Source of the DNA: Aurantiochytrium sp. KH105
Taxonomy: Eukaryota; Sar; Bigyra; Thraustochytrida; Thraustochytriidae
Direction: 5' to 3'
DNA: 64,000 bases
Assembly (NCBI GenBank): GCA_003116975.1
Contig: BGKB01000202.1
Location: 1-64,000 of the forward strand
Made by a program: the position numbers and the translations under genes. The notes under the pieces were generated by a model, which saw only the letters and a list, made by a program, of their open reading frames with translations, had not been told where the DNA came from and searched no databases. Shown here piece after piece: positions 1 through 64,000 of this stretch. How positions within the stretch are numbered: the stretch's first letter is position 1; each line of letters starts with the position of its first letter.

Positions 1-250
1 TTCAGCATGAAGGGATGCGGGGAAGTTCTTAGTCCGGAACTCGTCAAGGAGATCCTCCGACAGAAATCATTGCGCGAAGCTCTAATAAGAGGAAGTGGGA
101 GGAACGTGGAAGAGAAAGCTCCGGAGAGGGAGGCTTCGACGATCGAAGGAGCAAGGTCCTCAAGCGTGAGCCCCCAAGGCCATTTGGGGCCTTTGATGAC
201 CCAAGGGATTCAACGTTTATCTTCTGGGGCGCGGTCTGGTCGAATCGATC

Positions 251-1167
251 ATGTTTGAACAGCAGCGCGAAACTGCGCGACCGGTGGTTCGCGAGATTGT
301 GTCTGTGCAGGCAAACGTGCTCCGTCTTGACTGCACCTTCAAGTACACGAAGCGAGCTCGTGTGACGCTAGAAGATGGAGAGCAAACAACAACCTTTCAG
401 CCTTTTGGTGCGCTGCTCACGGTGTTGAATGAGCACAACCAAGTTGCTTATGTGCGCGCTTTGCGTGACGGCGAAAGGATGGTCGAGGTGATGGACGCTC
501 TTGACGATTTTCGCCAACATCGTATATTCATGGATAGCAAGGACTATCAGCCAGAATGTATATGGATCGACAACTGCTGCAAGCAAAGAAATTACCTTCA
601 GAGTCTCTGGCCTGGTGTGAGAGTCTATGTTGACGCCTTCCATTGGCTCAAGCGCTGGGATAGCGTCCTGCTTCCAGGGCCTGGGCATCCTTTACGTGGG
701 CTATTTTCGCAAACAATGGCCGATGCTATCTTTGCAGCAGACTTGAGTCGTGCCGCGAACTTTACATTCAAAAAAGGTGACATCATGAGACGGCAGGTGA
801 GGCCGAGCTTGCAAAGGGTGCAGACGCGTCTTCTAAGGCTGGCCAGGGTAGTTGCCGTAGTCGTCGCGGCAAGCGCAGAGCAAAGCGCCAAAAGAAGAAG
901 GCCCCGGCTACGTCCGATTTATTTGCGATAGATAGGTGGACAGGACCATCCTATTATGGTGCTCAACCTCTCGACAACACATTTGATTGCGGAATTCATG
1001 TCATGATGAAGATGGGCGGGCTAGTTCCTGGCCCCAGCATGGATGAAATCAATAGGGCATTGCAACCGGAACCAGGTCGCAATGCGATCCCACAGAAGCG
1101 TTTGGCTGTGCAGATTGGTCTCGCTGAGCTCATTCTTGATAGCTTTCATCACCAATCTTCCCTCTGA
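251..1167 (+). pseudogene. Degenerate transposase-like ORF with Ulp1-like C-terminus
   Basis: The first part (251-780) contains LRLDCTFKYTKR, then ECIWIDNCCKQRN, then VYVDAFHWLKRWD. This spacing of acidic residues is typical of RNase H-fold transposases of the Mutator/KDZ kind. The second part, read in another frame from about 781, contains GAQPLDNTFDCGIHVM. There the Q...DCG arrangement matches the glutamine and catalytic cysteine of Ulp1/SENP-like proteases. The upstream catalytic His and Asp of a full protease are not visible. The two parts do not share one frame, so this is either a decayed gene or one with a missing intron. The tail reaches a stop at 1165-1167. Function is inferred from motifs only. 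Confidence 0.5.
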
Positions 1168-1510
1168 TCCAGCACAGTCCCTTGACAAGAGCTGTGCCCA
1201 ATAAAAGACAGAGGGNGCGACAGATGGGTGGACAGGACCAGCCAATTATTATGGCGCTCAACCTCTCGACAACACATTTGATTGCGGAATTCATGTCATG
1301 ATGACGATGGCCGGGCTAGTTGCTGGCCTCAGTATGGATGAAATCAACAAGGCGTTGCAGCCGGAACCAGGTCGCAATGCGATCCCACAGAAGCGTTTGG
1401 CTGTGCAGATTGGTCTCGCTGAGCTCATTCTTGATAGCTTTCATCACCAATCTTCCCTCTGATCCAGCACAGTCCCTTGACAAGAGCTGTGCCCAATAAA
1501 AGACAGAGGG
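931..1510. repeat. Tandem duplication of a 290-bp segment around a single N
   Basis: Positions 931-1215 recur at 1223-1510. The first halves differ at about fifteen sites plus a 3-base length change. From 1066-1215 against 1361-1510 I see no difference. The only ambiguous base of the window, at 1216, sits exactly where the first copy ends. Both copies keep the Ulp1-like frame open and reach the same stop. It may be a true tandem duplication with recent conversion of the 3' half, or an assembly join. Confidence 0.85.
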
Positions 1511-3091
1511 AATTTCAACGGATAAATATTTTTTAATTAACAAGATCGTGTTTTTTTTCCTCATTGAAATGGTCTAAAGTCTGTACGTGGCGCCGCGACC
1601 GCAGATCATTAAGTACTCTTAGTGTATCACTACTGAGTACCCCCAAAGTAATGGTCTATACGAATGGAGCACTCACCTCACCAACAAGGTGTGTGCACCC
1701 ACCATTCGCTCCGCCAGGCTTGATAGCCGAGAAGAAACTGCCAGAGAACTGCATAACTAAGAAGACTCTCCAGGATCTCGACGTCTCGGAGAACCTGCGG
1801 GAAGGCTGGCTGTGGAGAAGAACCTACGGAAAGGCACGCTGGCTATGGAGAGAACCTACGGAAAGTCCAGCCACACAGAAGAAGTTTGGGAAAGCTCGGT
1901 CATCGGAGGAGAACCTGTACAAACAAAGCCAGCGATCAGCAAGAACCTGCCAGCTTGCCTGGGCGGAGAGATTTCAGAAAGTAATCTTTGCGCTTGGCGA
2001 AGTCTTGGCAGCAAAACCGAAACGCCCGAAAGAGAAGGCAAACAAAGTAGTTCGATCTTGCGCTTGGTGTAGTCTTGGCAGCAAAACCAAAACGCCCGAA
2101 AGAGGAGGCAAACGAAGTAGCTCGAAAAGCAACAGCAAGCAGCAAGGATGGGATGCGGGAGATCACGTCCCAGGCAGAGGCGACGTCCGAACGATGACCC
2201 ATTTGGCGAGAATGATGGCCCGCCGGGTATCCGACATCCTCAACACAGGCAGAGGCGACCGAACGATGACCCATTCGGCGAGAATGATGGCCCGCCGGGT
2301 ATCCGACGTCCTCGACAGAATCGGAACCAGGCGCGTGCCCAGGATCCATTCCCCTTCGAGGATCGGCAGGCACCGCCGCTTAAATTGGGGCGCAATTTCG
2401 CTGGTCGGTTTCCCGGCTAGTCATCCGCTTTTTAAGCGAGCTCAAAGAAAATCGTCTTCTATCTCTGTAGGCCTAGAGAAAGTATCGAGTAACATTTTTT
2501 TTGTCAGGACGACACCGTAGGATGCGACAGGTAGATAGATTGTCACGCGATGTCAGGACAAATCGTACACCTGCTCATTATTTTTTTTTAACTTGCAGCT
2601 TTTCACCTTTTAGGAATACGCCTGTCGTGAGAAATGCACGTTCTAGACGCAAATCTGATTCGCGAGACGTAAAAGACTCCCCAACGCCTCGAGCAAAGCT
2701 TGCCCAAACTCGCCGTCGCCAAACCCTTAATCAAGTTTCCGCATACATCGTGACAATCGACAGATAGTATAGGCCGACCTGTCAGCAGACAATGTAGTAC
2801 TACGTATACGTACGTACGCCACTGCCCGCGCGTGGCCTGCGGCGCCATAGTTGGTGCGAGGGCCTCTTTTGTGGGGCGAAGAGGCCGAAAAGGAAGCGAG
2901 ATGGCCGGTGACACAGAAGATTGAATGACGCAATCATCGAGTCTTCGCGCATCCAAAGAGGGAGGCACCGCGAGCAACAAAACCTGCAAAACCTATCCCG
3001 TTGCCAGGCAGCCGCGAGCGCAGGAGCGCAGAAGCGCAGGAGCGAGCGCAGGAGCGCAGGAACGGACGCGAGCACACGAGCGGACGATAAC
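1511..3091. repeat. Gene-free region with three families of short tandem duplications
   Basis: No convincing gene is present; the open frames here have repeat-derived, biased composition. Three local duplications stand out: imperfect copies of a roughly 34-base unit at about 1789-1868; two copies of a 70-base unit at 1988-2057 and 2058-2125; and two copies of a 72-75-base unit at 2171-2245 and 2246-2317. The last one encodes a repeated RPNDDPFGENDGPPGIR peptide in one frame. The end of the region (about 2800-3091) is the likely 5' flank of the sterol reductase gene. Confidence 0.6.
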
Positions 3092-4483
3092 ATGGCGCCG
3101 ACCCGGCGCGCGCGCACGCGCAGCTCGGCCTCGCTCAAGGCTGACGAGGTGGCCAAGTCTCCCGCGCATGGCAGCGGCACTCAGGATGCCGTGAGCAAGG
3201 AGGACCACTTTGAGTTTGGTGGTCCCATCGGCGCCCTGGGGATCATGTTTCTCCTTCCGTGTGTCATCCTCTTCCTCTTCATTGCAGCGTCCAAGGACTA
3301 CAAGTTTGTTCTTACAAACTATAAAGGTCTCCTCGACCAGCTGCCCAAAAAGGTCGACCAAGTCTGGGAAGGCGAGGCTTTCATCGTCATCCTCATCTGG
3401 TTCTCTTTCCACGTCTTGCTCGAGCGCGTACTTTACTGCAACGTGGTCGAAGGCACTGTGCTCCGCGATGGCACGCGTCTCAAATACCGCTTGAGTGGTC
3501 ACCTCGCGTTCTGGGTCACCTATCTCGTCCTGGCGCACGGCAATCTTGGCGTCATTGAGAATGACCCGTCCAAGGTTAACCTTCACCCTTTCCCGCTCGA
3601 GTACATCTACGACCACTACCTTCAACTCGCCATGGGCGCGGTGACATTTTCCATGGGCCTTTCCGTATACCTTTTCTCCAAGTCGTTTCGCAAGGGCGCC
3701 ATGCTCGCCGAGGGCGGCGATACAAGCAGCCACCTGTACAACTTTTTCATCGGTCGCGAGCTCAACCCGCGCATTGGAAGTTTTGATCTCAAGGAGTTCT
3801 GCGAGCTGCGCCCGGGACTCATTGGATGGGCCACCATCAATGCAGGCTGCGCATTCAAGCAGTATCAGCTCAATGGCCATATTTCGACCGCCATGCTCCT
3901 CATCAACATTTTCCAGGGCATCTACGTCTGGGACTCGCTTTACCACGAGCGCGCTATTCTCAGCACCATGGACATTACCACCGATGGCTTTGGCTTTATG
4001 CTGGCCTTTGGCGATCTTGCTTGGGTCCCCTTTACGTATTCCTTGCAGGCTCGCTTTCTTGTCGAGAATGATCCGGGTCTCTCACCACTGCAGCTGGCGC
4101 TCATCGCCTTGCTCTTTGCTGCAAGCTACTACGCGTTCCGCTCATCCAATTCTGAAAAGGATGCCTTTCGTCGCGATCCTAATGGGTCTGACGTCCAACA
4201 CCTCAAGACCATGCCCACTGCCCGTGGTCGCAAGCTTCTCATCTCTGGATGGTGGGGGCTCGCCCGCAAGATCAACTACACTGCCGATCTTTGCATGGGT
4301 CTCTCTTGGTGCCTGCTCACAGGCTTCCACACGCCGGTCACTTACTTTTACTTCATCTACTTTTTCATCCTCCTCGTGCACCGCGCCTTCCGTGATGATC
4401 ACAGCTGTTCGCAAAAGTACGGTGCCGACTGGGAAAAGTACAAGTCTCATGTCCCGTACCTCTTTATCCCTGGCGTAATTTAG
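3092..4483 (+). CDS. ERG24: Delta(14)-sterol reductase (ERG24/TM7SF2 family)
   Basis: Predicted polytopic ER membrane enzyme of 463 residues. It reduces the C14-C15 double bond of sterol intermediates with NADPH after C14 demethylation. Several hydrophobic segments are visible from about residue 45 onward. The family signature FIGRELNPRIGSF is followed by a segment ending in MDITTDGFGFMLAFGD and by a WVPFTYSLQAR stretch. The C-terminal signature LLISGWWGLARKINY begins near residue 380, and YGADWEKYKSHVPY closes the protein. FIGRELNPRIGSF and MDITTDGFGF favour C14 reductase over 7-dehydrocholesterol reductase, but DHCR7-like activity cannot be excluded. I chose the ATG at 3092 (context aacATGG) over one at 2921, because the extra 57 residues are low-complexity and lie before the family homology. 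No intron is needed. It converges on the dynein gene. Confidence 0.88.
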   Translation: MAPTRRARTRSSASLKADEVAKSPAHGSGTQDAVSKEDHFEFGGPIGALGIMFLLPCVILFLFIAASKDYKFVLTNYKGLLDQLPKKVDQVWEGEAFIVILIWFSFHVLLERVLYCNVVEGTVLRDGTRLKYRLSGHLAFWVTYLVLAHGNLGVIENDPSKVNLHPFPLEYIYDHYLQLAMGAVTFSMGLSVYLFSKSFRKGAMLAEGGDTSSHLYNFFIGRELNPRIGSFDLKEFCELRPGLIGWATINAGCAFKQYQLNGHISTAMLLINIFQGIYVWDSLYHERAILSTMDITTDGFGFMLAFGDLAWVPFTYSLQARFLVENDPGLSPLQLALIALLFAASYYAFRSSNSEKDAFRRDPNGSDVQHLKTMPTARGRKLLISGWWGLARKINYTADLCMGLSWCLLTGFHTPVTYFYFIYFFILLVHRAFRDDHSCSQKYGADWEKYKSHVPYLFIPGVI

Positions 4484-4994
4484 AGATACATTTCAAGAAT
4501 CGCGCTCCATGTCCTCCTCCTCCCCACTCCCCCCCCCCCCCCTCTTCGCCTTGACTTTTTGAGAAGTCTCAATCTTTCAGTCAGGTGGTTTTTGAAGATT
4601 AACAACTAGTCTTGGATTTCCACTCTTCATGGAAAGCCCCTTGCGATACTTTTCTCTCCGAGATTACAGAAACTTCTTTGCGGGACCTTCAACGCAAATA
4701 CTTTTTTATCCCACAAACTCTGCAAGCCGTCAGCATTTTGCCTCAAAGCCAATTCTTTCCAGCGGGCGACTGCCTTGCGTGATCACATTAAGCACCACTC
4801 GACCAGCAGCACCGAACTAAAAGGCCTTGACCCAATCGTAAGACTTTTGCTATTTGAAAGATCATTACAATTTGGGCATGCGTGTCCTCGAAGCAATGAC
4901 AAAGATAACAATGTCTTGCAAGTTCTGCTGCTGCTGCTCAAGAGCATCGATTTTGATACAAAATATTGCTTGGTAAAAAATCTAAAAGGCCCAC
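4484..4994. other. Convergent 3' spacer between sterol reductase and dynein
   Basis: This 511-base spacer holds the 3' flanks of two converging genes. It contains a 14-base C run at 4529-4542, 46 bases after the reductase stop, and CTG-rich triplets near 4928-4940. No ORF of note is present. Confidence 0.6.
4529..4542 (+). repeat. Poly(C) tract just 3' of the sterol reductase
   Basis: Fourteen consecutive C on the coding strand, beginning 46 bases after the stop. Two other genes in this window have similar sense-strand C runs in their 3' flank. Confidence 0.9.
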
Positions 4995-7900
4995 TTAGTT
5001 TCCGTGGGCAAGCAAAAGAGCCGTGCCGCGCTTGACCCAGAACGAGGCATCCACGGCGCCCGAATCTAGTTGCACGCCCACCACAAACGATGGACGCTCG
5101 CGAGTACCCGTACGAATCGGATACATGTACAGAGGACACGTGTATACTGCCTTGCTCGCTGGCTTGCGCTTGCCCTCCACTGGCTTGAAATGCACAATTG
5201 GCATGTTGGCAATAAGTTCCATTGGATTTGCGTCGTCCAGGCAGCAATTGTCCAGATCCCAGCGCGCACCTTCGAGAAACATACCATACATGTAGGCTCC
5301 TTCCTTCGGGCCCTGAGCGATCCCCGAGGTGTCCGTCGACAGCACGGGAAATTCCCAGGAAAGTGAGTCGATTGACACGCCATTCTTGCGAGCCGTCGTC
5401 TGCAAAAGACCCGTGAGGAAACCCGTCGGGTATGTAAATCCAGCAAGCCAAAATACCTTGGGCAACTGGCCGCCGTCAAGCCATCCTTGCATAAACTCCA
5501 CACGGTCCATCAGGTCACGGACCCACGACCCGAGAGGCTTGACGCTTGGATATGAGGTGCCCCATGCGTCCGGGACGCGTCCAGCCAACATCGCATTAAA
5601 AACATCCTCCAGCTCCGCCGTGATGAGAGTAATACCTTGGATACCTAGCTCCAGGCCCTTGAGAGATTCACCTAGCAAGCGCAATAGCACGTTGTACCGG
5701 TCAATCTCCTGCAAAAGCACACTCTTCAGTGGCGCCGGATCGCTACGCGAATTCATCGTCTGCTTGGCCTCGAAGGCATCGATAGGCTTGGGTACCTTCT
5801 TCATCAGGTCGCGCACCATTGCCAAGACCTTGTCGTCATCGCTTTCACCTCCCGCAGAGATCACGCGTGGCTGCAACGACAATAGCGTACCGAGAATGTC
5901 CTTGGAGTCTGTCATCATACTCGCAATATCTGCATTCGGGTGCTGTCCAAAGGCCTCGGGAGGATCGTCGAGGGGAAAGGACGCAACGTGGCTCTTGTAC
6001 GCGTCCAAGTCGCCGTCGTCTGGCATGTAGAACGTATCAAGCGCGCACATACGAAAGTTGTCCTCTGTGATCGCCTCGTCGTTAAAGTACTGAGACACAT
6101 AGGTTCTGCACAGGCGACGGTCCCAGTCATCTGTGATACGACCGCCGTAGTTCGCCTCGCCAATCAGATACTGGATTGCGTCCCATGGCACTTGCTCGTA
6201 CTCGTCCAAATACATTTGAATCAGAGCCGACGAAATGCCGAAATCAGCGTCGTTGAAAGCGTACGGCACATTGAAGCCAAGACTACGAAACTTGCGACGT
6301 TCGAGGAGCAGTGCGTGGAACCACGACAGACAGAAGTGAAGCTTGTGGAAGTTCACCGGTTGCTCGCATCGATCAAACTCCTCGTCTGTGCCGAGGTTGT
6401 ACAAACGAATGAGGTTGGCGCGGATGCCACGCGGCGGCTCTGTTGTCTGCTTGATTCCTGCTTGCAGAATTGCAAGCGGAAACTGCGGCGTAGGCTTCGA
6501 ACTCAGCCACAAACGATAGTCCTGGTGGTACGTCTTGGCCTCCGTGTAGTCCTCGATGATTTTCTCCAAATCAGGAAGCCACGAGGCCGCCAAGTGACAG
6601 TTGGCAAGAAAGACCCAGTTGCCCTCTGCGAGACCATCGTTAATCAGCTTGGTCGCGACCGGGGCTTGGCCCTGACCCAGAGAACAGTCGCCAACCTTTT
6701 TGCCCATTTGTTCTGCCAAGTCATAGACTTGCTTGGTTGGATCGACACCAGGAGAAAGAACAAAGATGATGGGCATGGCCGGCACGCTCGACTCAAAGAC
6801 TGCTCGGAGGTTGAATGGAGGCGGCTCAACGTACTTTGCGCCAATGTTATGCGCGATAAAGTTCACCGAAGCATTCAGAGATCGATCGAGACGCAGTGAG
6901 CGCACAATGAGCATCCTCTGCAGTTCCGTCAACTTATTGTCCCATTCTCCGGGAAGAGATTCGCCCTCAGGAGATGGACTCAGGATCCACTTGGCCCACT
7001 CGCGTCGGCTCTGCTCAAACGAGCCCGCAAGGCCATTAAAGGCCGGCAGCTTGTCGAGTTCAGTCACATTGTCCCACGCGTTAGCATCCAAGAGGTCCTT
7101 TGCAGGGTTCGGGCGCTGGTCTGAGCGGTCCACAACGTTGCCACCGCGCAGCAAAAAGTCAAGCTCATCCTTGGGCAGCTTGTTCTCATGTTGCATGGTC
7201 TTGATACAGATTTGCAGCGACAAGAGAATCTTGTGACGCTCAAACAAACCACGGCAGGCGTAGCAGTACACTGCGTACGTGTGAAAATCGTTGATTTCCT
7301 CGATACGCGCCTCCAAATTTGCATTTGCGCCGGCACCATCGTCTCCACCATTGGCACCATCTGCCTCACCGCCATCGTCGCCGCCAAGATCAGCGTCATC
7401 GTCACCATCGCCGTCGTTATCGCCGCCGGGTGGCCCGGTACTCTTGCGCGAGCGAACAATGCTGCCGTTGAAGAGCTCATTGTACGCTGCCAGACTGAAT
7501 TGGTACATTGGATCCACATTCGACAAATCATTGAGCACAAAGTACAGGATCGCAGCCCGCGTCGCCACAGGACGGTATCCTTGACGCGTGGCATCAATTT
7601 GAATCTCGGTCTGCTCTGCCACTTGCAGCTGGTGGGTCACGGCCTCGGCAGTCTTCTTTGACACAGCCAGGGTATCCACAAGGTCCTCGTCGTCGAGCAG
7701 GGATCCTTGCGCCTCAGCCAGACTCTTGAGAATCGAGTTCTCCAGCTCCACAAGCGAGTTTTTGCCTTCAGCGACCTTGACCACAAGTTCTGCCTTTTGC
7801 TTCTCTAGCTTTGGCTCCTCTTGACGAACCACTTCACCCAAAAGCTGGTCCTCAAGACCCTGCATCTTCACGGCAAAGTTTACAAGTGTCACCTTGGTCG

Positions 7901-10900
7901 AGACCTCGGGCGTGTAGTGCGGGTTGCTCAGCTTCGTCGTCACAAAGAAGCGGAATTCATCGGCATAGTCGATTTCCTTGTCACCAAGCTTAATGATCTT
8001 GCGGTTGCCGACCTTGACGATGCTCTTGGTCAAAACAGGCTCAATGGTCGGGTCCAGCTCTTCTTCGACATCTTGCAGCAAGTACGCCTGTCCGAGCTGC
8101 AAAGAAGTTTCCAGCTTGCGCACAAAGTCGGGCTGCTTGAGCGTGCACACCACAACGTCCTTGTTGGCGTTCTTGATCCATTTGTTGGCCTGGCCCTGAG
8201 GGTCGATCATCAGCGGCCACCGCCGTCCGCGCGTCGTGATGACACCGTTCTCAACGGAGAAATTGTCACCCGGCAAACCTGCGAGGTTCCAGTTGCGCAC
8301 ATCTGTGGGCTTGGCAAGGAACCCAGCAAACTGAAAGCCTGGCGAATACGGCACGCCGAGACGTTGCGTCGACGCAAGCCACTGGCTCACGAGGTTCTCG
8401 CGGTACACCGTATCGAATGGCCCTGCGTATGACAAGAACGCTGCCGCTACCAGAGCATCGCCGGCAAGATCGTGCATCGACTTGTCAAAGGTGCCAATCG
8501 AGGCCTCCCAACGCACGCGCTCGCCCGACAAACCACTCACGAGCTTGTCTGCGCGATCAAGCTTGTTCTCGAGATTCTCAGCCTCCTCGCGAAGCGCATT
8601 CTTTTCGTTCACCGAAGTCGTGTACTTTTCGTTCAGCTCTTCGACCTTGGCAATAACAATGGCGAGTTCGTCCTGAGCCGCCTTGAGCTGCGACTGCGCA
8701 GACGCCAACTTGTCCATGGCAGCCTTGAGCTTGGCTCGCTTCGGAGCGACTTCGCGAAAGACCACAGAGTACAGCTCAATGGCGAGAACCCACGTACACA
8801 GAGCAGCGGCAGCAGAAGACTTCGTGCGGACTTGGTCAGCGGTGAAATCCGCTCGATTCGTATAAGCCTTGAGCTTGGTCAAGGTCTTGGTCTGCACATT
8901 GTCCTTGTCGAAAGCCTTGATTTGCGCCAAAAAGTTCGGCTCACTGATTTTCTTCTTGGCGGTCGCCCAGTCTGGCTTGAGCGCAAAGAGAAGCATCACT
9001 GCATTCAACACCATTTCTACGGCAGGCGGCGGCGAAGCGTAGGCCTTGACTTCGGAAATTGAGCTCTTATCCAGCTTGTCGACCTCGGCCATGGCTGCCT
9101 CAAGTGCAGGAAGGGCCTTACCGAGATCGCGCTCGGCATCCTCAGCAATCACCTTGCACTCGGCCTCCTCGGTGGAAATCCGCGCTGCTTGAGCCTCGAC
9201 CTGCTTTTTACGTTCGTCTGCACTGCGTCGCTCCCCGACAATCACCACAAGGAGCTCTTCACATTCTTTCTGAGCCTCGGCGACAACGACCTTTTTGGCC
9301 TCCAGCTCGACGGACATTTCCTCTACCTGAGTCTTGCCCTCTTCGAGCTTCGTTAGACCACCGCTCAGCTTGGCGCGGTTCTCACCAATTTCGCGAAGCT
9401 TCTCCTCAACCAGCTCACGGTACGACTTGACGAGCTCAAGGTAGTTAGTCGGGGTCACATAGTTGTGACGCTTCAACTCTAGCAGCATCTTTTCGCTTGC
9501 CTTGGTCACGGACTCATGCGTAAAGGCAAAGACGCGACCGATGCGTCGCTTCAGCACCACTTCCTCTTTCTCGCCGTGACCCAGCTTGGAGTCTGCCAGG
9601 AAGCGAGCTGCCACCTCGGTTAGCGCATCTGCCGGCCAAGGGTGAAAGTAGTCGATGGTCGTGCAGTTCACCAGCGCCGGATACATGCGGCAACGGTTGC
9701 GGAATCCGTCACCGACAGGACTCATGCAAAGAATAATGTGAAGGTTCGTCCGCGTGCGCTCGATAAAGAACTCCCAGAGCTTATCGGCCGTCTCGATAAT
9801 TCCAGCCTTCTTGGCAGCAGGGCGCACCGCCTCAAACACTGCCATCTTTTCGTCCTTCGAGTACAGATTCGGAACCTCACCACTGCTCAGAATGTTATTG
9901 AGATCCTCCAAAAAGCTCTCTTCCTTGAGCTGCGTGTCGCTAAAGATGAATGCAGTGGGCTTGTCCTCGCCACCCGCGGTCATGTACAGCGACTTAAGAT
10001 CCTCGTGGAACTCTGCAGACCGGTACTGCTTGGAAATTTCGATCTGAAAGACCTTTTGCTCGCACGTGTAAGCTGCGAGGCGACTGAGACTCTGCCTTCC
10101 GCTGCCACCCACACCAACAAGCATGCAGTTTCCGCGAGGCTGCTTGATGACGCGTGAAACGCGGCACACATGTCCAATTGCATCCTTGAACAGCACGAGA
10201 TCCATGGGAATAAAGCCAGGCTCCATGTTGTAATCTTCGAGCTTCTCTTCAAAGAACATCTTGAGCTTGACCCGGTCGGTGACTTCCTCGTATGGCGCCT
10301 TTGCATCTTCCGCAGTTCCCACCGGCTCGGACAAAAAGTCGCAAAACAAAGGGCCTGCGGGGGGTCTCGCCATAACAGCTTTGCCTCCCTCGCCGCCACC
10401 CTCTTGGCCTTCGCCCTCGCCACCATCGTCGCCGCCCTCGCCATCGTCGCCCTCCATACCATCACCATCACCTGCGCCATCGCCTTCCTCTTCTTCAGCG
10501 GGGACCAAGTCATGAAAGCTGCTCGAGAAGACGGCGCTGAGCTGCTCATGGAGCAAGCCCTGGAACTGACGAATGTCCTCGTAATTGATGAAACGATCCG
10601 AGAAAACACGCATCGACTCGTGGATCCACATGCGCATGAACGACTCTTTGGTGTCGTTAGCAGCTCGATCCGCCAGGAGCAAGCCTTGGGTAATACGCGA
10701 AACGTCGCGCATGTTAAAGAGATAGTGACTCTTTGCAGGGGTGGGCAAAAAGGTCTTGCTCACTGCAAAGTAAAGCTGCACTGTTGCCTTGGCGAGCGTC
10801 TCACCCATTCCCTTGACCTCTTCGTCAAAGTCAGAGAGCTTGGGCACGAGAATCGATGCAAAGATACGCTCCATGTCACGAGACTTGGGAGGGGTAAAGT

Positions 10901-13900
10901 TAATGAGGTTGAAGCGACTCTGCAGACGACCACTGATCACGCTGCGGCCACCGCCCGGGGGACCCATCGCCACCATGAGCTGCATATCGAGAATGTAGCG
11001 CCAGGTCTGCTTGGCGCGCTCGTACCAGCCACCGTAGTCGATCCATTGCCGAATCAGCTCAAGCGGGGGCTGCGAGCCAAAGAGATCCTTGCGCGGCATG
11101 TTAAAGTCATCCACAAAGCAGATCAAGTTCTTGCCGCCCGGCGGGCCAAACTTGTCCTTGGAACGCTTTTCCATGCTGCCCTCGATAATCTCCTGCGTCG
11201 TGAGCGAGGAAGTGGCGCTACTAAAGTTGACAACCAGCTTGGCGAACTTGGAGCCCTCTCCGCTCGTAAACTGCTCCAACAGCTGACTTGCGAGGACGGT
11301 CTTGCCCGTGCCCGTGTCGCCGACAAGCATTGTTGCCTTTTGGCCCATGAGTAACGTCTCGGCCACAAAGGTGTTGCGAACCGTGTCGACAGTGGGAACA
11401 GTGATCTTGGCAAATTCCAGTCCACGCTGAGGCCGCCAGCCGTTTGGCACCTTTTCGTCCCACAACTTCCACTCCTTGGCGCCGACGTCGACATAGTAGT
11501 CATAGACGAGCTCTGCAGGCGGAAAGGTTGAGTCCAAATCGCGCAGGCAGCCGTCAAAAGACTTGCGCCCAGCAGCATCGGCGGACCCACCGAGCGACCA
11601 AATCGCACAAAACACGAACCACTTCTCGGACAACATCAAATAGTCGTCCGGTCGCGTGAACGGGCACACACCGTTCTCGGGCGTGGCCAAACAGTCGTAC
11701 AAGTTGCACAAGGAGATGACTGCGTTGAAATCAGTCACAGGAATCAACTCCGAGACCTTGCGCATCTTGAACTTGAGCAGTGCCGTACAGTACTTTGTGA
11801 AAAGACCTGCAAGGAACTTGTTTCGCGCGGCACGGCCGAGCTTGCCATTCTCGTCGTTATCGCTGCGAGCTGCGGCCGAGCCACCAGCCTCCTCTTCGGC
11901 CGCAAGCCGCCGCTCAACCCAGGAGGTCGTGAATGGACCCCAGCCGAGATCGTCGACGTCAAAGTAAATCATACCAGCGCGAGACACTGTCGCAGGAGAG
12001 GCCACCGAAAGATCGCGGACCTCAAACAGAAGCGACATCGAGCTCGACATACCGATACGATCACCATTGATAAGCGTGAGGGTCTTGTTATCATCCATGA
12101 CAGTGTTCATGGATTCAATCCACAAGGTATCGACAGGGCCATCCAAGATGATCCACTTTTCATCGGGTCTCTCGTCCTGCGCGCAGGCACGGAACACGTT
12201 GGAAAGGATACCGTCGCTCCATTCAAAGGTGGCAAGGTCAAAGGCACCATAGAGCTCGTTCATGGACACAGACTTGGGGTTCAGGACGTACTCGCGCACT
12301 GGCTGGAACTCTTCCGGGGCCCGCGAGGACATTGCAGTAGTTGCGTCCGAAAGACACTTCCAGCCAACGGACTTGCCACTGAGGGTCTTACCCACAACCA
12401 TGTTGCAATGACGCGTGAGCTTGGACTCATACAGCTGGACAGACTTGGCCACAATACCTTCGTGAACCTGGAGGCCGCGGTTTGCCAAACTCTCGCGCAT
12501 CATGACGATAAGGTCACCCTGTTCACTCGGAGGTGTCTCCATGCCTGGGAAGAGATCGTTGATAAGCAGCAAGAAGAGCTCCATATCCTCGCGAATAAAC
12601 TTGGGCACGTTCATGTCTCGCAACGCACGCAAAAGAATGAGCTCCTCGGACACCGAGGCATCCGCGCGTTTCAGACCACCTGCACACATGAGCACACCAC
12701 GCAGCGAACGCAGACCAAAATCGTAGTGATCCTGCTTGGACAGCTGCTGAATCATGAGCGCGTAGAGTGTCGTCGTCTTCTTCGCAAGCGGTTTTGCATC
12801 GCGGAAGCCTTCGGCAGCCAACATAACCTCGGCAATGAGCGCTAAATCGGGCACCATCATCGAAACGGGACGAAAGAGTGCTGCCAAGTTATCAGGAAGC
12901 TCCGTACGACCGGCATAACCAGGGTTCATCGTGATAAAGATACCACAGCTCCAGCGGCAACGCACCTCGATGCCCATAAAGTTGAAGCGGCGTTTGCGCG
13001 CTGCAATGGCATTCATGATCGACATCACCTGCTGCGCAATCACGGAAAGCACCTCGATCTGGATACGGTTGAACTCATCGAAGCAACCCCAGCCACCCGT
13101 TTGCACGAGACCAGAAAACATGCGGCCCACACTCTTGTAATCCATCGAATCGGAGCAGTTAAAGACAACCACGTACTTTGCCAAGTTCTTGCCCAAATCC
13201 TTGACCGTCTCTGTTTTACCTGTTCCGGCGGGACCAGCGGGCGCGCCTCCGCGATTCAGGGCAAGGGCAGTCACAAGGGTCAGCACGCAACGATCGGTGA
13301 GGGGCGTCACGACCAGACGACCGTTGTTGCCCTGGTACTCGTAGCCAAATTCCATGCTCTGGTTCGTCTGGCGCACGAGGAGACCTCCAAACTCGCCTTC
13401 GTCCTTGTTCCAGTAAAATCGCAGCTGCGAAAGCCAGTCAAAGTCGTGAATCGACTGACAGTTCGCCTTGATCATGCGATCTTGCACATCACGGTTGTGG
13501 ATTTCCATGGTGATGAGCGCCACCAGCTTGCTTCGCTCAATCTTGGTCAGCTGACCACGCACCATATCTGCAAGGCGGTTCAAGTAGCTAACTTGCTTCT
13601 TCTTGGCCTGTTTAAGCGCCGATTTGTTGTTGCCCTTCATCATGTTCTCCAGAGCGCGCGTGCATTCGGCCGTCCACGCAATGGCGCCCACAGTAATGAG
13701 AAGCTGACCAGGCCACTCCTTGATCCACTTTTCCTTCTTTCCGCGATGCGCTTGCAGAGTGAGGCCACACTGTTTCGCCACGGTATCAAACATACGCGCT
13801 TCGACGTCATTCAGCCACATTTCCACAGGTCCATCGACCACCACAGGACGGGCCAAAGGCACCTTTTCACCATCATTGGAAATCATGGCGTGAGCCTCGT

Positions 13901-16900
13901 ACGTTTTGTTGCCCTGTTTGCCGGGAGCCACAAGTGTGAGGACTTTGATGCCCACAAAACACTTTTTGATGTGCTTTTGCACCTGTGTTGGATCCTTTTG
14001 CTGACCGAGAATCTCCAGCAAGTCATCGTTCGACAAAAAGTAAAAGCGGGGAAAGCTTTGTCTCTTCGTCTCCAAGTACTGGTCAAGACTCTTCTGGATC
14101 TTCTCCAACTTGGCGTCCATTCCCGTGAGCATGTCGAGGATGCCCTCGCGCGTACAAGCCTGCACGGCATTCGGGCGATCCACAATTTCCTGCGTCACCG
14201 TACGGTAGTCCTCGTTCACCTGAGCAAAAAGTTTCGACTCCGTCGGGAGCTGGCGCTGAATGTCCTCCGAGGCCATGAAAATGGACTCCAAGTACATCCA
14301 TTGACGCTGCACCTGCAGCAAGAGGTCGACGACCTCGGAAACAGAAGAAAGGTTGTGCTCCCAGCGCTCGATCTTGTCCTTGAAAGACACAAAGAACTTG
14401 CTCGCTTTCATTGTCGAAAGGGCGACCTGGTTGTCTTCGAGCTGTGTGAACATTTCTTCCGTGGACTTTACCTTCCAGTACACCTCCTTGTAATCGCCCA
14501 TTTCGATATCAATCGTACTCCACGTCTCCTCAATGTCCTTGAGCGACTGCTCGATGGCCAGCTCCTTGTTTGCATTGGCGCTCATCTCCGAGATGAACTC
14601 GCCATGCATGTGCAGACCAAGGGAAAACACTGCCGAGAGGGTGAAAGTGTCGGCAAAGGGGTCGAATTCCTTTTGAATTTCAACCTTGAGCTGGTTCCAA
14701 TGCCGTACACGAATGGCCGGGTTCTTGAGATCCTGGATAAGAGGAAGAGTCTGTCGAAATTGATCAATGAGCTCCTTGAGCGCTTGGTAAGATCCAAACT
14801 TTTTCGCGCCTCCAGCAGAACCCTGGAAACCCTTCTCGCGAGCGAGCTTGCCGATCGACTTGGTGTACTGCGCGGCAGACATCTCCATATCGCCGAGAAC
14901 AAGATTGTCGAACTTGTTGTCCTTCCACTCCTTCCACTGTTCCGTCCAGTCGTGCTTGAGCTTCCAGATCTGATCCAAGACAGAGAGCTCCGTCTCGGTC
15001 CATCCAAGCTCCTGCGACTCGGGCAAGTCAATCTGAAAAATGCCGAGACCCGGTTTGAGACGCTCCTCGTTATCGCGAACAGCCAGGCACTTGTTTCGGC
15101 ACTCTTCGAGAAGGGCAAACGCGCTCTCCGTGTCGTAGTCGCTGCCATAGGGCAATCGCGACGTTGCTTCTTCGCGGAAAGCCTCGACACGTGCGGTAAA
15201 GCTTGTAAGAGCAGACTCGAGGTCTTTCTTCATGTTCTGCTTTTCGCGCTGGAGCGTGTGCTCCGACTGTTCGAGCACAGACGTAAAGCTTGACCAGACC
15301 TCGGGCAAGGATGAAAGCTTGTGCGTCTCCGTGTCCGATACTTGAACGTCAAACTTGGCGAGCGTCTGGTACTTGGCTTCGAGGGGCTCGAACCGAGCTT
15401 CGATGGCGGCGCGCTCCTCCATGAGATCATCCTTGAGGTGAATCTTATCACTGAGCTCATCGAGATTGAGCGGTTTGGCGAGCAGCGTTGCAGAGTGTTT
15501 GGCAAACATGGCGTGAAGCTCCTCGAGCTCTGCGCGCGCGTTCTGATTCAGCAGACCCGTCAACTTGTTCTGCCATTGCATGCAATGGTCTACCAAGGAG
15601 GACTTGAGCAGATTGCAGTCAATCTTGACAAAATTGATCGCACTCGTCATATCCTCAGCTTGAATGTCACTCTGTTGCTCGCGGTAACGAGTAATGTCAA
15701 TGTCATACTGAGAGAGAGGACGGTTGGCTTTGGCATAGCGCCGGATAAAGGCATCCTTGTCAAGATCCCAGAGTGGCCTGTACTTATCCCAGTAGGTGAG
15801 GTACTTTTGAAGCTCTGTAGCGCATGAGCTCATGCCATTCATAACTTGCACCATGATCTTTAGAATATCCTCATCGTTGGATATGCTGTCATAGTACCTG
15901 CGACGTTGCTTTGCGCGCTCAGCTTCGAGGTCCGACTGCTTTTCAGGGTCGATGGAGACGTCTTTGAGTCGAGGAACGACCTTGACCGCACTGATGAGAT
16001 CCTTGCAGACAATGTTGATCTTTTGCGTCAGCTCCATCATGGTTGGGAAGAACCCAACATTGTTGCTGTCGAGCACCACGTTCACCTTGAAGAGTTGTTG
16101 CGGCTCAGTCTTGTTGTCACCATTAATGGCTCGAGCAAGATCTTGCAGAGAGCGCTTAACGGCCTGGCGCAGAGCATCGCCCAGCATCTTGTCTGTCTTC
16201 GACACAAAGCGCTGCCACTCACGCTGGACCTCTGCGGGATGGCCCTCAAAATTCCGTCGCAACTCCTCGAGGGTTGCCATAATGGATGCGTGCGCCGCCT
16301 CGAATCGCCGGCACACCTTGTCGCGATGATCATTTTGGCGCGCAGCAAAGGTGGCGCCCTCGTACACGGTATTTCGCTGGATGTCAATGAGCAGGCTCGT
16401 CCCAACAGCTTTGCATTGACGAATGAGCGCAGCCTTTCGTGTCTTAAAATCACGCACGATCTTATGTGTCTCGGCGCATGTCTTGCACGAATCGCGGACA
16501 TACCATTCAATGGTACCCTTTGACGCCCAGGTGAGTTTGGTGAGACCCGGTGCAATGCGACGATCAAGTCGACGAATGTGTTCCTGGAAAAGACGTCTTT
16601 CTTCCGAGTTCAAGTCGCCAATCACCGCATTGTAGTCGCGCACCACAAGCATGACATACTCTCGCGAAACGCGGAGATCATCCTTGCGATTGGAAATGTC
16701 GTGCGCAACGTAGGGAATCTGCACGGTTCCATTGAACTTTTCCCAGTATCGTACCTCCTCAAAGAGACGCAGGAGGAACTTGTCAAAATTACTCACGAGA
16801 AGGCCTGCGCCGTCTTTGCCATGGCTGCCATGGCCACCTGTGGCGTGACTGCCAGCACCAGCGTCCTCGCCGCTTGCTGCTCCAGGGCGCGTGCTTTCGC

Positions 16901-19412
16901 CCCCCGCAGCTCCCGGGACGTCTTTACCAGAGGCTTCGGCGGCATGCTCGCCGCCCTCGGCGTGCGCCGCGCTCGAAGCCTCGCCGCCAGCTTGCTGGTG
17001 CGAGTGCGGGTGTTGGTGTCCATGGTTGTGCTTGCCATGCCTGTGATGGCCGCCGCCAGCGCCACCGACGCGGGACATGAGCGGAATCTCGAGCTTCTGG
17101 AGCATGTGCGACTGATCCAGGCCATGCATTTGGGACATCCAGTCCTGATACATTTTCATTGCATAGTCCTCAAGAACTTGAACGAGTGTATCGTAGCTCG
17201 ACTTGACTTCCTCGGCTTCGCGCGTCTTGGCGAGAAAGTGCGAGGCGCCATGAAGAAGACTCCAGTCACGATCAGCGCGTTCCTGCAGTCCGCGGGCCCA
17301 GAGTGCAGCGCCGGCAAACCTTGGTTCGTCGGCCCTCAGAGGCGGCGAGGCCCGAAACTGATCGAACTCGAGACGAATCTGATCCAGTTCGCGCCCAAAG
17401 AGCTGAAAGACTTCGGCGGTCTTCTTGGTGACGCAACGCGTAATGGCCTCGCGCTTGGCCAGTTCGGAAAAGGCTTCCAAAAGGTCTACACCTGCAGCGA
17501 CCGTTGTCACACTTTCAAAGGCGCTGTTGATGACGTTCTGCATCATGACTTCAAGATCTTTCATGCCGTTCTTCAAGTGGTTGTAGTCCTCGTGCCAACG
17601 CGTGGCCTTTACGTCGAGAACATCGTACTCGAGCCCTCGCAAGTGATCAATGTGTTTGGCGAACTGATCCTCAATCTCCAGCAGCTGCTTGGCAATCTCG
17701 GCACCTCTAGTTCCTCCAAAGACGGGGAGAGGGGCACGCACGCCGCGCGGGAGGTCACGTGATTTCCGCGCAAACTGAATCTGGCCTTCGCACACTTCGA
17801 GAAGATCGCGACAACGCTGTACAAAGGCGTCTACTTGGGCAAAAATGCTGGCAATGTCAAAGTTCCAGTGTTTTGACTCGTCCTTGGTGTGCATGGCTAC
17901 AGCATCCGCTGTCCTCTTGTAGAGCTGCTTCCAGGCCACTCCGCCTGCGATGGATTCATGGAGCTGCACCATGGACGCCTCGACATCGCCATCAAAAATT
18001 TCCGAAAGACGGATCTTGCCGCAGCAGCAGCGGATGATCTCATTGCTGACCTTGCGCAAGAGCCCCGTGAGACGTTCTTCGGTGTTGTAAAATTTAGATG
18101 CTGTGCAGATGATGCGGATGCACGCAAGGATCTCCGGAAGGATTTTCGGAATATCAGAAGGCTTGGCGCGCGAGAGGGAAAAGCAAGGGTCAAAGAGCAG
18201 CGACAAAAAGTGAAGGTTATCTGTCGCCTCCTGTGACCCGCGCTGAATCATGTCGGCAATGCTTTGAAAGGGCGCAAGGTACGAAGACTTGACGCACTCG
18301 AGAACTGCGACGATCTTCTGGATGCCAGGCTTTTCGAGCTGTTGGCTGATGCCGCTAAGATCCTGAGTGCGCGAGCGCCAAAACTGGATCTCCTCGAGAG
18401 GACCAGAGGTCTCGGTGTTGGCAGCCATGTCTTGGTTGTTGACAACTTCCTTAATCTGTCGCGTCCAGCGGATCATGGTAGACTCGAGACGTTGGACAAG
18501 GTCCTTGTCGCGTGCAGCCGCCTCTGGGTCGTCGACAGCTTCCAAAGGAATGTAAAGAATGGTCTTGCCCTTGGACTGATTGGTCGTCTCCGTGAGCGAG
18601 GCGACAAACTTGTGCAACTGACCGGCAAAGTCCTTGCGCACACTCTCTGGCCACGAGGCGTTGTCGCGAAACTGTCCGGCGAAAACAGTGTTCATAGCGC
18701 GCAGTAGTGAGCCCATTGCGTTTAATCCGTGGGCATGACCACTGACTCTGCCGTATTTGATAAGCCGACGCATATTGTGCACGGTCAGCGGTTTGCCTTC
18801 GGGTCTCACAAAGTACATAAACTCCTTGGCGCCGCACGCGCCCATATCTTCGAGCAGGCTGGTCGCAGCGCGCGCGGCAGCCCCGTCGTTGGCCACGGAC
18901 TCGGAGAGCGTCGAAGCTACGGCCTCAATTCCCTCGATGCTGGTAAAGTGGTGCTGGACGTTGGCACCGGTGCGCAAATGAACGCCATCGTTGCCCACAA
19001 AGATGACAAGTCTGTACACGCTAGGGTTCGAGAGAAACTCGAGCACCGTTGCGTCAGCAGCACCGGTCCACATCCGCCGAGTGAGCTTGGCCAGGCTGAT
19101 TCGGTTTTTAATCCACTCGAGCATTTCTTGTGCGCCTTCAAACAAGGTGTCCACGCCACCCAGTCCAAGTACCCCAACATCATCCTCGTCGTGATTGTCG
19201 CCTGCTGGGTCCTGGAGACTATCGCCGCTGCTGCGGGGGTCGCTTGATGGTTTTGCTGATTTATCGCTCGTTGTGTCGACCTCTTTTGACTGCTCGCGTT
19301 CGAGGGTGTCGGCATCGGTCGGTCCACCATCCTTGGCTTCGGTTTCTATTTCCTGGCGACCTGAATTTGGATGGGCATCGCCCTCATTCGCCGTAATCTT
19401 TTCAGGATCCAT
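4995..19412 (-). CDS. Axonemal outer-arm dynein heavy chain, gamma-like (DNAH5/8-like)
   Basis: A motor subunit of 4805 residues encoded without any intron. The N-terminal tail and linker occupy roughly residues 1-2040. AAA1 has a Walker A GPAGTGKTE near residue 2060 followed by FDEFNRI. AAA2 has GKTLSGKS near 2340, AAA3 has GDTGTGKTV near 2700 and AAA4 has GVGGSGRQS near 3100. The stalk coiled coil and microtubule-binding tip follow at about 3330-3650, then AAA5, AAA6 and a C-terminal domain. The tail block with RLFEEVRYWEKF and ending GLTKLTWASKG resembles gamma-type outer-arm chains; this subtype is a judgement by eye. Low-complexity inserts occur: a His cluster in the tail (about 17000-17070) and two acidic Gly/Asp stretches between AAA modules (about 10370-10510 and 7310-7450). 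The gene implies a motile flagellated stage. Large ORFs on the other strand are its shadows. Confidence 0.95.
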   Translation of the reverse strand: MDPEKITANEGDAHPNSGRQEIETEAKDGGPTDADTLEREQSKEVDTTSDKSAKPSSDPRSSGDSLQDPAGDNHDEDDVGVLGLGGVDTLFEGAQEMLEWIKNRISLAKLTRRMWTGAADATVLEFLSNPSVYRLVIFVGNDGVHLRTGANVQHHFTSIEGIEAVASTLSESVANDGAAARAATSLLEDMGACGAKEFMYFVRPEGKPLTVHNMRRLIKYGRVSGHAHGLNAMGSLLRAMNTVFAGQFRDNASWPESVRKDFAGQLHKFVASLTETTNQSKGKTILYIPLEAVDDPEAAARDKDLVQRLESTMIRWTRQIKEVVNNQDMAANTETSGPLEEIQFWRSRTQDLSGISQQLEKPGIQKIVAVLECVKSSYLAPFQSIADMIQRGSQEATDNLHFLSLLFDPCFSLSRAKPSDIPKILPEILACIRIICTASKFYNTEERLTGLLRKVSNEIIRCCCGKIRLSEIFDGDVEASMVQLHESIAGGVAWKQLYKRTADAVAMHTKDESKHWNFDIASIFAQVDAFVQRCRDLLEVCEGQIQFARKSRDLPRGVRAPLPVFGGTRGAEIAKQLLEIEDQFAKHIDHLRGLEYDVLDVKATRWHEDYNHLKNGMKDLEVMMQNVINSAFESVTTVAAGVDLLEAFSELAKREAITRCVTKKTAEVFQLFGRELDQIRLEFDQFRASPPLRADEPRFAGAALWARGLQERADRDWSLLHGASHFLAKTREAEEVKSSYDTLVQVLEDYAMKMYQDWMSQMHGLDQSHMLQKLEIPLMSRVGGAGGGHHRHGKHNHGHQHPHSHQQAGGEASSAAHAEGGEHAAEASGKDVPGAAGGESTRPGAASGEDAGAGSHATGGHGSHGKDGAGLLVSNFDKFLLRLFEEVRYWEKFNGTVQIPYVAHDISNRKDDLRVSREYVMLVVRDYNAVIGDLNSEERRLFQEHIRRLDRRIAPGLTKLTWASKGTIEWYVRDSCKTCAETHKIVRDFKTRKAALIRQCKAVGTSLLIDIQRNTVYEGATFAARQNDHRDKVCRRFEAAHASIMATLEELRRNFEGHPAEVQREWQRFVSKTDKMLGDALRQAVKRSLQDLARAINGDNKTEPQQLFKVNVVLDSNNVGFFPTMMELTQKINIVCKDLISAVKVVPRLKDVSIDPEKQSDLEAERAKQRRRYYDSISNDEDILKIMVQVMNGMSSCATELQKYLTYWDKYRPLWDLDKDAFIRRYAKANRPLSQYDIDITRYREQQSDIQAEDMTSAINFVKIDCNLLKSSLVDHCMQWQNKLTGLLNQNARAELEELHAMFAKHSATLLAKPLNLDELSDKIHLKDDLMEERAAIEARFEPLEAKYQTLAKFDVQVSDTETHKLSSLPEVWSSFTSVLEQSEHTLQREKQNMKKDLESALTSFTARVEAFREEATSRLPYGSDYDTESAFALLEECRNKCLAVRDNEERLKPGLGIFQIDLPESQELGWTETELSVLDQIWKLKHDWTEQWKEWKDNKFDNLVLGDMEMSAAQYTKSIGKLAREKGFQGSAGGAKKFGSYQALKELIDQFRQTLPLIQDLKNPAIRVRHWNQLKVEIQKEFDPFADTFTLSAVFSLGLHMHGEFISEMSANANKELAIEQSLKDIEETWSTIDIEMGDYKEVYWKVKSTEEMFTQLEDNQVALSTMKASKFFVSFKDKIERWEHNLSSVSEVVDLLLQVQRQWMYLESIFMASEDIQRQLPTESKLFAQVNEDYRTVTQEIVDRPNAVQACTREGILDMLTGMDAKLEKIQKSLDQYLETKRQSFPRFYFLSNDDLLEILGQQKDPTQVQKHIKKCFVGIKVLTLVAPGKQGNKTYEAHAMISNDGEKVPLARPVVVDGPVEMWLNDVEARMFDTVAKQCGLTLQAHRGKKEKWIKEWPGQLLITVGAIAWTAECTRALENMMKGNNKSALKQAKKKQVSYLNRLADMVRGQLTKIERSKLVALITMEIHNRDVQDRMIKANCQSIHDFDWLSQLRFYWNKDEGEFGGLLVRQTNQSMEFGYEYQGNNGRLVVTPLTDRCVLTLVTALALNRGGAPAGPAGTGKTETVKDLGKNLAKYVVVFNCSDSMDYKSVGRMFSGLVQTGGWGCFDEFNRIQIEVLSVIAQQVMSIMNAIAARKRRFNFMGIEVRCRWSCGIFITMNPGYAGRTELPDNLAALFRPVSMMVPDLALIAEVMLAAEGFRDAKPLAKKTTTLYALMIQQLSKQDHYDFGLRSLRGVLMCAGGLKRADASVSEELILLRALRDMNVPKFIREDMELFLLLINDLFPGMETPPSEQGDLIVMMRESLANRGLQVHEGIVAKSVQLYESKLTRHCNMVVGKTLSGKSVGWKCLSDATTAMSSRAPEEFQPVREYVLNPKSVSMNELYGAFDLATFEWSDGILSNVFRACAQDERPDEKWIILDGPVDTLWIESMNTVMDDNKTLTLINGDRIGMSSSMSLLFEVRDLSVASPATVSRAGMIYFDVDDLGWGPFTTSWVERRLAAEEEAGGSAAARSDNDENGKLGRAARNKFLAGLFTKYCTALLKFKMRKVSELIPVTDFNAVISLCNLYDCLATPENGVCPFTRPDDYLMLSEKWFVFCAIWSLGGSADAAGRKSFDGCLRDLDSTFPPAELVYDYYVDVGAKEWKLWDEKVPNGWRPQRGLEFAKITVPTVDTVRNTFVAETLLMGQKATMLVGDTGTGKTVLASQLLEQFTSGEGSKFAKLVVNFSSATSSLTTQEIIEGSMEKRSKDKFGPPGGKNLICFVDDFNMPRKDLFGSQPPLELIRQWIDYGGWYERAKQTWRYILDMQLMVAMGPPGGGRSVISGRLQSRFNLINFTPPKSRDMERIFASILVPKLSDFDEEVKGMGETLAKATVQLYFAVSKTFLPTPAKSHYLFNMRDVSRITQGLLLADRAANDTKESFMRMWIHESMRVFSDRFINYEDIRQFQGLLHEQLSAVFSSSFHDLVPAEEEEGDGAGDGDGMEGDDGEGGDDGGEGEGQEGGGEGGKAVMARPPAGPLFCDFLSEPVGTAEDAKAPYEEVTDRVKLKMFFEEKLEDYNMEPGFIPMDLVLFKDAIGHVCRVSRVIKQPRGNCMLVGVGGSGRQSLSRLAAYTCEQKVFQIEISKQYRSAEFHEDLKSLYMTAGGEDKPTAFIFSDTQLKEESFLEDLNNILSSGEVPNLYSKDEKMAVFEAVRPAAKKAGIIETADKLWEFFIERTRTNLHIILCMSPVGDGFRNRCRMYPALVNCTTIDYFHPWPADALTEVAARFLADSKLGHGEKEEVVLKRRIGRVFAFTHESVTKASEKMLLELKRHNYVTPTNYLELVKSYRELVEEKLREIGENRAKLSGGLTKLEEGKTQVEEMSVELEAKKVVVAEAQKECEELLVVIVGERRSADERKKQVEAQAARISTEEAECKVIAEDAERDLGKALPALEAAMAEVDKLDKSSISEVKAYASPPPAVEMVLNAVMLLFALKPDWATAKKKISEPNFLAQIKAFDKDNVQTKTLTKLKAYTNRADFTADQVRTKSSAAAALCTWVLAIELYSVVFREVAPKRAKLKAAMDKLASAQSQLKAAQDELAIVIAKVEELNEKYTTSVNEKNALREEAENLENKLDRADKLVSGLSGERVRWEASIGTFDKSMHDLAGDALVAAAFLSYAGPFDTVYRENLVSQWLASTQRLGVPYSPGFQFAGFLAKPTDVRNWNLAGLPGDNFSVENGVITTRGRRWPLMIDPQGQANKWIKNANKDVVVCTLKQPDFVRKLETSLQLGQAYLLQDVEEELDPTIEPVLTKSIVKVGNRKIIKLGDKEIDYADEFRFFVTTKLSNPHYTPEVSTKVTLVNFAVKMQGLEDQLLGEVVRQEEPKLEKQKAELVVKVAEGKNSLVELENSILKSLAEAQGSLLDDEDLVDTLAVSKKTAEAVTHQLQVAEQTEIQIDATRQGYRPVATRAAILYFVLNDLSNVDPMYQFSLAAYNELFNGSIVRSRKSTGPPGGDNDGDGDDDADLGGDDGGEADGANGGDDGAGANANLEARIEEINDFHTYAVYCYACRGLFERHKILLSLQICIKTMQHENKLPKDELDFLLRGGNVVDRSDQRPNPAKDLLDANAWDNVTELDKLPAFNGLAGSFEQSRREWAKWILSPSPEGESLPGEWDNKLTELQRMLIVRSLRLDRSLNASVNFIAHNIGAKYVEPPPFNLRAVFESSVPAMPIIFVLSPGVDPTKQVYDLAEQMGKKVGDCSLGQGQAPVATKLINDGLAEGNWVFLANCHLAASWLPDLEKIIEDYTEAKTYHQDYRLWLSSKPTPQFPLAILQAGIKQTTEPPRGIRANLIRLYNLGTDEEFDRCEQPVNFHKLHFCLSWFHALLLERRKFRSLGFNVPYAFNDADFGISSALIQMYLDEYEQVPWDAIQYLIGEANYGGRITDDWDRRLCRTYVSQYFNDEAITEDNFRMCALDTFYMPDDGDLDAYKSHVASFPLDDPPEAFGQHPNADIASMMTDSKDILGTLLSLQPRVISAGGESDDDKVLAMVRDLMKKVPKPIDAFEAKQTMNSRSDPAPLKSVLLQEIDRYNVLLRLLGESLKGLELGIQGITLITAELEDVFNAMLAGRVPDAWGTSYPSVKPLGSWVRDLMDRVEFMQGWLDGGQLPKVFWLAGFTYPTGFLTGLLQTTARKNGVSIDSLSWEFPVLSTDTSGIAQGPKEGAYMYGMFLEGARWDLDNCCLDDANPMELIANMPIVHFKPVEGKRKPASKAVYTCPLYMYPIRTGTRERPSFVVGVQLDSGAVDASFWVKRGTALLLAHGN

Positions 19413-19651
19413 GGCTCAAAGAGATTGTCAATGTCGACGGCTGTGTACTTGGGCTGCAAGGACAGGCGCTTCGGAAAGACCGTCACGTGCTTGTTTGCTG
19501 ACTGTCCTCAAGTTTGGGGCCACGACTCCTGCTCACGCTCAAGCTCTAGCTTAAGCTCTCGAATACGAGCCACTAAATCTACGCCAAGCGTACCTCTCTC
19601 CTCGCTCGCTCGATCGTTCGTTTTATTTCGGTTTGTTTCGTTATGTTTGCG

Positions 19652-19683
<32 letters not shown>

Positions 19684-20441
19684 CGCTTACTTGCACGCTC
19701 GCTTGCTCGCTCGCCTCTCTGCACGCAGACGGCTTGCTGTTGCGAAGAAAAAGAGTCAAAGTCTCGCCTCCTCCAACGCTGTGCGGCGCTGCTCAGCGCT
19801 GCGCAGCCAGCCTCCAGCGCGGTCGCGCCGGTGGTGACCACGGTGACGCCGCCCGACGACGGCGGCGGCGGCGGCGGCGGCGACAACGACGACGTCAAAG
19901 GAGAAGAAGAAGTTTTGCCTCGTCTCTTGCGAGGTGCGTGCTGTTCGGCGTGTATGCTCAACAATACTGGCAACAAGTAGGACGAGTCCGAGTCCAAGTC
20001 GAGTCCAAGTCGAGTCCCAATGAATCGTAACGGTCAAACGGCCTTTTCCATGGCGCTCGCCCGCCATTTACTTCTACCACGATCTACCTAACTCGTAGTA
20101 AAGCGACTGGCGGGTCGTTGCCGAGTGAATGGTGTCTTTTTCCCAGCGCGGCAGACAATGGGGTGGGCGAGAGTGACGACGGAAAAAGGAAAGCTTGACA
20201 TTGAAAAGGTGAGGATGAGCCAGCGGCAAGCATGGCTACGTATAGAAGGTCTACAAGGAAGAAGGGAAAAAGCAAGCAAGCAAGAGGTTGTTGACTGACA
20301 GTGTTAGACCATCTATCACTAACGGCAAGAGGTTGTGTGCCCCGCACGATGTAGTACTTTGCTTGTTGGCGGGTTCGATGCAAGGGAGGATGATGATGGT
20401 CCGGTATACGGGAACAAACAGCACTCGGCCATGCGTCTGCG
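19413..20441. promoter_or_regulatory. 5' flank of dynein; microsatellite-rich, no gene seen
   Basis: This kilobase should contain the dynein promoter and perhaps that of the ORF starting at 20442. It holds a (CTTG)n/(CTCG)n tract at about 19644-19715 and a GGC-triplet run near 19858-19881. Short ORFs here are translations of those repeats. I see no canonical TATA box. Confidence 0.5.
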
Positions 20442-21458
20442 ATGGGGCAAGACGAGAAGCACGGCGACGTCACGACGCCGCGGCCACGGCCGACGAGGCG
20501 CGTGGAGTGCTTGCGGCGAGCGTGCTGGGAGATTGGCACATGCCGGTGCAGAGTGCGCCAGCTCCAACGCGCAGCGGAGATTCTCAGTCGAAAGAGACAT
20601 GCCTTGGCTTCGACTGTAACACCAGGCATGCATGTGTCCGTCGAAGTCAAGCTGCCAACAACGATTCCCAAAAATGACTCAGACTGCCATTCCGCGGGAA
20701 CAAACGAAATCCACCTGGCGGATAACACCTTGTCTACCTTGTCTGTTCAATGTTCTTGCATCGAAGGCGTCACAACGGTTGCAGAAGTAATTGCAGTTAG
20801 CTTGTGCTCCAAACTTTCGAGCCCTTCGTCATCCAGCGTCGCTTGTGTTCGAAAACAAGGACCATGGGTGTCTCACGAGTACGCGGGCAAAGATCACCAA
20901 GTCGCACTTACCAAGATGTTGCGCGGACATCTCGTTGCCCTGAAGCCAATCCAAATTATATCTCAAGTGGCGGGGCCTCGAAGTACATTTTGCATAGTCT
21001 CGTTAGAACATGCCGCAGATCTCCCCATTGCATCAAGCACGACGCACACACTCCCGAAACAAGCACCACGTAAGACACAAAAGCGCAAGTCCAAAAGTAG
21101 GGTGAAACATAAGCCAGCGTCGGCAGGGATGATGAGCAGAGGGCGCGCTCGCAGCGCTGCCAGAGCCCTGCGGATTGCAGCTCAGAGACCAGAAGGCAGT
21201 TACGAGCCGCAGCCGCCTTCAGAACGCACGACTTGCGCTCCACGGCTTGCTCATTTGATGCCAAGCCCGCAAGAAAAAGGTGGCAAAGTCCAAAAGACTT
21301 CTGACCTACTGGATCCCACGCAACCTGTACCAGTTGGTCGCTTTCCAGACTTTACCGTCCGGAATTTAAAGGGGTCGGCAGTTGAGACGGCGCGTAAGGT
21401 TCGGCAAAAGCGCGCCATGCGTGCCCAAAAACTGGCCAAGGGCTTGAACCTTTCTTGA
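20442..21458 (+). CDS. Orphan basic protein, unknown function
   Basis: An open frame of 338 residues that I do not recognise. The first 100 residues are Arg/Cys-rich with little structure. The middle is Ser/Thr-rich. The last 140 residues are strongly basic (PRKTQKRKSKSRVKHK, then a C-terminal ARKVRQKRAMRAQKLAK), which would suit a nuclear or nucleolar protein. The C-terminal 60 residues look most like real protein. There is no transmembrane segment or catalytic motif. It sits upstream of the thioesterase on the same strand. The true start could be an internal Met, for example the one near 20628 (MHVSVEVKL). The frame could also be non-coding, because no family signature supports it. Confidence 0.4.
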   Translation: MGQDEKHGDVTTPRPRPTRRVECLRRACWEIGTCRCRVRQLQRAAEILSRKRHALASTVTPGMHVSVEVKLPTTIPKNDSDCHSAGTNEIHLADNTLSTLSVQCSCIEGVTTVAEVIAVSLCSKLSSPSSSSVACVRKQGPWVSHEYAGKDHQVALTKMLRGHLVALKPIQIISQVAGPRSTFCIVSLEHAADLPIASSTTHTLPKQAPRKTQKRKSKSRVKHKPASAGMMSRGRARSAARALRIAAQRPEGSYEPQPPSERTTCAPRLAHLMPSPQEKGGKVQKTSDLLDPTQPVPVGRFPDFTVRNLKGSAVETARKVRQKRAMRAQKLAKGLNLS

Positions 21459-21774
21459 GTCGTCAACGTCCAACGCAAGTTTGTCAGAAATGTCGCGTTC
21501 TCATGTTCCCACGCCTGGTACATGAAAGGTGTGCACTGCTTGCGCGACCTCGCGCATGCTCTTCTCCTTCTTCTTCTTCTCCTTCTTCTTCTTCTTCTTC
21601 TTCTTCTTCTTCATTGCGCACGACGAGGGATACCTTTCAGACGCGAAAGCGAGCAAGGACCCCGCGCAGAGCTCGCCTGCGAGACGCGGTGCAGCACATG
21701 CGAAGTGCTTCGCACTTGCTTGACTCGACCTCTCGAAGTCTGCTGCTGCGTGCGGGACTGGGACGCGCCGCACG
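21459..21774 (+). promoter_or_regulatory. 5' flank of thioesterase gene with (TTC)n tract
   Basis: The 316-base gap carries a pyrimidine tract of TTC triplets at about 21560-21613, on the sense strand of the thioesterase gene, roughly 160 bases before its start. Pyrimidine tracts of this kind can act as promoter elements or lie in the 5' UTR. No gene is present. Confidence 0.5.
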
Positions 21775-22440
21775 ATGGAGGAAACCAGCGTCAAGACCGG
21801 GAGCGCCCTTCTGAGCAGAGGCCAGGTGGCGTACGCTCGTGGAGCTCTCGCCGGCGCCGCACTCATGTGGTCGGTGCTGTACTTGGCCGGGTATGCTCCG
21901 CTCTGGTTTGGTCCTGAACGTCGCTTTTGGGCACGCCAACTCGAAGACAATCCCGCCGCGAACAAAAAGCTCAAGGAGCTCGAGAACGATCCTAATCTTT
22001 GGAAGCACAGAATGCGCGCAAGCTCGCGTAATTTTCTCGAGGTGCACGAGTCCACCGCAGAGCGACGCATTGCCAAGGTCCTTTTTCTGAACACTTCCAT
22101 GACGCGGCTGACGGGTCTCGTCAAATTCGGAGCTGACGTAGAGGGTCCGCCGCGTTGCGTTCATGGCGGGTGCTCTGCGGCTGTTATCGACGGCGTTCTC
22201 GGGACTCTTGCCCAGCACGTTTCCATCGTGCCTTGCCTCACGGCGAACTTGGACATCAACTATCGTGAAAAGATTCCTCTTGGTAGCGTCGTGGGCATCG
22301 AGTGCTGGCATGATCGAACGGAGGGACGCAAGGTTCATTTGCTTTTCAAGGTGTACAAGCTCGACGAATCGGATGCTGCGCATGTCTACATTGAAGGCAA
22401 GGCGCTTTTTCTTCGCGTTGCTACTTCGCTTTTGACCTGA
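21775..22440 (+). CDS. PaaI/THEM4-like hotdog thioesterase with N-terminal membrane segment
   Basis: A 221-residue protein of the 4HBT superfamily, predicted to hydrolyse an acyl-CoA or related thioester. The hotdog helix motif GPPRCVHGGCSAAVIDG lies at residues 124-140. His130-Gly-Gly and Asp139 match the pattern of PaaI and THEM4/5 enzymes, where the Asp is the general catalytic residue. The following strands (LTANLDINYREKIPLG, then VGIECWHDR) fit the fold. A hydrophobic segment at about residues 22-42 suggests an N-terminal anchor or an uncleaved signal. The ATG at 21775 gives a length normal for the family, with no intron. The substrate cannot be read from the sequence. The gene is followed on the same strand by a kinase gene, with no evidence of co-regulation. 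Confidence 0.82.
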   Translation: MEETSVKTGSALLSRGQVAYARGALAGAALMWSVLYLAGYAPLWFGPERRFWARQLEDNPAANKKLKELENDPNLWKHRMRASSRNFLEVHESTAERRIAKVLFLNTSMTRLTGLVKFGADVEGPPRCVHGGCSAAVIDGVLGTLAQHVSIVPCLTANLDINYREKIPLGSVVGIECWHDRTEGRKVHLLFKVYKLDESDAAHVYIEGKALFLRVATSLLT

Positions 22441-22496
22441 GCTGCACCAGCATCATTTCCATTATTATTTGCATCAACTTCTTTTCTTTCCATTGT

Positions 22497-22526
22497 CATC
22501 ATCATCATCATCATCATTATCATCAT
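22497..22526 (+). repeat. (ATC)n microsatellite between thioesterase and kinase
   Basis: A run of TCA/ATC triplets with one interruption, about 57-85 bases after the thioesterase stop and about 140 bases before the kinase start. Confidence 0.85.
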
Positions 22527-22664
22527 GCTGCCATGCGTAGGCCTGACTGGGCTGATGCATGAACGAGTGATAATCGGAGCCCAGAGCCCCAGAGGCTCAC
22601 GTATAGTGTAGTAAAAACACTCCTCTTTTGTTTTTCAGAGTCTTTTTACGGCTTATAACCCAAT

Positions 22665-23993
22665 ATGGCTGACGGCGGCGGCGATGCCGTCGCTGTCTCG
22701 GCAAGGTCCTCCAGCGTGGAGAGACAAGCAGCTGCCACTCACGACCGTGTACCAGCAGCAGAAGCTTCGTCATCACCACCGCCAGCAGCTTCGAGGGGCA
22801 CACACCTGGCCCAGGACCCTGAATCGCAAACGGTCATTGGCCATGCGAAGCGGAAAAGGCCACGACCCCGTGGGTACCTGGACGCGGCGGAGCCGTCGCA
22901 GGAAGAGCGGAGGCAGCGGACGAAGCACGCCATGGTCGCACCGTGCAAAAGGCGACCTAAATCTCGATCATTGCACGCCTGGGATTTTATCGAGCCCCTT
23001 GGCATGGGCGTCTTTGGCCACGTTTTTGCAGCGCGCGACAGGGTGTCGGGCACAATTTCGGCCCTGAAGCGCATAAGGAACGGGCCTGAGCACATTCGCA
23101 AAGTGCAGGCCGCCATGCTTCGAAGAGAGATGGAACTGCTTTTGGAATGCAATCACCAAAACATTGTCAGTCTCCAGGCCATCGCGATTGAGCCGATCGA
23201 GGAAGAGACTGATTGGGCCGCGCAGGATCCGTTTGTGACACAGCCATCGACTACTTTCTTGGTGCTTGAATGTCTCGAGACCGACCTGCGAGAGCTGAGT
23301 CGGTCCGAGGAAGATGGTTTGGATCTCAGATCAGCTCTTGGTGCAACCCGTCAGGTTGCCTCAGCGCTCGAGTATATTCACGCGCGACATATCATGCACC
23401 GTGATGTCAAGGCGGCCAATATTTTATATGACTGTAATGAACAGCGTGCCGTTTTATGCGACTTTGGTATGGCACGCAGAATTGATACTGATGCCGAAGC
23501 TGGACATTTGCGGACGTACACCCCAGACTGCACCACGCTACATTATCGCGCCCCAGAGATGCTCTTTGGCACGAGGCCAGGCAACTACAATGCAACAGTC
23601 GATCTTTGGGGACTAGGTTGTGTTCTCGCTGAAATTTTGCTCGGTGAGACGTTCTTGTACGGCGACGATTGGACCACGCAAGTCCAAGCATTGCTGCGAG
23701 TTTTTGGCCGCCCAGAGCAGGCCGAGATAGATCACCTCACGAGATCTTCACGCATCAATGATGTTCTGATAGGCACAACCACGCAATCGTGTAGCGCGAG
23801 AGCTGCGAATCTTGAGCGTACACTTGTCGCGAGAGCGCAGAGGATTGGCAAGGTGCTGCCGCCGATTGCTAACGAGGTCTTTGAGCTTCTTGCTGGTTTA
23901 TTGAACCCAAATCCACAACAGCGATTTACGGCAGCCGTGGCATGCACTGCAGCTACTGCAAGCGAGCAAGGGCAGGCTCGCGCAGATCAGTAG
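22665..23993 (+). CDS. CDK-like serine/threonine protein kinase (CMGC group)
   Basis: A 442-residue kinase with an Ala/Ser-rich, basic N-terminal extension of about 105 residues (KRKRPRPRG near 63-70 may be a nuclear signal). Kinase motifs are complete: glycine loop LGMGVFGHV at 112-120, ATP-anchoring Lys135 in ALKRIR, catalytic HRDVKAANI at 245-253, DFG at 266-268 and APE at 296-298. TVDLWGLGCVLAE downstream is typical of CDK and CMGC kinases. In place of a PSTAIRE helix it has AAMLRREMELLL, so no cyclin partner can be inferred. The activation loop includes Thr285 and Thr291 as possible phosphosites. The C-terminal lobe appears short after residue 340. The subfamily (CDK7/9/10-like or divergent) is uncertain. 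Confidence 0.85.
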   Translation: MADGGGDAVAVSARSSSVERQAAATHDRVPAAEASSSPPPAASRGTHLAQDPESQTVIGHAKRKRPRPRGYLDAAEPSQEERRQRTKHAMVAPCKRRPKSRSLHAWDFIEPLGMGVFGHVFAARDRVSGTISALKRIRNGPEHIRKVQAAMLRREMELLLECNHQNIVSLQAIAIEPIEEETDWAAQDPFVTQPSTTFLVLECLETDLRELSRSEEDGLDLRSALGATRQVASALEYIHARHIMHRDVKAANILYDCNEQRAVLCDFGMARRIDTDAEAGHLRTYTPDCTTLHYRAPEMLFGTRPGNYNATVDLWGLGCVLAEILLGETFLYGDDWTTQVQALLRVFGRPEQAEIDHLTRSSRINDVLIGTTTQSCSARAANLERTLVARAQRIGKVLPPIANEVFELLAGLLNPNPQQRFTAAVACTAATASEQGQARADQ

Positions 23994-24168
23994 ATCTATT
24001 GCCGGAGAGTAAAGCATTTTATCGCAGAAAGCATCGTTTCGTTGACGAAAAATAAAAAAGAACTAGGAAAAAAAAGTAAATTACAGTCTCCCTGTAGGTA
24101 CGACAGTCAATAAGTTTATAGGCCCAGGCCCCTAAAATCCCAATTTGTTCCACGATCTTGCCATCTCA

Positions 24169-25848
24169 TCAAAACCCGTTGGAGACGGGTGGCGGAAAGT
24201 AAATCTTTGCAGCTACGAAGATAGCCACGAGAAGCGCGAGTAGTGCTGATAAAAGTGTCATATCTGGTCCCTGCGCTGGCTCGTCTTTTACGTCCGTCGA
24301 ACCCTGAGTATCTGCGCCGATGAGTAAGGTGCCATCATCGGATATTTCAAAGGTGACATCAATTGATGCCTCACCGGCTCGCAGCTTGCTACCGCCATGA
24401 ACAGGAAAGTTGCGGCAACCCACCCAATGATTTTCGCGCGCCGTTAGAGCCTCGCCTTCGAAAAGGTCGATGGTGATGCCACGCTGATAGTCAGAGTGTG
24501 TTGTAAAAGTACGTGTCACTTTGCAAGGGAACTTGGTGTTGCGTGCCAGTACAGAAAGCAAGTCGCCTGAACCGGTCTCCACACCAATGGTGAAGGGAAG
24601 AGCGTCAATCATGAGCACCTTGGCGAGCTTGTAGAAGTCCGTGCCCGAGAGAATTGCTGCTTGGATGGCGGCTCCCTGCGAGACCGCGCGGTCTGCCTTG
24701 ACATTGACGCAGAGCTCAGTAACGCCCGTTGTCTTTAGCACAACGCGACGAACCCAAGGCATTTGCGTTGAAAGACCGACCATGACAACCTCATCGATCT
24801 TGACGTCTGCCTCTCGTGCGTCCTCAAGGGCGCCTGCCAAGACTGATTCGATCTTCGCTTGCAGGGGCAAGGTCAGCGCCTCAAAGGACTCGCGTGTGAT
24901 GTCAAGATCGTCCGTGACCCACGCATGCTCTTCCGAGGAAAGAACACACTTGGCTTGTTCGCACTCTGAACGCAAACGGGACTTTTCCGAGTTAGACATG
25001 TCTTTGAGTGCCACCCCGCGTCGCGCAGAGACATGTTGCATGAGAAGCGCGTCTACGTCATCGCCGCCAAGGTGATTATCGCCTCGAAGTGCAATGGCCT
25101 CAAACTTGCCGTTCGTGATACGAAGCAGAGAAACATCAAAGGTGCCCCCGCCCATATCAACGACCATGACGATCTTTGAGCCCGCTACAAATAGTCCATA
25201 TGCCATCGCAGCCGCCATCGGTTCAGACAAGAGTCGAAGCACACGCAGACCGCGCGACTCGGCAACGCGCCTCGTTGCGACCCGTTGCCGATCCGTAAAG
25301 AAGGCCGGAACAGTAATGACAGCGTGCGTGATTTTTGCCTTGCGTTTTGCAACATAAGCTTGAGCAACCTCGCACAAGTGGTCGAGGATAGCCCCCGCTA
25401 CCTGCTCGGGTTCGACGCCACCTTCACCCTTGGCCGCGCCCAAAACGATACCGCCATCAGATTTCCTTTCGCGGACTGAAAATGCAAGAGACGCAAGTCC
25501 ATCTCCCTGCGCGTCAATATCCTGAAAACGACGGCCGAGAAAGCGCTTGGCGCCGCGGATAAGTACGCCCTCGCTGTTCTGGCTCCCCTCCTCCTCCTCC
25601 TTATTCTTCTTCTTGGCTTCCTCCTGCGCCGCAAGCGCGTCTTGGCCGACCGCTGTGATGGTATTGGACGCGTCGACCCACACAACCGAAGGCACGGTCT
25701 TGAGCCCTGTTTTCTGGCATTTGATGGTCTTGGCCCGCGCAAGATCCTCGACCCAGATCGACACGCAAGAGTTCGTGGTCCCCAGATCGATGCCGACCTG
25801 AGCGTCGAAATCGCCCGACCATTTATCCTCTTCGCTTGTCAGCATCAT
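24169..25848 (-). CDS. Hsp70-family chaperone, lidless and tail-anchored
   Basis: A 559-residue Hsp70. The nucleotide-binding domain is intact in outline: phosphate-1 motif GIDLGTTNS at 19-27, phosphate-2 DMGGGTFDVSLL at 231-242 and VITVPAFFTDRQR at 178-189. The adenosine motif, usually GGSTRIP, reads GLSTQMP at 358-364. The linker and beta substrate-binding domain follow (VLMIDALPFTIGVETG from 411, then to about 520). The alpha-helical lid is absent. Instead the chain runs through an acidic linker to a hydrophobic segment at about 531-550 and ends nine residues later, a tail-anchor layout that would leave the chaperone facing the cytosol. The target membrane is unknown. It is divergent from, and 706 bases away from, a MANF homologue. 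HSPA13/STCH also lacks part of the Hsp70 C-terminus but is targeted from its N-terminus, so it is not the same design. Confidence 0.88.
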   Translation of the reverse strand: MMLTSEEDKWSGDFDAQVGIDLGTTNSCVSIWVEDLARAKTIKCQKTGLKTVPSVVWVDASNTITAVGQDALAAQEEAKKKNKEEEEGSQNSEGVLIRGAKRFLGRRFQDIDAQGDGLASLAFSVRERKSDGGIVLGAAKGEGGVEPEQVAGAILDHLCEVAQAYVAKRKAKITHAVITVPAFFTDRQRVATRRVAESRGLRVLRLLSEPMAAAMAYGLFVAGSKIVMVVDMGGGTFDVSLLRITNGKFEAIALRGDNHLGGDDVDALLMQHVSARRGVALKDMSNSEKSRLRSECEQAKCVLSSEEHAWVTDDLDITRESFEALTLPLQAKIESVLAGALEDAREADVKIDEVVMVGLSTQMPWVRRVVLKTTGVTELCVNVKADRAVSQGAAIQAAILSGTDFYKLAKVLMIDALPFTIGVETGSGDLLSVLARNTKFPCKVTRTFTTHSDYQRGITIDLFEGEALTARENHWVGCRNFPVHGGSKLRAGEASIDVTFEISDDGTLLIGADTQGSTDVKDEPAQGPDMTLLSALLALLVAIFVAAKIYFPPPVSNGF

Positions 25849-26554
25849 TCGCTCAAATCAACACGTCCAAATTCCCTCCCCTGCCCATTCATCCACGCCT
25901 CCTCCCTTCCCAACGACGCTCTTTTTCTCGCACAATCTGCTTCTCCTCCGCAAGCACCTCCTTCGCGCCCATTCTCCGCCCACGTACCGCGACCTCGCCG
26001 GCCTGCAATTTCCGCGCCTCTCCGCCGCGCCCCGCCGGCGTCTCGCTCCACACGGCCTCCATCTCCGTCTCCCGGCCGCCGCTCTCGAAGGGGTTCTGCC
26101 CGCTCCGCGCCTGCGTGTGGCCCACGCCGGCGGCGGCGGTCGACGGCGAACCCGCGGCGGGGCTCCACTCTGTCACGTTTCGTCTGCCAGTTCAAATGAA
26201 TGTAAACACTCACTGTCAGTCAATCAATACCTGCCGGTCGAGACAACGCGAGCCCGAGGCGCCAGCCTGGACGCACAGGCCGACGGCGACCCGCGCGGCG
26301 CCGCAGACCCGCATCGCCGCGCCGCTGCATCGCGAGAGCCGCCTGCCTGCGTGCCTGCCCGCGTGCCTGCCCGCGTGCCTGCCGCCTGCCTGTCCGCTCG
26401 ACAGCTCGGCGGCGTGCCAGCCAGATCTAGTTTGGTCTGCCGGAGGCCGAACGTTGGAGCGGAGCAGAGCAGGAGCAGAGCAGAGCAGAGCCGGTGACGG
26501 CTGCAGCAGCACAGCGGCGAGGTCGGCTTGCGGACGTGCGAGCAGAACGTAGCG
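25849..26554. promoter_or_regulatory. Divergent promoter region, Hsp70 / MANF
   Basis: The 706-base spacer contains the 5' flanks of both genes. It is GC-rich with CCTGCCTGC-type repeats (about 26343-26400) and GAGCA repeats (about 26459-26495). I looked for an ER-stress element (CCAAT-N9-CCACG) and a UPRE (TGACGTGG) and did not find a convincing copy of either. Confidence 0.45.
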
Positions 26555-27262
26555 ATGGCGGTCTCTCTTCGAAGGCTGGCGGTGCTTGTCGCCGTCTTTC
26601 TGGCCGTTCTTGCGGTCTGTGCCCCGTTGGCGAGCGCAGACAAGCCCAAGGAGTGCGAGAGTAAGTGCAACAGAGGCAGGCAGACCCTGCCCTTTTCGGG
26701 AGAAAAGAGGGTGGGATGAGAGCGGAGGGGGAAAAGCTCGAGGCGAAGGAACCATGAAGCGACTTGACAGAGAGTGTACTGACTTGTTCGATGTTGATTA
26801 ATGATGCTTGCCCTCGCCACAGTTTGCGTGAATCTACTGAACAAGGTGGAAGCGCAGGTCAAGGTAAAGAGGACGCAGGCCAAGGCCAACAAGGAAAAGT
26901 TTGATGCGCAGAGCGCAATTGAGATTTCCGTGGACCAGGTCTGTGAAGAGGATGCCAAAACTCAAGCCGAGAAGAAGGTCTGCTACTACCTGACACCCGT
27001 CAAGCGCAAGATCTCGCAGCCTATGAGCAACTACATGCCAGCAGACCGCATCTGCAAAAAGCTCAAGGCCGAGTCTCCCGAACTCTGTCAGGTTCGGGAA
27101 GCGGTTAAGATTGACAAGGGCAATACCGACTACACCAAGCTCCGTGTCAAGGACCTGAAGAAGATTCTGGCGGACCGCGGCGTGCAGTGCTCTGGATGCC
27201 TCGAAAAGGAAGAGTTTGTAAAGCGCTGCCTCGAGACTGAGGATCTTCACACGGAGCTGTGA
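26555..27262 (+). CDS. MANF: MANF/CDNF (ARMET) homologue, secretory
   Basis: A two-exon gene: exon 1 is 26555-26660, the intron is 26661-26822 (GTAAGT...CAG) and exon 2 is 26823-27262, giving 181 residues. Residues 1-28 form a signal peptide ending APLASA. The mature protein has the saposin-like N-domain and SAP-like C-domain of animal MANF. All eight family cysteines are present: C34 and C37 (CEIC), C76, C89, C113, C124, and C158 and C161 (CSGC). The C-domain segment LRVKDLKKILADRG closely matches animal MANF. The C-terminus is HTEL, comparable to the weak ER-retention tail RTDL of human MANF. Animal MANF is an ER-resident stress protein that binds the nucleotide-binding domain of BiP. The splice joins two halves of the first CxxC motif, which strongly supports the model. 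Confidence 0.92.
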
Positions 27263-27955
27263 GCGTGAGCGTGGTTGCATTCTCTTTCCTTTTTAGCACA
27301 TTTCCTCTTTTGCTTTCTTTCACATTTTTATAGCGCTTTACCGCGACAAGGAAAGCGAAGTACGCAAATTCACAAATCAAATCAAGTAATGTAATCATTC
27401 TCATGCGCGACGTTCGGTAACACTGTATCCCTATCTCGGATTGGAATCGCGTGCCACGTACCGTGGTCGCGGACGGCGCGTGTGCGCAAGCGCGGGATTC
27501 TCTTGTTCCTCGGATCATCAATTTCAAAATTAATCAAAAGGCGCTCCTTCCGTTTTGCAGTTGCCACCTCGCTGGCGTTTTTCACTCATGAGTGAATTCG
27601 CCAGGGCAGATGGGGAGAGTTGCTTTCACGTTGATGTCAAAACCCTCAATCATAGACACGATCACAATCGATCAAAATGCACTTTTTGTTTTGTTTTCCA
27701 GATAATACGGTTTAGTCACCTCGCGGATATTCTCAACATGCGAGAGTATCATCCTTGCGAGCGAATTTGCCAGGCAAACACGGACGAGCAGCTTCGCACA
27801 TGCGGCGAGCATGCACACGAGACTTGGAGAAGGAATAAAACGAGAGCGTGGCAGGACTTCTTCTTCCTCTTGTTGTTTTTGGTTTTTCTTTTTTTGCGTG
27901 ATTTGAATGCCCAGCGTCCCGCCACGAGGAAACGCTACGCCACGGACCAGCCAAA
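27263..27955. other. Convergent spacer MANF / C1D, no gene seen
   Basis: This 693-base stretch lies between two converging genes. It is T-rich on the plus strand near 27290-27330 and 27860-27900. The plus-strand open frame from 27555 runs into the antisense of the C1D C-terminus and is a shadow. Probably the 3' UTRs. Confidence 0.5.
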
Positions 27956-28712
27956 TTACCTCTTCTTTTTGGACTTCTTCTTCTTGGTGGAGCTCTTGTT
28001 GTTCTTGTTTCCATTGCTCTTCATGTTCTTTGCAGCGCTGCGTGGGGTCCCAGCCTCCTGCGTGCGTGCAGTGCTGGGCGTGGACGGACGGCTGCTCTGC
28101 TGCTCAGAGGGTTCAGGGGTCTTGCGCTTGTTGCTGCGTGCCTTGGCCGCACTTGGGGTCTCAGGCGCCTTTGCCTCGTCGCCCTTTGTCTCTTCCATGT
28201 CCTCGTCACCGTCACCGTTCTTTGCTTCTTGCTGTTCGCGCAACTTTTGCTCCTGCCTCTTGGCACGCTCCTCCATTTGCATCGTCTTGCCCATGTAGCG
28301 CTTGACCCGATCAATCTCGCGGCGCACAGGGTGTTCCTTTGGCGAAACGCCTTGCGTTTTCAGGTACATGTAAAAGAGCGAGTTGAGCGAGTAGCTGTAC
28401 ACGAGGTTAAGCTTGGCATTCTCTGTGGCGCTCAGCGTGGGCGCCACGTCTTTGCGTGGCTTTTCCACATATGGCGCGACCTGAACGCAGTCAAGAGAAA
28501 TGAACATATAGATTCCGAAACATTATTGCGCAGACATGGCAATGATAGCGTTACAGCAATTCGTGTTAGTCTTCGTAGGTCCTCCAAGGCGCCTCAAGCA
28601 AAGTCGCGAGTGCATCATGCCGCGAACTCACCTTTTCCTCAATCCTCGTCAAGGCTTGGTCGAAGCGATCGAGCATGCCCTGAATTTCCGTGGGCAATGA
28701 ACTGGTCGCCAT
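27956..28712 (-). CDS. C1D: C1D / Rrp47 (Lrp1), nuclear exosome cofactor
   Basis: Two exons: 28632-28712 (27 residues) and 27956-28480 (174 residues), with an intron at 28481-28631 (GTGAGT...CAG, phase 0), giving 201 residues. The Sas10/C1D domain is visible in LSATENAKLNLVYSYSLNSL followed by FYMYLKTQGVSPKEHPVRREIDRV, very close to human C1D and yeast Rrp47. This protein binds Rrp6 and structured RNA and takes part in exosome-dependent 3' processing of rRNA, snRNA and snoRNA precursors in the nucleus. The C-terminal 90 residues are a charged, disordered tail ending in a Lys-rich run (KKKKSKKKR), as in the family but longer. I chose the ATG at 28712, which starts the helical domain; an in-frame upstream extension is Arg-rich and unlikely. 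Confidence 0.9.
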
Positions 28713-29463
28713 TGTCAATCCTTTTGACCTCTGCGGCTTCAAGTCGAGCTCGCTCGCTTGGTGTAGAGTTCCTCTCGGCAGACTTCTCTCCCTCTTGCTC
28801 TGTACTTGTTGCAGAGACAATGAGCAGGTTGAAGCCAGGCAGCCAGCCGCCTGAGGCCGCCAGGCAGCTAGCCTGCCGAAGGCGCGAGTAAATAAGCTTC
28901 TTCGAAGAGTGCCGCCCCGCTCGCTCGCGGCGACAAGTCGCCCAAGTCTGCTGCGCACGGGCAAGCCCGGCCGACCTGCGCGACCCAAGTCCACACGTCG
29001 CTGGGTCCACCAGCGAGTCTTTGCGCGCGGCGCGGCCAGCCAAGCCGAAGCGGCCTAATTCTCGTTTTATAAGTGGGAAAAAAAGGCTCAAGCAGCAGGC
29101 CGGGACGACGTTAAAGTGTCCTCGGCTGCACTTTGGTTGATACCGGGAGGGCAAGCATTGATGGTCAGACAGAAAAATCGATGATGACGAAGACGTGCGA
29201 TGATGATGATCTTTAGATTGTCGTATCGCTGGTATTTGAGTTTTTTTTTTTTAAAGGAGAGAAAAAAGCGAAAACCTCAACGAGGAAGAGATCCGACCAG
29301 CTTGTCACTGTAAATCGCCCCTTTTGTTTGCATTGTGATGAAAACGAAACAAGAAGTGAGGAAGCCACATTATGCAAAGTCAAGAAGCATGAACCAGTAA
29401 GATGATTACGTTTCACGAAAAAATGCGGAGAAAGAGGGAAAACGACGTGATCTCCTCGTCGTC
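28713..29463. promoter_or_regulatory. 5' flank of C1D and 3' flank of GNPDA, no gene seen
   Basis: Both neighbours are on the minus strand. The segment next to 28712 is GC-rich and should contain the C1D promoter. The part near 29160-29290 is A/T-richer, with a T run at 29240-29251, and is probably the deaminase 3' UTR. Confidence 0.45.
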
Positions 29464-30736
29464 TCAGACATTCGTGGCCGATGCGCTCTTGAGCTCACGA
29501 TCCGTCTGCTGAAGACCCTTAAAGTACTTGACGGTCTTGACACGAAGCTCCATCGTGGCGTCCTCGTCGCAGACAATGCAGGCGCATGGATGCTGCTGGA
29601 TAGCGCTCACGGTCCACATGTGACTGATGCCCTCTTCAATGCACTTGGCAAGCGCAATGGACTTGGAAATGCCCAAAATGATAATAAGAACCTCGCGCGC
29701 AGCCATGACTGTACCGACACCCACCGTGAGAGCCATGCGCGGAACCTTTTCCAGATCACCTCCAAAGAAGCGTGAGTTCGCCACAATGGTGTCGTACGCC
29801 AGCGTCTTGATGCGTGTCTTGGAGGCCAATGAGCTTCCAGGTTCATTGAACGCAATGTGGCCATCCGGACCAATGCCACCAAGGAAGAGCTCAATGCCGC
29901 CAAAAGACTCGATTTTCGCCTCGTAGTCTTCGCATTCCTTGGCGAGGTCCTTGGCGTTTCCGTCAAGCAGATGCACATTCTCGCGCCTGAAAACCAACAA
30001 AAAATGATAGCAATTGGCAAGAACGTGTGAGCTTTCGTGCATGCAAAAGAGAGAGAGAGAGAGAGACAGAGCGAGAGACAGGAAGAAAGAGAGCTCTCGC
30101 GCCATGTGAGTTTTGCAAGGCGTGACTTACTTGATGTCGATCTTGGAAAATAGATGCTTCCACATGAACGAGTGATAGCTCTCAGGATGATCTTCGGGGA
30201 TGCCGACATATTCATCCATGTTGAAGGTCACTACATTGGCAAAGCTGAGCTTTCCTGCTTCATGGAACTCCACCAGCTTTTTGTACGTCCCAAGAGGAGA
30301 GGATCCAGTCGGCAGTCCTGTCGCATGACAACGTTTGCTTTGTTAGTCTGAGATCCATTCCAGTCCACCTCGCCTCATCGCTGCAAAAGAGAGAGAGAGA
30401 GGGAAAGAGGTAAAGTCGCGCTCCTTGCAAGACGCGTCCGCACGCTGTCTCGCCTTGCCTTGCCATGCTTTGCCTCGCCTTGCTTGCCGCACATGCAGCG
30501 AGGAGTTCTCGGCCTGAGGGTCTCGGCGTCACGGGTCCCAGCCAAACGAGACGCCCATCCATCTTCTGCACGTTCGGCCAACTCGCCAGCCCAGCCCAGT
30601 CCAGCCCAGCTCGGACGAACGTACCCAGCACAAAAGGGCGCTCTGCCGTGGGTGCAAAGTCGGTGATGCGCTTGAGCACGTAGCCAGCCACCCAGGCTGC
30701 CACGCCATCGGAGTCGTCTTCGATGATGAGCCGCAT
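29464..30736 (-). CDS. GNPDA: Glucosamine-6-phosphate deaminase (isomerase)
   Basis: Three exons: 30625-30736, 30131-30317 and 29464-29986, with donors GTACGT and GTAAGT and CAG acceptors, giving 273 residues. The enzyme converts glucosamine 6-phosphate to fructose 6-phosphate and ammonia in the cytosol. Motifs fall at the same positions as in E. coli NagB: substrate-phosphate loop [10 protein letters not shown] at 38-47, Asp72 in NMDEY, and Asp141, His143 and Glu148 in [12 protein letters not shown]. The first intron splits the Gly38 codon and the splice restores the loop exactly, so the model is strong. Both introns hold (GA)n tracts beginning with the same CAAAAGAGAGAGAG string when read on the plus strand. 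The enzyme links amino-sugar breakdown to glycolysis. Confidence 0.95.
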
Positions 30737-30866
30737 CTTTCTTGTATTCTTGCTTTGGTCGGTCGCCACTTGGTCACACCACCGGTCAATAGATCGCAAT
30801 AGAAGATTGATTCACGTCAATTCGATTCGATGACGAGGAAGAGGATGATGAGGACGAAACAAATGC

Positions 30867-30885
30867 GGGGGGGGGGGGGGGGGGG
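30867..30885 (-). repeat. Poly(C) tract (minus strand) 3' of the AlkB gene
   Basis: Nineteen consecutive G on the plus strand, which is poly(C) in the sense of the AlkB-like gene. It begins 30 bases after that gene's stop. It also lies about 130 bases upstream of the deaminase start. Confidence 0.9.
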
Positions 30886-30915
30886 CATAAGGCACGCTGG
30901 CTACATACAAGATGA

Positions 30916-32250
30916 TTACCTTTCAAACCACTCGAAAAATTCACAGGTCTGCGTGCTGTTGGGATTGCACTTGAAGAAATAACGTGAAGCTTTGACGGAG
31001 TACTTTAACGCGGCGGAACGGCCGCACGTGCACTTGGGTGCCTGTGAGGCAATCATGGGTCTTCGCATGCGAAACGTAAGACTGATTCGGGCAAGTTGAG
31101 TGAGCGGATGCGCCCCAATCGACTCGTGACTCTGCGTTGGAACACCATGCTTCCACGACTCCTGCGCGCCAGGCCACATGATGATGGCGTGGTTGTGCGG
31201 GACCCTAGCCGTGTAGACCTCTGATATCTGCTTTGTATCGCTTTCGATCTTGTGCCACCGAAAGTAGCGCGTACTTCCGAGCGAAAGTGCCGCAACGATG
31301 GCACGGGGTCCTAAGGTTGTTAAATAATCGCTATGAAAGGCAATTCCATCTGTGCCGTCTCGGTAATAGTTACAAAGCGCAAATGAAGGTTTCCATGCTG
31401 CTACATAGGCATCATCACCTTTGTGCGAGCGTGCGAGGCCCCTTTCACAGCGAGCCGCAAAGCGTTCCCGCACGAGATTTTGCATAGCCTCGGAGGACTC
31501 CTCAAGGCGCCGAAGCGTTGACTCAGGCGTGACGTGTGTTGGGTCCGCGTCTTTGTTGGCATCTTCATCGACGGCATCGCGACGTTCGCGCTCGCGCGTG
31601 ACTATGCCCTCGTCAAAGCGGTATGTAGCGCTCAGTCGGTTGGTTCCTCCTGTATTGTTAAAGACTGTCCACACGGAGGGTTTCCACGAGGCTTTCGCCT
31701 CGCGCATGAGCATTTTCGCGAGATCGGCTGCGAGGTCTGCTGCAACAGCACCGGGTACAATCTCAAAGGGGCAAGCGAGGCGCTCAAGGTCCTGATTGGT
31801 GAGGGCGCGCTCCTCACGAGACCCTTTGGCACGAACAGTGATAAGTTCGGGTCCCCTTGCGCGATGAAATTGACCAAGAAATGCAACTTGGCTTGCGTTT
31901 TCTGCGGCACCACACTTGCTTTGCGAGTCTTGCTCGCTTCGTGCGAGACAGTGGCGAGCGAGGTGTTCGTCTACTTTGAGCAGCGGCATACTCACTCCGC
32001 AAGCTGGACAAGCGACGCGTCTTTGTGCGTGAGAACGCTCGTCATCCACAAATGCATCTGGGGATGGTCGATCCTCGCGTTGGCGTTTTCTCCAAAAGCT
32101 ATGCAAGGACGCCTTGTCTTTGCCGTTTCCTTTGCCTTTGCCTTTCAAGTTATCAGCACTGATGCGTTTGATGGCGGGGGTGGAGGAAGAGGATGACAAC
32201 GATGACGAGGAGGAGGTAGAGGAGGCGAGAGAGCTTTTGTTTAGGTTCAT
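30916..32250 (-). CDS. AlkB-type dioxygenase with UBZ-like and GRF zinc fingers
   Basis: A 444-residue Fe(II)/2-oxoglutarate dioxygenase of the AlkB family, related to ALKBH2/3, which repair alkylated bases in DNA or RNA. The Fe ligands are His306 and Asp308 (AFHSDYL) and His368 (SWKHGVP); Arg388 and Arg394 in RISLTFR are the 2-oxoglutarate-binding type. NYYRDG at 295-300 is the usual lead-in. Before the catalytic domain lies a finger, C81-x2-C84...H96-x3-H100-C101, resembling the UBZ4 ubiquitin-binding finger of RAD18, with one residue more before the last Cys than in RAD18. After it, at 407-441, is a GRF-type finger (CTCG...FFKC...TCEFFEW) as in NEIL3, APE2 and TOP3A, where it binds single-stranded nucleic acid. 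The N-terminus is Ser-rich and then basic. It is divergent from the gene at 32850. Confidence 0.88.
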   Translation of the reverse strand: MNLNKSSLASSTSSSSSLSSSSSTPAIKRISADNLKGKGKGNGKDKASLHSFWRKRQREDRPSPDAFVDDERSHAQRRVACPACGVSMPLLKVDEHLARHCLARSEQDSQSKCGAAENASQVAFLGQFHRARGPELITVRAKGSREERALTNQDLERLACPFEIVPGAVAADLAADLAKMLMREAKASWKPSVWTVFNNTGGTNRLSATYRFDEGIVTRERERRDAVDEDANKDADPTHVTPESTLRRLEESSEAMQNLVRERFAARCERGLARSHKGDDAYVAAWKPSFALCNYYRDGTDGIAFHSDYLTTLGPRAIVAALSLGSTRYFRWHKIESDTKQISEVYTARVPHNHAIIMWPGAQESWKHGVPTQSHESIGAHPLTQLARISLTFRMRRPMIASQAPKCTCGRSAALKYSVKASRYFFKCNPNSTQTCEFFEWFER

Positions 32251-32849
32251 GGTCGATGGTTTGTCACGCGAGCACCTCGGGCCCTTTCTTTCTTCAGACC
32301 TTTGATGAGAACTCGGGCCTCTTTGCTCAAGTCACCGGCCCGGCCTGCCGATGTACTGCAGGGCAGGGTCACACGGCCAACCTATGGCAAGGCGTCAACG
32401 CGCGATTGTTGCATCACTCACTCACTCTCCTCCCTCCCTGTCTCCCTCCTTCCCTCCCTCCCTCTCACCATTGGCATCATCTTTTGGGCTACCCAGTCGA
32501 CGGCGAACCCTGAAGCCAACGGATCATTTCGAGAAAACAAGAACTAGACTTTTCGCTTGCTCGCTCGCTCGGCACGAACGTTGGCCGGTCTCAAACTTTC
32601 TTCAGACCACAAACGCGCGCGCGCGGCGTCGCTCGCGATCTTTTGCTTTTGCTTTTGCCTTTGAGACGAGTTGAGTTGAGTTGAGTTGAGTTGAGCTGAG
32701 CTGGAGTTGAGCTGGCGTGGATCGGCTCGTTTTCTTGGTTCAAACGAAGAAAACGTGAATAGCCACGGGAATTTTTGGTTGATTCTCTTATTTGCGTGAG
32801 CAAGGGGACGTGCTTCGGTCAAACCTTGACGTTGCGCTCACCAACCATC
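32251..32849. promoter_or_regulatory. Divergent promoter region, AlkB-like / unknown gene
   Basis: The 599-base spacer contains a CCCTC-type pyrimidine tract at about 32426-32465 and a GAGTT pentamer repeat at about 32667-32712. No gene is visible. Confidence 0.45.
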
Positions 32850-33854
32850 ATGAAGTCTCTGCTCAAGCGACGCGGCAAGAATGAGGACGCCAATCGACTC
32901 GCCAAGTACGCCACAGAGAAAGGAGATGAGAGCAATAGCTTTGCTGCTCTCTCGGATCGTCTTATGCAAGACCTACGCAGCAAGATTACAGAAATCTCCT
33001 CGGAGGAGGTCTACTCGGAGTCATGGATCCAGCTGACGCAGGTAGTAGATCGTATCGCCGTGGTTGTCAGGACCGAGAGTGGTTTGAGTGAGCTGAGCGC
33101 CGATGATGAAGGCACACGTGAAGAAAAGGGCGCTGGTAATGGCGAAGGCAAGGAGACAACGCTCTGGGACGGTGACGAGGCTGCCATCCGCTTCTTACTC
33201 GAGCATGGTAAGACCAATGTCATGCTCCGAATGCTTGAGACTTTCAAGAGTGCCCAGCGCAATGCCCTTCAAAGTGACTGTCACCCGGTTACGATCGAAC
33301 CACGCCTCCAAGATGCCTCGCGACGATTTGAGAGTGGTCTCTGCACGATTTTGCACCATGCGCTTGCGCATGCAGAAGTTGCAGAGACGATTGATTTGAA
33401 AGTGCTACTTGGGACGATTCGCGACGCCTTTTACTTTGCTGTGAGCAGGCCCGAACTCGTTGCCGACACCGAAGTCTCTCTTGAAGGGGCGGGATTTACG
33501 CTGCTTGCGGCCGTTGTGGGCCACTTTGAGCGCAACGACGACGAGCACCGCGTCATGCCCATCATTCTCGAGCTGGAGGTGCTGGCCCTTACCATTCGGC
33601 ACTTGCGTGTCAATGCAGATCGCCTTTCCTCAGCGGATCGCGCCATGGCACTTGTCGCCATTTCTCTCATGGTGGGTGTCGAGGATTTCGGCATTCATGA
33701 GGACAAATACCTTCCCACGTCGGGAGATCTCGAAGGATTCTTGGAACTGCAGTCCATTGTTGATGAGGTCCTCGAAGAAAGTCCAGATCTGCGACGGTCG
33801 CTTCGTGCTCTCACGGATGAAGTTGCGCGCAAAACTCGGGCGGGGAAAAAGTGA
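32850..33854 (+). CDS. Unknown alpha-helical protein
   Basis: A 334-residue protein that I cannot assign. It begins MKSLLKRRGKNEDANRL and is largely predicted helical by pattern, with repeated amphipathic stretches (for example LLGTIRDAFYFAVSRPEL, then LELEVLALTIRHLRVNA). This would be compatible with an armadillo- or HEAT-like fold. An acidic, low-complexity loop lies at about residues 88-105. There is no signal peptide, membrane segment or catalytic motif. The ATG at 32850 is preferred to upstream alternatives because the preceding codons look like 5' UTR. It uses the same codon style as neighbouring real genes, and the frame is clean with a lysine-rich end, so I consider it a real gene. 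Confidence 0.7.
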   Translation: MKSLLKRRGKNEDANRLAKYATEKGDESNSFAALSDRLMQDLRSKITEISSEEVYSESWIQLTQVVDRIAVVVRTESGLSELSADDEGTREEKGAGNGEGKETTLWDGDEAAIRFLLEHGKTNVMLRMLETFKSAQRNALQSDCHPVTIEPRLQDASRRFESGLCTILHHALAHAEVAETIDLKVLLGTIRDAFYFAVSRPELVADTEVSLEGAGFTLLAAVVGHFERNDDEHRVMPIILELEVLALTIRHLRVNADRLSSADRAMALVAISLMVGVEDFGIHEDKYLPTSGDLEGFLELQSIVDEVLEESPDLRRSLRALTDEVARKTRAGKK

Positions 33855-35519
33855 AAAATCGTGCAAAGCAGAAGTCAGCAATAGCAAGGGTACAAATTGA
33901 TCTCCTAAAAACTCGAAAAATTCCTATTCTTTCATTGCTGACCTGGTCTAGCCGCCCGGAACTTAGGCCCGATCCGCTGCGGTCCACTATTGAAACCTTC
34001 AATGTAACGTAACTTAATCACTGACTGACAATCTGACTTACCAACTCACAGACATGCGCAGGTTCTGCCAACAACAACAGCAGCAGTTGTATGACACATT
34101 CTTCAAGCATTCTAGTTTTATACTACTACAGGGGAAGCACACAGCCATCCAATCCTGCAGTCCCCTCCTGCCGACAACGCGTGTGACCACGCTTCGTGTT
34201 TCTCCTTGCAGCGACAATGTCTCACGCCCCGCTATGCCTATGTTTATATCGGAGGCCGCTAGACTCGCCGCTCTCAACGGCACAACGGACGAGACGAGCT
34301 TTTTCTCAGCTTTTTTTTTCCGCTTTGAAGAATTTTCCCCGCCTCCCGCAGCAGCGCTTCTCATCCATTCTCGCCTTCTTCGACACGACCCCAGCCCTCA
34401 AACCCAAACTTATCTGTAATCTTGCGCGATTTGGGCGATTCGCGGAAAGCCCACGTGGGTCGAGGAGGAGGTGTCGTCGACCCTCGCGTGGCGTCCACGC
34501 GTGCATTTCTCTCTTGCTTCCAGAGCGCCGAATGCTCAGACGGGGCCGGGGAATTTTGGGGGCGCCAGAGTTTCGCCGGCGAGGCGCAGAGTCTCATCGA
34601 GGCGCGAGGCGCCCGAGAGCAGACGAAGAAGCAAAGAAACCAAGGTGGCGACGCAAGGCGCCAAACCCGCGCCGCAGACTTCGTCCGGCCGTGCTGACCC
34701 CGTCTGCCGTCTGCGAGCTCGCGCACGGCCGTCTCTGCCGGCCTCCCTCGCTCGCTCGCTCGCTCGCCGCCAGCCTCCGCCGCGAGAGAGGAGAGCCATA
34801 AAGTTTGCGCCTTGCTGTTGCTTCGCTTGCTGTTCGGCGTGTCGCTGCAGCGTCCGCTTCGACAGGCGAGCGGGCAGCGGGCCAGTCACCCAATCCGGCC
34901 AAAGGACGCCCCGCGGCGCGACCACCTGCTCCGGACGCTCGCCTCGCGCAGGCGCTCGCTGCCGGAGCCGCTCTTGTCTCGTCGGGCCGGCAGCACCGGC
35001 GCGCCGCCGTCTCGGCCGCCATCCACATCCATCCATCCACCAGCCAGCCAGCAAGCAACCTTCAACCCTCCCGACCCTCCATCCTTCGCGACGCCGCCGG
35101 CGCGACCGGAGCAGCCCCTGCGCGCCTGCCCGCGGGTCGACGACGGCGCGGACGAGGAAAAGTCCTCGGGCCTCGACGAGACGCGGCGTAACGTGACGCC
35201 ACCCGTGCGCGATCTCAGGGCGGTCGATCTCGCGCGGGCGGCCTGAGGAGAGCTTTGCCGTCTCGTCTCGTCTCGTGTCGTCTCGTGCCGTCTCGTGTCG
35301 TCTCGTGCCGTGCCGTGCCGTGCCGAGCTGGCCGAGCGAGACGCGCTCGACAGCAGCAGCGAGAGTAGCTTGCAGTAGCTGCTTGGGCAGGAAGCGCTGG
35401 GCCTTCACAGGTGTTGAACAAACGAGGCTCTGGCGTCAACGAGCAGAGCGCGAATTACCTGCGACGACGAACTGACAAGCACGTACGTACACGCGAACGT
35501 ACGCACGAGTAAGGTGAAG
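33855..35519. promoter_or_regulatory. 1.7 kb without a convincing gene; very GC-rich
   Basis: The first part (33855-34300) is ordinary 3' flank. From about 34430 to 35400 the sequence is CpG-dense, so long open frames occur by chance on both strands; their translations are Arg/Ala/Pro-rich and mutually overlapping. A CGTCTCGTGC-type pentamer/decamer repeat covers about 35257-35330. This is the likely promoter/5' UTR region of the gene at 35520. Confidence 0.5.
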
Positions 35520-35999
35520 ATGGACATCCTCGCCTGTGTGGGCGGACGTGACAAGTGCCTTGGCGCGAGCAAAGTAGGACCCGTGGTCGTCAAGCCCATT
35601 TTAGATGGGTACGCCTCCGGACCCGGCGAGTCAACGTCCGACGCGCCACAGCACCGTGTCAAAACGATTGCAGCCACGGACGTGATGCAGCACTTTGTCC
35701 GCAAGAAAAGGTGCTGCAACCATTGTAAGACACCTTTGGAAGCAGACATGGATGTGCTCAAGGTTGCCAAGGTGGGTTCGGCTTACTTTTGCTTTTGCGA
35801 CGAAGACTGCTGGCTCAACTGGTTGCCGGCATTCGCAGGGAAACGGCATGCCTCTTCGCAGGGAGAAGAGGAGCCCGGAACCTCCCGGCAAGAGTCACGC
35901 GAGCGGTCGCAGTCCACCTCGACTGTGCGCTCCGCGGCAGTCCCCGTTTACCTATCCAAGTCGCACTCATATCGTGCGCCTCGTATCCACCTCCTGTAG
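35520..35999 (+). CDS. Small protein with FCS-like (FLZ/TRASH-type) zinc finger
   Basis: A 159-residue protein. The recognisable part is a treble-clef-like cysteine cluster at about residues 65-100: RCCNHCKTPL, then FCFCDEDCWLNWL. The spacing resembles FCS-like/FLZ and TRASH fingers, which have C-x2-C-K-x-L followed by FCS-x-EC. Such fingers usually mediate protein-protein contacts. The C-terminal 55 residues are Ser/Arg/Glu-rich and probably disordered. The first ATG in frame is at 35520; a GTG two codons earlier is not a plausible eukaryotic start. The next gene converges on it, leaving a 358-base spacer. I cannot name a specific function. Confidence 0.65.
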   Translation: MDILACVGGRDKCLGASKVGPVVVKPILDGYASGPGESTSDAPQHRVKTIAATDVMQHFVRKKRCCNHCKTPLEADMDVLKVAKVGSAYFCFCDEDCWLNWLPAFAGKRHASSQGEEEPGTSRQESRERSQSTSTVRSAAVPVYLSKSHSYRAPRIHLL

Positions 36000-36357
36000 T
36001 GAAATGGGCCCAGATGAGAGATAGAGACCCGCATGCGTGCAAGCTAGCGCTTGATTTATGTACACATTGTATACAGATAGTCAACGTTTTCAAACGATAA
36101 ACTCAAGTATAGATGCTCAATTGCTGTACCTTCTCGAATGATAGGCCTGAACGTGAACAGGTAAGAAAACACCAAGAAAAAGTACGTGGCCATGTTTGAG
36201 AAAGAAACAAAAAAAAAGAAAAAAAGGAAAGAAACGAAACGTTGTCGATACATGGGTGGAAGAAAAAAAATAGGAGAAGCAACGAAAGGCTTCGCCATGC
36301 TATAAAACCCAAGAGAAACGGAAAAGCCCGACCGCATGTCAAAATAACAAAACACGC
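36000..36357. other. Convergent 3' spacer, A/T-rich
   Basis: 358 bases between two converging genes. An A-rich block with AAAAAAAAAGAAAAAAAGG-type runs lies at about 36205-36275. It is probably 3' UTR of the RanBP2-finger gene. Nothing else is seen. Confidence 0.5.
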
Positions 36358-37629
36358 CTAGACTCCCTCGGGACGCGGCGCCTGGCACTTGTAGCAGCGA
36401 TCACGCGATCCAAAGACCATTGCACCACAGGAACAGTTCCAGTCTCCAGGGCGCGAGGGCGGTTGCGGACGCATCGGCGCGCCATAGCCGGGGCCAGGGG
36501 GCATTCCCATGCCCATTCCCATGCCCATGGGGCCTGGCTGCATCGGTGCTCCGTAGGGGCCGGGCGCCATGGGCTGCTGGGGCTGCTGCATGGGCATACC
36601 GCCATACATCATCGGGTGGCCACCGGGCGGCCCACCACCGCCTGCGGGGCGAGGCATCTTGCAACGCTGGCAGGAGTCACGCGAAGCAAAGTTATGGTTT
36701 CTGCACGCCGGGTTCTCGCACATCCAGTCTCCAGGGCGAAAACTCTGGGCACCGCCGGGAGGACCACCAGGCATGGGCATTCCGTACGGAGCGCCAGGCA
36801 TCGTCTGCTGCGGGCGCGGGCTCCGGCACTTGAAGCATGCCATCCGGCTCGCAAAGTTCATGCCGCCGCACTCAATGCAGTTCCAGTCACCGGGACGGGC
36901 AGGCGGGCCGCCACCCGGAGCGCCCGGCGGGGCGCCGTATCCGCCACCGCCGGCACCCCCGTAGGGCATGCTTCCGGGACGAGGAACGCGGCAGCGAAAG
37001 CAAAACGCGCGCGACGCGAAGTTGTGGTGACCATTGGGGCAGTCCCAGTCACCATCACGACGTTCGCGGCCCATGCCCGGCGGAATACCACCAGGGCGTG
37101 GCGTGCGGCACTTGAAACACGTACCGCGCGAGGCAAAGCACATCGAGTGGCAATTCGGGCAATCCCAGTCTCCCTCGCGACGGGTTTGCTGATCCGCGCC
37201 ACCTCGGCCGTGGTCCGAATCATTGCGGTCCGAACGCGAACGCGGGGACCGCGAGCGGGAACGAGACCGGGGCGAGCGAGACCGGGACCGCGAGCGGTAC
37301 CGTCTGTCGCGACGGTAGCCATTTTCGTCATCGTGATCATCATCGTCGCGGTTCTCGGGCGAGCGGCGCTCTTCCGAGGTTTGCGCCGCAGGGTTCTCTG
37401 CGAGAACGTTCGAGGCCGCCGCACTCTCGTCGCCTTTGTTCGATGCACTCTCGGGTTCTACGTTTGCGGGCGCTGCAGTCTCTGGCGCGGCATCGCCGCC
37501 GCTCTTGGCCGCATCACCGGCAGCGTCTTGAGGCGCGGTCGCCTCCTGGGGGGCGGCCGCAACTTCGGGCGCAGCCTCGGTTTGCTGCTCGGGCGCGGGG
37601 GGCGCCGCTATCTCCTGCTCCCCACTCAT
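36358..37629 (-). CDS. Five-finger RanBP2-type zinc-finger protein with RS region
   Basis: A 423-residue putative RNA-binding protein. Residues 1-100 are Ala/Glu/Pro-rich. An Arg-Ser region (RSRSRSRSPRSRSRSRSPRS) follows at about 110-135. Five RanBP2-type fingers then alternate with Gly/Pro/Met-rich linkers. Each starts GDW and ends in a CxxC and PRP: DCPNCHSMCFASRG, DCPNGHHNFASRA, NCIECGGMNFASRM, MCENPACRNHNFASR and NCSCGAMVFGSRD. The second finger has His where the second Cys should be. This kind of finger in ZRANB2 and FUS/TAF15 binds single-stranded GGU-containing RNA, and RS regions connect to the splicing machinery, so a nuclear RNA-processing role is likely. I start at the ATG at 37629 (first in-frame Met). 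Confidence 0.85.
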   Translation of the reverse strand: MSGEQEIAAPPAPEQQTEAAPEVAAAPQEATAPQDAAGDAAKSGGDAAPETAAPANVEPESASNKGDESAAASNVLAENPAAQTSEERRSPENRDDDDHDDENGYRRDRRYRSRSRSRSPRSRSRSRSPRSRSDRNDSDHGRGGADQQTRREGDWDCPNCHSMCFASRGTCFKCRTPRPGGIPPGMGRERRDGDWDCPNGHHNFASRAFCFRCRVPRPGSMPYGGAGGGGYGAPPGAPGGGPPARPGDWNCIECGGMNFASRMACFKCRSPRPQQTMPGAPYGMPMPGGPPGGAQSFRPGDWMCENPACRNHNFASRDSCQRCKMPRPAGGGGPPGGHPMMYGGMPMQQPQQPMAPGPYGAPMQPGPMGMGMGMGMPPGPGYGAPMRPQPPSRPGDWNCSCGAMVFGSRDRCYKCQAPRPEGV

Positions 37630-38578
37630 TTCCCTCAAAAATCCAAGCAAGAATACCTGCGCTAAAACATCACAATCACATGCACCAGCGACAACGGTGG
37701 CGGCGACGACAAGTCAACGACGACGACAACACCAACAACGCCAACCGCGTCCGGTCCAGACAAGAAATGACATCACACGTCCAAAAGCACCACATTAGCC
37801 ATCCCTGCTCACCCATCACATCACCACGTATCACCGCGGCTCGCACGCAAAGAACCAGACAAAGGCGAGTGAAAGTAGAAGAGCGAAAGAAAGAAGTAGG
37901 AGAAGACAAGGAAGAAGTTGACGATGAACGTAACCTGCCACTTTCCACGTGCATCAGCATCGTCTTGCAGTCGAGCTCAAGCTCAACGACCTCGCGATCC
38001 CATGCCTCCTCCGCCTCGCTCCTTCTTCTTCTTCTTCTTCTTCTCCTTGTTCGCCCTGCTACTTCACTCGCCTCCGTGGCCGGACTTCGTCATCATCCCG
38101 CCGCCATCGCCGAGGCCCCGCTCGGCCCCGGCGGGTCTACGCGCCGCCCCGCGCCTTCGCACTCACCCTTCCACGCAGCTTCTCGCTCGCTCCGCTGCTC
38201 GCTCAGCCTCTCGCTCCGCGCGCACGTCCTCGCCGCCCGTCGCCGTCGCCTTCGGTTGCCGCTCTGCTCTGCTCTGCTCTGCTCCGCGTCAGGCGCCGCA
38301 TCCCTGCGCTCTTTACTAGCAGGAGAAGCAGCGGCGGCCGCCTCCTTTTGAGGACCGTAGAGGGCGCAAAGCGGCCGCACCAGTCGCTCCGTCGGTGGCC
38401 CATGCGGGTCTTGCGCCAGCGCCGAGGACGCGCCATTCGTGTAGTACTCCGCCTTGGCGCTGCAGACGGCGACACGGAGCTCGGGCGGCGGGGAAGGGCC
38501 GGCGTTTTGCAGAGGAGAGGCGCCGTGTCGCTGGGCCTTGGTGCCTCTGGAGCCTTGCGGGCGCTTCTGGCGAGAAAG
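37630..38578. promoter_or_regulatory. Divergent promoter region with TTC tract
   Basis: 949 bases between two divergent genes. A TTC-triplet tract sits at about 38018-38047 and CTCTGCTCTG repeats at about 38265-38285. The open frame that spans this region on the plus strand upstream of 38579 is low-complexity Ser/Arg/Ala and is probably not translated. Confidence 0.45.
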
Positions 38579-39364
38579 ATGGCCAAGAACAAGGACTCCA
38601 AAAAGCCCAAGAGGGTTCGTGCCGAGGACAAGGACGAGCAAGGTCGCTCGAAACGCGGGAAGAGCGCTCGGCGCGAACAAGAGGATGAAGACGAAGATGA
38701 TGGAAAGGGTCTGCACGCCACGTACGCAGCAGAAGCTGACGAAAAGGAGCATGATGACGGGAGCGAAAGCGAGGACGAGGATGAGGATGGAGATAGCGAC
38801 CAGGATGCAGACAGCGACAGCGACATTGAGGGCATGTTCAACTCAAGATTGAGGTTCCGTCTCCAGAAAATGGCGGCCGACGACGCCGACCCTGATGTCG
38901 TCGAGGAAGAGGACAGTGCAGAAGAGGGCGAAAGCGGGGACGAAGAAATGGAGCTCAAGGGCCCTTTGAGCGACCTGGTTCCTATCAAGGGCGACCCCGA
39001 GGGCAAGTATGGATTCCGCTGCCAGCACTGCGTGGGCAAGCTCCTCATCTCCGAGACTGACGTCACGCAACATTTGGCCTCCAAAGCCCACAAGAAGAAG
39101 GTCTTCAAGAACCGAATCAACAATTTGACCAAGAGCCAGCTAGAGGATATGCTTGCGAAGCGTCGGGAAAAGAGTCTTCGAAAGCAGGCTGCTCGCGCCG
39201 AGCGCAACAAGGACAAGCGTGCCGCGCGAAAGGCAGAGTTGCAAAAGAAACGGGAGGCCAAAATGACCGAGGAGCAGATCGAAGCGCGCAAAGCCCGGTT
39301 CCAGCGGAAAAAGGCCCGTCGTATGGAAAAGAAAAAGATGCAGGAAGAAGCTTCCTCTGCGTGA
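38579..39364 (+). CDS. Acidic/basic C2H2-finger protein, probably nucleolar
   Basis: A 261-residue protein with three zones. Residues 1-35 are Lys/Arg-rich. Residues 40-130 are very acidic (EDEDEDDG, DEDEDGDSDQDADSDSD and further Glu/Asp). A single zinc-finger-like unit, FRCQHCVGKLLIS...HLASKAHKKK, then leads into a strongly basic coiled-coil C-terminus (KREAKMTEEQIEARKARFQRK). This acidic-finger-basic layout is common in ribosome-assembly factors of the nucleolus, but I do not recognise the family. The ATG at 38579 begins the conserved-looking part (MAKNKDSKKPK). It is upstream of, and converges on, TSR2, itself a ribosome-biogenesis chaperone; the pairing may be chance. Confidence 0.68.
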   Translation: MAKNKDSKKPKRVRAEDKDEQGRSKRGKSARREQEDEDEDDGKGLHATYAAEADEKEHDDGSESEDEDEDGDSDQDADSDSDIEGMFNSRLRFRLQKMAADDADPDVVEEEDSAEEGESGDEEMELKGPLSDLVPIKGDPEGKYGFRCQHCVGKLLISETDVTQHLASKAHKKKVFKNRINNLTKSQLEDMLAKRREKSLRKQAARAERNKDKRAARKAELQKKREAKMTEEQIEARKARFQRKKARRMEKKKMQEEASSA

Positions 39365-39616
39365 TTACCCAGCTTGCTCTGTGAACAAGGCGTGTCGTCG
39401 CGCGCGGGGCGGCGCGACTTTCTGTTTATCCATGATTTTTGTACATGTGGGAAAAGCTTGTAAAGCAAGCAAGGCGCACAAATGCAAGAGCCTACTTCTA
39501 TTAGAAACAAAGAAAGAATCCAACAAACAAACTCGAAAAACCTTCTCTCTAATCTCTTTCCTTTCTACTCAATACCATTATTTCTTTGACCGCTGACGTT
39601 TTGGGGAAAAAAAAAA

Positions 39617-40515
39617 TCAATCCTCTTGCATGGAAGTGTCTTCATTGCTTGTTGCTTGCACCGTGTACGTGTTGCGTACGCGATTGGAGCGACGCTTCGT
39701 AGGAATTGTCGTCCATCCGTCGTCTTCTTCTTGTTGTTGCTGTGCTCCGGTTCCAGCCTCATTGTCTGCTTCGGCCTGCATCTTGTCTTCTGAAGCTCCA
39801 GCTGCTGGCGCAGAGGCATCCGAAGATGAGGCAGAGGCTGCAGCGCTCTGGTCGTTCGTCTGCGACGAATCCGCGCCTGCGTCTGCTGATGATGCCACGA
39901 CTTGCTGATCCATAGTAATGGGGACAGAGATGAGAGCGAGCGGCTGCTTTTCGTTCGCAGCGGCTTCGAAGCCGGCGTCACCGAGAACGTGGCGCAAACC
40001 GGTCGTGGTGCCTGTCCTGGACTCCTCAAAAATACGCACCACAACCTGAGAAAGGGGCGCGCACATGGGCGCATCTATTTCTGCGTTGAAACGATCCTCC
40101 ATGGTGTCCACAAGAAAGTCTGCGAGCTCCTGAGGATCGACGCCGCCAGATTGAGCGCGAAGCGCAAAGTTGGCAAGGGCGTCGTCCACGACCTTGGTAC
40201 GCTCAAAGTACGGGTCGCCGTCGCTCCAGCCGCCATCGACGGCCATTTTCATGACCTGTGTCGCGTGCGCCACGATCGACAAGCGTCGTCAGTTTCATTC
40301 ATCCCCACTCTTGTTGCTGGGCGCGCTCGCGAGGTGGCGGCGTGCTCGCAGCCAACCCCTTCGCGCGCTCCTGCCCGCATTTGCCATCCTCATTGACTTA
40401 CATCCCACTCGACCAGGAGCTTGTACACGGCCGCCTCGAAGCAGAACCAGAGCGGCGAGGCAGGCGCGGTCCAGTCGCGCTCCTGCGCCACCCTGACGCG
40501 GACGGGACGATCCAT
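39617..40515 (-). CDS. TSR2: TSR2, escort chaperone of ribosomal protein eS26
   Basis: Two exons: 40402-40515 (38 residues) and 39617-40255 (212 residues), with an intron at 40256-40401 (GTAAGT...CAG, phase 0), giving 250 residues. The TSR2 domain covers about residues 25-115. It continues across the splice as VEWD|VMKMAVDGGW and through VDPQELADFLVDTMEDRFNAE, matching yeast and human TSR2, which protects newly made eS26 and hands it to the pre-40S ribosome. The middle is a long Ala/Ser/Asp/Gln-rich linker, longer than in human. The conserved C-terminal motif EEDDGWTTI is present, followed by a basic KRRSNRVR. The agreement at both ends supports the splice model. Confidence 0.9.
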
Positions 40516-40822
40516 GGTCGCGAGCGGTCGCGAGCGTCAAAGTCGTGAGTTCTTTGGCTCTGCCTCTCGCCCACTGCTCACAGACTCGTCACCTCTCAGC
40601 AAGGTGTATGTATAGACTATTTTTGGGCGTCACTGTCAGTCATCTGGCAGCGTGCATGTGAAAGAACGTGTTGCGGCACGCACGCATGGCATAGGCTTAC
40701 GCACGCAAGCAGACAGACGCATGGTTCGAGAGGTCGGCCTAAGCCCTAGTTCTTGTCTCCAAAAGAAGAGGGAAAATCGTTATGGTGTGTGGAAAGTGAA
40801 GAAAAAGAGAGTCGCAGGCTGG
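40516..40822. promoter_or_regulatory. TSR2 promoter / 3' flank of the LOV-cyclohydrolase gene
   Basis: 307 bases between two minus-strand genes. It holds the TSR2 5' flank and the cyclohydrolase 3' UTR. No ORF or repeat of note. Confidence 0.45.
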
Positions 40823-42364
40823 TCATCGCTGCTGCTTGGAAAAGTTGCTCGAAAGCGAGTTGATGTCTACAAAATGGCCCATGCGACGCGCCTTCGCCTG
40901 CACGTAGTTCATGGAATAGTCCGAGTTCGGAACGACGATGCACTCGAGGCGCTCCGTAATGGTAATGCCAAGCGCCTCCAGGCACTCAATCTTGCGTGGG
41001 TTGTTGGTGAGAAGGCGAACGCTGTCAATTTTCAAGTCACGAAGAATGTCACGGACCGAGTCGTACTCGCGAGCATCGTCGGGCAAGCCAAGATGGCGGT
41101 TGGCGTCCACAGTATCAAGCCCCGTTTCCTGCATGGCGTAAGCGGCAATCTTGTTGGCCAAACCGATGCCACGGCCCTCTTGCGGAAGGTAGAGGACGAT
41201 TCCCCCGGCCGGTGCAGGCGTGGCCTTGTTCACATCCTCCGGGTGCGGTTCTTGCTTGAGCCCATGATCAGGGACGGCGGACTCGCCCTTGATAAAGTTG
41301 AGCGCAAAGTCGAGCTGCTGTTTGCAGTCACACTTGAGGCTGCCAAAGATTTCGCTCGTCAGACACTGATCGTGAACACGCACAACGACATTACTCTGAC
41401 CCTCGACATTGCCATGAATGATGGCAAGAGGCTCGGCGCCCGTCTCCGGGTTGCGGTATGCGCGCACGCGGTAGCGACCATTGTGCGTGGGCAGAGTTGT
41501 CTCGGCGACAAATTGATACCGGGTCTCCTCCGCGGGCTTTTCAGCTGCATCCGAATCAAGAAACCGCGTGGCGTAGTTCTGGTGTCGATAGAGAGACTTG
41601 CCATCGGTCTGCTCGCTGTCTCCGCCGCGCTGGGTGGGCTCGCCTTCGATGTCCGCCTCGCCTTCGTTGGCGTCATTCGGGGCCTTGTCTTTGAGGGCGT
41701 CAACCGTGACCAGACCCTTGGCACTGCCGTATCCAATATACACGTTGTCCAGAAGCGCAGGTCCGCGTGGGATGGACGAGTACACGGAAATGAGCGCCAA
41801 GGCATCGTCCAGGCACAACCGCGGGTAGCTCTGCATGTGCGGCGGGATGGGGATGCCGATGACCTCACCGTGGTACACGGAGAGCGCCTTTTTGTTGTTG
41901 TCGAACTCCGGTTTGATCGTGAGAATGTTCCAGAACGGCTGGCCGTCTTTTCTGTAGTTGAGGATGACCACGCTCGTCTGACTCGTGTCCTTCATGGCGG
42001 ACCGAAGCTCCTCGACGTCGTTCGGGTCGGTCTGTTCTCCCTGCAGAAAGTTGCACTTGCGCCCGACCATCTCCTTCTCCTCGTACCCCGTGAACGTGAG
42101 GAAGGCGGGCGTCACGCTGAGCACAATTCCGCTCTCGTCCGTGAGAATCTCGTTCGACGGCAGCGAGGCGAAGTTGCTCGCGCTGCGCGCGCGTCTGCGG
42201 ATGCTGCCCTTGATCACCGTTGTACTTCTAAAGTCCATCGGCATGTTCTCAGGCGGCTGCCCGCTCTCCGCGGCAGATTCCGACGCTGCGGCGGCCCTCG
42301 TCGCCGCCATCTCCCCGGGTACCCCCAAGCCAGGCGTCGTCTCTGGGTCCACGCTCTCGCCCAT
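40823..42364 (-). CDS. LOV photoreceptor domain fused to GTP cyclohydrolase II
   Basis: From the ATG at 42364 (context aatATGG) the protein has 513 residues. Residues about 69-172 are a PAS/LOV domain. The photoactive-cysteine motif is GRKCNFLQG (Cys104; plant phototropins have GRNCRFLQG). The flavin-contacting Asn pair sits in NYRKDGQPFWN (136-146). Residues about 281-502 are GTP cyclohydrolase II, which opens GTP in the committed step of riboflavin synthesis. The three zinc-ligand cysteines are Cys334, Cys345 and Cys347 (GSLKCDC); the GTP-binding LPQEGRGIGL and DTVDANRHLG stretches and LLTNNPRKIE are intact. A linker of about 110 residues, partly acidic, joins the two. An in-frame GTG-started extension to 42622 is Gly/Ala-rich and unlikely. 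The blue-light control of riboflavin synthesis is inference. No bacterial-type RibB domain is present. Confidence 0.9.
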   Translation of the reverse strand: MGESVDPETTPGLGVPGEMAATRAAAASESAAESGQPPENMPMDFRSTTVIKGSIRRRARSASNFASLPSNEILTDESGIVLSVTPAFLTFTGYEEKEMVGRKCNFLQGEQTDPNDVEELRSAMKDTSQTSVVILNYRKDGQPFWNILTIKPEFDNNKKALSVYHGEVIGIPIPPHMQSYPRLCLDDALALISVYSSIPRGPALLDNVYIGYGSAKGLVTVDALKDKAPNDANEGEADIEGEPTQRGGDSEQTDGKSLYRHQNYATRFLDSDAAEKPAEETRYQFVAETTLPTHNGRYRVRAYRNPETGAEPLAIIHGNVEGQSNVVVRVHDQCLTSEIFGSLKCDCKQQLDFALNFIKGESAVPDHGLKQEPHPEDVNKATPAPAGGIVLYLPQEGRGIGLANKIAAYAMQETGLDTVDANRHLGLPDDAREYDSVRDILRDLKIDSVRLLTNNPRKIECLEALGITITERLECIVVPNSDYSMNYVQAKARRMGHFVDINSLSSNFSKQQR

Positions 42365-43048
42365 ATTCCCCTTCGCGTTCTCGATCCCGCAAGCCCGCAC
42401 GCTACGCGCGCCCGGCCTTCCCGCCACGCCCGAACGCACGCACGCGCGCACGACCGCCCGCACGTCCGGCCCGTCAGCCCCGATGGCCCCTGCGCCGCCC
42501 TCGCCCTGCTCCGCGCGCGCGACGCCGCCCTCGATGCCGCTCTGCTCGCCCTCGGCCTCGGCGTCGCCAATGCCGACCTCCCGCACCGCCGGGTTTGACT
42601 GCACGCTTTCCGCGGCGCACACCCTGGGACGCGCACGCTCTGTCCCCGTGCGCGGAATGCCGCTTTTCCCGCGCCGGGGACCCCCCCTTTCTGAAGCCCG
42701 TCGTCCGTCTGGTGACCTTGGCTTGGCCTGGCCTGGCCTGGCTTGGCCTGGCCTGGCCTGGCTTGGCGCCCGTGGCTCACGCCGCCCCTCGCCCGCCGGA
42801 GACGCTCGGGGTCCGCGACGCGAGTCCAGGGGAGGACTGGGTCCAGTTCGCGCAGCCGCACGATACTGACGCGTGCAAAAGTGTAATAGTGACTGAAGTG
42901 AAAGATGTGACGGAAAGGGAGGAGGAGACGAAGCTGGAGCTGGGGCTGAGCATTACCGCCGCGGACTGCGCAGAGCAAAAGTGAACGAACCGCGGCGACG
43001 TCACGGGCCCGGCGGCGAGGCGGCGACGGGGAGGAGGGACGCGGGGAG
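42365..43048. promoter_or_regulatory. Divergent promoter region, LOV-cyclohydrolase / VKOR
   Basis: 684 bases with CpG-rich sequence and a TGGCCTGGCCTGGCT-type repeat at about 42718-42771. Open frames here are composition artefacts. No light-response element can be recognised by eye. Confidence 0.45.
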
Positions 43049-43579
43049 ATGGCGCGCGTGAGGAGGACGCCGACCTGGCGCGTGCGCGCGGTGCAGGCGG
43101 ACGCGCTCCTCGGCGTCGTCGTGAGCGCGTACGCGCTGTACGTGGAGACGCAGCTGCGCGAGTCGCCGCTGTACGAACCGGCGTGCAACTCGTTCGGAGG
43201 CTCGTGCGCCACGGTGCTTACCTCGTCGCACGCCCATATTCTGTCGCATTGGGGCATCGTGCCGCGCGGCCACGTGCTCGACCTCAGTCTCGCAACGGCG
43301 GGCATTTTGCTCTATTCGACATACCTGCTGGCGATCTCCATCCCCTTTAGCTTTCCGCTCCGCGAGCATCTCTTTCTCGCCGCAGCCGTCTCAGGCGCCT
43401 GCTTCTCCGTGTACCTTTTGTACGTCATCAAGTACATTTTGCACGACTTTTGCATTGTCTGCACGAGCTTTCACGTTTGTAACTTTTTCATGTTGGTCTT
43501 GGCGATCTTGGAGTTTCGCCAACCCAGCGTCCCGTGGCCCAGGAAGGCACCGGTGGGCTCCGTCAAGAAGCAAGACTGA
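43049..43579 (+). CDS. VKOR: Vitamin K epoxide reductase-like protein (VKOR)
   Basis: A 176-residue membrane protein of the VKORC1 type, an ER quinone reductase that transfers electrons from thiols in the lumen. The redox centre CIVC is at residues 135-138 at the edge of a transmembrane helix (YDFCIVC in human, HDFCIVC here). The loop cysteines Cys46 and Cys53 (ACNSFGGSC) match the partner pair of VKORC1. Four hydrophobic segments are visible, at about 17-33, 78-100, 107-131 and 139-156. There is no fused thioredoxin domain, unlike bacterial and plant VKORs. The C-terminus is basic (VKKQD), as in the human protein. The gene has no intron and is divergent from the LOV-cyclohydrolase. Confidence 0.9.
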   Translation: MARVRRTPTWRVRAVQADALLGVVVSAYALYVETQLRESPLYEPACNSFGGSCATVLTSSHAHILSHWGIVPRGHVLDLSLATAGILLYSTYLLAISIPFSFPLREHLFLAAAVSGACFSVYLLYVIKYILHDFCIVCTSFHVCNFFMLVLAILEFRQPSVPWPRKAPVGSVKKQD

Positions 43580-43920
43580 AGCGAGCATCGCTTTGTGTGT
43601 CCTCACACTATTCTATGCAACATAGTTTGTCTGTCTGTATCATTCATATTCCACGACTCGTTTGAAGACTTTGATTCACGAAAACCTACGTCAAAAAGCC
43701 CCCCCCCCCCCCCCTCTCACCAGGATTTTCTCTTCCCATGTTGATCTGAGAGCTCTCTTTGCCATAGTAATACTTCACGAGCAAACGGCAAAACACCAAA
43801 ATAAAGGAACCATCTGTTTCACGCGCTATCCCTTGCAGAAATTGTTATATATTTTACCAGCAAGTACGTCGAACGATGACAAAGACGCCAAAACGTGAAG
43901 ACAGATCCAATCTATTTTTT
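43580..43920. other. Convergent 3' spacer VKOR / nucleoside hydrolase
   Basis: 341 bases holding both 3' flanks, with a 17-base C run at 43699-43715. Nothing else is apparent. Confidence 0.5.
43699..43715 (+). repeat. Poly(C) tract 3' of VKOR
   Basis: Seventeen consecutive C on the VKOR coding strand, beginning 120 bases after its stop. Confidence 0.9.
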
Positions 43921-44922
43921 TCACTCCTTCTTAGGCATCTCCGAAAAGACGGCGTCCTGAAAAACGCGCTTGAGACGAGGAATGTCCGCGCTCATGACCA
44001 CATCTACATTTGCAGCACCTTGAGGGAGATCCGGAGGGTCCACGAACTGACGCAGGTCAACGACCGTCATTCCGCGCGTGTGTTGCCCTGTGAGCTCCAC
44101 GCGCACATTATGAGCCTTGGTTATAAAAGCGTCCGGGTCGATCACGCCGGCCACCGTGCCCGCGTCGCCCAGCACAGCCGTATCTTTCTCCCATTGTCGC
44201 ATCTCCCGAAACATGAGACGCGCAGCAACTTCAGGGCCAGAATGCTTGCACTCATTCGCGCTGGCAGGATTTACAATGCCCAGCGCAGCGAGCTCGCTTG
44301 CAGAAAACTCGACATTCATGAAAAGATCCCAGGGATACATGGTGATGGGAATGCCGCTACCGAGCACGATCGAAGCTGCCTCCGGATCGTATGCAGCATT
44401 GGCCTCAGACCACGCCATGTAGTTACCACCGCTGCTCACGGCCCCACCCATCCAAAAAATTCGTTTGATGCCCTTTTTGCAGGCTTCCTCATCGATGCGA
44501 AGTGCCATGGCAATATTCGTGAGCGGGGCCAAAGCGATGAGTGTCACTGGGTCTTCTGCACGAGCCCGCTCGCGGAAGATATCAACGAGCATGGGCACGG
44601 CGTGTTTCTCGTGCAGGGCGCGGTCTGTGGTTCGAGGCACGGGAGGATCAAGATCACCAAGGCAATCGACACCGTGGATGAAGGGCGCGGCGTGCAAATC
44701 TTCAATAAGCGGCCTTGCGCAACCTTTGGCGACAGGCAAATCTTCCGGTGCGCCTGCAGCGTCCAAGACACGCAGGGTAGCGTCGGTGACGGTGTCGACA
44801 TCCCCGTTTCCCGCGACGCAGCTCACCGCAATGACATTGAGCGCTGGAGATCTCACGGCAAGAATCAATGCCAGTGCGTCATCAACGCCAGTGTCCACGT
44901 CCATGACCACATCTTGCGGCAT
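43921..44922 (-). CDS. Inosine-uridine nucleoside hydrolase-like protein
   Basis: A 333-residue member of the nucleoside N-ribohydrolase family, which splits nucleosides into base and ribose. The Ca-binding N-terminal motif DVDTGVDDA is at residues 8-16. LIALAPLTNIA and FWMGGAVSSGGN are conserved, and the ribose-contacting Glu173 and Asn175 (SEANAAYDPEAA) are present. The C-terminal block HTRGMTVVD also matches. The usual His-Asp motif before it (HDP in trypanosomatid enzymes) reads GDA at 252-254: the Asp ligand remains but the proton-donating His is replaced by Gly. Activity or substrate may therefore differ. I start at the ATG at 44922, which gives the normal family length; the upstream in-frame stretch translates a tandem DNA repeat (44957-45035). 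Confidence 0.85.
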   Translation of the reverse strand: MPQDVVMDVDTGVDDALALILAVRSPALNVIAVSCVAGNGDVDTVTDATLRVLDAAGAPEDLPVAKGCARPLIEDLHAAPFIHGVDCLGDLDPPVPRTTDRALHEKHAVPMLVDIFRERARAEDPVTLIALAPLTNIAMALRIDEEACKKGIKRIFWMGGAVSSGGNYMAWSEANAAYDPEAASIVLGSGIPITMYPWDLFMNVEFSASELAALGIVNPASANECKHSGPEVAARLMFREMRQWEKDTAVLGDAGTVAGVIDPDAFITKAHNVRVELTGQHTRGMTVVDLRQFVDPPDLPQGAANVDVVMSADIPRLKRVFQDAVFSEMPKKE

Positions 44923-45336
44923 CTTGTGCTTGCTGCTGTGCAAGCCCGCTCCCAAGCTCACGTGTGCAAGTGGTTCACCTAAGCCTACGCGTGCAAGTGG
45001 TCCTCTCAAGCTCACGCGTGTAAGTGGTCCACCCGTCGGGCGACGGCAGTGCCACCTAATTGCGTGTTGCCTCAACACGAGTCGTTGCCAGCCGCTTCTC
45101 AAGCCAACGTGCATGCATGCAGACAAGCAGACAGGCAGGCAGACAAAAAAGCAGGCGTTGTTTCCCGTGCGCTATGCTTCGATGCACGCGCGCTGCAGCC
45201 CTTTGCTCCACTGCCGTTCGAGCTTTCCACCCCAAAGTCTAGCGGCTAAACAATCAACGCAAACCCCGACAAACCCTTTTTATTCTTCTGGATAAGACAG
45301 GCAGAAGCAGACGCGGCGCCACCTCAGCTCGCCACC
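44923..45336. promoter_or_regulatory. Divergent promoter region, nucleoside hydrolase / EMC3
   Basis: 414 bases containing three imperfect copies of a unit of about 30 bases built around CACGCGTGCAAGTGGT (about 44957-45035) and a CAGACAGGCAGG run near 45120-45145. The tandem unit lies just upstream of the hydrolase start and could hold transcription-factor sites. No gene is present. Confidence 0.5.
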
Positions 45337-46755
45337 ATGGACGCGGACCTTATGCTCGACCCGAAGATCAGGAACTGGGTGCTGATCCCGATCCTCATCA
45401 TCATGCTCCTCGTGCAGATGTCGAGGTCTTGGGTACGTTTCTCACGCGCGCGCTCACGCAAGCCACCTGGACGGGAAAGATGGTCGCAGCGCTCGCTCGC
45501 TGCCAGCACGGCAGCACAGGCTTCTTTCTTGCTCCGCGGGCGTGTCTGCCACGCTGTCCCGTTCGCGGTTCTGCGCGCGCTCTTCCTCGCCCTCGCGTCT
45601 TCATACCCGCCCGCCTGCCCCGCCCGCCCGCCCGCCCGCCCGGCCGCGCCACTTGCGAACACGCGCGCGCCGCGTGCATACAAGCACGCACAAAATGAAC
45701 AAGCAGAGCAGGATAGATCAAAAGGTGCAGAAAGGAGAGCAAAGGCGACCACGACAAGAAAGACGGCGACGATGACGATGGCGATGGCAAGAAGAGCTTG
45801 CGTTGCGCTGCGTTGGGCGGATGAGAAAAGCAAGATGCTGGGATATTGATGATGACAGATTGACTGACTGACTGATTGACTGACTGACATGATGACATTG
45901 CGATGCGCAGGCCCAGGTCCTGCTCAAGGGGTCGACGCCGCCTGAGCCAGGACAGTTCAAACAGATGCAGCTGCTTCAGCGCGCGACACGTCTGAGAGCC
46001 AACAACCGCCTTTTGAGCAGCCGCGGCTTTCACATGCGCCGTCACTTTCTCGTGGAACTCAAAGGTATTGGGCTCCGGCAAAAGTTCGAGGGCAGCGCCC
46101 CGAACCCAATGCAGAATCCGGACGGCATGATGAACATGATGAAGGGAAATATGACCATGATGGTCCCTAACATTGTAAGTTATTACGAGAGGGAAGGGGA
46201 GGGGAGAGGAGAGCAATGGGGGGCGCGGCCAGACTTGGTGACGGCTCAGGGCTAACCTTTCTTTATCTGCCGTAATCGTGTCCATGTCAACTTTGCCGGT
46301 TTCGTCATCGTCATGGACAATTGCTTTACATTGTGCACGCTACCTTGCTTTGAATTTTGCAGGCCATGATGACTTTCATTTCGTTCTTTTTCCAAGGCTT
46401 TGTCATGGTCAAGGTGCCCTTTATGCTCACAGAGGGTTTCAAGCAAATGCTCCAGCGTGACATTTCTCTGCAGACGCTGGACACGAGCTACGTGAGCTCG
46501 CTCTCATGGTACTTTCTCGCGCTCTTTGGTCTGCGCGGCTTCTTTTCGCTCGTCCTTGGCGACCAGGCGGTGACCGACGATGCCAAAATTATGCAGCAGC
46601 AGATGGGAATGGGCGGCGGCAATCCGATGCAGTTCGACGCCAACAAGAGCTACAAGCAAATGCGCGAGGGCGTCAAGCACATTCAACACCAATTCTTTCT
46701 CGGCGAGCTCGAGGAAGAGTTCATGATGCTTCCCGCCAAAAAGAAGACCGCATAG
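45337..46755 (+). CDS. EMC3: ER membrane protein complex subunit 3
   Basis: Three exons: 45337-45432, 45911-46174 and 46363-46755, with GTACGT and GTAAGT donors and CAG acceptors, all phase 0, giving 250 residues. EMC3 is the YidC/Oxa1/Get1-related core of the ER membrane complex, which inserts tail-anchored and multipass membrane proteins. The N-terminal DPKIRNWVLIPILIIMLLVQM is the first transmembrane helix with the family's basic cytosolic tail. MMKGNMTMMVPNI, FFFQGFVMVKVPF and the block LDTSYVSSLSWYFLALFGLRG match human EMC3. The start codon sits in a perfect gccaccATGG context. Intron 1 (45433-45910) contains long repeats, including a (GACT)n run close to its acceptor. An alternative acceptor at 45916 would remove two residues. 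Confidence 0.92.
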
Positions 46756-49700
46756 GCTAGATAGATTGAGAGAGATGCAAACGAGCTAGCTAGCTAGCCT
46801 GCTGGCTAGCCCGCTAGCTCGACTGTCAGTGAATGTGTGGTTTTCTCTTTGCGGACCTGGACTTGGTTGGCGGGTTCATTATTACCCGCGTATGCTACTT
46901 GGCCCGGTCACCTTCCTCCTCGCAAAACGTCACTCGCGGGCATCATCATTTTAGTGTAAGATTGGAATGGTGCCTTTTTGCCGGGAACCAACGACGTTGC
47001 CAATCGGCGAGCCAGCCAGCTGCAGCTAAGCATCCGTGCAGTTCACACTACCGTGGAGTCATTGTGGTAGTGTTGGCGGCATCAAACAAGCACATATGTC
47101 TGTCACTGAAAGGCCAGGGTGCATCTGGCGCTGCGAGACTAGCAGGGCCTCTAGACCTAAATAAAGTAAAAGCTTCTTTCGAACTAGAGACTTTTTTAAC
47201 TGGGGTGCATGTTTAGCCAAGCCTAGCTTTGGTCGTCGTATGCACCTTTTGAAAACCCTCCGTTTCCTACAACCCCTCCATCGGGCAGCAACATGTGCAG
47301 GTGGTTGCTGGAGTTGCTCGGGGATCGGATGCGCAACCTGTCAATGCTACTTCCTTGTTCTTCCTTGTTAGTTGTTGCAACCCGCTGCCGGTCCTGTCAG
47401 TCATACCAGCTGCAGCTGCTGTTGCTGCAGCGGCGACCAATTTCTCCGGCGGCCCCCATCGACGTTGGCCGCATCCGCTCGCAGTCGTTGCCGTCCATCA
47501 ACCAACGATCCAGCCAACTTCCGGAATCAGACCAGACCCTCTTACTCAAGTTCCTCAAGCCCACGAAGATTCGCACGGAGACGGAGTGTTCTTGGCAGGG
47601 CCAACTGCCAGCCATTCCAGGCTTGCCGTGATGTGAACTTCATGGTCCGCGCTCGAACCGCCGACAACGACCATGGCGAAGCTGTCGTCGCGATCGTCTG
47701 CGTGCGTGGATTGGCATGGTCGATGATAGGTGGCCGAGAAGTCGCGATCGCCAGCTCCGACAAGACTCAACCGGCGTCATGCCCGGTGCCGAAGGAAGTC
47801 GCAGAGACGAGACGTCCCGCACCTGTCTTGTTTCGTCCTGTCCATGATGTTGATGCGGACAGTGACTGGCTGACTCGGAGGGCCAATATGTCAAAGCCCT
47901 CCAGCCATCAAAGCTCACGCGCCATTGTCCAAGTTTTTGGCCCTACCACCGACCGAGTTGCGCAAGCCAGGCCGTGCGCAGTCGCAGTCGCAGCCGCTTG
48001 CTCGCTTGTTCGTTGTGTCCACAGAACAGAAGAGATTGTTAGGCGAGGCCGCAAGTTGTGCAACCAAGTCGGTTAACCAAGGAACCTCGTCTCTCGGTCC
48101 GAGGAGCAGCCCTAACTTATACCAACCAACTAAACTCACCTGGCACCGTGACCAGATTAACATTTATGTTAGGAGTCCGCGAACCGTGGTAGGCCTAAGC
48201 GCGCACAGCAGACATGGGGGTTTCGCTTTGCATAGTGTGGCGTGGCGTGGCGTGGCGTCCGAGTAGCGTTGCGTCGCCTGGCTTAAACTGCCGGCTGGCG
48301 GCGGCGCGAAGCCTACCTTCAGAAGCTTCTCCATGCTGTGCATCTGGATACGATCTCGGCAAGCTCAGGCTGAACAATCAAACACGTCGAAACGACATCG
48401 CAGCTGCAGGCCGCTGCCGCGCGCCCTGGCTGGATTTGATGGGGTCAATCTGCCGACGTCATCCAACTTCCTCTCTCGCCGCGTTCGCCATCGCGATCCT
48501 GTCAGAGAAGAAGGAGGCTCTGTCGGTTGGCGCTTCGCTTCAATGGACCGCACGTGTGACATCGAAACTGGAGTTCTCGGCACGCGGGAGGCTCGCGGTC
48601 GCGTACGCCGGGGTCTGCCTCAGGTCAATTTCTGTTTCTGCAGGTTTCTGCTGCAGGTTTCTGCAACGACACGCTCGAGAAGAGGATGTCGCGCGCCGCT
48701 GCCTGTCCATGCGCACGCTGCTACACCACCCGTCCATCTATTTAACATCCGCTTCACTGCGCTGCACTGCACTGCGAATTCGTTCGTGGCTCACACGTTC
48801 GTCCCCGGCCACCGGCTTGTCGCACTTGATCGCGTTGTTGCTTTTGCTTGCTCCCTTTCTGTGTCCCCGCTCGTTCGCTCGTACGCTCGCGCCAACGCCG
48901 ACTATGAGACAGAGAACGGACGAAGGCAAGGCGAGGCGAGGCGAGGCGAGGCGAGGCATCGCTCGCTCAACGAACGAAGCGCGTCTTCTTGGCTGTTGCT
49001 ACAGAGATGCTCGATCTCACTGACGGAAATCCGATGGATGCGAGCACGGATACAGTGCACACACACGGCTCCGGCGCGTCTTATCTTCCCACGCACCATG
49101 AACATGACATCGATGGAGCCTCAGCTCGACGTGAGCGAGAATCTGTCTGTCCACGGTGCCATGGAAGGATGGATGCTGGCGGCGCCACCACCAGCTGCAG
49201 CTGCAGCTCCAGCAGCAGCAGGACAAGCAGCAGCACGAGCGATTTCTTTCTCCGTGGTCGTGCCACAGCGTCGTCAGCGGCGCGACAACGGTGCGGCAGC
49301 ATCATGCATGCATGCATGCATGCATGCATGCATGCGTGCCGAGCGTGCGTGCGTACGATGCTCGCGTCAAAAAGCTTGGCCTAGCTGCTGGCTGCTGTAT
49401 GTAAGTTCAAGCAAGACCTTCAACTTGCTGCTGGTTCATCGCGAGCTCGAGCGAACGAGCATCATGGCGTCCATCCGTTCGTCCACTCATTCCTTCCCGG
49501 CACCATCAACCAACCCGAGCTCGTAGCGCAGGCAGCTCAGCTGGCCAGCCAGCGAGCGAGCGAGCGAGCGATGCGCGCGGGCTCGTAGCTTGCGGATGCC
49601 GGCGAGGCAGCCCCACGAGGCCTCGTTCTCGGCAGAATCCCGGCAAAGACAAGGGAAGGAAGCGCAGCGTCCCGCGGAGGCGAGTGACCCCCAGGTCGTG

Positions 49701-50312
49701 CCGCGCCTCTTCGAGCCAGATGGGTCGAGACGAAACGAGGCGAGGCGAGGCGGGGCGAGCGGCGCGGACCTGGTGAGAAAGATCGCGCTCGCGCCCGCGT
49801 CGCTGCGGCCCTCTGCGCCCGCGCCGTCGCCGGTCCCCGCGCGGCGCCTGGCGCGTCTCCTCCCGCCGCGACCCATCCGCCTCGAAGCAATCTCCCACGG
49901 CGGCCACAAACCGCGGCGCCCGGCGCCAACATCCGCACCGACAGGAAGGCCGCGGCCGCCTCCTGCGTCCCCGCGCCGCGGGCGCGCGCGACCGGCGCCG
50001 CGTCGCGCCGCGCAGCATCCGCGGCCGCCGCGGGTCTGCTCGGGCGCGCGAGTCGCGGGCGCGCCGTGCTTGCGCGGTTCCGCCGTCTAGTATTTTCCCT
50101 TCGCGGGGAGAGGGAGGAGGGAGGAGGGCTGTCTACAGTTAGGCAGGCAGCAGGGCGGCCTTGCGGCGCATAGCGCACTTGCGCGCGCGCATAGCGCACT
50201 TGCGGAGGACGGATAGCCCACTTGCGCGCGGCCCGTGCCTTGCGGGGGCGGCGGGGCGCGGCGGCGGTCAGACCCCTTTCTCACGGCGCCTGCGCGGCCC
50301 GAGCGCGCGGGG

Positions 50313-50346
<34 letters not shown>

Positions 50347-50836
50347 CTCGGGGCCGGGGCGGGAGGCGGCGCCGGCGGAGGGCCGGCCAGCTGCGCGGGC
50401 TGGCTGCGAAGAGCTGCCCGTAAGTGCGAGTTTGCTGCAGAGCTAGGAAGCAAGCTTGCTTGCGTGCTACTTTGCCTGCCTGGACAGGCGACTTGGTTGC
50501 AAGAGAGAGACCCTCGGGCTGGAACGGAGGCTGTCTTCCTTCGTCGACGAACCAATAAGCGACAAACGAACAAACGCGCAAAGACACAAACACGCGAACG
50601 ATCAAAGAAACCCTTCGAACGAAGAACTTGTTCAATCTCGCAAACGCAACGCCTCAACTGTAGAGTTTCCGCATTGACATTGACATTCACATTGGCATTC
50701 AAATCGACATCGACATTGGCATCCAAATCGACATTGGCATTGGCATTCGCAGACCTCTTCGGTTTTCCCATCTCTCGTGGAGAAGAAAAAACGCTAAACA
50801 GAGTTTCCGCTCAAACAAAGGAAAACTGACCCGATT
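46756..50836. other. 4.1 kb without a convincing gene; repeats and GC-rich tract
   Basis: I find no conserved motif in any of the open frames here, several of which overlap on both strands with Ser/Arg/Cys-rich translations. Visible structure: CTAG repeats near 46787-46815; GGCGTG repeats at 48238-48256; GGCGA repeats at 48928-48955; a (GCAT)n run at about 49303-49335; a very CpG-rich block from 49560 to 50100; three copies of a CATAGCGCACTTGCG-like unit at about 50168-50235; a CCAGC repeat at 50317-50345; and CATTGACATTGG-type hexamer repeats at 50672-50750. The last part is probably the promoter and 5' UTR of the gene at 50837. A non-coding RNA or a fast-evolving gene cannot be excluded. 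Confidence 0.5.
49303..49336. repeat. (GCAT)n microsatellite
   Basis: About eight tandem copies of the self-complementary tetramer GCAT. Being palindromic, the run could form a cruciform or hairpin. Confidence 0.9.
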
Positions 50837-53800
50837 ATGGACAGCGCGGGCCCGTCTCGGCAGCGAGACGAACACCCTTCGCAACGAGAGCCACCGCCGC
50901 AGCCGCAGCCTCCGCCTCCTCCGGCACCGCCTTCGCTGGTACGCACCATGAACCATAACGTGGGAGGAGGAACCAAACGCAAGGGTTCCTCCGGCGTTGG
51001 ACTCGCAACCCTGAGCTCTGTAGCCAGTATTGCCGAAGACGACAGCAACGGTCCAGTCCAGGGCAATGCCGCTGCGGGGAGCAGTGGCGGCATGATTGGA
51101 GGCAACAGCAATAATGCCAGTCCTAGCGATGTCGATGCCTCTGAGAATAGCGACTCGTCCCGCAAGAGACAACGTCGCCTGGCCCAGACGGAGAGCAAAG
51201 GCATGTCGCTGAACCAGCATATTAAGTTCTTTGATCTTATCGCCCGGAATCTCAGCATGAACCGTCGCGCAGAACGCGACTGGGGCAACCTGTATGTCGA
51301 AGGAGGCTGCAAGTACGCATCATGGTGGTACGAGGCCTTTCCCAGCGTCAGTCTCTACAAGCAAAAGGGAAAGCTGCTCTTTTGTGAGCGTCGAGGCCGC
51401 GTCCAGCTTGGATTCTGGAAACAGCTCGTCAAACGCAAGGAACAGCTCCGCCCCTCCGAAAACCTGATCGATATGGTCGCAGGCGAGCTCGAAAAAAGGG
51501 CAAACGCCTTCCCTATACCCATGGTCGATCCCAACGCCCGCGCCGAGCTTGGTGTCAACCCATGGTCCTTTCGCGCCGAAGCCATGGTGCTCTGCGACAA
51601 GATTGCGCGAGGAGAAAAGGGACCAGGATCGATCCTCGACTGGCCTGAAACGGGGCGTCGAGCCGTCTTGGCCAAGGTCCTCGATCTCCACCGCGCATAT
51701 GGGGATGGTTTTGAGGGTGTTTCGAGGCACTTTAATCATCTCATTGTCCAGGCCGAGGTTGAGCTTGCCGTGCTCAGCGCCTGTGACTGCCATCACTGCA
51801 AGGCATGGGACGTTGGACCCGCACGGGGCCGCGGCCCGGAGCTTCGCTTGCTTTGGAGCCGCCGTCGCGCGGCGCTTGTTCGCTCCGTTCTCGAGCTTCA
51901 CGGGGAGTATCCCGATGACGAGCTCAAGGTCGCACAGCTTGCGCGGGCTAAACACGTTGAGCTCGAGTGCTGGCGGGACGATGCCGTTATCGCCCTCCTT
52001 AAGGCCTCGCACAACCACACAACTTGTAATGTTTGTCTTGCCTCGAACGCGACGGGTTTTGCCTCGCATTTTTCTCCGGTCGCAGGCGCAGGGGGGCATT
52101 TGCCTCCCCACCCCTCTGCTGCCAATGTCGCTGCCGTGCATGGCCCCGAGCACACCTCTCGCGCTGTGATGCGAGACATGCGCCCCGAAATGGTCCGAAA
52201 CCAAGAACGGCGACCTCACCCCGGGTCACATGCAGATCACCCCGGTACTTCAGGTACGCAATCCGTTCTTGGTCACCCAGATGCACAAACAAACAGAAAC
52301 CGCACGCACTCGCAGCACCATCATGCCACACATCAAAATGATCATGTGCCAAGAGACCACCGCCGAGGAGGAGGGGAAGAAGGAGACCACAGGAGCGAGG
52401 AAGGCAATCGGCCGCAGCAGCGAAATCCCGCGCACGAGCTCAACAGCGTGGAGGCGCAGGGACAACGCTCGCAACACCATGAATCGAGGAGTCATTTGCA
52501 TTCGATGCAACATCATCACGAACACGAACACGAACACTTTCACCAGCAGCACGGTCCTTCGGAGGACCTATCTCGCCATGCGCCGACCATCGAGCACGTC
52601 TCAATGCATCATCCTCGTGATGATTCTTCTGCACACCGGCACGCCCAGCAGCAAAACCATCACATCGCTCCCGAACAACAACACGCGCACATGCAGCAAA
52701 TGCATCCGGATCACCACCACCACCGGCAGGGCCCGGCGGCGCATCACCAGTACCGACATCATCTCCCAGAGCAGCACTCGCAATCGCACGACATCCACAC
52801 ACACCGCCAGCCCACAAGCCCGTCTTCGCATCCCCATCGTGATATTAGCCAGGACCCGCAAACAAACATGCAGTCGCTGCACGAGTCTGCCCGCGCCCCC
52901 AGCTCGCAAACACGTAGTCCTTCGTATGTCATTCTAGTCACCGACAGCGCTGAACACCGCTTTCGCGTTGTCATTTCGAGCGAGCAGCCCATGAGCAACA
53001 GCGCGCCTGGCCCGAGACTGTATCCTGGCGCCCGCGTGACAATTTCATACAACGACAAATTCGTCGAGCATCATTGGACAGGTGGTCCTATCGACGCTCT
53101 ATTCAACGCAAGCACCGTCTATCCGCTTTGGGAGCGCGTGACCATTCAGATCGACAACGAGCCTCGCGAACACCTCGATTTCGAGAGCCTGAAAACGCCG
53201 GCCCTGGCGCCGTCATTTGACCATGCATCCTTTGTTGGGATCTTTGGGTACCCACAGAGTCCCCTGAAGGAGCTGCGCGCCGTCTTATACTCCATACACG
53301 ACGCCCGGCGTGCGCTCGACGCCCAGCGGGCGCAAGGCCGTGCGCTGTTGACGCGGAGTGGCCCGTTGCACCTGGGCCAAGGCACGAGCGTACACCTGCG
53401 CTGGACTTCAATCATTGAGAATCTCCCGCCATCTAGGCGAGAAGAGGTCCTCGTCGCAGAGCGCGCCGAGACTTCATTTGCCTTTACGGGATCTGTCCCG
53501 CCTGTGCATGGATCGAATCGGATCTCGCTGCGTGTATTTGGTCGAAGCTTCAACCTGCAGGACCTCGAGCTCCTGATCGACCGCCACACTGGCGCCCCTT
53601 ATGGATCTATCGCTCGTCGCGCAACGCTTTTGCCGCCGGGATCCCCGCACGTTGTCATCGGTTTTCTTCCCGAACATGAAGTTTGGGCCAAAACTGTGCA
53701 GTATGAGCTGCAGCATGTCTTTGGCTACAACGTTCTCATCCGTGACGTGAGCCATCCGCCCCACGTGGACGTTCCCCCGGAGGTGCGCTGCGCCACCATC

Positions 53801-54115
53801 TTTATTTGCTTGGCACCGACTCCTGGATCCTCTTTGCACCTCTTTGGCTTCAACGAGTCGGAGGCAAACTATATTAATGGCGCTTGCGAAATGGGACGCG
53901 CCATCGCTCTTTTGCTCCATGGCAACTTGGACCTTGGCCAAGAGCTTTCACATCCTGCCTTTCACTTTCCCGCGCTGCGCAAGATGCCCGCCTTTTCGTG
54001 TCAATCGGATGCCATTCCTGCCGCTGTGGCAGAGGTGCACGCCTTTATCCAGCAAGCCATGCTCGACGCCTACGAGACTACGTCGCCCAACGAGCTTACC
54101 TTTCGCCACACATAA
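50837..54115 (+). CDS. Large orphan protein with Cys/His modules and His-rich domain
   Basis: A 1092-residue protein without introns that I do not recognise. A Pro-rich N-terminus (18-33) and a basic nuclear-type signal SSRKRQRR (108-114) are followed by a helical region. There two similar units (about 274-321 and 342-400) each run through a VLDLH/VLELH helix and end in a Cys/His cluster (CDCHHC and HNHTTCNVC), suggesting duplicated metal-binding modules. Residues about 490-680 are extremely His-rich (roughly 45 His in 190). A beta-rich part follows, beginning SYVILVTDS. The last 160 residues (HVVIGFLPEHEVW..., ICLAPTP, NGACEMGRAIALLL) have a Rossmann-like pattern reminiscent of deoxyribosyltransferase or TIR-type folds, which is a weak inference. 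The frame and composition support a real gene. Confidence 0.75.
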   Translation: MDSAGPSRQRDEHPSQREPPPQPQPPPPPAPPSLVRTMNHNVGGGTKRKGSSGVGLATLSSVASIAEDDSNGPVQGNAAAGSSGGMIGGNSNNASPSDVDASENSDSSRKRQRRLAQTESKGMSLNQHIKFFDLIARNLSMNRRAERDWGNLYVEGGCKYASWWYEAFPSVSLYKQKGKLLFCERRGRVQLGFWKQLVKRKEQLRPSENLIDMVAGELEKRANAFPIPMVDPNARAELGVNPWSFRAEAMVLCDKIARGEKGPGSILDWPETGRRAVLAKVLDLHRAYGDGFEGVSRHFNHLIVQAEVELAVLSACDCHHCKAWDVGPARGRGPELRLLWSRRRAALVRSVLELHGEYPDDELKVAQLARAKHVELECWRDDAVIALLKASHNHTTCNVCLASNATGFASHFSPVAGAGGHLPPHPSAANVAAVHGPEHTSRAVMRDMRPEMVRNQERRPHPGSHADHPGTSGTQSVLGHPDAQTNRNRTHSQHHHATHQNDHVPRDHRRGGGEEGDHRSEEGNRPQQRNPAHELNSVEAQGQRSQHHESRSHLHSMQHHHEHEHEHFHQQHGPSEDLSRHAPTIEHVSMHHPRDDSSAHRHAQQQNHHIAPEQQHAHMQQMHPDHHHHRQGPAAHHQYRHHLPEQHSQSHDIHTHRQPTSPSSHPHRDISQDPQTNMQSLHESARAPSSQTRSPSYVILVTDSAEHRFRVVISSEQPMSNSAPGPRLYPGARVTISYNDKFVEHHWTGGPIDALFNASTVYPLWERVTIQIDNEPREHLDFESLKTPALAPSFDHASFVGIFGYPQSPLKELRAVLYSIHDARRALDAQRAQGRALLTRSGPLHLGQGTSVHLRWTSIIENLPPSRREEVLVAERAETSFAFTGSVPPVHGSNRISLRVFGRSFNLQDLELLIDRHTGAPYGSIARRATLLPPGSPHVVIGFLPEHEVWAKTVQYELQHVFGYNVLIRDVSHPPHVDVPPEVRCATIFICLAPTPGSSLHLFGFNESEANYINGACEMGRAIALLLHGNLDLGQELSHPAFHFPALRKMPAFSCQSDAIPAAVAEVHAFIQQAMLDAYETTSPNELTFRHT

Positions 54116-54786
54116 GCGCCAGAAATCCTACCTGAAAATTGCTTTGATCCCTTGCCCTGAAAATTGCTTTGATCCCTTGCGTTTCGACTTTTTCCCAGGC
54201 GAAAGTTTGCGCGTGCACTGGTTCTCGTGCCTGTCGCCGTCGACGTCGATCTAGAATCCTCTTTCGAGGCCTACTTGCTCGCTCGCTCGCTCGCTCGCTT
54301 GCGTGCTTGCTTGCTTGCTTGCTATCGTCCCCATCTTCATCCGTCACATCACGATACTAGTCAAGGTGTGAGCTGGCTGCTGGCAAAAACCAATTCATTC
54401 CCCTCGCGCTCCGCAAGAAGCGAGAGTCGGCGCGCCCGTGCGCACGTGCGGAGGAGCACGCGTGCGACGGAGGAGGCAGCTACGGTCGTGCGAGCGAGCG
54501 AGCAGCCCTTCACGGAAGCCCGCGAGCGCTGGCACGTCCTGGGCCAGACGCGCAGCCATCCATCCATCTAGCTAGCTGCCGGGAGTGGCGTGGGTGGCCG
54601 CGCCTCGCCTCGCGTCGCGGAGACGTCCTGCCCTGAGCGCGCGCGCGCGCGAGCGAGCACGAGCGGGAGAGAGGACGAGGGCCCGGGTACGCGACGTGGG
54701 CAAGAGTTAGCGAGCCAGCTGGCGAGGCGAAGCGAGCTCGCGAAGCGAAGCGAGGTGTCAATCAGATCAAGCAGGCAGCGAGCGCC
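54116..54786. promoter_or_regulatory. Spacer before Sm-D3, repeats only
   Basis: 671 bases. A duplicated block AAAATTGCTTTGATCCCTTGC occurs twice at about 54135-54180. A (GCTC)n/(GCTT)n run lies at 54278-54322. GC-rich sequence with GAGC repeats precedes the Sm-D3 start. No gene. Confidence 0.5.
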
Positions 54787-55140
54787 ATGTCGGCCGATGA
54801 GAAGCTCTCGGTGCCAATTCGGCTCCTGCTCGAGGGCATCGGGCACCCGGTGACGGTGGAGATGAAGAATGGCGAGTCGTACAGGGGTCAGCTCGTAGAA
54901 GCAGAAACGACCATGAACTTGCAGCTCTCCGGCGCCACACACACGGCGCGCAATGGCCAGCGCAGGAAACTTGAGCACGCTTATCTGCGGGGTACAAGCG
55001 TCAAGTTCATTGTCTTGCCGGACTTTCTTCGAGAAGCCACCATCTTTAAGTCAGTAGGCACCATGAAGGCCAAACACGACCGTGACCAAGCCATCAAGGA
55101 GAAACGCAAGCAACAATCCAGACCCAAGAATCGCAGTTAG
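54787..55140 (+). CDS. SNRPD3: Small nuclear ribonucleoprotein Sm D3
   Basis: A 117-residue Sm protein, a core subunit of the seven-membered ring on U1, U2, U4 and U5 snRNAs in the spliceosome. The Sm1 motif is VPIRLLLEGIGHPVTVEMKNG and continues into YRGQLVEAETTMNLQL; the Sm2 motif is YLRGTSVKFIVLPD, with the family's R-G in its canonical place. The D3 assignment rests on the start SVPIRLL and on FIVLPDFLREATIFKS, close to human D3 (LILPDMLKNAPMLKS). Unlike human D3 the C-terminus has no Arg-Gly repeats and ends in a Lys/Arg-rich tail (KEKRKQQSRPKNRS). No intron is needed. The start codon is the first ATG of the frame. Confidence 0.93.
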   Translation: MSADEKLSVPIRLLLEGIGHPVTVEMKNGESYRGQLVEAETTMNLQLSGATHTARNGQRRKLEHAYLRGTSVKFIVLPDFLREATIFKSVGTMKAKHDRDQAIKEKRKQQSRPKNRS

Positions 55141-56592
55141 CCGCGCAGATCAGCTGCGTGCGTTGTACAATTTCATCTTTCCGCATGGGCGACTTTTGTT
55201 TTCCTTTCCTTCTTTTTCTTTTCGCATTCTTCTCCCAATACCTTTTATCTCTCATTTCTTCGCCTACGGCAATGGACATTTGCGAACGTCGTTGCTTAGA
55301 GCTGTGACACACTCGCAATTCGTCTTCACCACTCGTCATTTCGTAGGAAAAGAAACGATATATTCCTCTCACGACTACACCGACAATGATTCTTTGCATT
55401 TGACTGGCCAAACATCCATCCTCTGATTGATCTTTGAAGAAGATGAAGAAGACAACGGAAGACAAGGTTGATTGTTTCCCCGGTACCGGGTAAACCTTCA
55501 TTCCACCTTATTTTTCTCCACCTTTCTCATCTATTACCCTATCTCCTTAAGGTGCCCCTCCTCACCGGAGAAACCCCTTCCGGTCGGACAAGCTCGCCAT
55601 TCCAAAACCGAGGCTTTCCTCTCCTCTTCGTCGCTTCTCCTCTCGTCTCGCCCCGTTTCTCCTCGGACGCAAAGAAAGCCAAGACGCGCCTGGCGACGCG
55701 CCTTCTCAAGACTTCGCTCTGCGCTTACCTCTTTCTGCCTGCCAGGCTCAAGGCATCGCGAAGCTCCCTGAGTACTACTAAACTACACACGAATACGTGA
55801 CGTAATGCAAAGCAAGCACGAGAGGCGCTAGCTAGCGAGCTAGCTCCCTGCAAAGCACGCCCGTGGCAGAAAGCGGCTCGCTGCCGGCCAAGCAGGCCTC
55901 CACGCGCCAAAAGCGAGCTCCAGTCTCGCCCAAGCTCAGCTGCGCAGCCGAGCGACCGCGGGGCCCTGCGTCAAGCGCCGCAGCGCGAGATCCAGAAAGA
56001 GGCGCCAAGCGCGGTCTGGTGGTGTGACGTACTCCCGCACTGCCATACTGCAGCACGATAATCAAGCAACCTTGGCCGGAGAAAGCGGCGGAGAAGCGAG
56101 AGCGCGAGGCAGGCAGAAATCAATCGCAACATCCCAAACCCGCAACTCGAGAGAGCAAAGGTACGTGCGTCGGGCGCGGCGCGGCGCGGAGGGCGGCGCG
56201 GCGAGGCGGGCGCGCGCGAGGGCGCCGGCGCGTGCAGGGCGGCGCGTGCAAGGCGGCGCGCGCGCGCGAGCAGAGCAGAGCAGAGCAGAGCAGAGCAGCG
56301 CGGCGCGGCGCGGCGCGAGCAGGGACGCGCGAGGATCGATGATGAGATGAGGCAAGGACCGGAGCGAGAAAGGGCGGCAAGGCGCCGCGGATAGACCGCC
56401 TCGAGGCGCGAGACGGACAGGCGCCGGAGGAGACGGAAGGGGAAGGCAGGCAGAGGGAGACGAGCCCCGCGGACGGCGGCGCCGAGCCTGGCTCGATGAG
56501 CGACTGACGACGTGGGAACTCGGACGCACGCACGCACGCACGCAGACAAAGAAAAGTACAGCCGCAGTTCTCAGCACTCCACTTTAGTCAAG
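55141..56592. promoter_or_regulatory. 1.45 kb spacer between Sm-D3 and cytochrome b5, no gene seen
   Basis: The first 650 bases are pyrimidine-rich with short unconvincing frames. From about 56160 to 56330 the sequence is CpG-dense with GCGCGG and CAGAG repeats ((CAGAG)n at about 56272-56298). A CGCACGCACGCACG run at 56522-56543 lies about 50 bases before the cytochrome b5 start. Likely 3' UTR plus promoter. Confidence 0.5.
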
Positions 56593-56993
56593 ATGGGCAA
56601 CGTTTCCAAGGACGAGCTGGCCAAGCACAACAAGGCCGACGACTGCTGGATCGCCATCAGCGACCACGTCTACGATGTAAGTGCATCCACAAGTAGAACC
56701 TCCTCGAGCGAGCGCAAGCAAGCGAGGCAACCCAGCACGCTTGCGAGTGAAAGCGCAAACATGGCGTAGGACCCACCCACCCACCCACCCTACGAACTAT
56801 GACGGACTGACATCGCATCGCATCGCATCGCATCGCATCGCAGGTGACCAACTTCCTCAACGACCACCCCGGTGGCAAGAAGGCCATCCTCATGTACGCC
56901 GGCAAGGACGCCACCGCCGAGTTTGAGATGCTCCACAAGCCTGAGGTCCTCACCAAGTACGCCAAGGATCTCAAGGTTGGCCCTCTCGCGTAA
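56593..56993 (+). CDS. Small soluble cytochrome b5-like protein
   Basis: Two exons: 56593-56676 and 56844-56993, with an intron at 56677-56843 (GTAAGT...CAG, phase 0), giving 77 residues. The heme-binding core is complete: CWIAISDHVYDVTNFLNDHPGG with the first axial His in HPGG (residue 36), and the second in FEMLH near residue 60, after AGKDATAEF. There is no membrane anchor and only a short tail (VGPLA), so it should be a free electron carrier in the cytosol or an organelle rather than the ER-bound form. The intron is almost entirely simple repeats: CCCA units, then a (CATCG)n run that continues directly into the acceptor CAG. It converges on the ubiquitin protease gene. Confidence 0.92.
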
Positions 56994-57214
56994 GCGCGCC
57001 CCATGTTAAATCACGTGAGCGCAGCAGCTAGCTCTAGCTTGCTAGTCAGCTCGCTGGAAAGCTGACCACCTCAGGTGGCTCTCTCGAGCCGCCTCGTCAG
57101 CCAACAGCAGTGTCATGTCGAGCCTCCCCAAATAATAATAAGAATGGCTCTCTTTCAATTTTATACTCGTTACATATGAAGAAGCACCTCCGCGACGTTA
57201 CACACTCACTCGCG

Positions 57215-60200
57215 TCAATGCGAAGAGCGTTTGCCGGCTGGCGGAGACAATGATGCAATCTCGGCCATGTGTGCGCGCGTGCAGATCCGCACCTCTGGTG
57301 AACGTGCTGCACACTCGAGCAAAAGTTTGCTTCCGTGAAACACCACTAGCTCCCAGCGCACGAGCTGCTTGGTCTGGGCCGTAACCAGCTGCTGTACAAG
57401 CTTCTCGACCACGTACGAGGCACGAATGCGCATTGCAAACGGTCTCCATTCCGCACATGGAAGTAAAAGCTGCTTGAGAAGGCGAAAGAGAACCAATACC
57501 TGCGGATGCACCGTCAGGGTGGGTCCTCGTTGAAGAATGGATGTCACCAAAAATGAAGCGAGACCCATCGCCATTCGTTCTGATGACCGACTCAGGTCCT
57601 CCATCATTTGCACGGCGCAGGCCTCATCGAGCAAAATCAGACGTCGCCACAAACCTGCGTTCACGGCGAGGTTCACAAGGCCGTCCTTGTCGTCAGAGAG
57701 AGCTTCGTCCTTATCGCCCAGAGCGCCGTTACCAGCACCAGCACTGGCAACGCCAGTACTTGCGCCACCAGTTTCATCAGGACTAGCGCCAGCACTAACG
57801 CCGGCGTCGTTGCCCTCTAAGCCCCCATCCGCGGTACTTTCACCGTCTTGTTGCACTGTTACATCGCCGTTCACGTGCGATGGTATCGTTGAAACGCTAG
57901 AGACATTGGCGCTGGCAGGGGTGACCGCTGTCTCGACAGGATCAGTAGCACCATCATAAGCAACCTTGACGCCAGCATCTTGAGCACCTTGAAGCTTTTG
58001 CTCGGTGTTGATACTCACGTCAACATTGTCATCGACGACTTTCTCAACTACCTCCTCTTCCTCGTCCTCCTCTTCATCGTCCGTGGTATCGTGGTGCGAA
58101 TCGTCGACGACAATCAGGTCGTCCAGAATGCTATAGTGCCGCCGCGAGCGCTTGCGTTGTAAACGACGCTGGGCCGCACTTGCGACGAGAACACGCAAAA
58201 GACTCGCCGCCGCCTTTGTTCCCGGTGTCGGGACTGAACCTTCGTACGATGTATAAGCTTTTGTAACGGGCCGTAGCAAACCAAAGTCAAGCAGCATGCC
58301 ACTCTCCACAGCCCCAAGAGACGCAAAAGCCTCCATAATTACAAAGTACTGCACACACGCGTCCGGAGTGGTCATTTGCTTGGAGAGCCAAAAGTGAAAT
58401 GCGCGGACAAATCGCGAAACTGCCTCTGCATTCGCAAGCGCCTGGCCCTCCATCGAGGCAACCACCAGGCGCGCCACGGTCTGCCGAACTGTTGGTTTTG
58501 GGCACAATAGAAATACTTGTTCCACGCGGTCCTTGTCTTCCAGGTACGAGAGGAGCCACCGCTGCGCGCTGTCGCTCCTGCTGATAAGTTCCACCAAGCG
58601 CACCTCCCATTCCGGGAAAAGGCCTTCCACCAACGTTCCCCAGCCATGTGCGGGAACATCGAGAAGGAACTGGATGCTCAGCCGGGCAATCGCCGCTCGG
58701 GATTCTTCCGTGCCAGCGTCGAGCCCAATGCGCATTAAATTCCAGGCGAACTTGTACGTGCTCGCATCAAAGACATAGTTGTGACGAATAAACGTAAGGT
58801 TGTCCTTGAGCAAGGCGTCCACCACGTGCGATGGCAACTTGAGCATGGACACACGCTGACTTCCGTCTCTTGGCTGGCGCAAGTCGCGCGCTCGACTTGC
58901 ATAGGCGAGGACTCTTGTATCCAAACGAGCCGAACTGCGTCGCCTTCGTCTGTGCATAAAGTGCTGCAGCATCTCGATACCGCGCTCGTCTACACCTCGG
59001 TCCTGCGCGACTTGCTCCCAGGACCGTCCATGCCGCTGCGTACGCATACCTTCGCGTCGACTCGACCGCGCCAACGGCGATAGAGAAAGTCGGAACGCAC
59101 TTGAATCCGCAGCGCCGTACGCGGGGTCAAACTTGTTTTCCAAGTCGCCACTCCCGTGACGGTTTTTGCTTCCCCGCGCACTACCCGCTCCGCACTCGCT
59201 CCCACTGTCCGAGCCGGCCGCTGCGTCAAGCACAGCAAGAATATCCTGAGGACTTGAGATATTGAAGCGTCCCAGAAGCCCTGCTTGCTCCATCGTGATC
59301 AACGGAGGTGCTGGCAGGTCCTCATCATCGTCCTCCTCTTCCTCCTCCTCTTCGTCATCCTCCTCGGCTGTTTCGGCACCTTCTTCGTCAACCTCAAGAC
59401 CAGCTGTCTCTGCTTTCATTGCCTCGGTCTGTTCATCAGCTGAGACATGATTCTCGGAGACAGATGGCGCGTCCTCCTGCTCCTCCTCATCGTTTGCATC
59501 ATCACTTTCGACAAGGAGTGCCGCGTGTTCACCAGATTCGTCGACCGAAGCAAGACCTGCAAGGTGATCCAAATTTGTGTCAAAGCCCCGTCCCGAATCA
59601 AGACCTAGCGAATCGTCAGTGTTTTCAACGCTACTCTTGCCATCGTCGCTGACGTCGCGGACGTCGTTGACGTCGTTGGCGGCGTTATCATCCACTTCAA
59701 CACCTGGGGCATACTCCTCGACCACGTCGCTATTTTCGCTGTCGCCCTCGTCATCATCGTCGTCGTCGTCTTCGTCGCTCGATATGGCCGAATCTTGCTT
59801 GGTATCCTCGAGATCCTCGAGATCGCTCCACAGCCCCGGCGAGTTGCCGAGCTTTGTCTCTGGGGAAGCGTCGCTCGCCCAGTTCCCTTGCGATTGCTGG
59901 GTCATCTTGCGGTCATAGACTAGCATGTAAGCACTGCGTGACTTGATCACCTCTGCAACTGATCTATCACTACGCATGATACGCTCCTTGCCGCCAAAGC
60001 AGTCGCCTGGAATGCAGTCAATTGGGTATGGCCACACAAACTTATCATTGAACTCGATCCATTGACCTCCAACCTTGGGAAATCGAGGTCGGCGTTCGCG
60101 AACAAACGAATAGTAGTGTCCCGAATCCATCGTGCCGGTATGCGCAATGACGCCGACCAGCTCATATTGATAAAACCCTGAGCCCATACGATCTTGAGAA

Positions 60201-63200
60201 TCCTCTGCACCGGCGTTGAGTCTTGAAGACGAGCCTGCCTCTTCTGGCCCACCTTCGAGAGATTCTGTGCTTGAGACAGGTACAGACCCGCCCGAGATGG
60301 ACTCCCGCGATACCGAGTCCTCATCATGGATATCGTCCTTGCTCCCACCCGGCGTACGCACGCTGCTGTTCTGTGAAATGTAGTCGTACGTAAAGGGTTC
60401 AAGGTCGAGCGAGAGTGGAAACTCAAAGCGGTCATTCAGCTTGCGCCGCGTAAGTGTCTGCAAGTCGAATTCAAAGCGCTTCAAGTTGATAATGAGATGG
60501 TCCGGAAGCTCCTTGATACACGTTCGCTTGATGGCGTCGACGCGTTCGCCAGATTCAAGCTTGTACTGGTTGTCGCCAGTCAAAAGCTCGCTTTGCACCA
60601 TGGCTTCGAGCGCTTCAGACAATGTCGAACAACCCTTGATGTCGAGCGGCAACGAGTGGAACGGGTCCGGTCGCTCCGAGACATATGGGTTGTTTGGATC
60701 CTTGCTGATGATTTGGTTCACAAGCAAACCTCGAAAGTGAGACTGGACGATTTCACGTGCGTGCTCTGACTCGGACTCGACATGATCGAAAAGCTCCGCG
60801 GCGAATTCATTCACGTCACGCTGCTCGGAGAGGTCGATTGACGCCCCATTTGCCTCAGCAAGAGCTTTGCAAAACGGAAAAGGATCATAGTAGTGCTTTG
60901 TGCTCACACGCAAAGATCCAAAGGTAACCTGCAATTGGTGCAAGAATGTCCCACTGCGCACAGATCGGATCGACAAAATTGCCTCGCTAAAACTCGGAAT
61001 ATGAAAGAGCTGCTGGATGAATGAGTTCATGTAGCACGTGGCGCCAAGATTCTGAAGTCCAGTAAATTGCTGCGGATGCTTGACGAGCGCCAAGGGGTTA
61101 TAGTGCCACTCCTTGGCGAAGCGTGCGCGAAATCCAACCTTGGCGGAACCACCAATGCCATCCTCCTCGAGGAGCTCGCACAGAAGCGCCAGATTAGCCG
61201 GACAGTCTTCAAGAAGCTCGACGAGCAACGCAAAAGCTGCATCGCGGCTCGCTTCGCTCTTGCACAGCGCACTGCGGTCATGAAGGATGAGCGACTGACC
61301 ACTGAATGATCGACGTAGCATACCGCGCGCGCGGCGACCGTGCGAGTAGGATCCGCCACTGTATCGGCGGTCGCTCGACGTCGGTGTCGGCACGGAGCCG
61401 TGCGGGGTCCCAGGAGACTGTTGTTGAGCGCTTTGCTTCTGTCGCGCTTCTGAGCGAATCATCTCCAAGCGTGCGCGATCTCCCTCAAAAGTGTAGCTAT
61501 TTGCAAAGAGCAGGTCGTGATACAAGTACTTGAGCAGATTGTGTTCTGCTGCGAGTGTCTTTAGCGACGGATCTTTGGCCACCACCGTTCGCAAGAGACG
61601 AAGTAGGCCGATCATGAGCTGATCTTCTCGATCTGTATGGAAGCTCTCAAGGCTTTCGTGCATGAGAAGTGCGTCCAAGCTGCGCAGAAAGATTTCGCGC
61701 GTCAACGAGGATACTGCCTCAGCTTGGTGGTCATGCCATAAAATCTCTTCGTCGGGCTTGCCCGATGCTACACTTGCCTTTGGCGTGAAATTCGGTGCAT
61801 TGATCAGATTCTCATCGACCATGTCAATCAGACCAAGCATGAGCATGTGAAACTCGCGACACGAAGACGAAAGATTCCGGTGGGCGCGGCGCACAAGCAT
61901 GCCGTCACGTTGCTCGGATCGCAGAGGCGCATGCATTGCCTTGTCGATGGGCAAAAGGAGGATAAGGTAGTCGCGCGAAAAAGCTTTGCGCTCAACAAAG
62001 AGAGAGTCGTCATGCACGCCCTCGCACGAATTTACCAGCGAGCATAGCGTCAGGAGTGCGCCGCACGCACGTGCGCGGGTGACCTGGTCTTCGCAGTAAA
62101 TGACGAGCTGCTCTGTCAGCTCGCGAATGTGCTCGAATCGAATGAAAGACCGCATGGTCTCCACGTCACCGACGGTGATGCAACTCATCACAAGATACAT
62201 GGCCCTGTCGACGACTTCGCGCATCATATCCACAGAAATAAAGGCATCGGCAGTACACAAGAGCATTGCTTCCAGCGAGGACTCAACGATGCGCGGGAAA
62301 TCCTCCGGGCGGCACGCGTGGACATCTGCCAGCGGGGGTGGCGCAAAAAGTGATCCTTTGGAGACAGGGGGGCGCAGTGTCTTGGTCGGCACCGCGTGCT
62401 TTGCCTGTACTGCCTCGTTGTTTTGGTCATGTTCATCAGCGCGAATCTCGTCGGCTTTGGAACTCTGCTTATTCTGGTGGTCCTCTGCGGGCGTCAGAGC
62501 ATCTGTGCCAGTGATTTTAGAGTTGCTGTTGCTGCTGCTGCTGCTACTGCTGCTGCTGCTGGCTTTGCTGCTGATGATGATGCTGTTTGCCGCGTGCTGC
62601 TCGCTCGCTTCCAGCGGCGGCACATCTTCTATTGGCAAATCGATCGAATCTGCAGGGACAGAGCGGTTTGGCGCGGGGGTCGCTGTGTTGCGTCTTGCTC
62701 GACGCACGGCTCTTCGACTCTTAATGTTGATCATTGTCGCAAGACGCCAAAAGGCATTCTCATCACCTGGCGCCGGACTACTGGACCCCGCAACATCTTG
62801 CGACGGCGAAGGGTGCGGCAGCAGATCCTGCTGTCCGCCAATCGCAGATTGGATCGCGCCGTCTTCCCCTTGAAGAGGGCTGTTCACGGGCGAGCTCGGT
62901 CGCAAGGGCGAGCCCAAGCCCTGCTGAGAGCCGGAAAGTGGAGACATCGCAGTGTATGGCGATGCTGGCGAGTTCAGAGACGACGCGAAACTTGATCGAG
63001 ATCCCGAAACTTGGAGGAAAAAAGCGAGGCGCCGTCGAAATCCTTTATCCGCGTAGAGAAGTGCGGCAATGATTTGGACAAGCACAGAAATGCACTCGAT
63101 GCGCCGAGGTCCAGAGAGCGAGCGATGATTGAGCAAAATTCGCAAGAGATGCTCTGTTCCTGCGCCTGACACAAAGCGCTTGAGCCAGGCGGACTGCTCC

Positions 63201-64000
63201 CCCAACGGTTGAAGGGTGCGAGAATCGACGCGCAGGTCAAACTTGGGCATGTCAAATGCACGTTCGGCTTCCATCTTGCGTCTTACGATCCGAAGTGCAT
63301 ACAAGAGTCGATGTGTGGAGTGAAGAGGCAAAAGACGGTTCCAGTCCTGGTCGAGAGACTCGATCGCCTTGACCATGGCTTCATCCTTTTGAAGAAGCAG
63401 CAGACAATCCCAGACGTTCTGCATAGCGCCTGGATCTGATGATACAACGGACTCCTCGCTCTCTCGAGCTGGATCCAATACCTGGAACATGTCTCCGCAG
63501 ATGGAGTTGATGAAATCTCCTGAAAAAGCGAGCGACGACACTCGAGCGTCGGGATCGGAAACACCATCTGTGCCAGCAGACGATGCAGCTGACATTGTCT
63601 TTGCGTCTGTACCCTCTGCGACAAGACCTGCAAGCGGAGACGCATATCCAGTCTCAAGTGCCTTTTGAACGAGAGGTGTTGCAAGTGCCACGAGTTGGTC
63701 CTGGCGTCGCTCGTCTCCGCCAACGGGCTGAAGGCGTTCCTTTTTGGCTCCATTTGGTCCAACAGCTCCGGGCACCGTTGCGCGCTCAAGTTTGACGTCC
63801 AAGACTTTGACGGAGTCCCAGTCACGAATGCCGAGATCTTTGAGGGTACGTTGGAGATCTGAATCTGCAAAAGGCTTGGGCGGCCCTTGCAGCTCGAGCT
63901 TTTCCGCCTGTAGCGAGTTTCCTCCCGCGGCGCGATAACCGTGAGACGAGCCAGGTCCCGGAGGGTGATGATTTGCAAGGCCGCCCTTGCCGCTCTCTTC
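57215..64000 (-). CDS. Giant ubiquitin-specific protease (USP9X/USP34-like), 5' partial
   Basis: The frame stays open to the right edge of the window, so the start is outside; at least 2260 residues are present. It belongs to peptidase family C19 and should remove ubiquitin from protein substrates. The catalytic core begins near 61070 with FTGLQNLGATCYMNSF (nucleophilic Cys). It includes QRDVNEFAAELFDH and LPDHLIINLKRFEFD, and ends with GTMDSGHYYSFVRER (catalytic His, near 60110) and WIEFNDKFV (Asn-Asp). Large alpha-helical repeats on both sides of the core are typical of USP9X, USP24 and USP34. Low-complexity insertions include a poly-Ser run (about 62520-62570) and long Asp/Glu tracts (about 59310-59780). 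It ends 221 bases from cytochrome b5. Confidence 0.9.
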   Translation of the reverse strand, partial: EESGKGGLANHHPPGPGSSHGYRAAGGNSLQAEKLELQGPPKPFADSDLQRTLKDLGIRDWDSVKVLDVKLERATVPGAVGPNGAKKERLQPVGGDERRQDQLVALATPLVQKALETGYASPLAGLVAEGTDAKTMSAASSAGTDGVSDPDARVSSLAFSGDFINSICGDMFQVLDPARESEESVVSSDPGAMQNVWDCLLLLQKDEAMVKAIESLDQDWNRLLPLHSTHRLLYALRIVRRKMEAERAFDMPKFDLRVDSRTLQPLGEQSAWLKRFVSGAGTEHLLRILLNHRSLSGPRRIECISVLVQIIAALLYADKGFRRRLAFFLQVSGSRSSFASSLNSPASPYTAMSPLSGSQQGLGSPLRPSSPVNSPLQGEDGAIQSAIGGQQDLLPHPSPSQDVAGSSSPAPGDENAFWRLATMINIKSRRAVRRARRNTATPAPNRSVPADSIDLPIEDVPPLEASEQHAANSIIISSKASSSSSSSSSSNSNSKITGTDALTPAEDHQNKQSSKADEIRADEHDQNNEAVQAKHAVPTKTLRPPVSKGSLFAPPPLADVHACRPEDFPRIVESSLEAMLLCTADAFISVDMMREVVDRAMYLVMSCITVGDVETMRSFIRFEHIRELTEQLVIYCEDQVTRARACGALLTLCSLVNSCEGVHDDSLFVERKAFSRDYLILLLPIDKAMHAPLRSEQRDGMLVRRAHRNLSSSCREFHMLMLGLIDMVDENLINAPNFTPKASVASGKPDEEILWHDHQAEAVSSLTREIFLRSLDALLMHESLESFHTDREDQLMIGLLRLLRTVVAKDPSLKTLAAEHNLLKYLYHDLLFANSYTFEGDRARLEMIRSEARQKQSAQQQSPGTPHGSVPTPTSSDRRYSGGSYSHGRRARGMLRRSFSGQSLILHDRSALCKSEASRDAAFALLVELLEDCPANLALLCELLEEDGIGGSAKVGFRARFAKEWHYNPLALVKHPQQFTGLQNLGATCYMNSFIQQLFHIPSFSEAILSIRSVRSGTFLHQLQVTFGSLRVSTKHYYDPFPFCKALAEANGASIDLSEQRDVNEFAAELFDHVESESEHAREIVQSHFRGLLVNQIISKDPNNPYVSERPDPFHSLPLDIKGCSTLSEALEAMVQSELLTGDNQYKLESGERVDAIKRTCIKELPDHLIINLKRFEFDLQTLTRRKLNDRFEFPLSLDLEPFTYDYISQNSSVRTPGGSKDDIHDEDSVSRESISGGSVPVSSTESLEGGPEEAGSSSRLNAGAEDSQDRMGSGFYQYELVGVIAHTGTMDSGHYYSFVRERRPRFPKVGGQWIEFNDKFVWPYPIDCIPGDCFGGKERIMRSDRSVAEVIKSRSAYMLVYDRKMTQQSQGNWASDASPETKLGNSPGLWSDLEDLEDTKQDSAISSDEDDDDDDDEGDSENSDVVEEYAPGVEVDDNAANDVNDVRDVSDDGKSSVENTDDSLGLDSGRGFDTNLDHLAGLASVDESGEHAALLVESDDANDEEEQEDAPSVSENHVSADEQTEAMKAETAGLEVDEEGAETAEEDDEEEEEEEDDDEDLPAPPLITMEQAGLLGRFNISSPQDILAVLDAAAGSDSGSECGAGSARGSKNRHGSGDLENKFDPAYGAADSSAFRLSLSPLARSSRREGMRTQRHGRSWEQVAQDRGVDERGIEMLQHFMHRRRRRSSARLDTRVLAYASRARDLRQPRDGSQRVSMLKLPSHVVDALLKDNLTFIRHNYVFDASTYKFAWNLMRIGLDAGTEESRAAIARLSIQFLLDVPAHGWGTLVEGLFPEWEVRLVELISRSDSAQRWLLSYLEDKDRVEQVFLLCPKPTVRQTVARLVVASMEGQALANAEAVSRFVRAFHFWLSKQMTTPDACVQYFVIMEAFASLGAVESGMLLDFGLLRPVTKAYTSYEGSVPTPGTKAAASLLRVLVASAAQRRLQRKRSRRHYSILDDLIVVDDSHHDTTDDEEEDEEEEVVEKVVDDNVDVSINTEQKLQGAQDAGVKVAYDGATDPVETAVTPASANVSSVSTIPSHVNGDVTVQQDGESTADGGLEGNDAGVSAGASPDETGGASTGVASAGAGNGALGDKDEALSDDKDGLVNLAVNAGLWRRLILLDEACAVQMMEDLSRSSERMAMGLASFLVTSILQRGPTLTVHPQVLVLFRLLKQLLLPCAEWRPFAMRIRASYVVEKLVQQLVTAQTKQLVRWELVVFHGSKLLLECAARSPEVRICTRAHMAEIASLSPPAGKRSSH

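Follow-up and report, generated by a model that had tools for sequence, protein, structure and literature searches.

An apparent LOV-GTP cyclohydrolase II fusion in Aurantiochytrium sp. KH105, with a plausible photoreceptor function

Analysis of a 64,000-nucleotide stretch of the Aurantiochytrium sp. KH105 genome (positions 1 to 64,000 of contig BGKB01000202.1; hereafter the window) revealed what appears to be an unusual, real domain fusion, a LOV domain joined by a linker to GTP cyclohydrolase II, for which a photoreceptor function is plausible. GTP cyclohydrolase II, which catalyses the committed first step towards riboflavin, would be a new type of output for LOV domains. We propose that a functional GTP cyclohydrolase II may here carry a flavin-binding N-terminal LOV domain as its light-gated regulatory input, a proposal on which we stand evenly divided. 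If it is true, the enzyme driven by this photoreceptor would supply the precursor of the receptor's own chromophore, and a single protein would place vitamin B2 synthesis under the control of both light and product; it would also be a new class of LOV output and a candidate tool for light-switched flavin production. The fusion is, moreover, a natural test of how much variation in the LOV pocket is tolerated while still signalling, and of whether a LOV pocket can act as a metabolite sensor.

The frame opens with an ATG and encodes 513 amino acids with zero internal stops, in three consecutive segments: the LOV domain (approximately residues 70 to 172), a 111-residue linker, and GTP cyclohydrolase II (residues 284 to 503).

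40823..42364, reverse strand: coding sequence of the LOV-GTP cyclohydrolase II fusion, 513 aa (translated frame, codon score and ATG scan)
41849..42157, reverse strand: LOV core, residues 70-172 (Pfam PAS_9 at 74-162; PDB LOV structures by sequence and fold)
41516..41848, reverse strand: linker, residues 173-283 (helix at about 185-197, then low-confidence 198-273)
40856..41515, reverse strand: GTP cyclohydrolase II domain, residues 284-503 (Pfam; E. coli 2bz0 by sequence and fold)

An earlier note on this DNA had described a single uninterrupted frame running from LOV into GTP cyclohydrolase II; translation, Pfam, and codon score agree with that description, and all the motifs it quoted were found in the translation. 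With a codon model trained on the window's 4805-codon dynein frame and scored in bits per codon, the fusion frame was the best of six over the LOV segment (0.42, the top coding score among the segments tested), the linker (0.30), and the enzyme (0.38); five other genes of the window scored -0.02 to 0.25. Because LOV, linker, and enzyme share one frame with a clear coding signal, the fusion appears genuine, to the extent that DNA can tell. A chance open reading frame was ruled out, as base-shuffled versions of the fusion sequence were open in 0 of 2000 cases, and the antisense open reading frame at 40652-42598 was rejected as the real gene, antisense frames scoring lower over the LOV, linker, and enzyme segments, though not over residues 1 to 69. 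It could also be argued that LOV and enzyme are separate proteins from two genes, joined here by an error of assembly or splicing. A short intron seems to interrupt a nearby gene (open reading frames at about 45965-46755, read by eye), and splicing therefore probably occurs in this organism. The single stop-free frame and the coding signal across the linker speak against such a misreading, which we consider highly improbable.

The ATG at 42364, taken as the start in the earlier note, is reasonable, since the coding strand holds only one other ATG within 42362-43060, at 42953, and that one is out of frame; around the ATG at 42364, position -3 is A and position +4 is G. The exact start is uncertain because residues 1 to 69 carry no coding signal under the dynein-trained model, scoring 0.00 against 0.08 for an antisense frame there, and the true start could be more internal, for example at Met41 or Met43.

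The enzyme is apparently intact. Pfam GTP_cyclohydro2 matched residues 286-473 with an E value of 9.6e-54 (score 181.8 against a cut-off of 23.3), NCBIfam NF001591 passed its cut-off of 148 at 205.7, and TIGR00505 reached 200.4, about 5 bits under its cut-off of 205.85. The nearest PDB sequences to this part, among the 60 of 139 matches listed, were the cyclohydrolase II enzymes of E. coli, M. tuberculosis, and H. pylori, and the enzyme fold model superposed on E. coli 2bz0 with a TM score of 0.93 over the target. Three stretches of the domain deserve their own lines.

41324..41365, reverse strand: zinc-site cysteines 334, 345 and 347 (CLTSEIFGSLKCDC), invariant in 6/6 aligned sequences
41069..41140, reverse strand: Tyr409, Asp430 and Arg432, equivalent by alignment to E. 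coli Tyr105, Asp126 and Arg128
41207..41284, reverse strand: 26-residue insert, residues 361-386, lacking in all aligned copies from bacteria, phages and viral contigs

We take the three cysteines to be zinc ligands and Tyr409, Asp430, and Arg432 to be catalytic residues; all six are invariant across the 6 aligned sequences. The cyclohydrolase motifs are complete, in line with the earlier note, which had listed all zinc cysteines and the GTP-binding motifs. The insert lies in frame with a coding score of 0.25, the best of six. Compared with RibA (E. coli 2bz0), with which it shares the zinc cysteines, the active-site Tyr, Asp, and Arg, and the fold, the fusion adds the N-terminal LOV domain and the insert. 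RibBA (DHBP synthase-GTP cyclohydrolase II) likewise has two domains with the cyclohydrolase at the C terminus, but in the fusion LOV stands where DHBP synthase would be, and Pfam found no match to a DHBP synthase domain in the 513-aa protein up to an E value of 1.

The N-terminal domain is recognized as LOV by several routes. Pfam PAS_9 matched residues 74-162 (E 6.4e-14), and two NCBIfam LOV-protein models, for blue-light histidine kinases and for the YtvA family, matched at E 5.9e-25 and 4.6e-24, respectively; that both score far under cut-offs set for full-length proteins is normal for a single domain. The match to the generic PAS box was far weaker (E 5.6e-9), and a generic PAS domain was rejected on this ground. 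Among the 60 of 139 PDB sequence matches listed, those closest to this part were LOV domains of phototropins and aureochromes as well as bacterial ones, and a Foldseek search with the isolated domain, which has a PAS-type fold, returned only LOV, LOV-derived, or LOV-containing entries among the 50 of 1072 matches listed.

To compare individual residues, we used 91 LOV loci, made up of 80 prokaryotic loci (the best 80 of 585 relatives from a LOV-led genome scan with at least 593 pattern matches) and 11 from viral contigs (the relatives among 50 pattern matches); positions were named with a list of contact residues and a LOV reference sequence that we assume to be correct.

42053..42055, reverse strand: codon of Cys104, the adduct cysteine of GRKCNFLQG, Cys in 91/91 aligned LOV loci

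Several pocket residues besides Cys104 (91/91) are kept, namely, Asn136 (91/91), Asn146 (90/91), Gln108 (90/91), and Leu107 (88/91), and so are Arg121 (80/91) and Val117 (58/91), although counts at motif positions overstate how fixed they are because the 91 loci were found by patterns around the same motifs. Asn136 and Asn146 form the Asn pair that we take to touch the flavin ring. The GxNCRFLQ motif reads GRKCNFLQ, with Cys, Phe, Leu, and Gln retained and Asn and Arg altered: Lys103 stands where 88/91 relatives have Asn, and Asn105, presumably at the site of one of two phosphate-binding arginines, stands where 87/91 have Arg. The active-site glutamine of the last strand, present in 84/91 relatives, is absent, its place being taken by Glu167 in the MAFFT alignment or by Val168 if the strand shifts by one. 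The D[IV]T that usually starts the C-terminal helix of LOV domains is missing, and the loop following the first strand is 3 residues shorter than in 12 of the 13 relatives listed. Cys104 and several other pocket residues bear out the LOV core of the earlier note, and Lys103, Asn105, and the lost glutamine make that core atypical. With known LOV photoreceptors (phototropin LOV1/LOV2, aureochrome, and YtvA) the fusion has in common the fold, the adduct cysteine, FLQG, the Asn pair, and NYRKDG.PFWN; it differs from them in its cyclohydrolase II output, the Lys and Asn flanking the cysteine, and the lack of the signalling glutamine and of D[IV]T. One of the 91, a bacterial LOV locus from Pseudidiomarina (match at 5001-5237), reads GRSCSFLQG, likewise without the Asn and Arg by the cysteine, and is a possible natural comparison.

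These departures could also mean that the LOV domain is degenerate or structural, its photochemistry lost and its present role being dimerization, localization, or none. The three altered near-invariant positions, the shortened loop, an atypical last strand, and a linker of low model confidence would all fit such a domain; on the other hand, Cys104 and the other listed pocket residues are intact though they would have been free to drift. The coding score of 0.42 favours a gene, but says nothing on pocket function. Overall, we regard this explanation as unlikely.

For the lost glutamine there is precedent in excerpts of a study of Gln-less LOV receptors (PMC9098866), in which such receptors are reported to retain productive, if often weaker, responses, about 350 natural ones are catalogued, and the glutamine is described as generally dispensable for LOV signalling. 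The same excerpts report that blue light represses a natural Gln-less LOV diguanylate cyclase, that the response of YF1 is largely unimpaired with Glu for Gln and abolished by Pro, His, Trp, Tyr, or Arg at that site (they do not mention Val), and that charged residues are largely absent there in natural Gln-less receptors (PMC9098866). Because such receptors still respond by this account, the missing glutamine weakens but does not abolish the case for light sensing (PMC9098866, excerpts). The fusion and these natural receptors (LOV-deltaQ) share a LOV core without the glutamine; the fusion has Glu or Val at the site as well as the Asn and Arg changes, and the output of the LOV-deltaQ receptor tested in the excerpts is a diguanylate cyclase (PMC9098866).

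Structure models bear on how the two domains might communicate. AlphaFold2 modelled the full protein (57 sequences) with a mean pLDDT of 66; block means were 87-96 for residues 71-150, 81 for 151-160, and 62 for 161-170, the region of the last LOV strand. Enzyme blocks ranged from 46 to 95, with low values near the zinc cysteines (62-64) and at the 26-residue insert, and pLDDT fell below 50 at residues 8-68 and 198-273. A model of residues 57-205 (64 sequences) had a mean pLDDT of 82.5, with 59-77 over 157-205. The last LOV strand was of lower confidence in both (block means of 62 in the full model and 73 in the 57-205 model) and was placed at 160-167 and 160-164, respectively, its register being uncertain. 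A helix follows at 185-197 in the full model and 183-196 in the shorter one. As the linker was modelled without homologs, its low confidence may reflect missing data rather than disorder; a PDB sequence search with the linker gave one match, at the chance level (E 3.1).

In the light-gated enzyme that we propose, the LOV domain would take up flavin and serve as a regulatory input to GTP cyclohydrolase II; blue light would form the Cys104-flavin adduct, which would alter LOV folding or LOV-LOV contacts. Given the length and probable flexibility of the linker, the signal would most likely reach the enzyme through dimer assembly or docking of LOV onto it rather than along a rigid signalling helix. 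The retained adduct cysteine and several conserved residues of the pocket favour photosensing; against it stand the three changed near-invariant LOV positions, the absence of D[IV]T, and the pLDDT below 50 of linker residues 198-273. Light gating seems plausible, yet less certain than the earlier note took it to be. The sequence shows the fusion in one frame, the identity of both domains, and the conserved catalytic and adduct residues; flavin binding, a photocycle, and an effect on enzyme activity, in either direction (light-on or light-off), are what we infer from it. Going further, the protein might close the loop on its own chromophore: the pathway product would have to fill the pocket before light could switch it, and flavin level and blue light would jointly set riboflavin synthesis at the enzyme itself, without transcription, although we find this doubtful.

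A serious rival to light gating is flavin-occupancy sensing, in which the apo and flavin-bound states of LOV would set enzyme activity and steady the riboflavin supply as product feedback, light being secondary or irrelevant. The ligand of such a sensor is what the pathway produces. Loss of the arginine may affect how the FMN phosphate is held, and Asn105 in its place could relax the preference for FMN, but the other pocket changes could equally reduce the binding of every flavin. Titles of PDB entries name the LOV-derived miniSOG after reconstitution with riboflavin, and also an Arg variant grown with riboflavin; our literature search found no paper on miniSOG with riboflavin. Measured affinities fall in a useful range: excerpts of a study of the YtvA LOV domain give KD values of 351 nM for riboflavin, 715 nM for FMN, and 224 nM for FAD, the phosphate bringing no energetic gain and riboflavin having roughly double the affinity of FMN (PMC3836802). 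Because YtvA, on these excerpts, binds riboflavin more tightly than FMN, a LOV pocket could in principle report riboflavin itself (PMC3836802). The passages of the literature that we searched contain no mention of feedback by flavin at cyclohydrolase II. The retained adduct cysteine would be superfluous for a pure gauge. We think it rather unlikely that occupancy is mainly what the domain senses.

Our searches of prokaryotic genomes, phages, plasmids, and viral sequence found no fused copy, within the limits given with each result. Scanning viral sequence with the whole protein gave 1 pattern match and 0 relatives, and neither the 430 plasmid records nor the 9 phage records that matched included one covering 80% of the fusion protein. 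The DNA of the 91 LOV loci, 22 of which are shorter than 10 kb, held no cyclohydrolase match at E 1e-3; conversely, an enzyme-led scan of viral contigs gave 31 pattern matches and 15 relatives, and none of these 15 loci had a LOV match near the enzyme, with flanks of up to 2 kb. Among eight prokaryote genomes, five had matches to both LOV and the enzyme, on separate contigs or tens of kilobases apart, and the other three had LOV matches only. In a set of 299 genomes from one phylum, 220 matched at E 1e-20, and none of the matches listed, which are a subset, starts before query residue 259, so that they cover the enzyme only; with at most five candidates scored per genome, the centre genome included, this is a weak test. 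The earlier note knew of no described LOV-cyclohydrolase II enzyme, and we likewise found no description of this fusion in the open-licence papers that we searched; in PMC7017516, PMC11677807, and PMC13028884 the LOV term is confined to the reference lists. The nearest functional parallel is in Pseudomonas mendocina, where, according to excerpts of PMC9758184, light-inducible pterin genes lie beside a short LOV and LOV sensing is tied to a GTP cyclohydrolase gene; there the enzyme is cyclohydrolase I (FolE), encoded by a separate, unfused gene.

The window also carries an axonemal dynein heavy chain gene on the reverse strand at 4995-19412, which runs uninterrupted for 4805 codons over 14.4 kb (Pfam DYH2-5-8 coiled coil), together with genes for Hsp70, a protein kinase, VKOR, and a long ubiquitin hydrolase. 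This gene content marks the host as a flagellated, intron-poor eukaryote. Light-driven proton-pumping rhodopsins are reported in thraustochytrids in a passage of a review (PMC12558739). The fusion shares its upstream region with VKOR, and a TGGCC-type tandem repeat lies inside it at 42719-42767.

42365..43048, no strand assigned: upstream region common to the LOV fusion and the divergent VKOR gene at 43049-43579 (gene positions)

Searches of the window with Rfam and ARAGORN came back empty (0 matches and 0 genes, respectively). An inosine-uridine nucleoside hydrolase (43921-45126, reverse strand) lies near the GTP-using riboflavin enzyme, which may be chance. At one end of the window (200-1510), the frame at 251-928 has no Pfam match and looks transposase-like by eye; after it comes a tandem duplication of 295 bp at 925-1510, which encodes a DCGIHVM motif resembling, by eye, Ulp1-type proteases. 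At the other end, the ubiquitin hydrolase frame (57215-63802, reverse strand) spans 2195 codons, UCH being the only domain recognized. Finally, the reverse-strand gene at 30916-32250 encodes a 2OG-Fe(II) oxygenase, which we take to be AlkB-like, with a C-terminal GRF zinc ribbon that scores under its curated cut-off.
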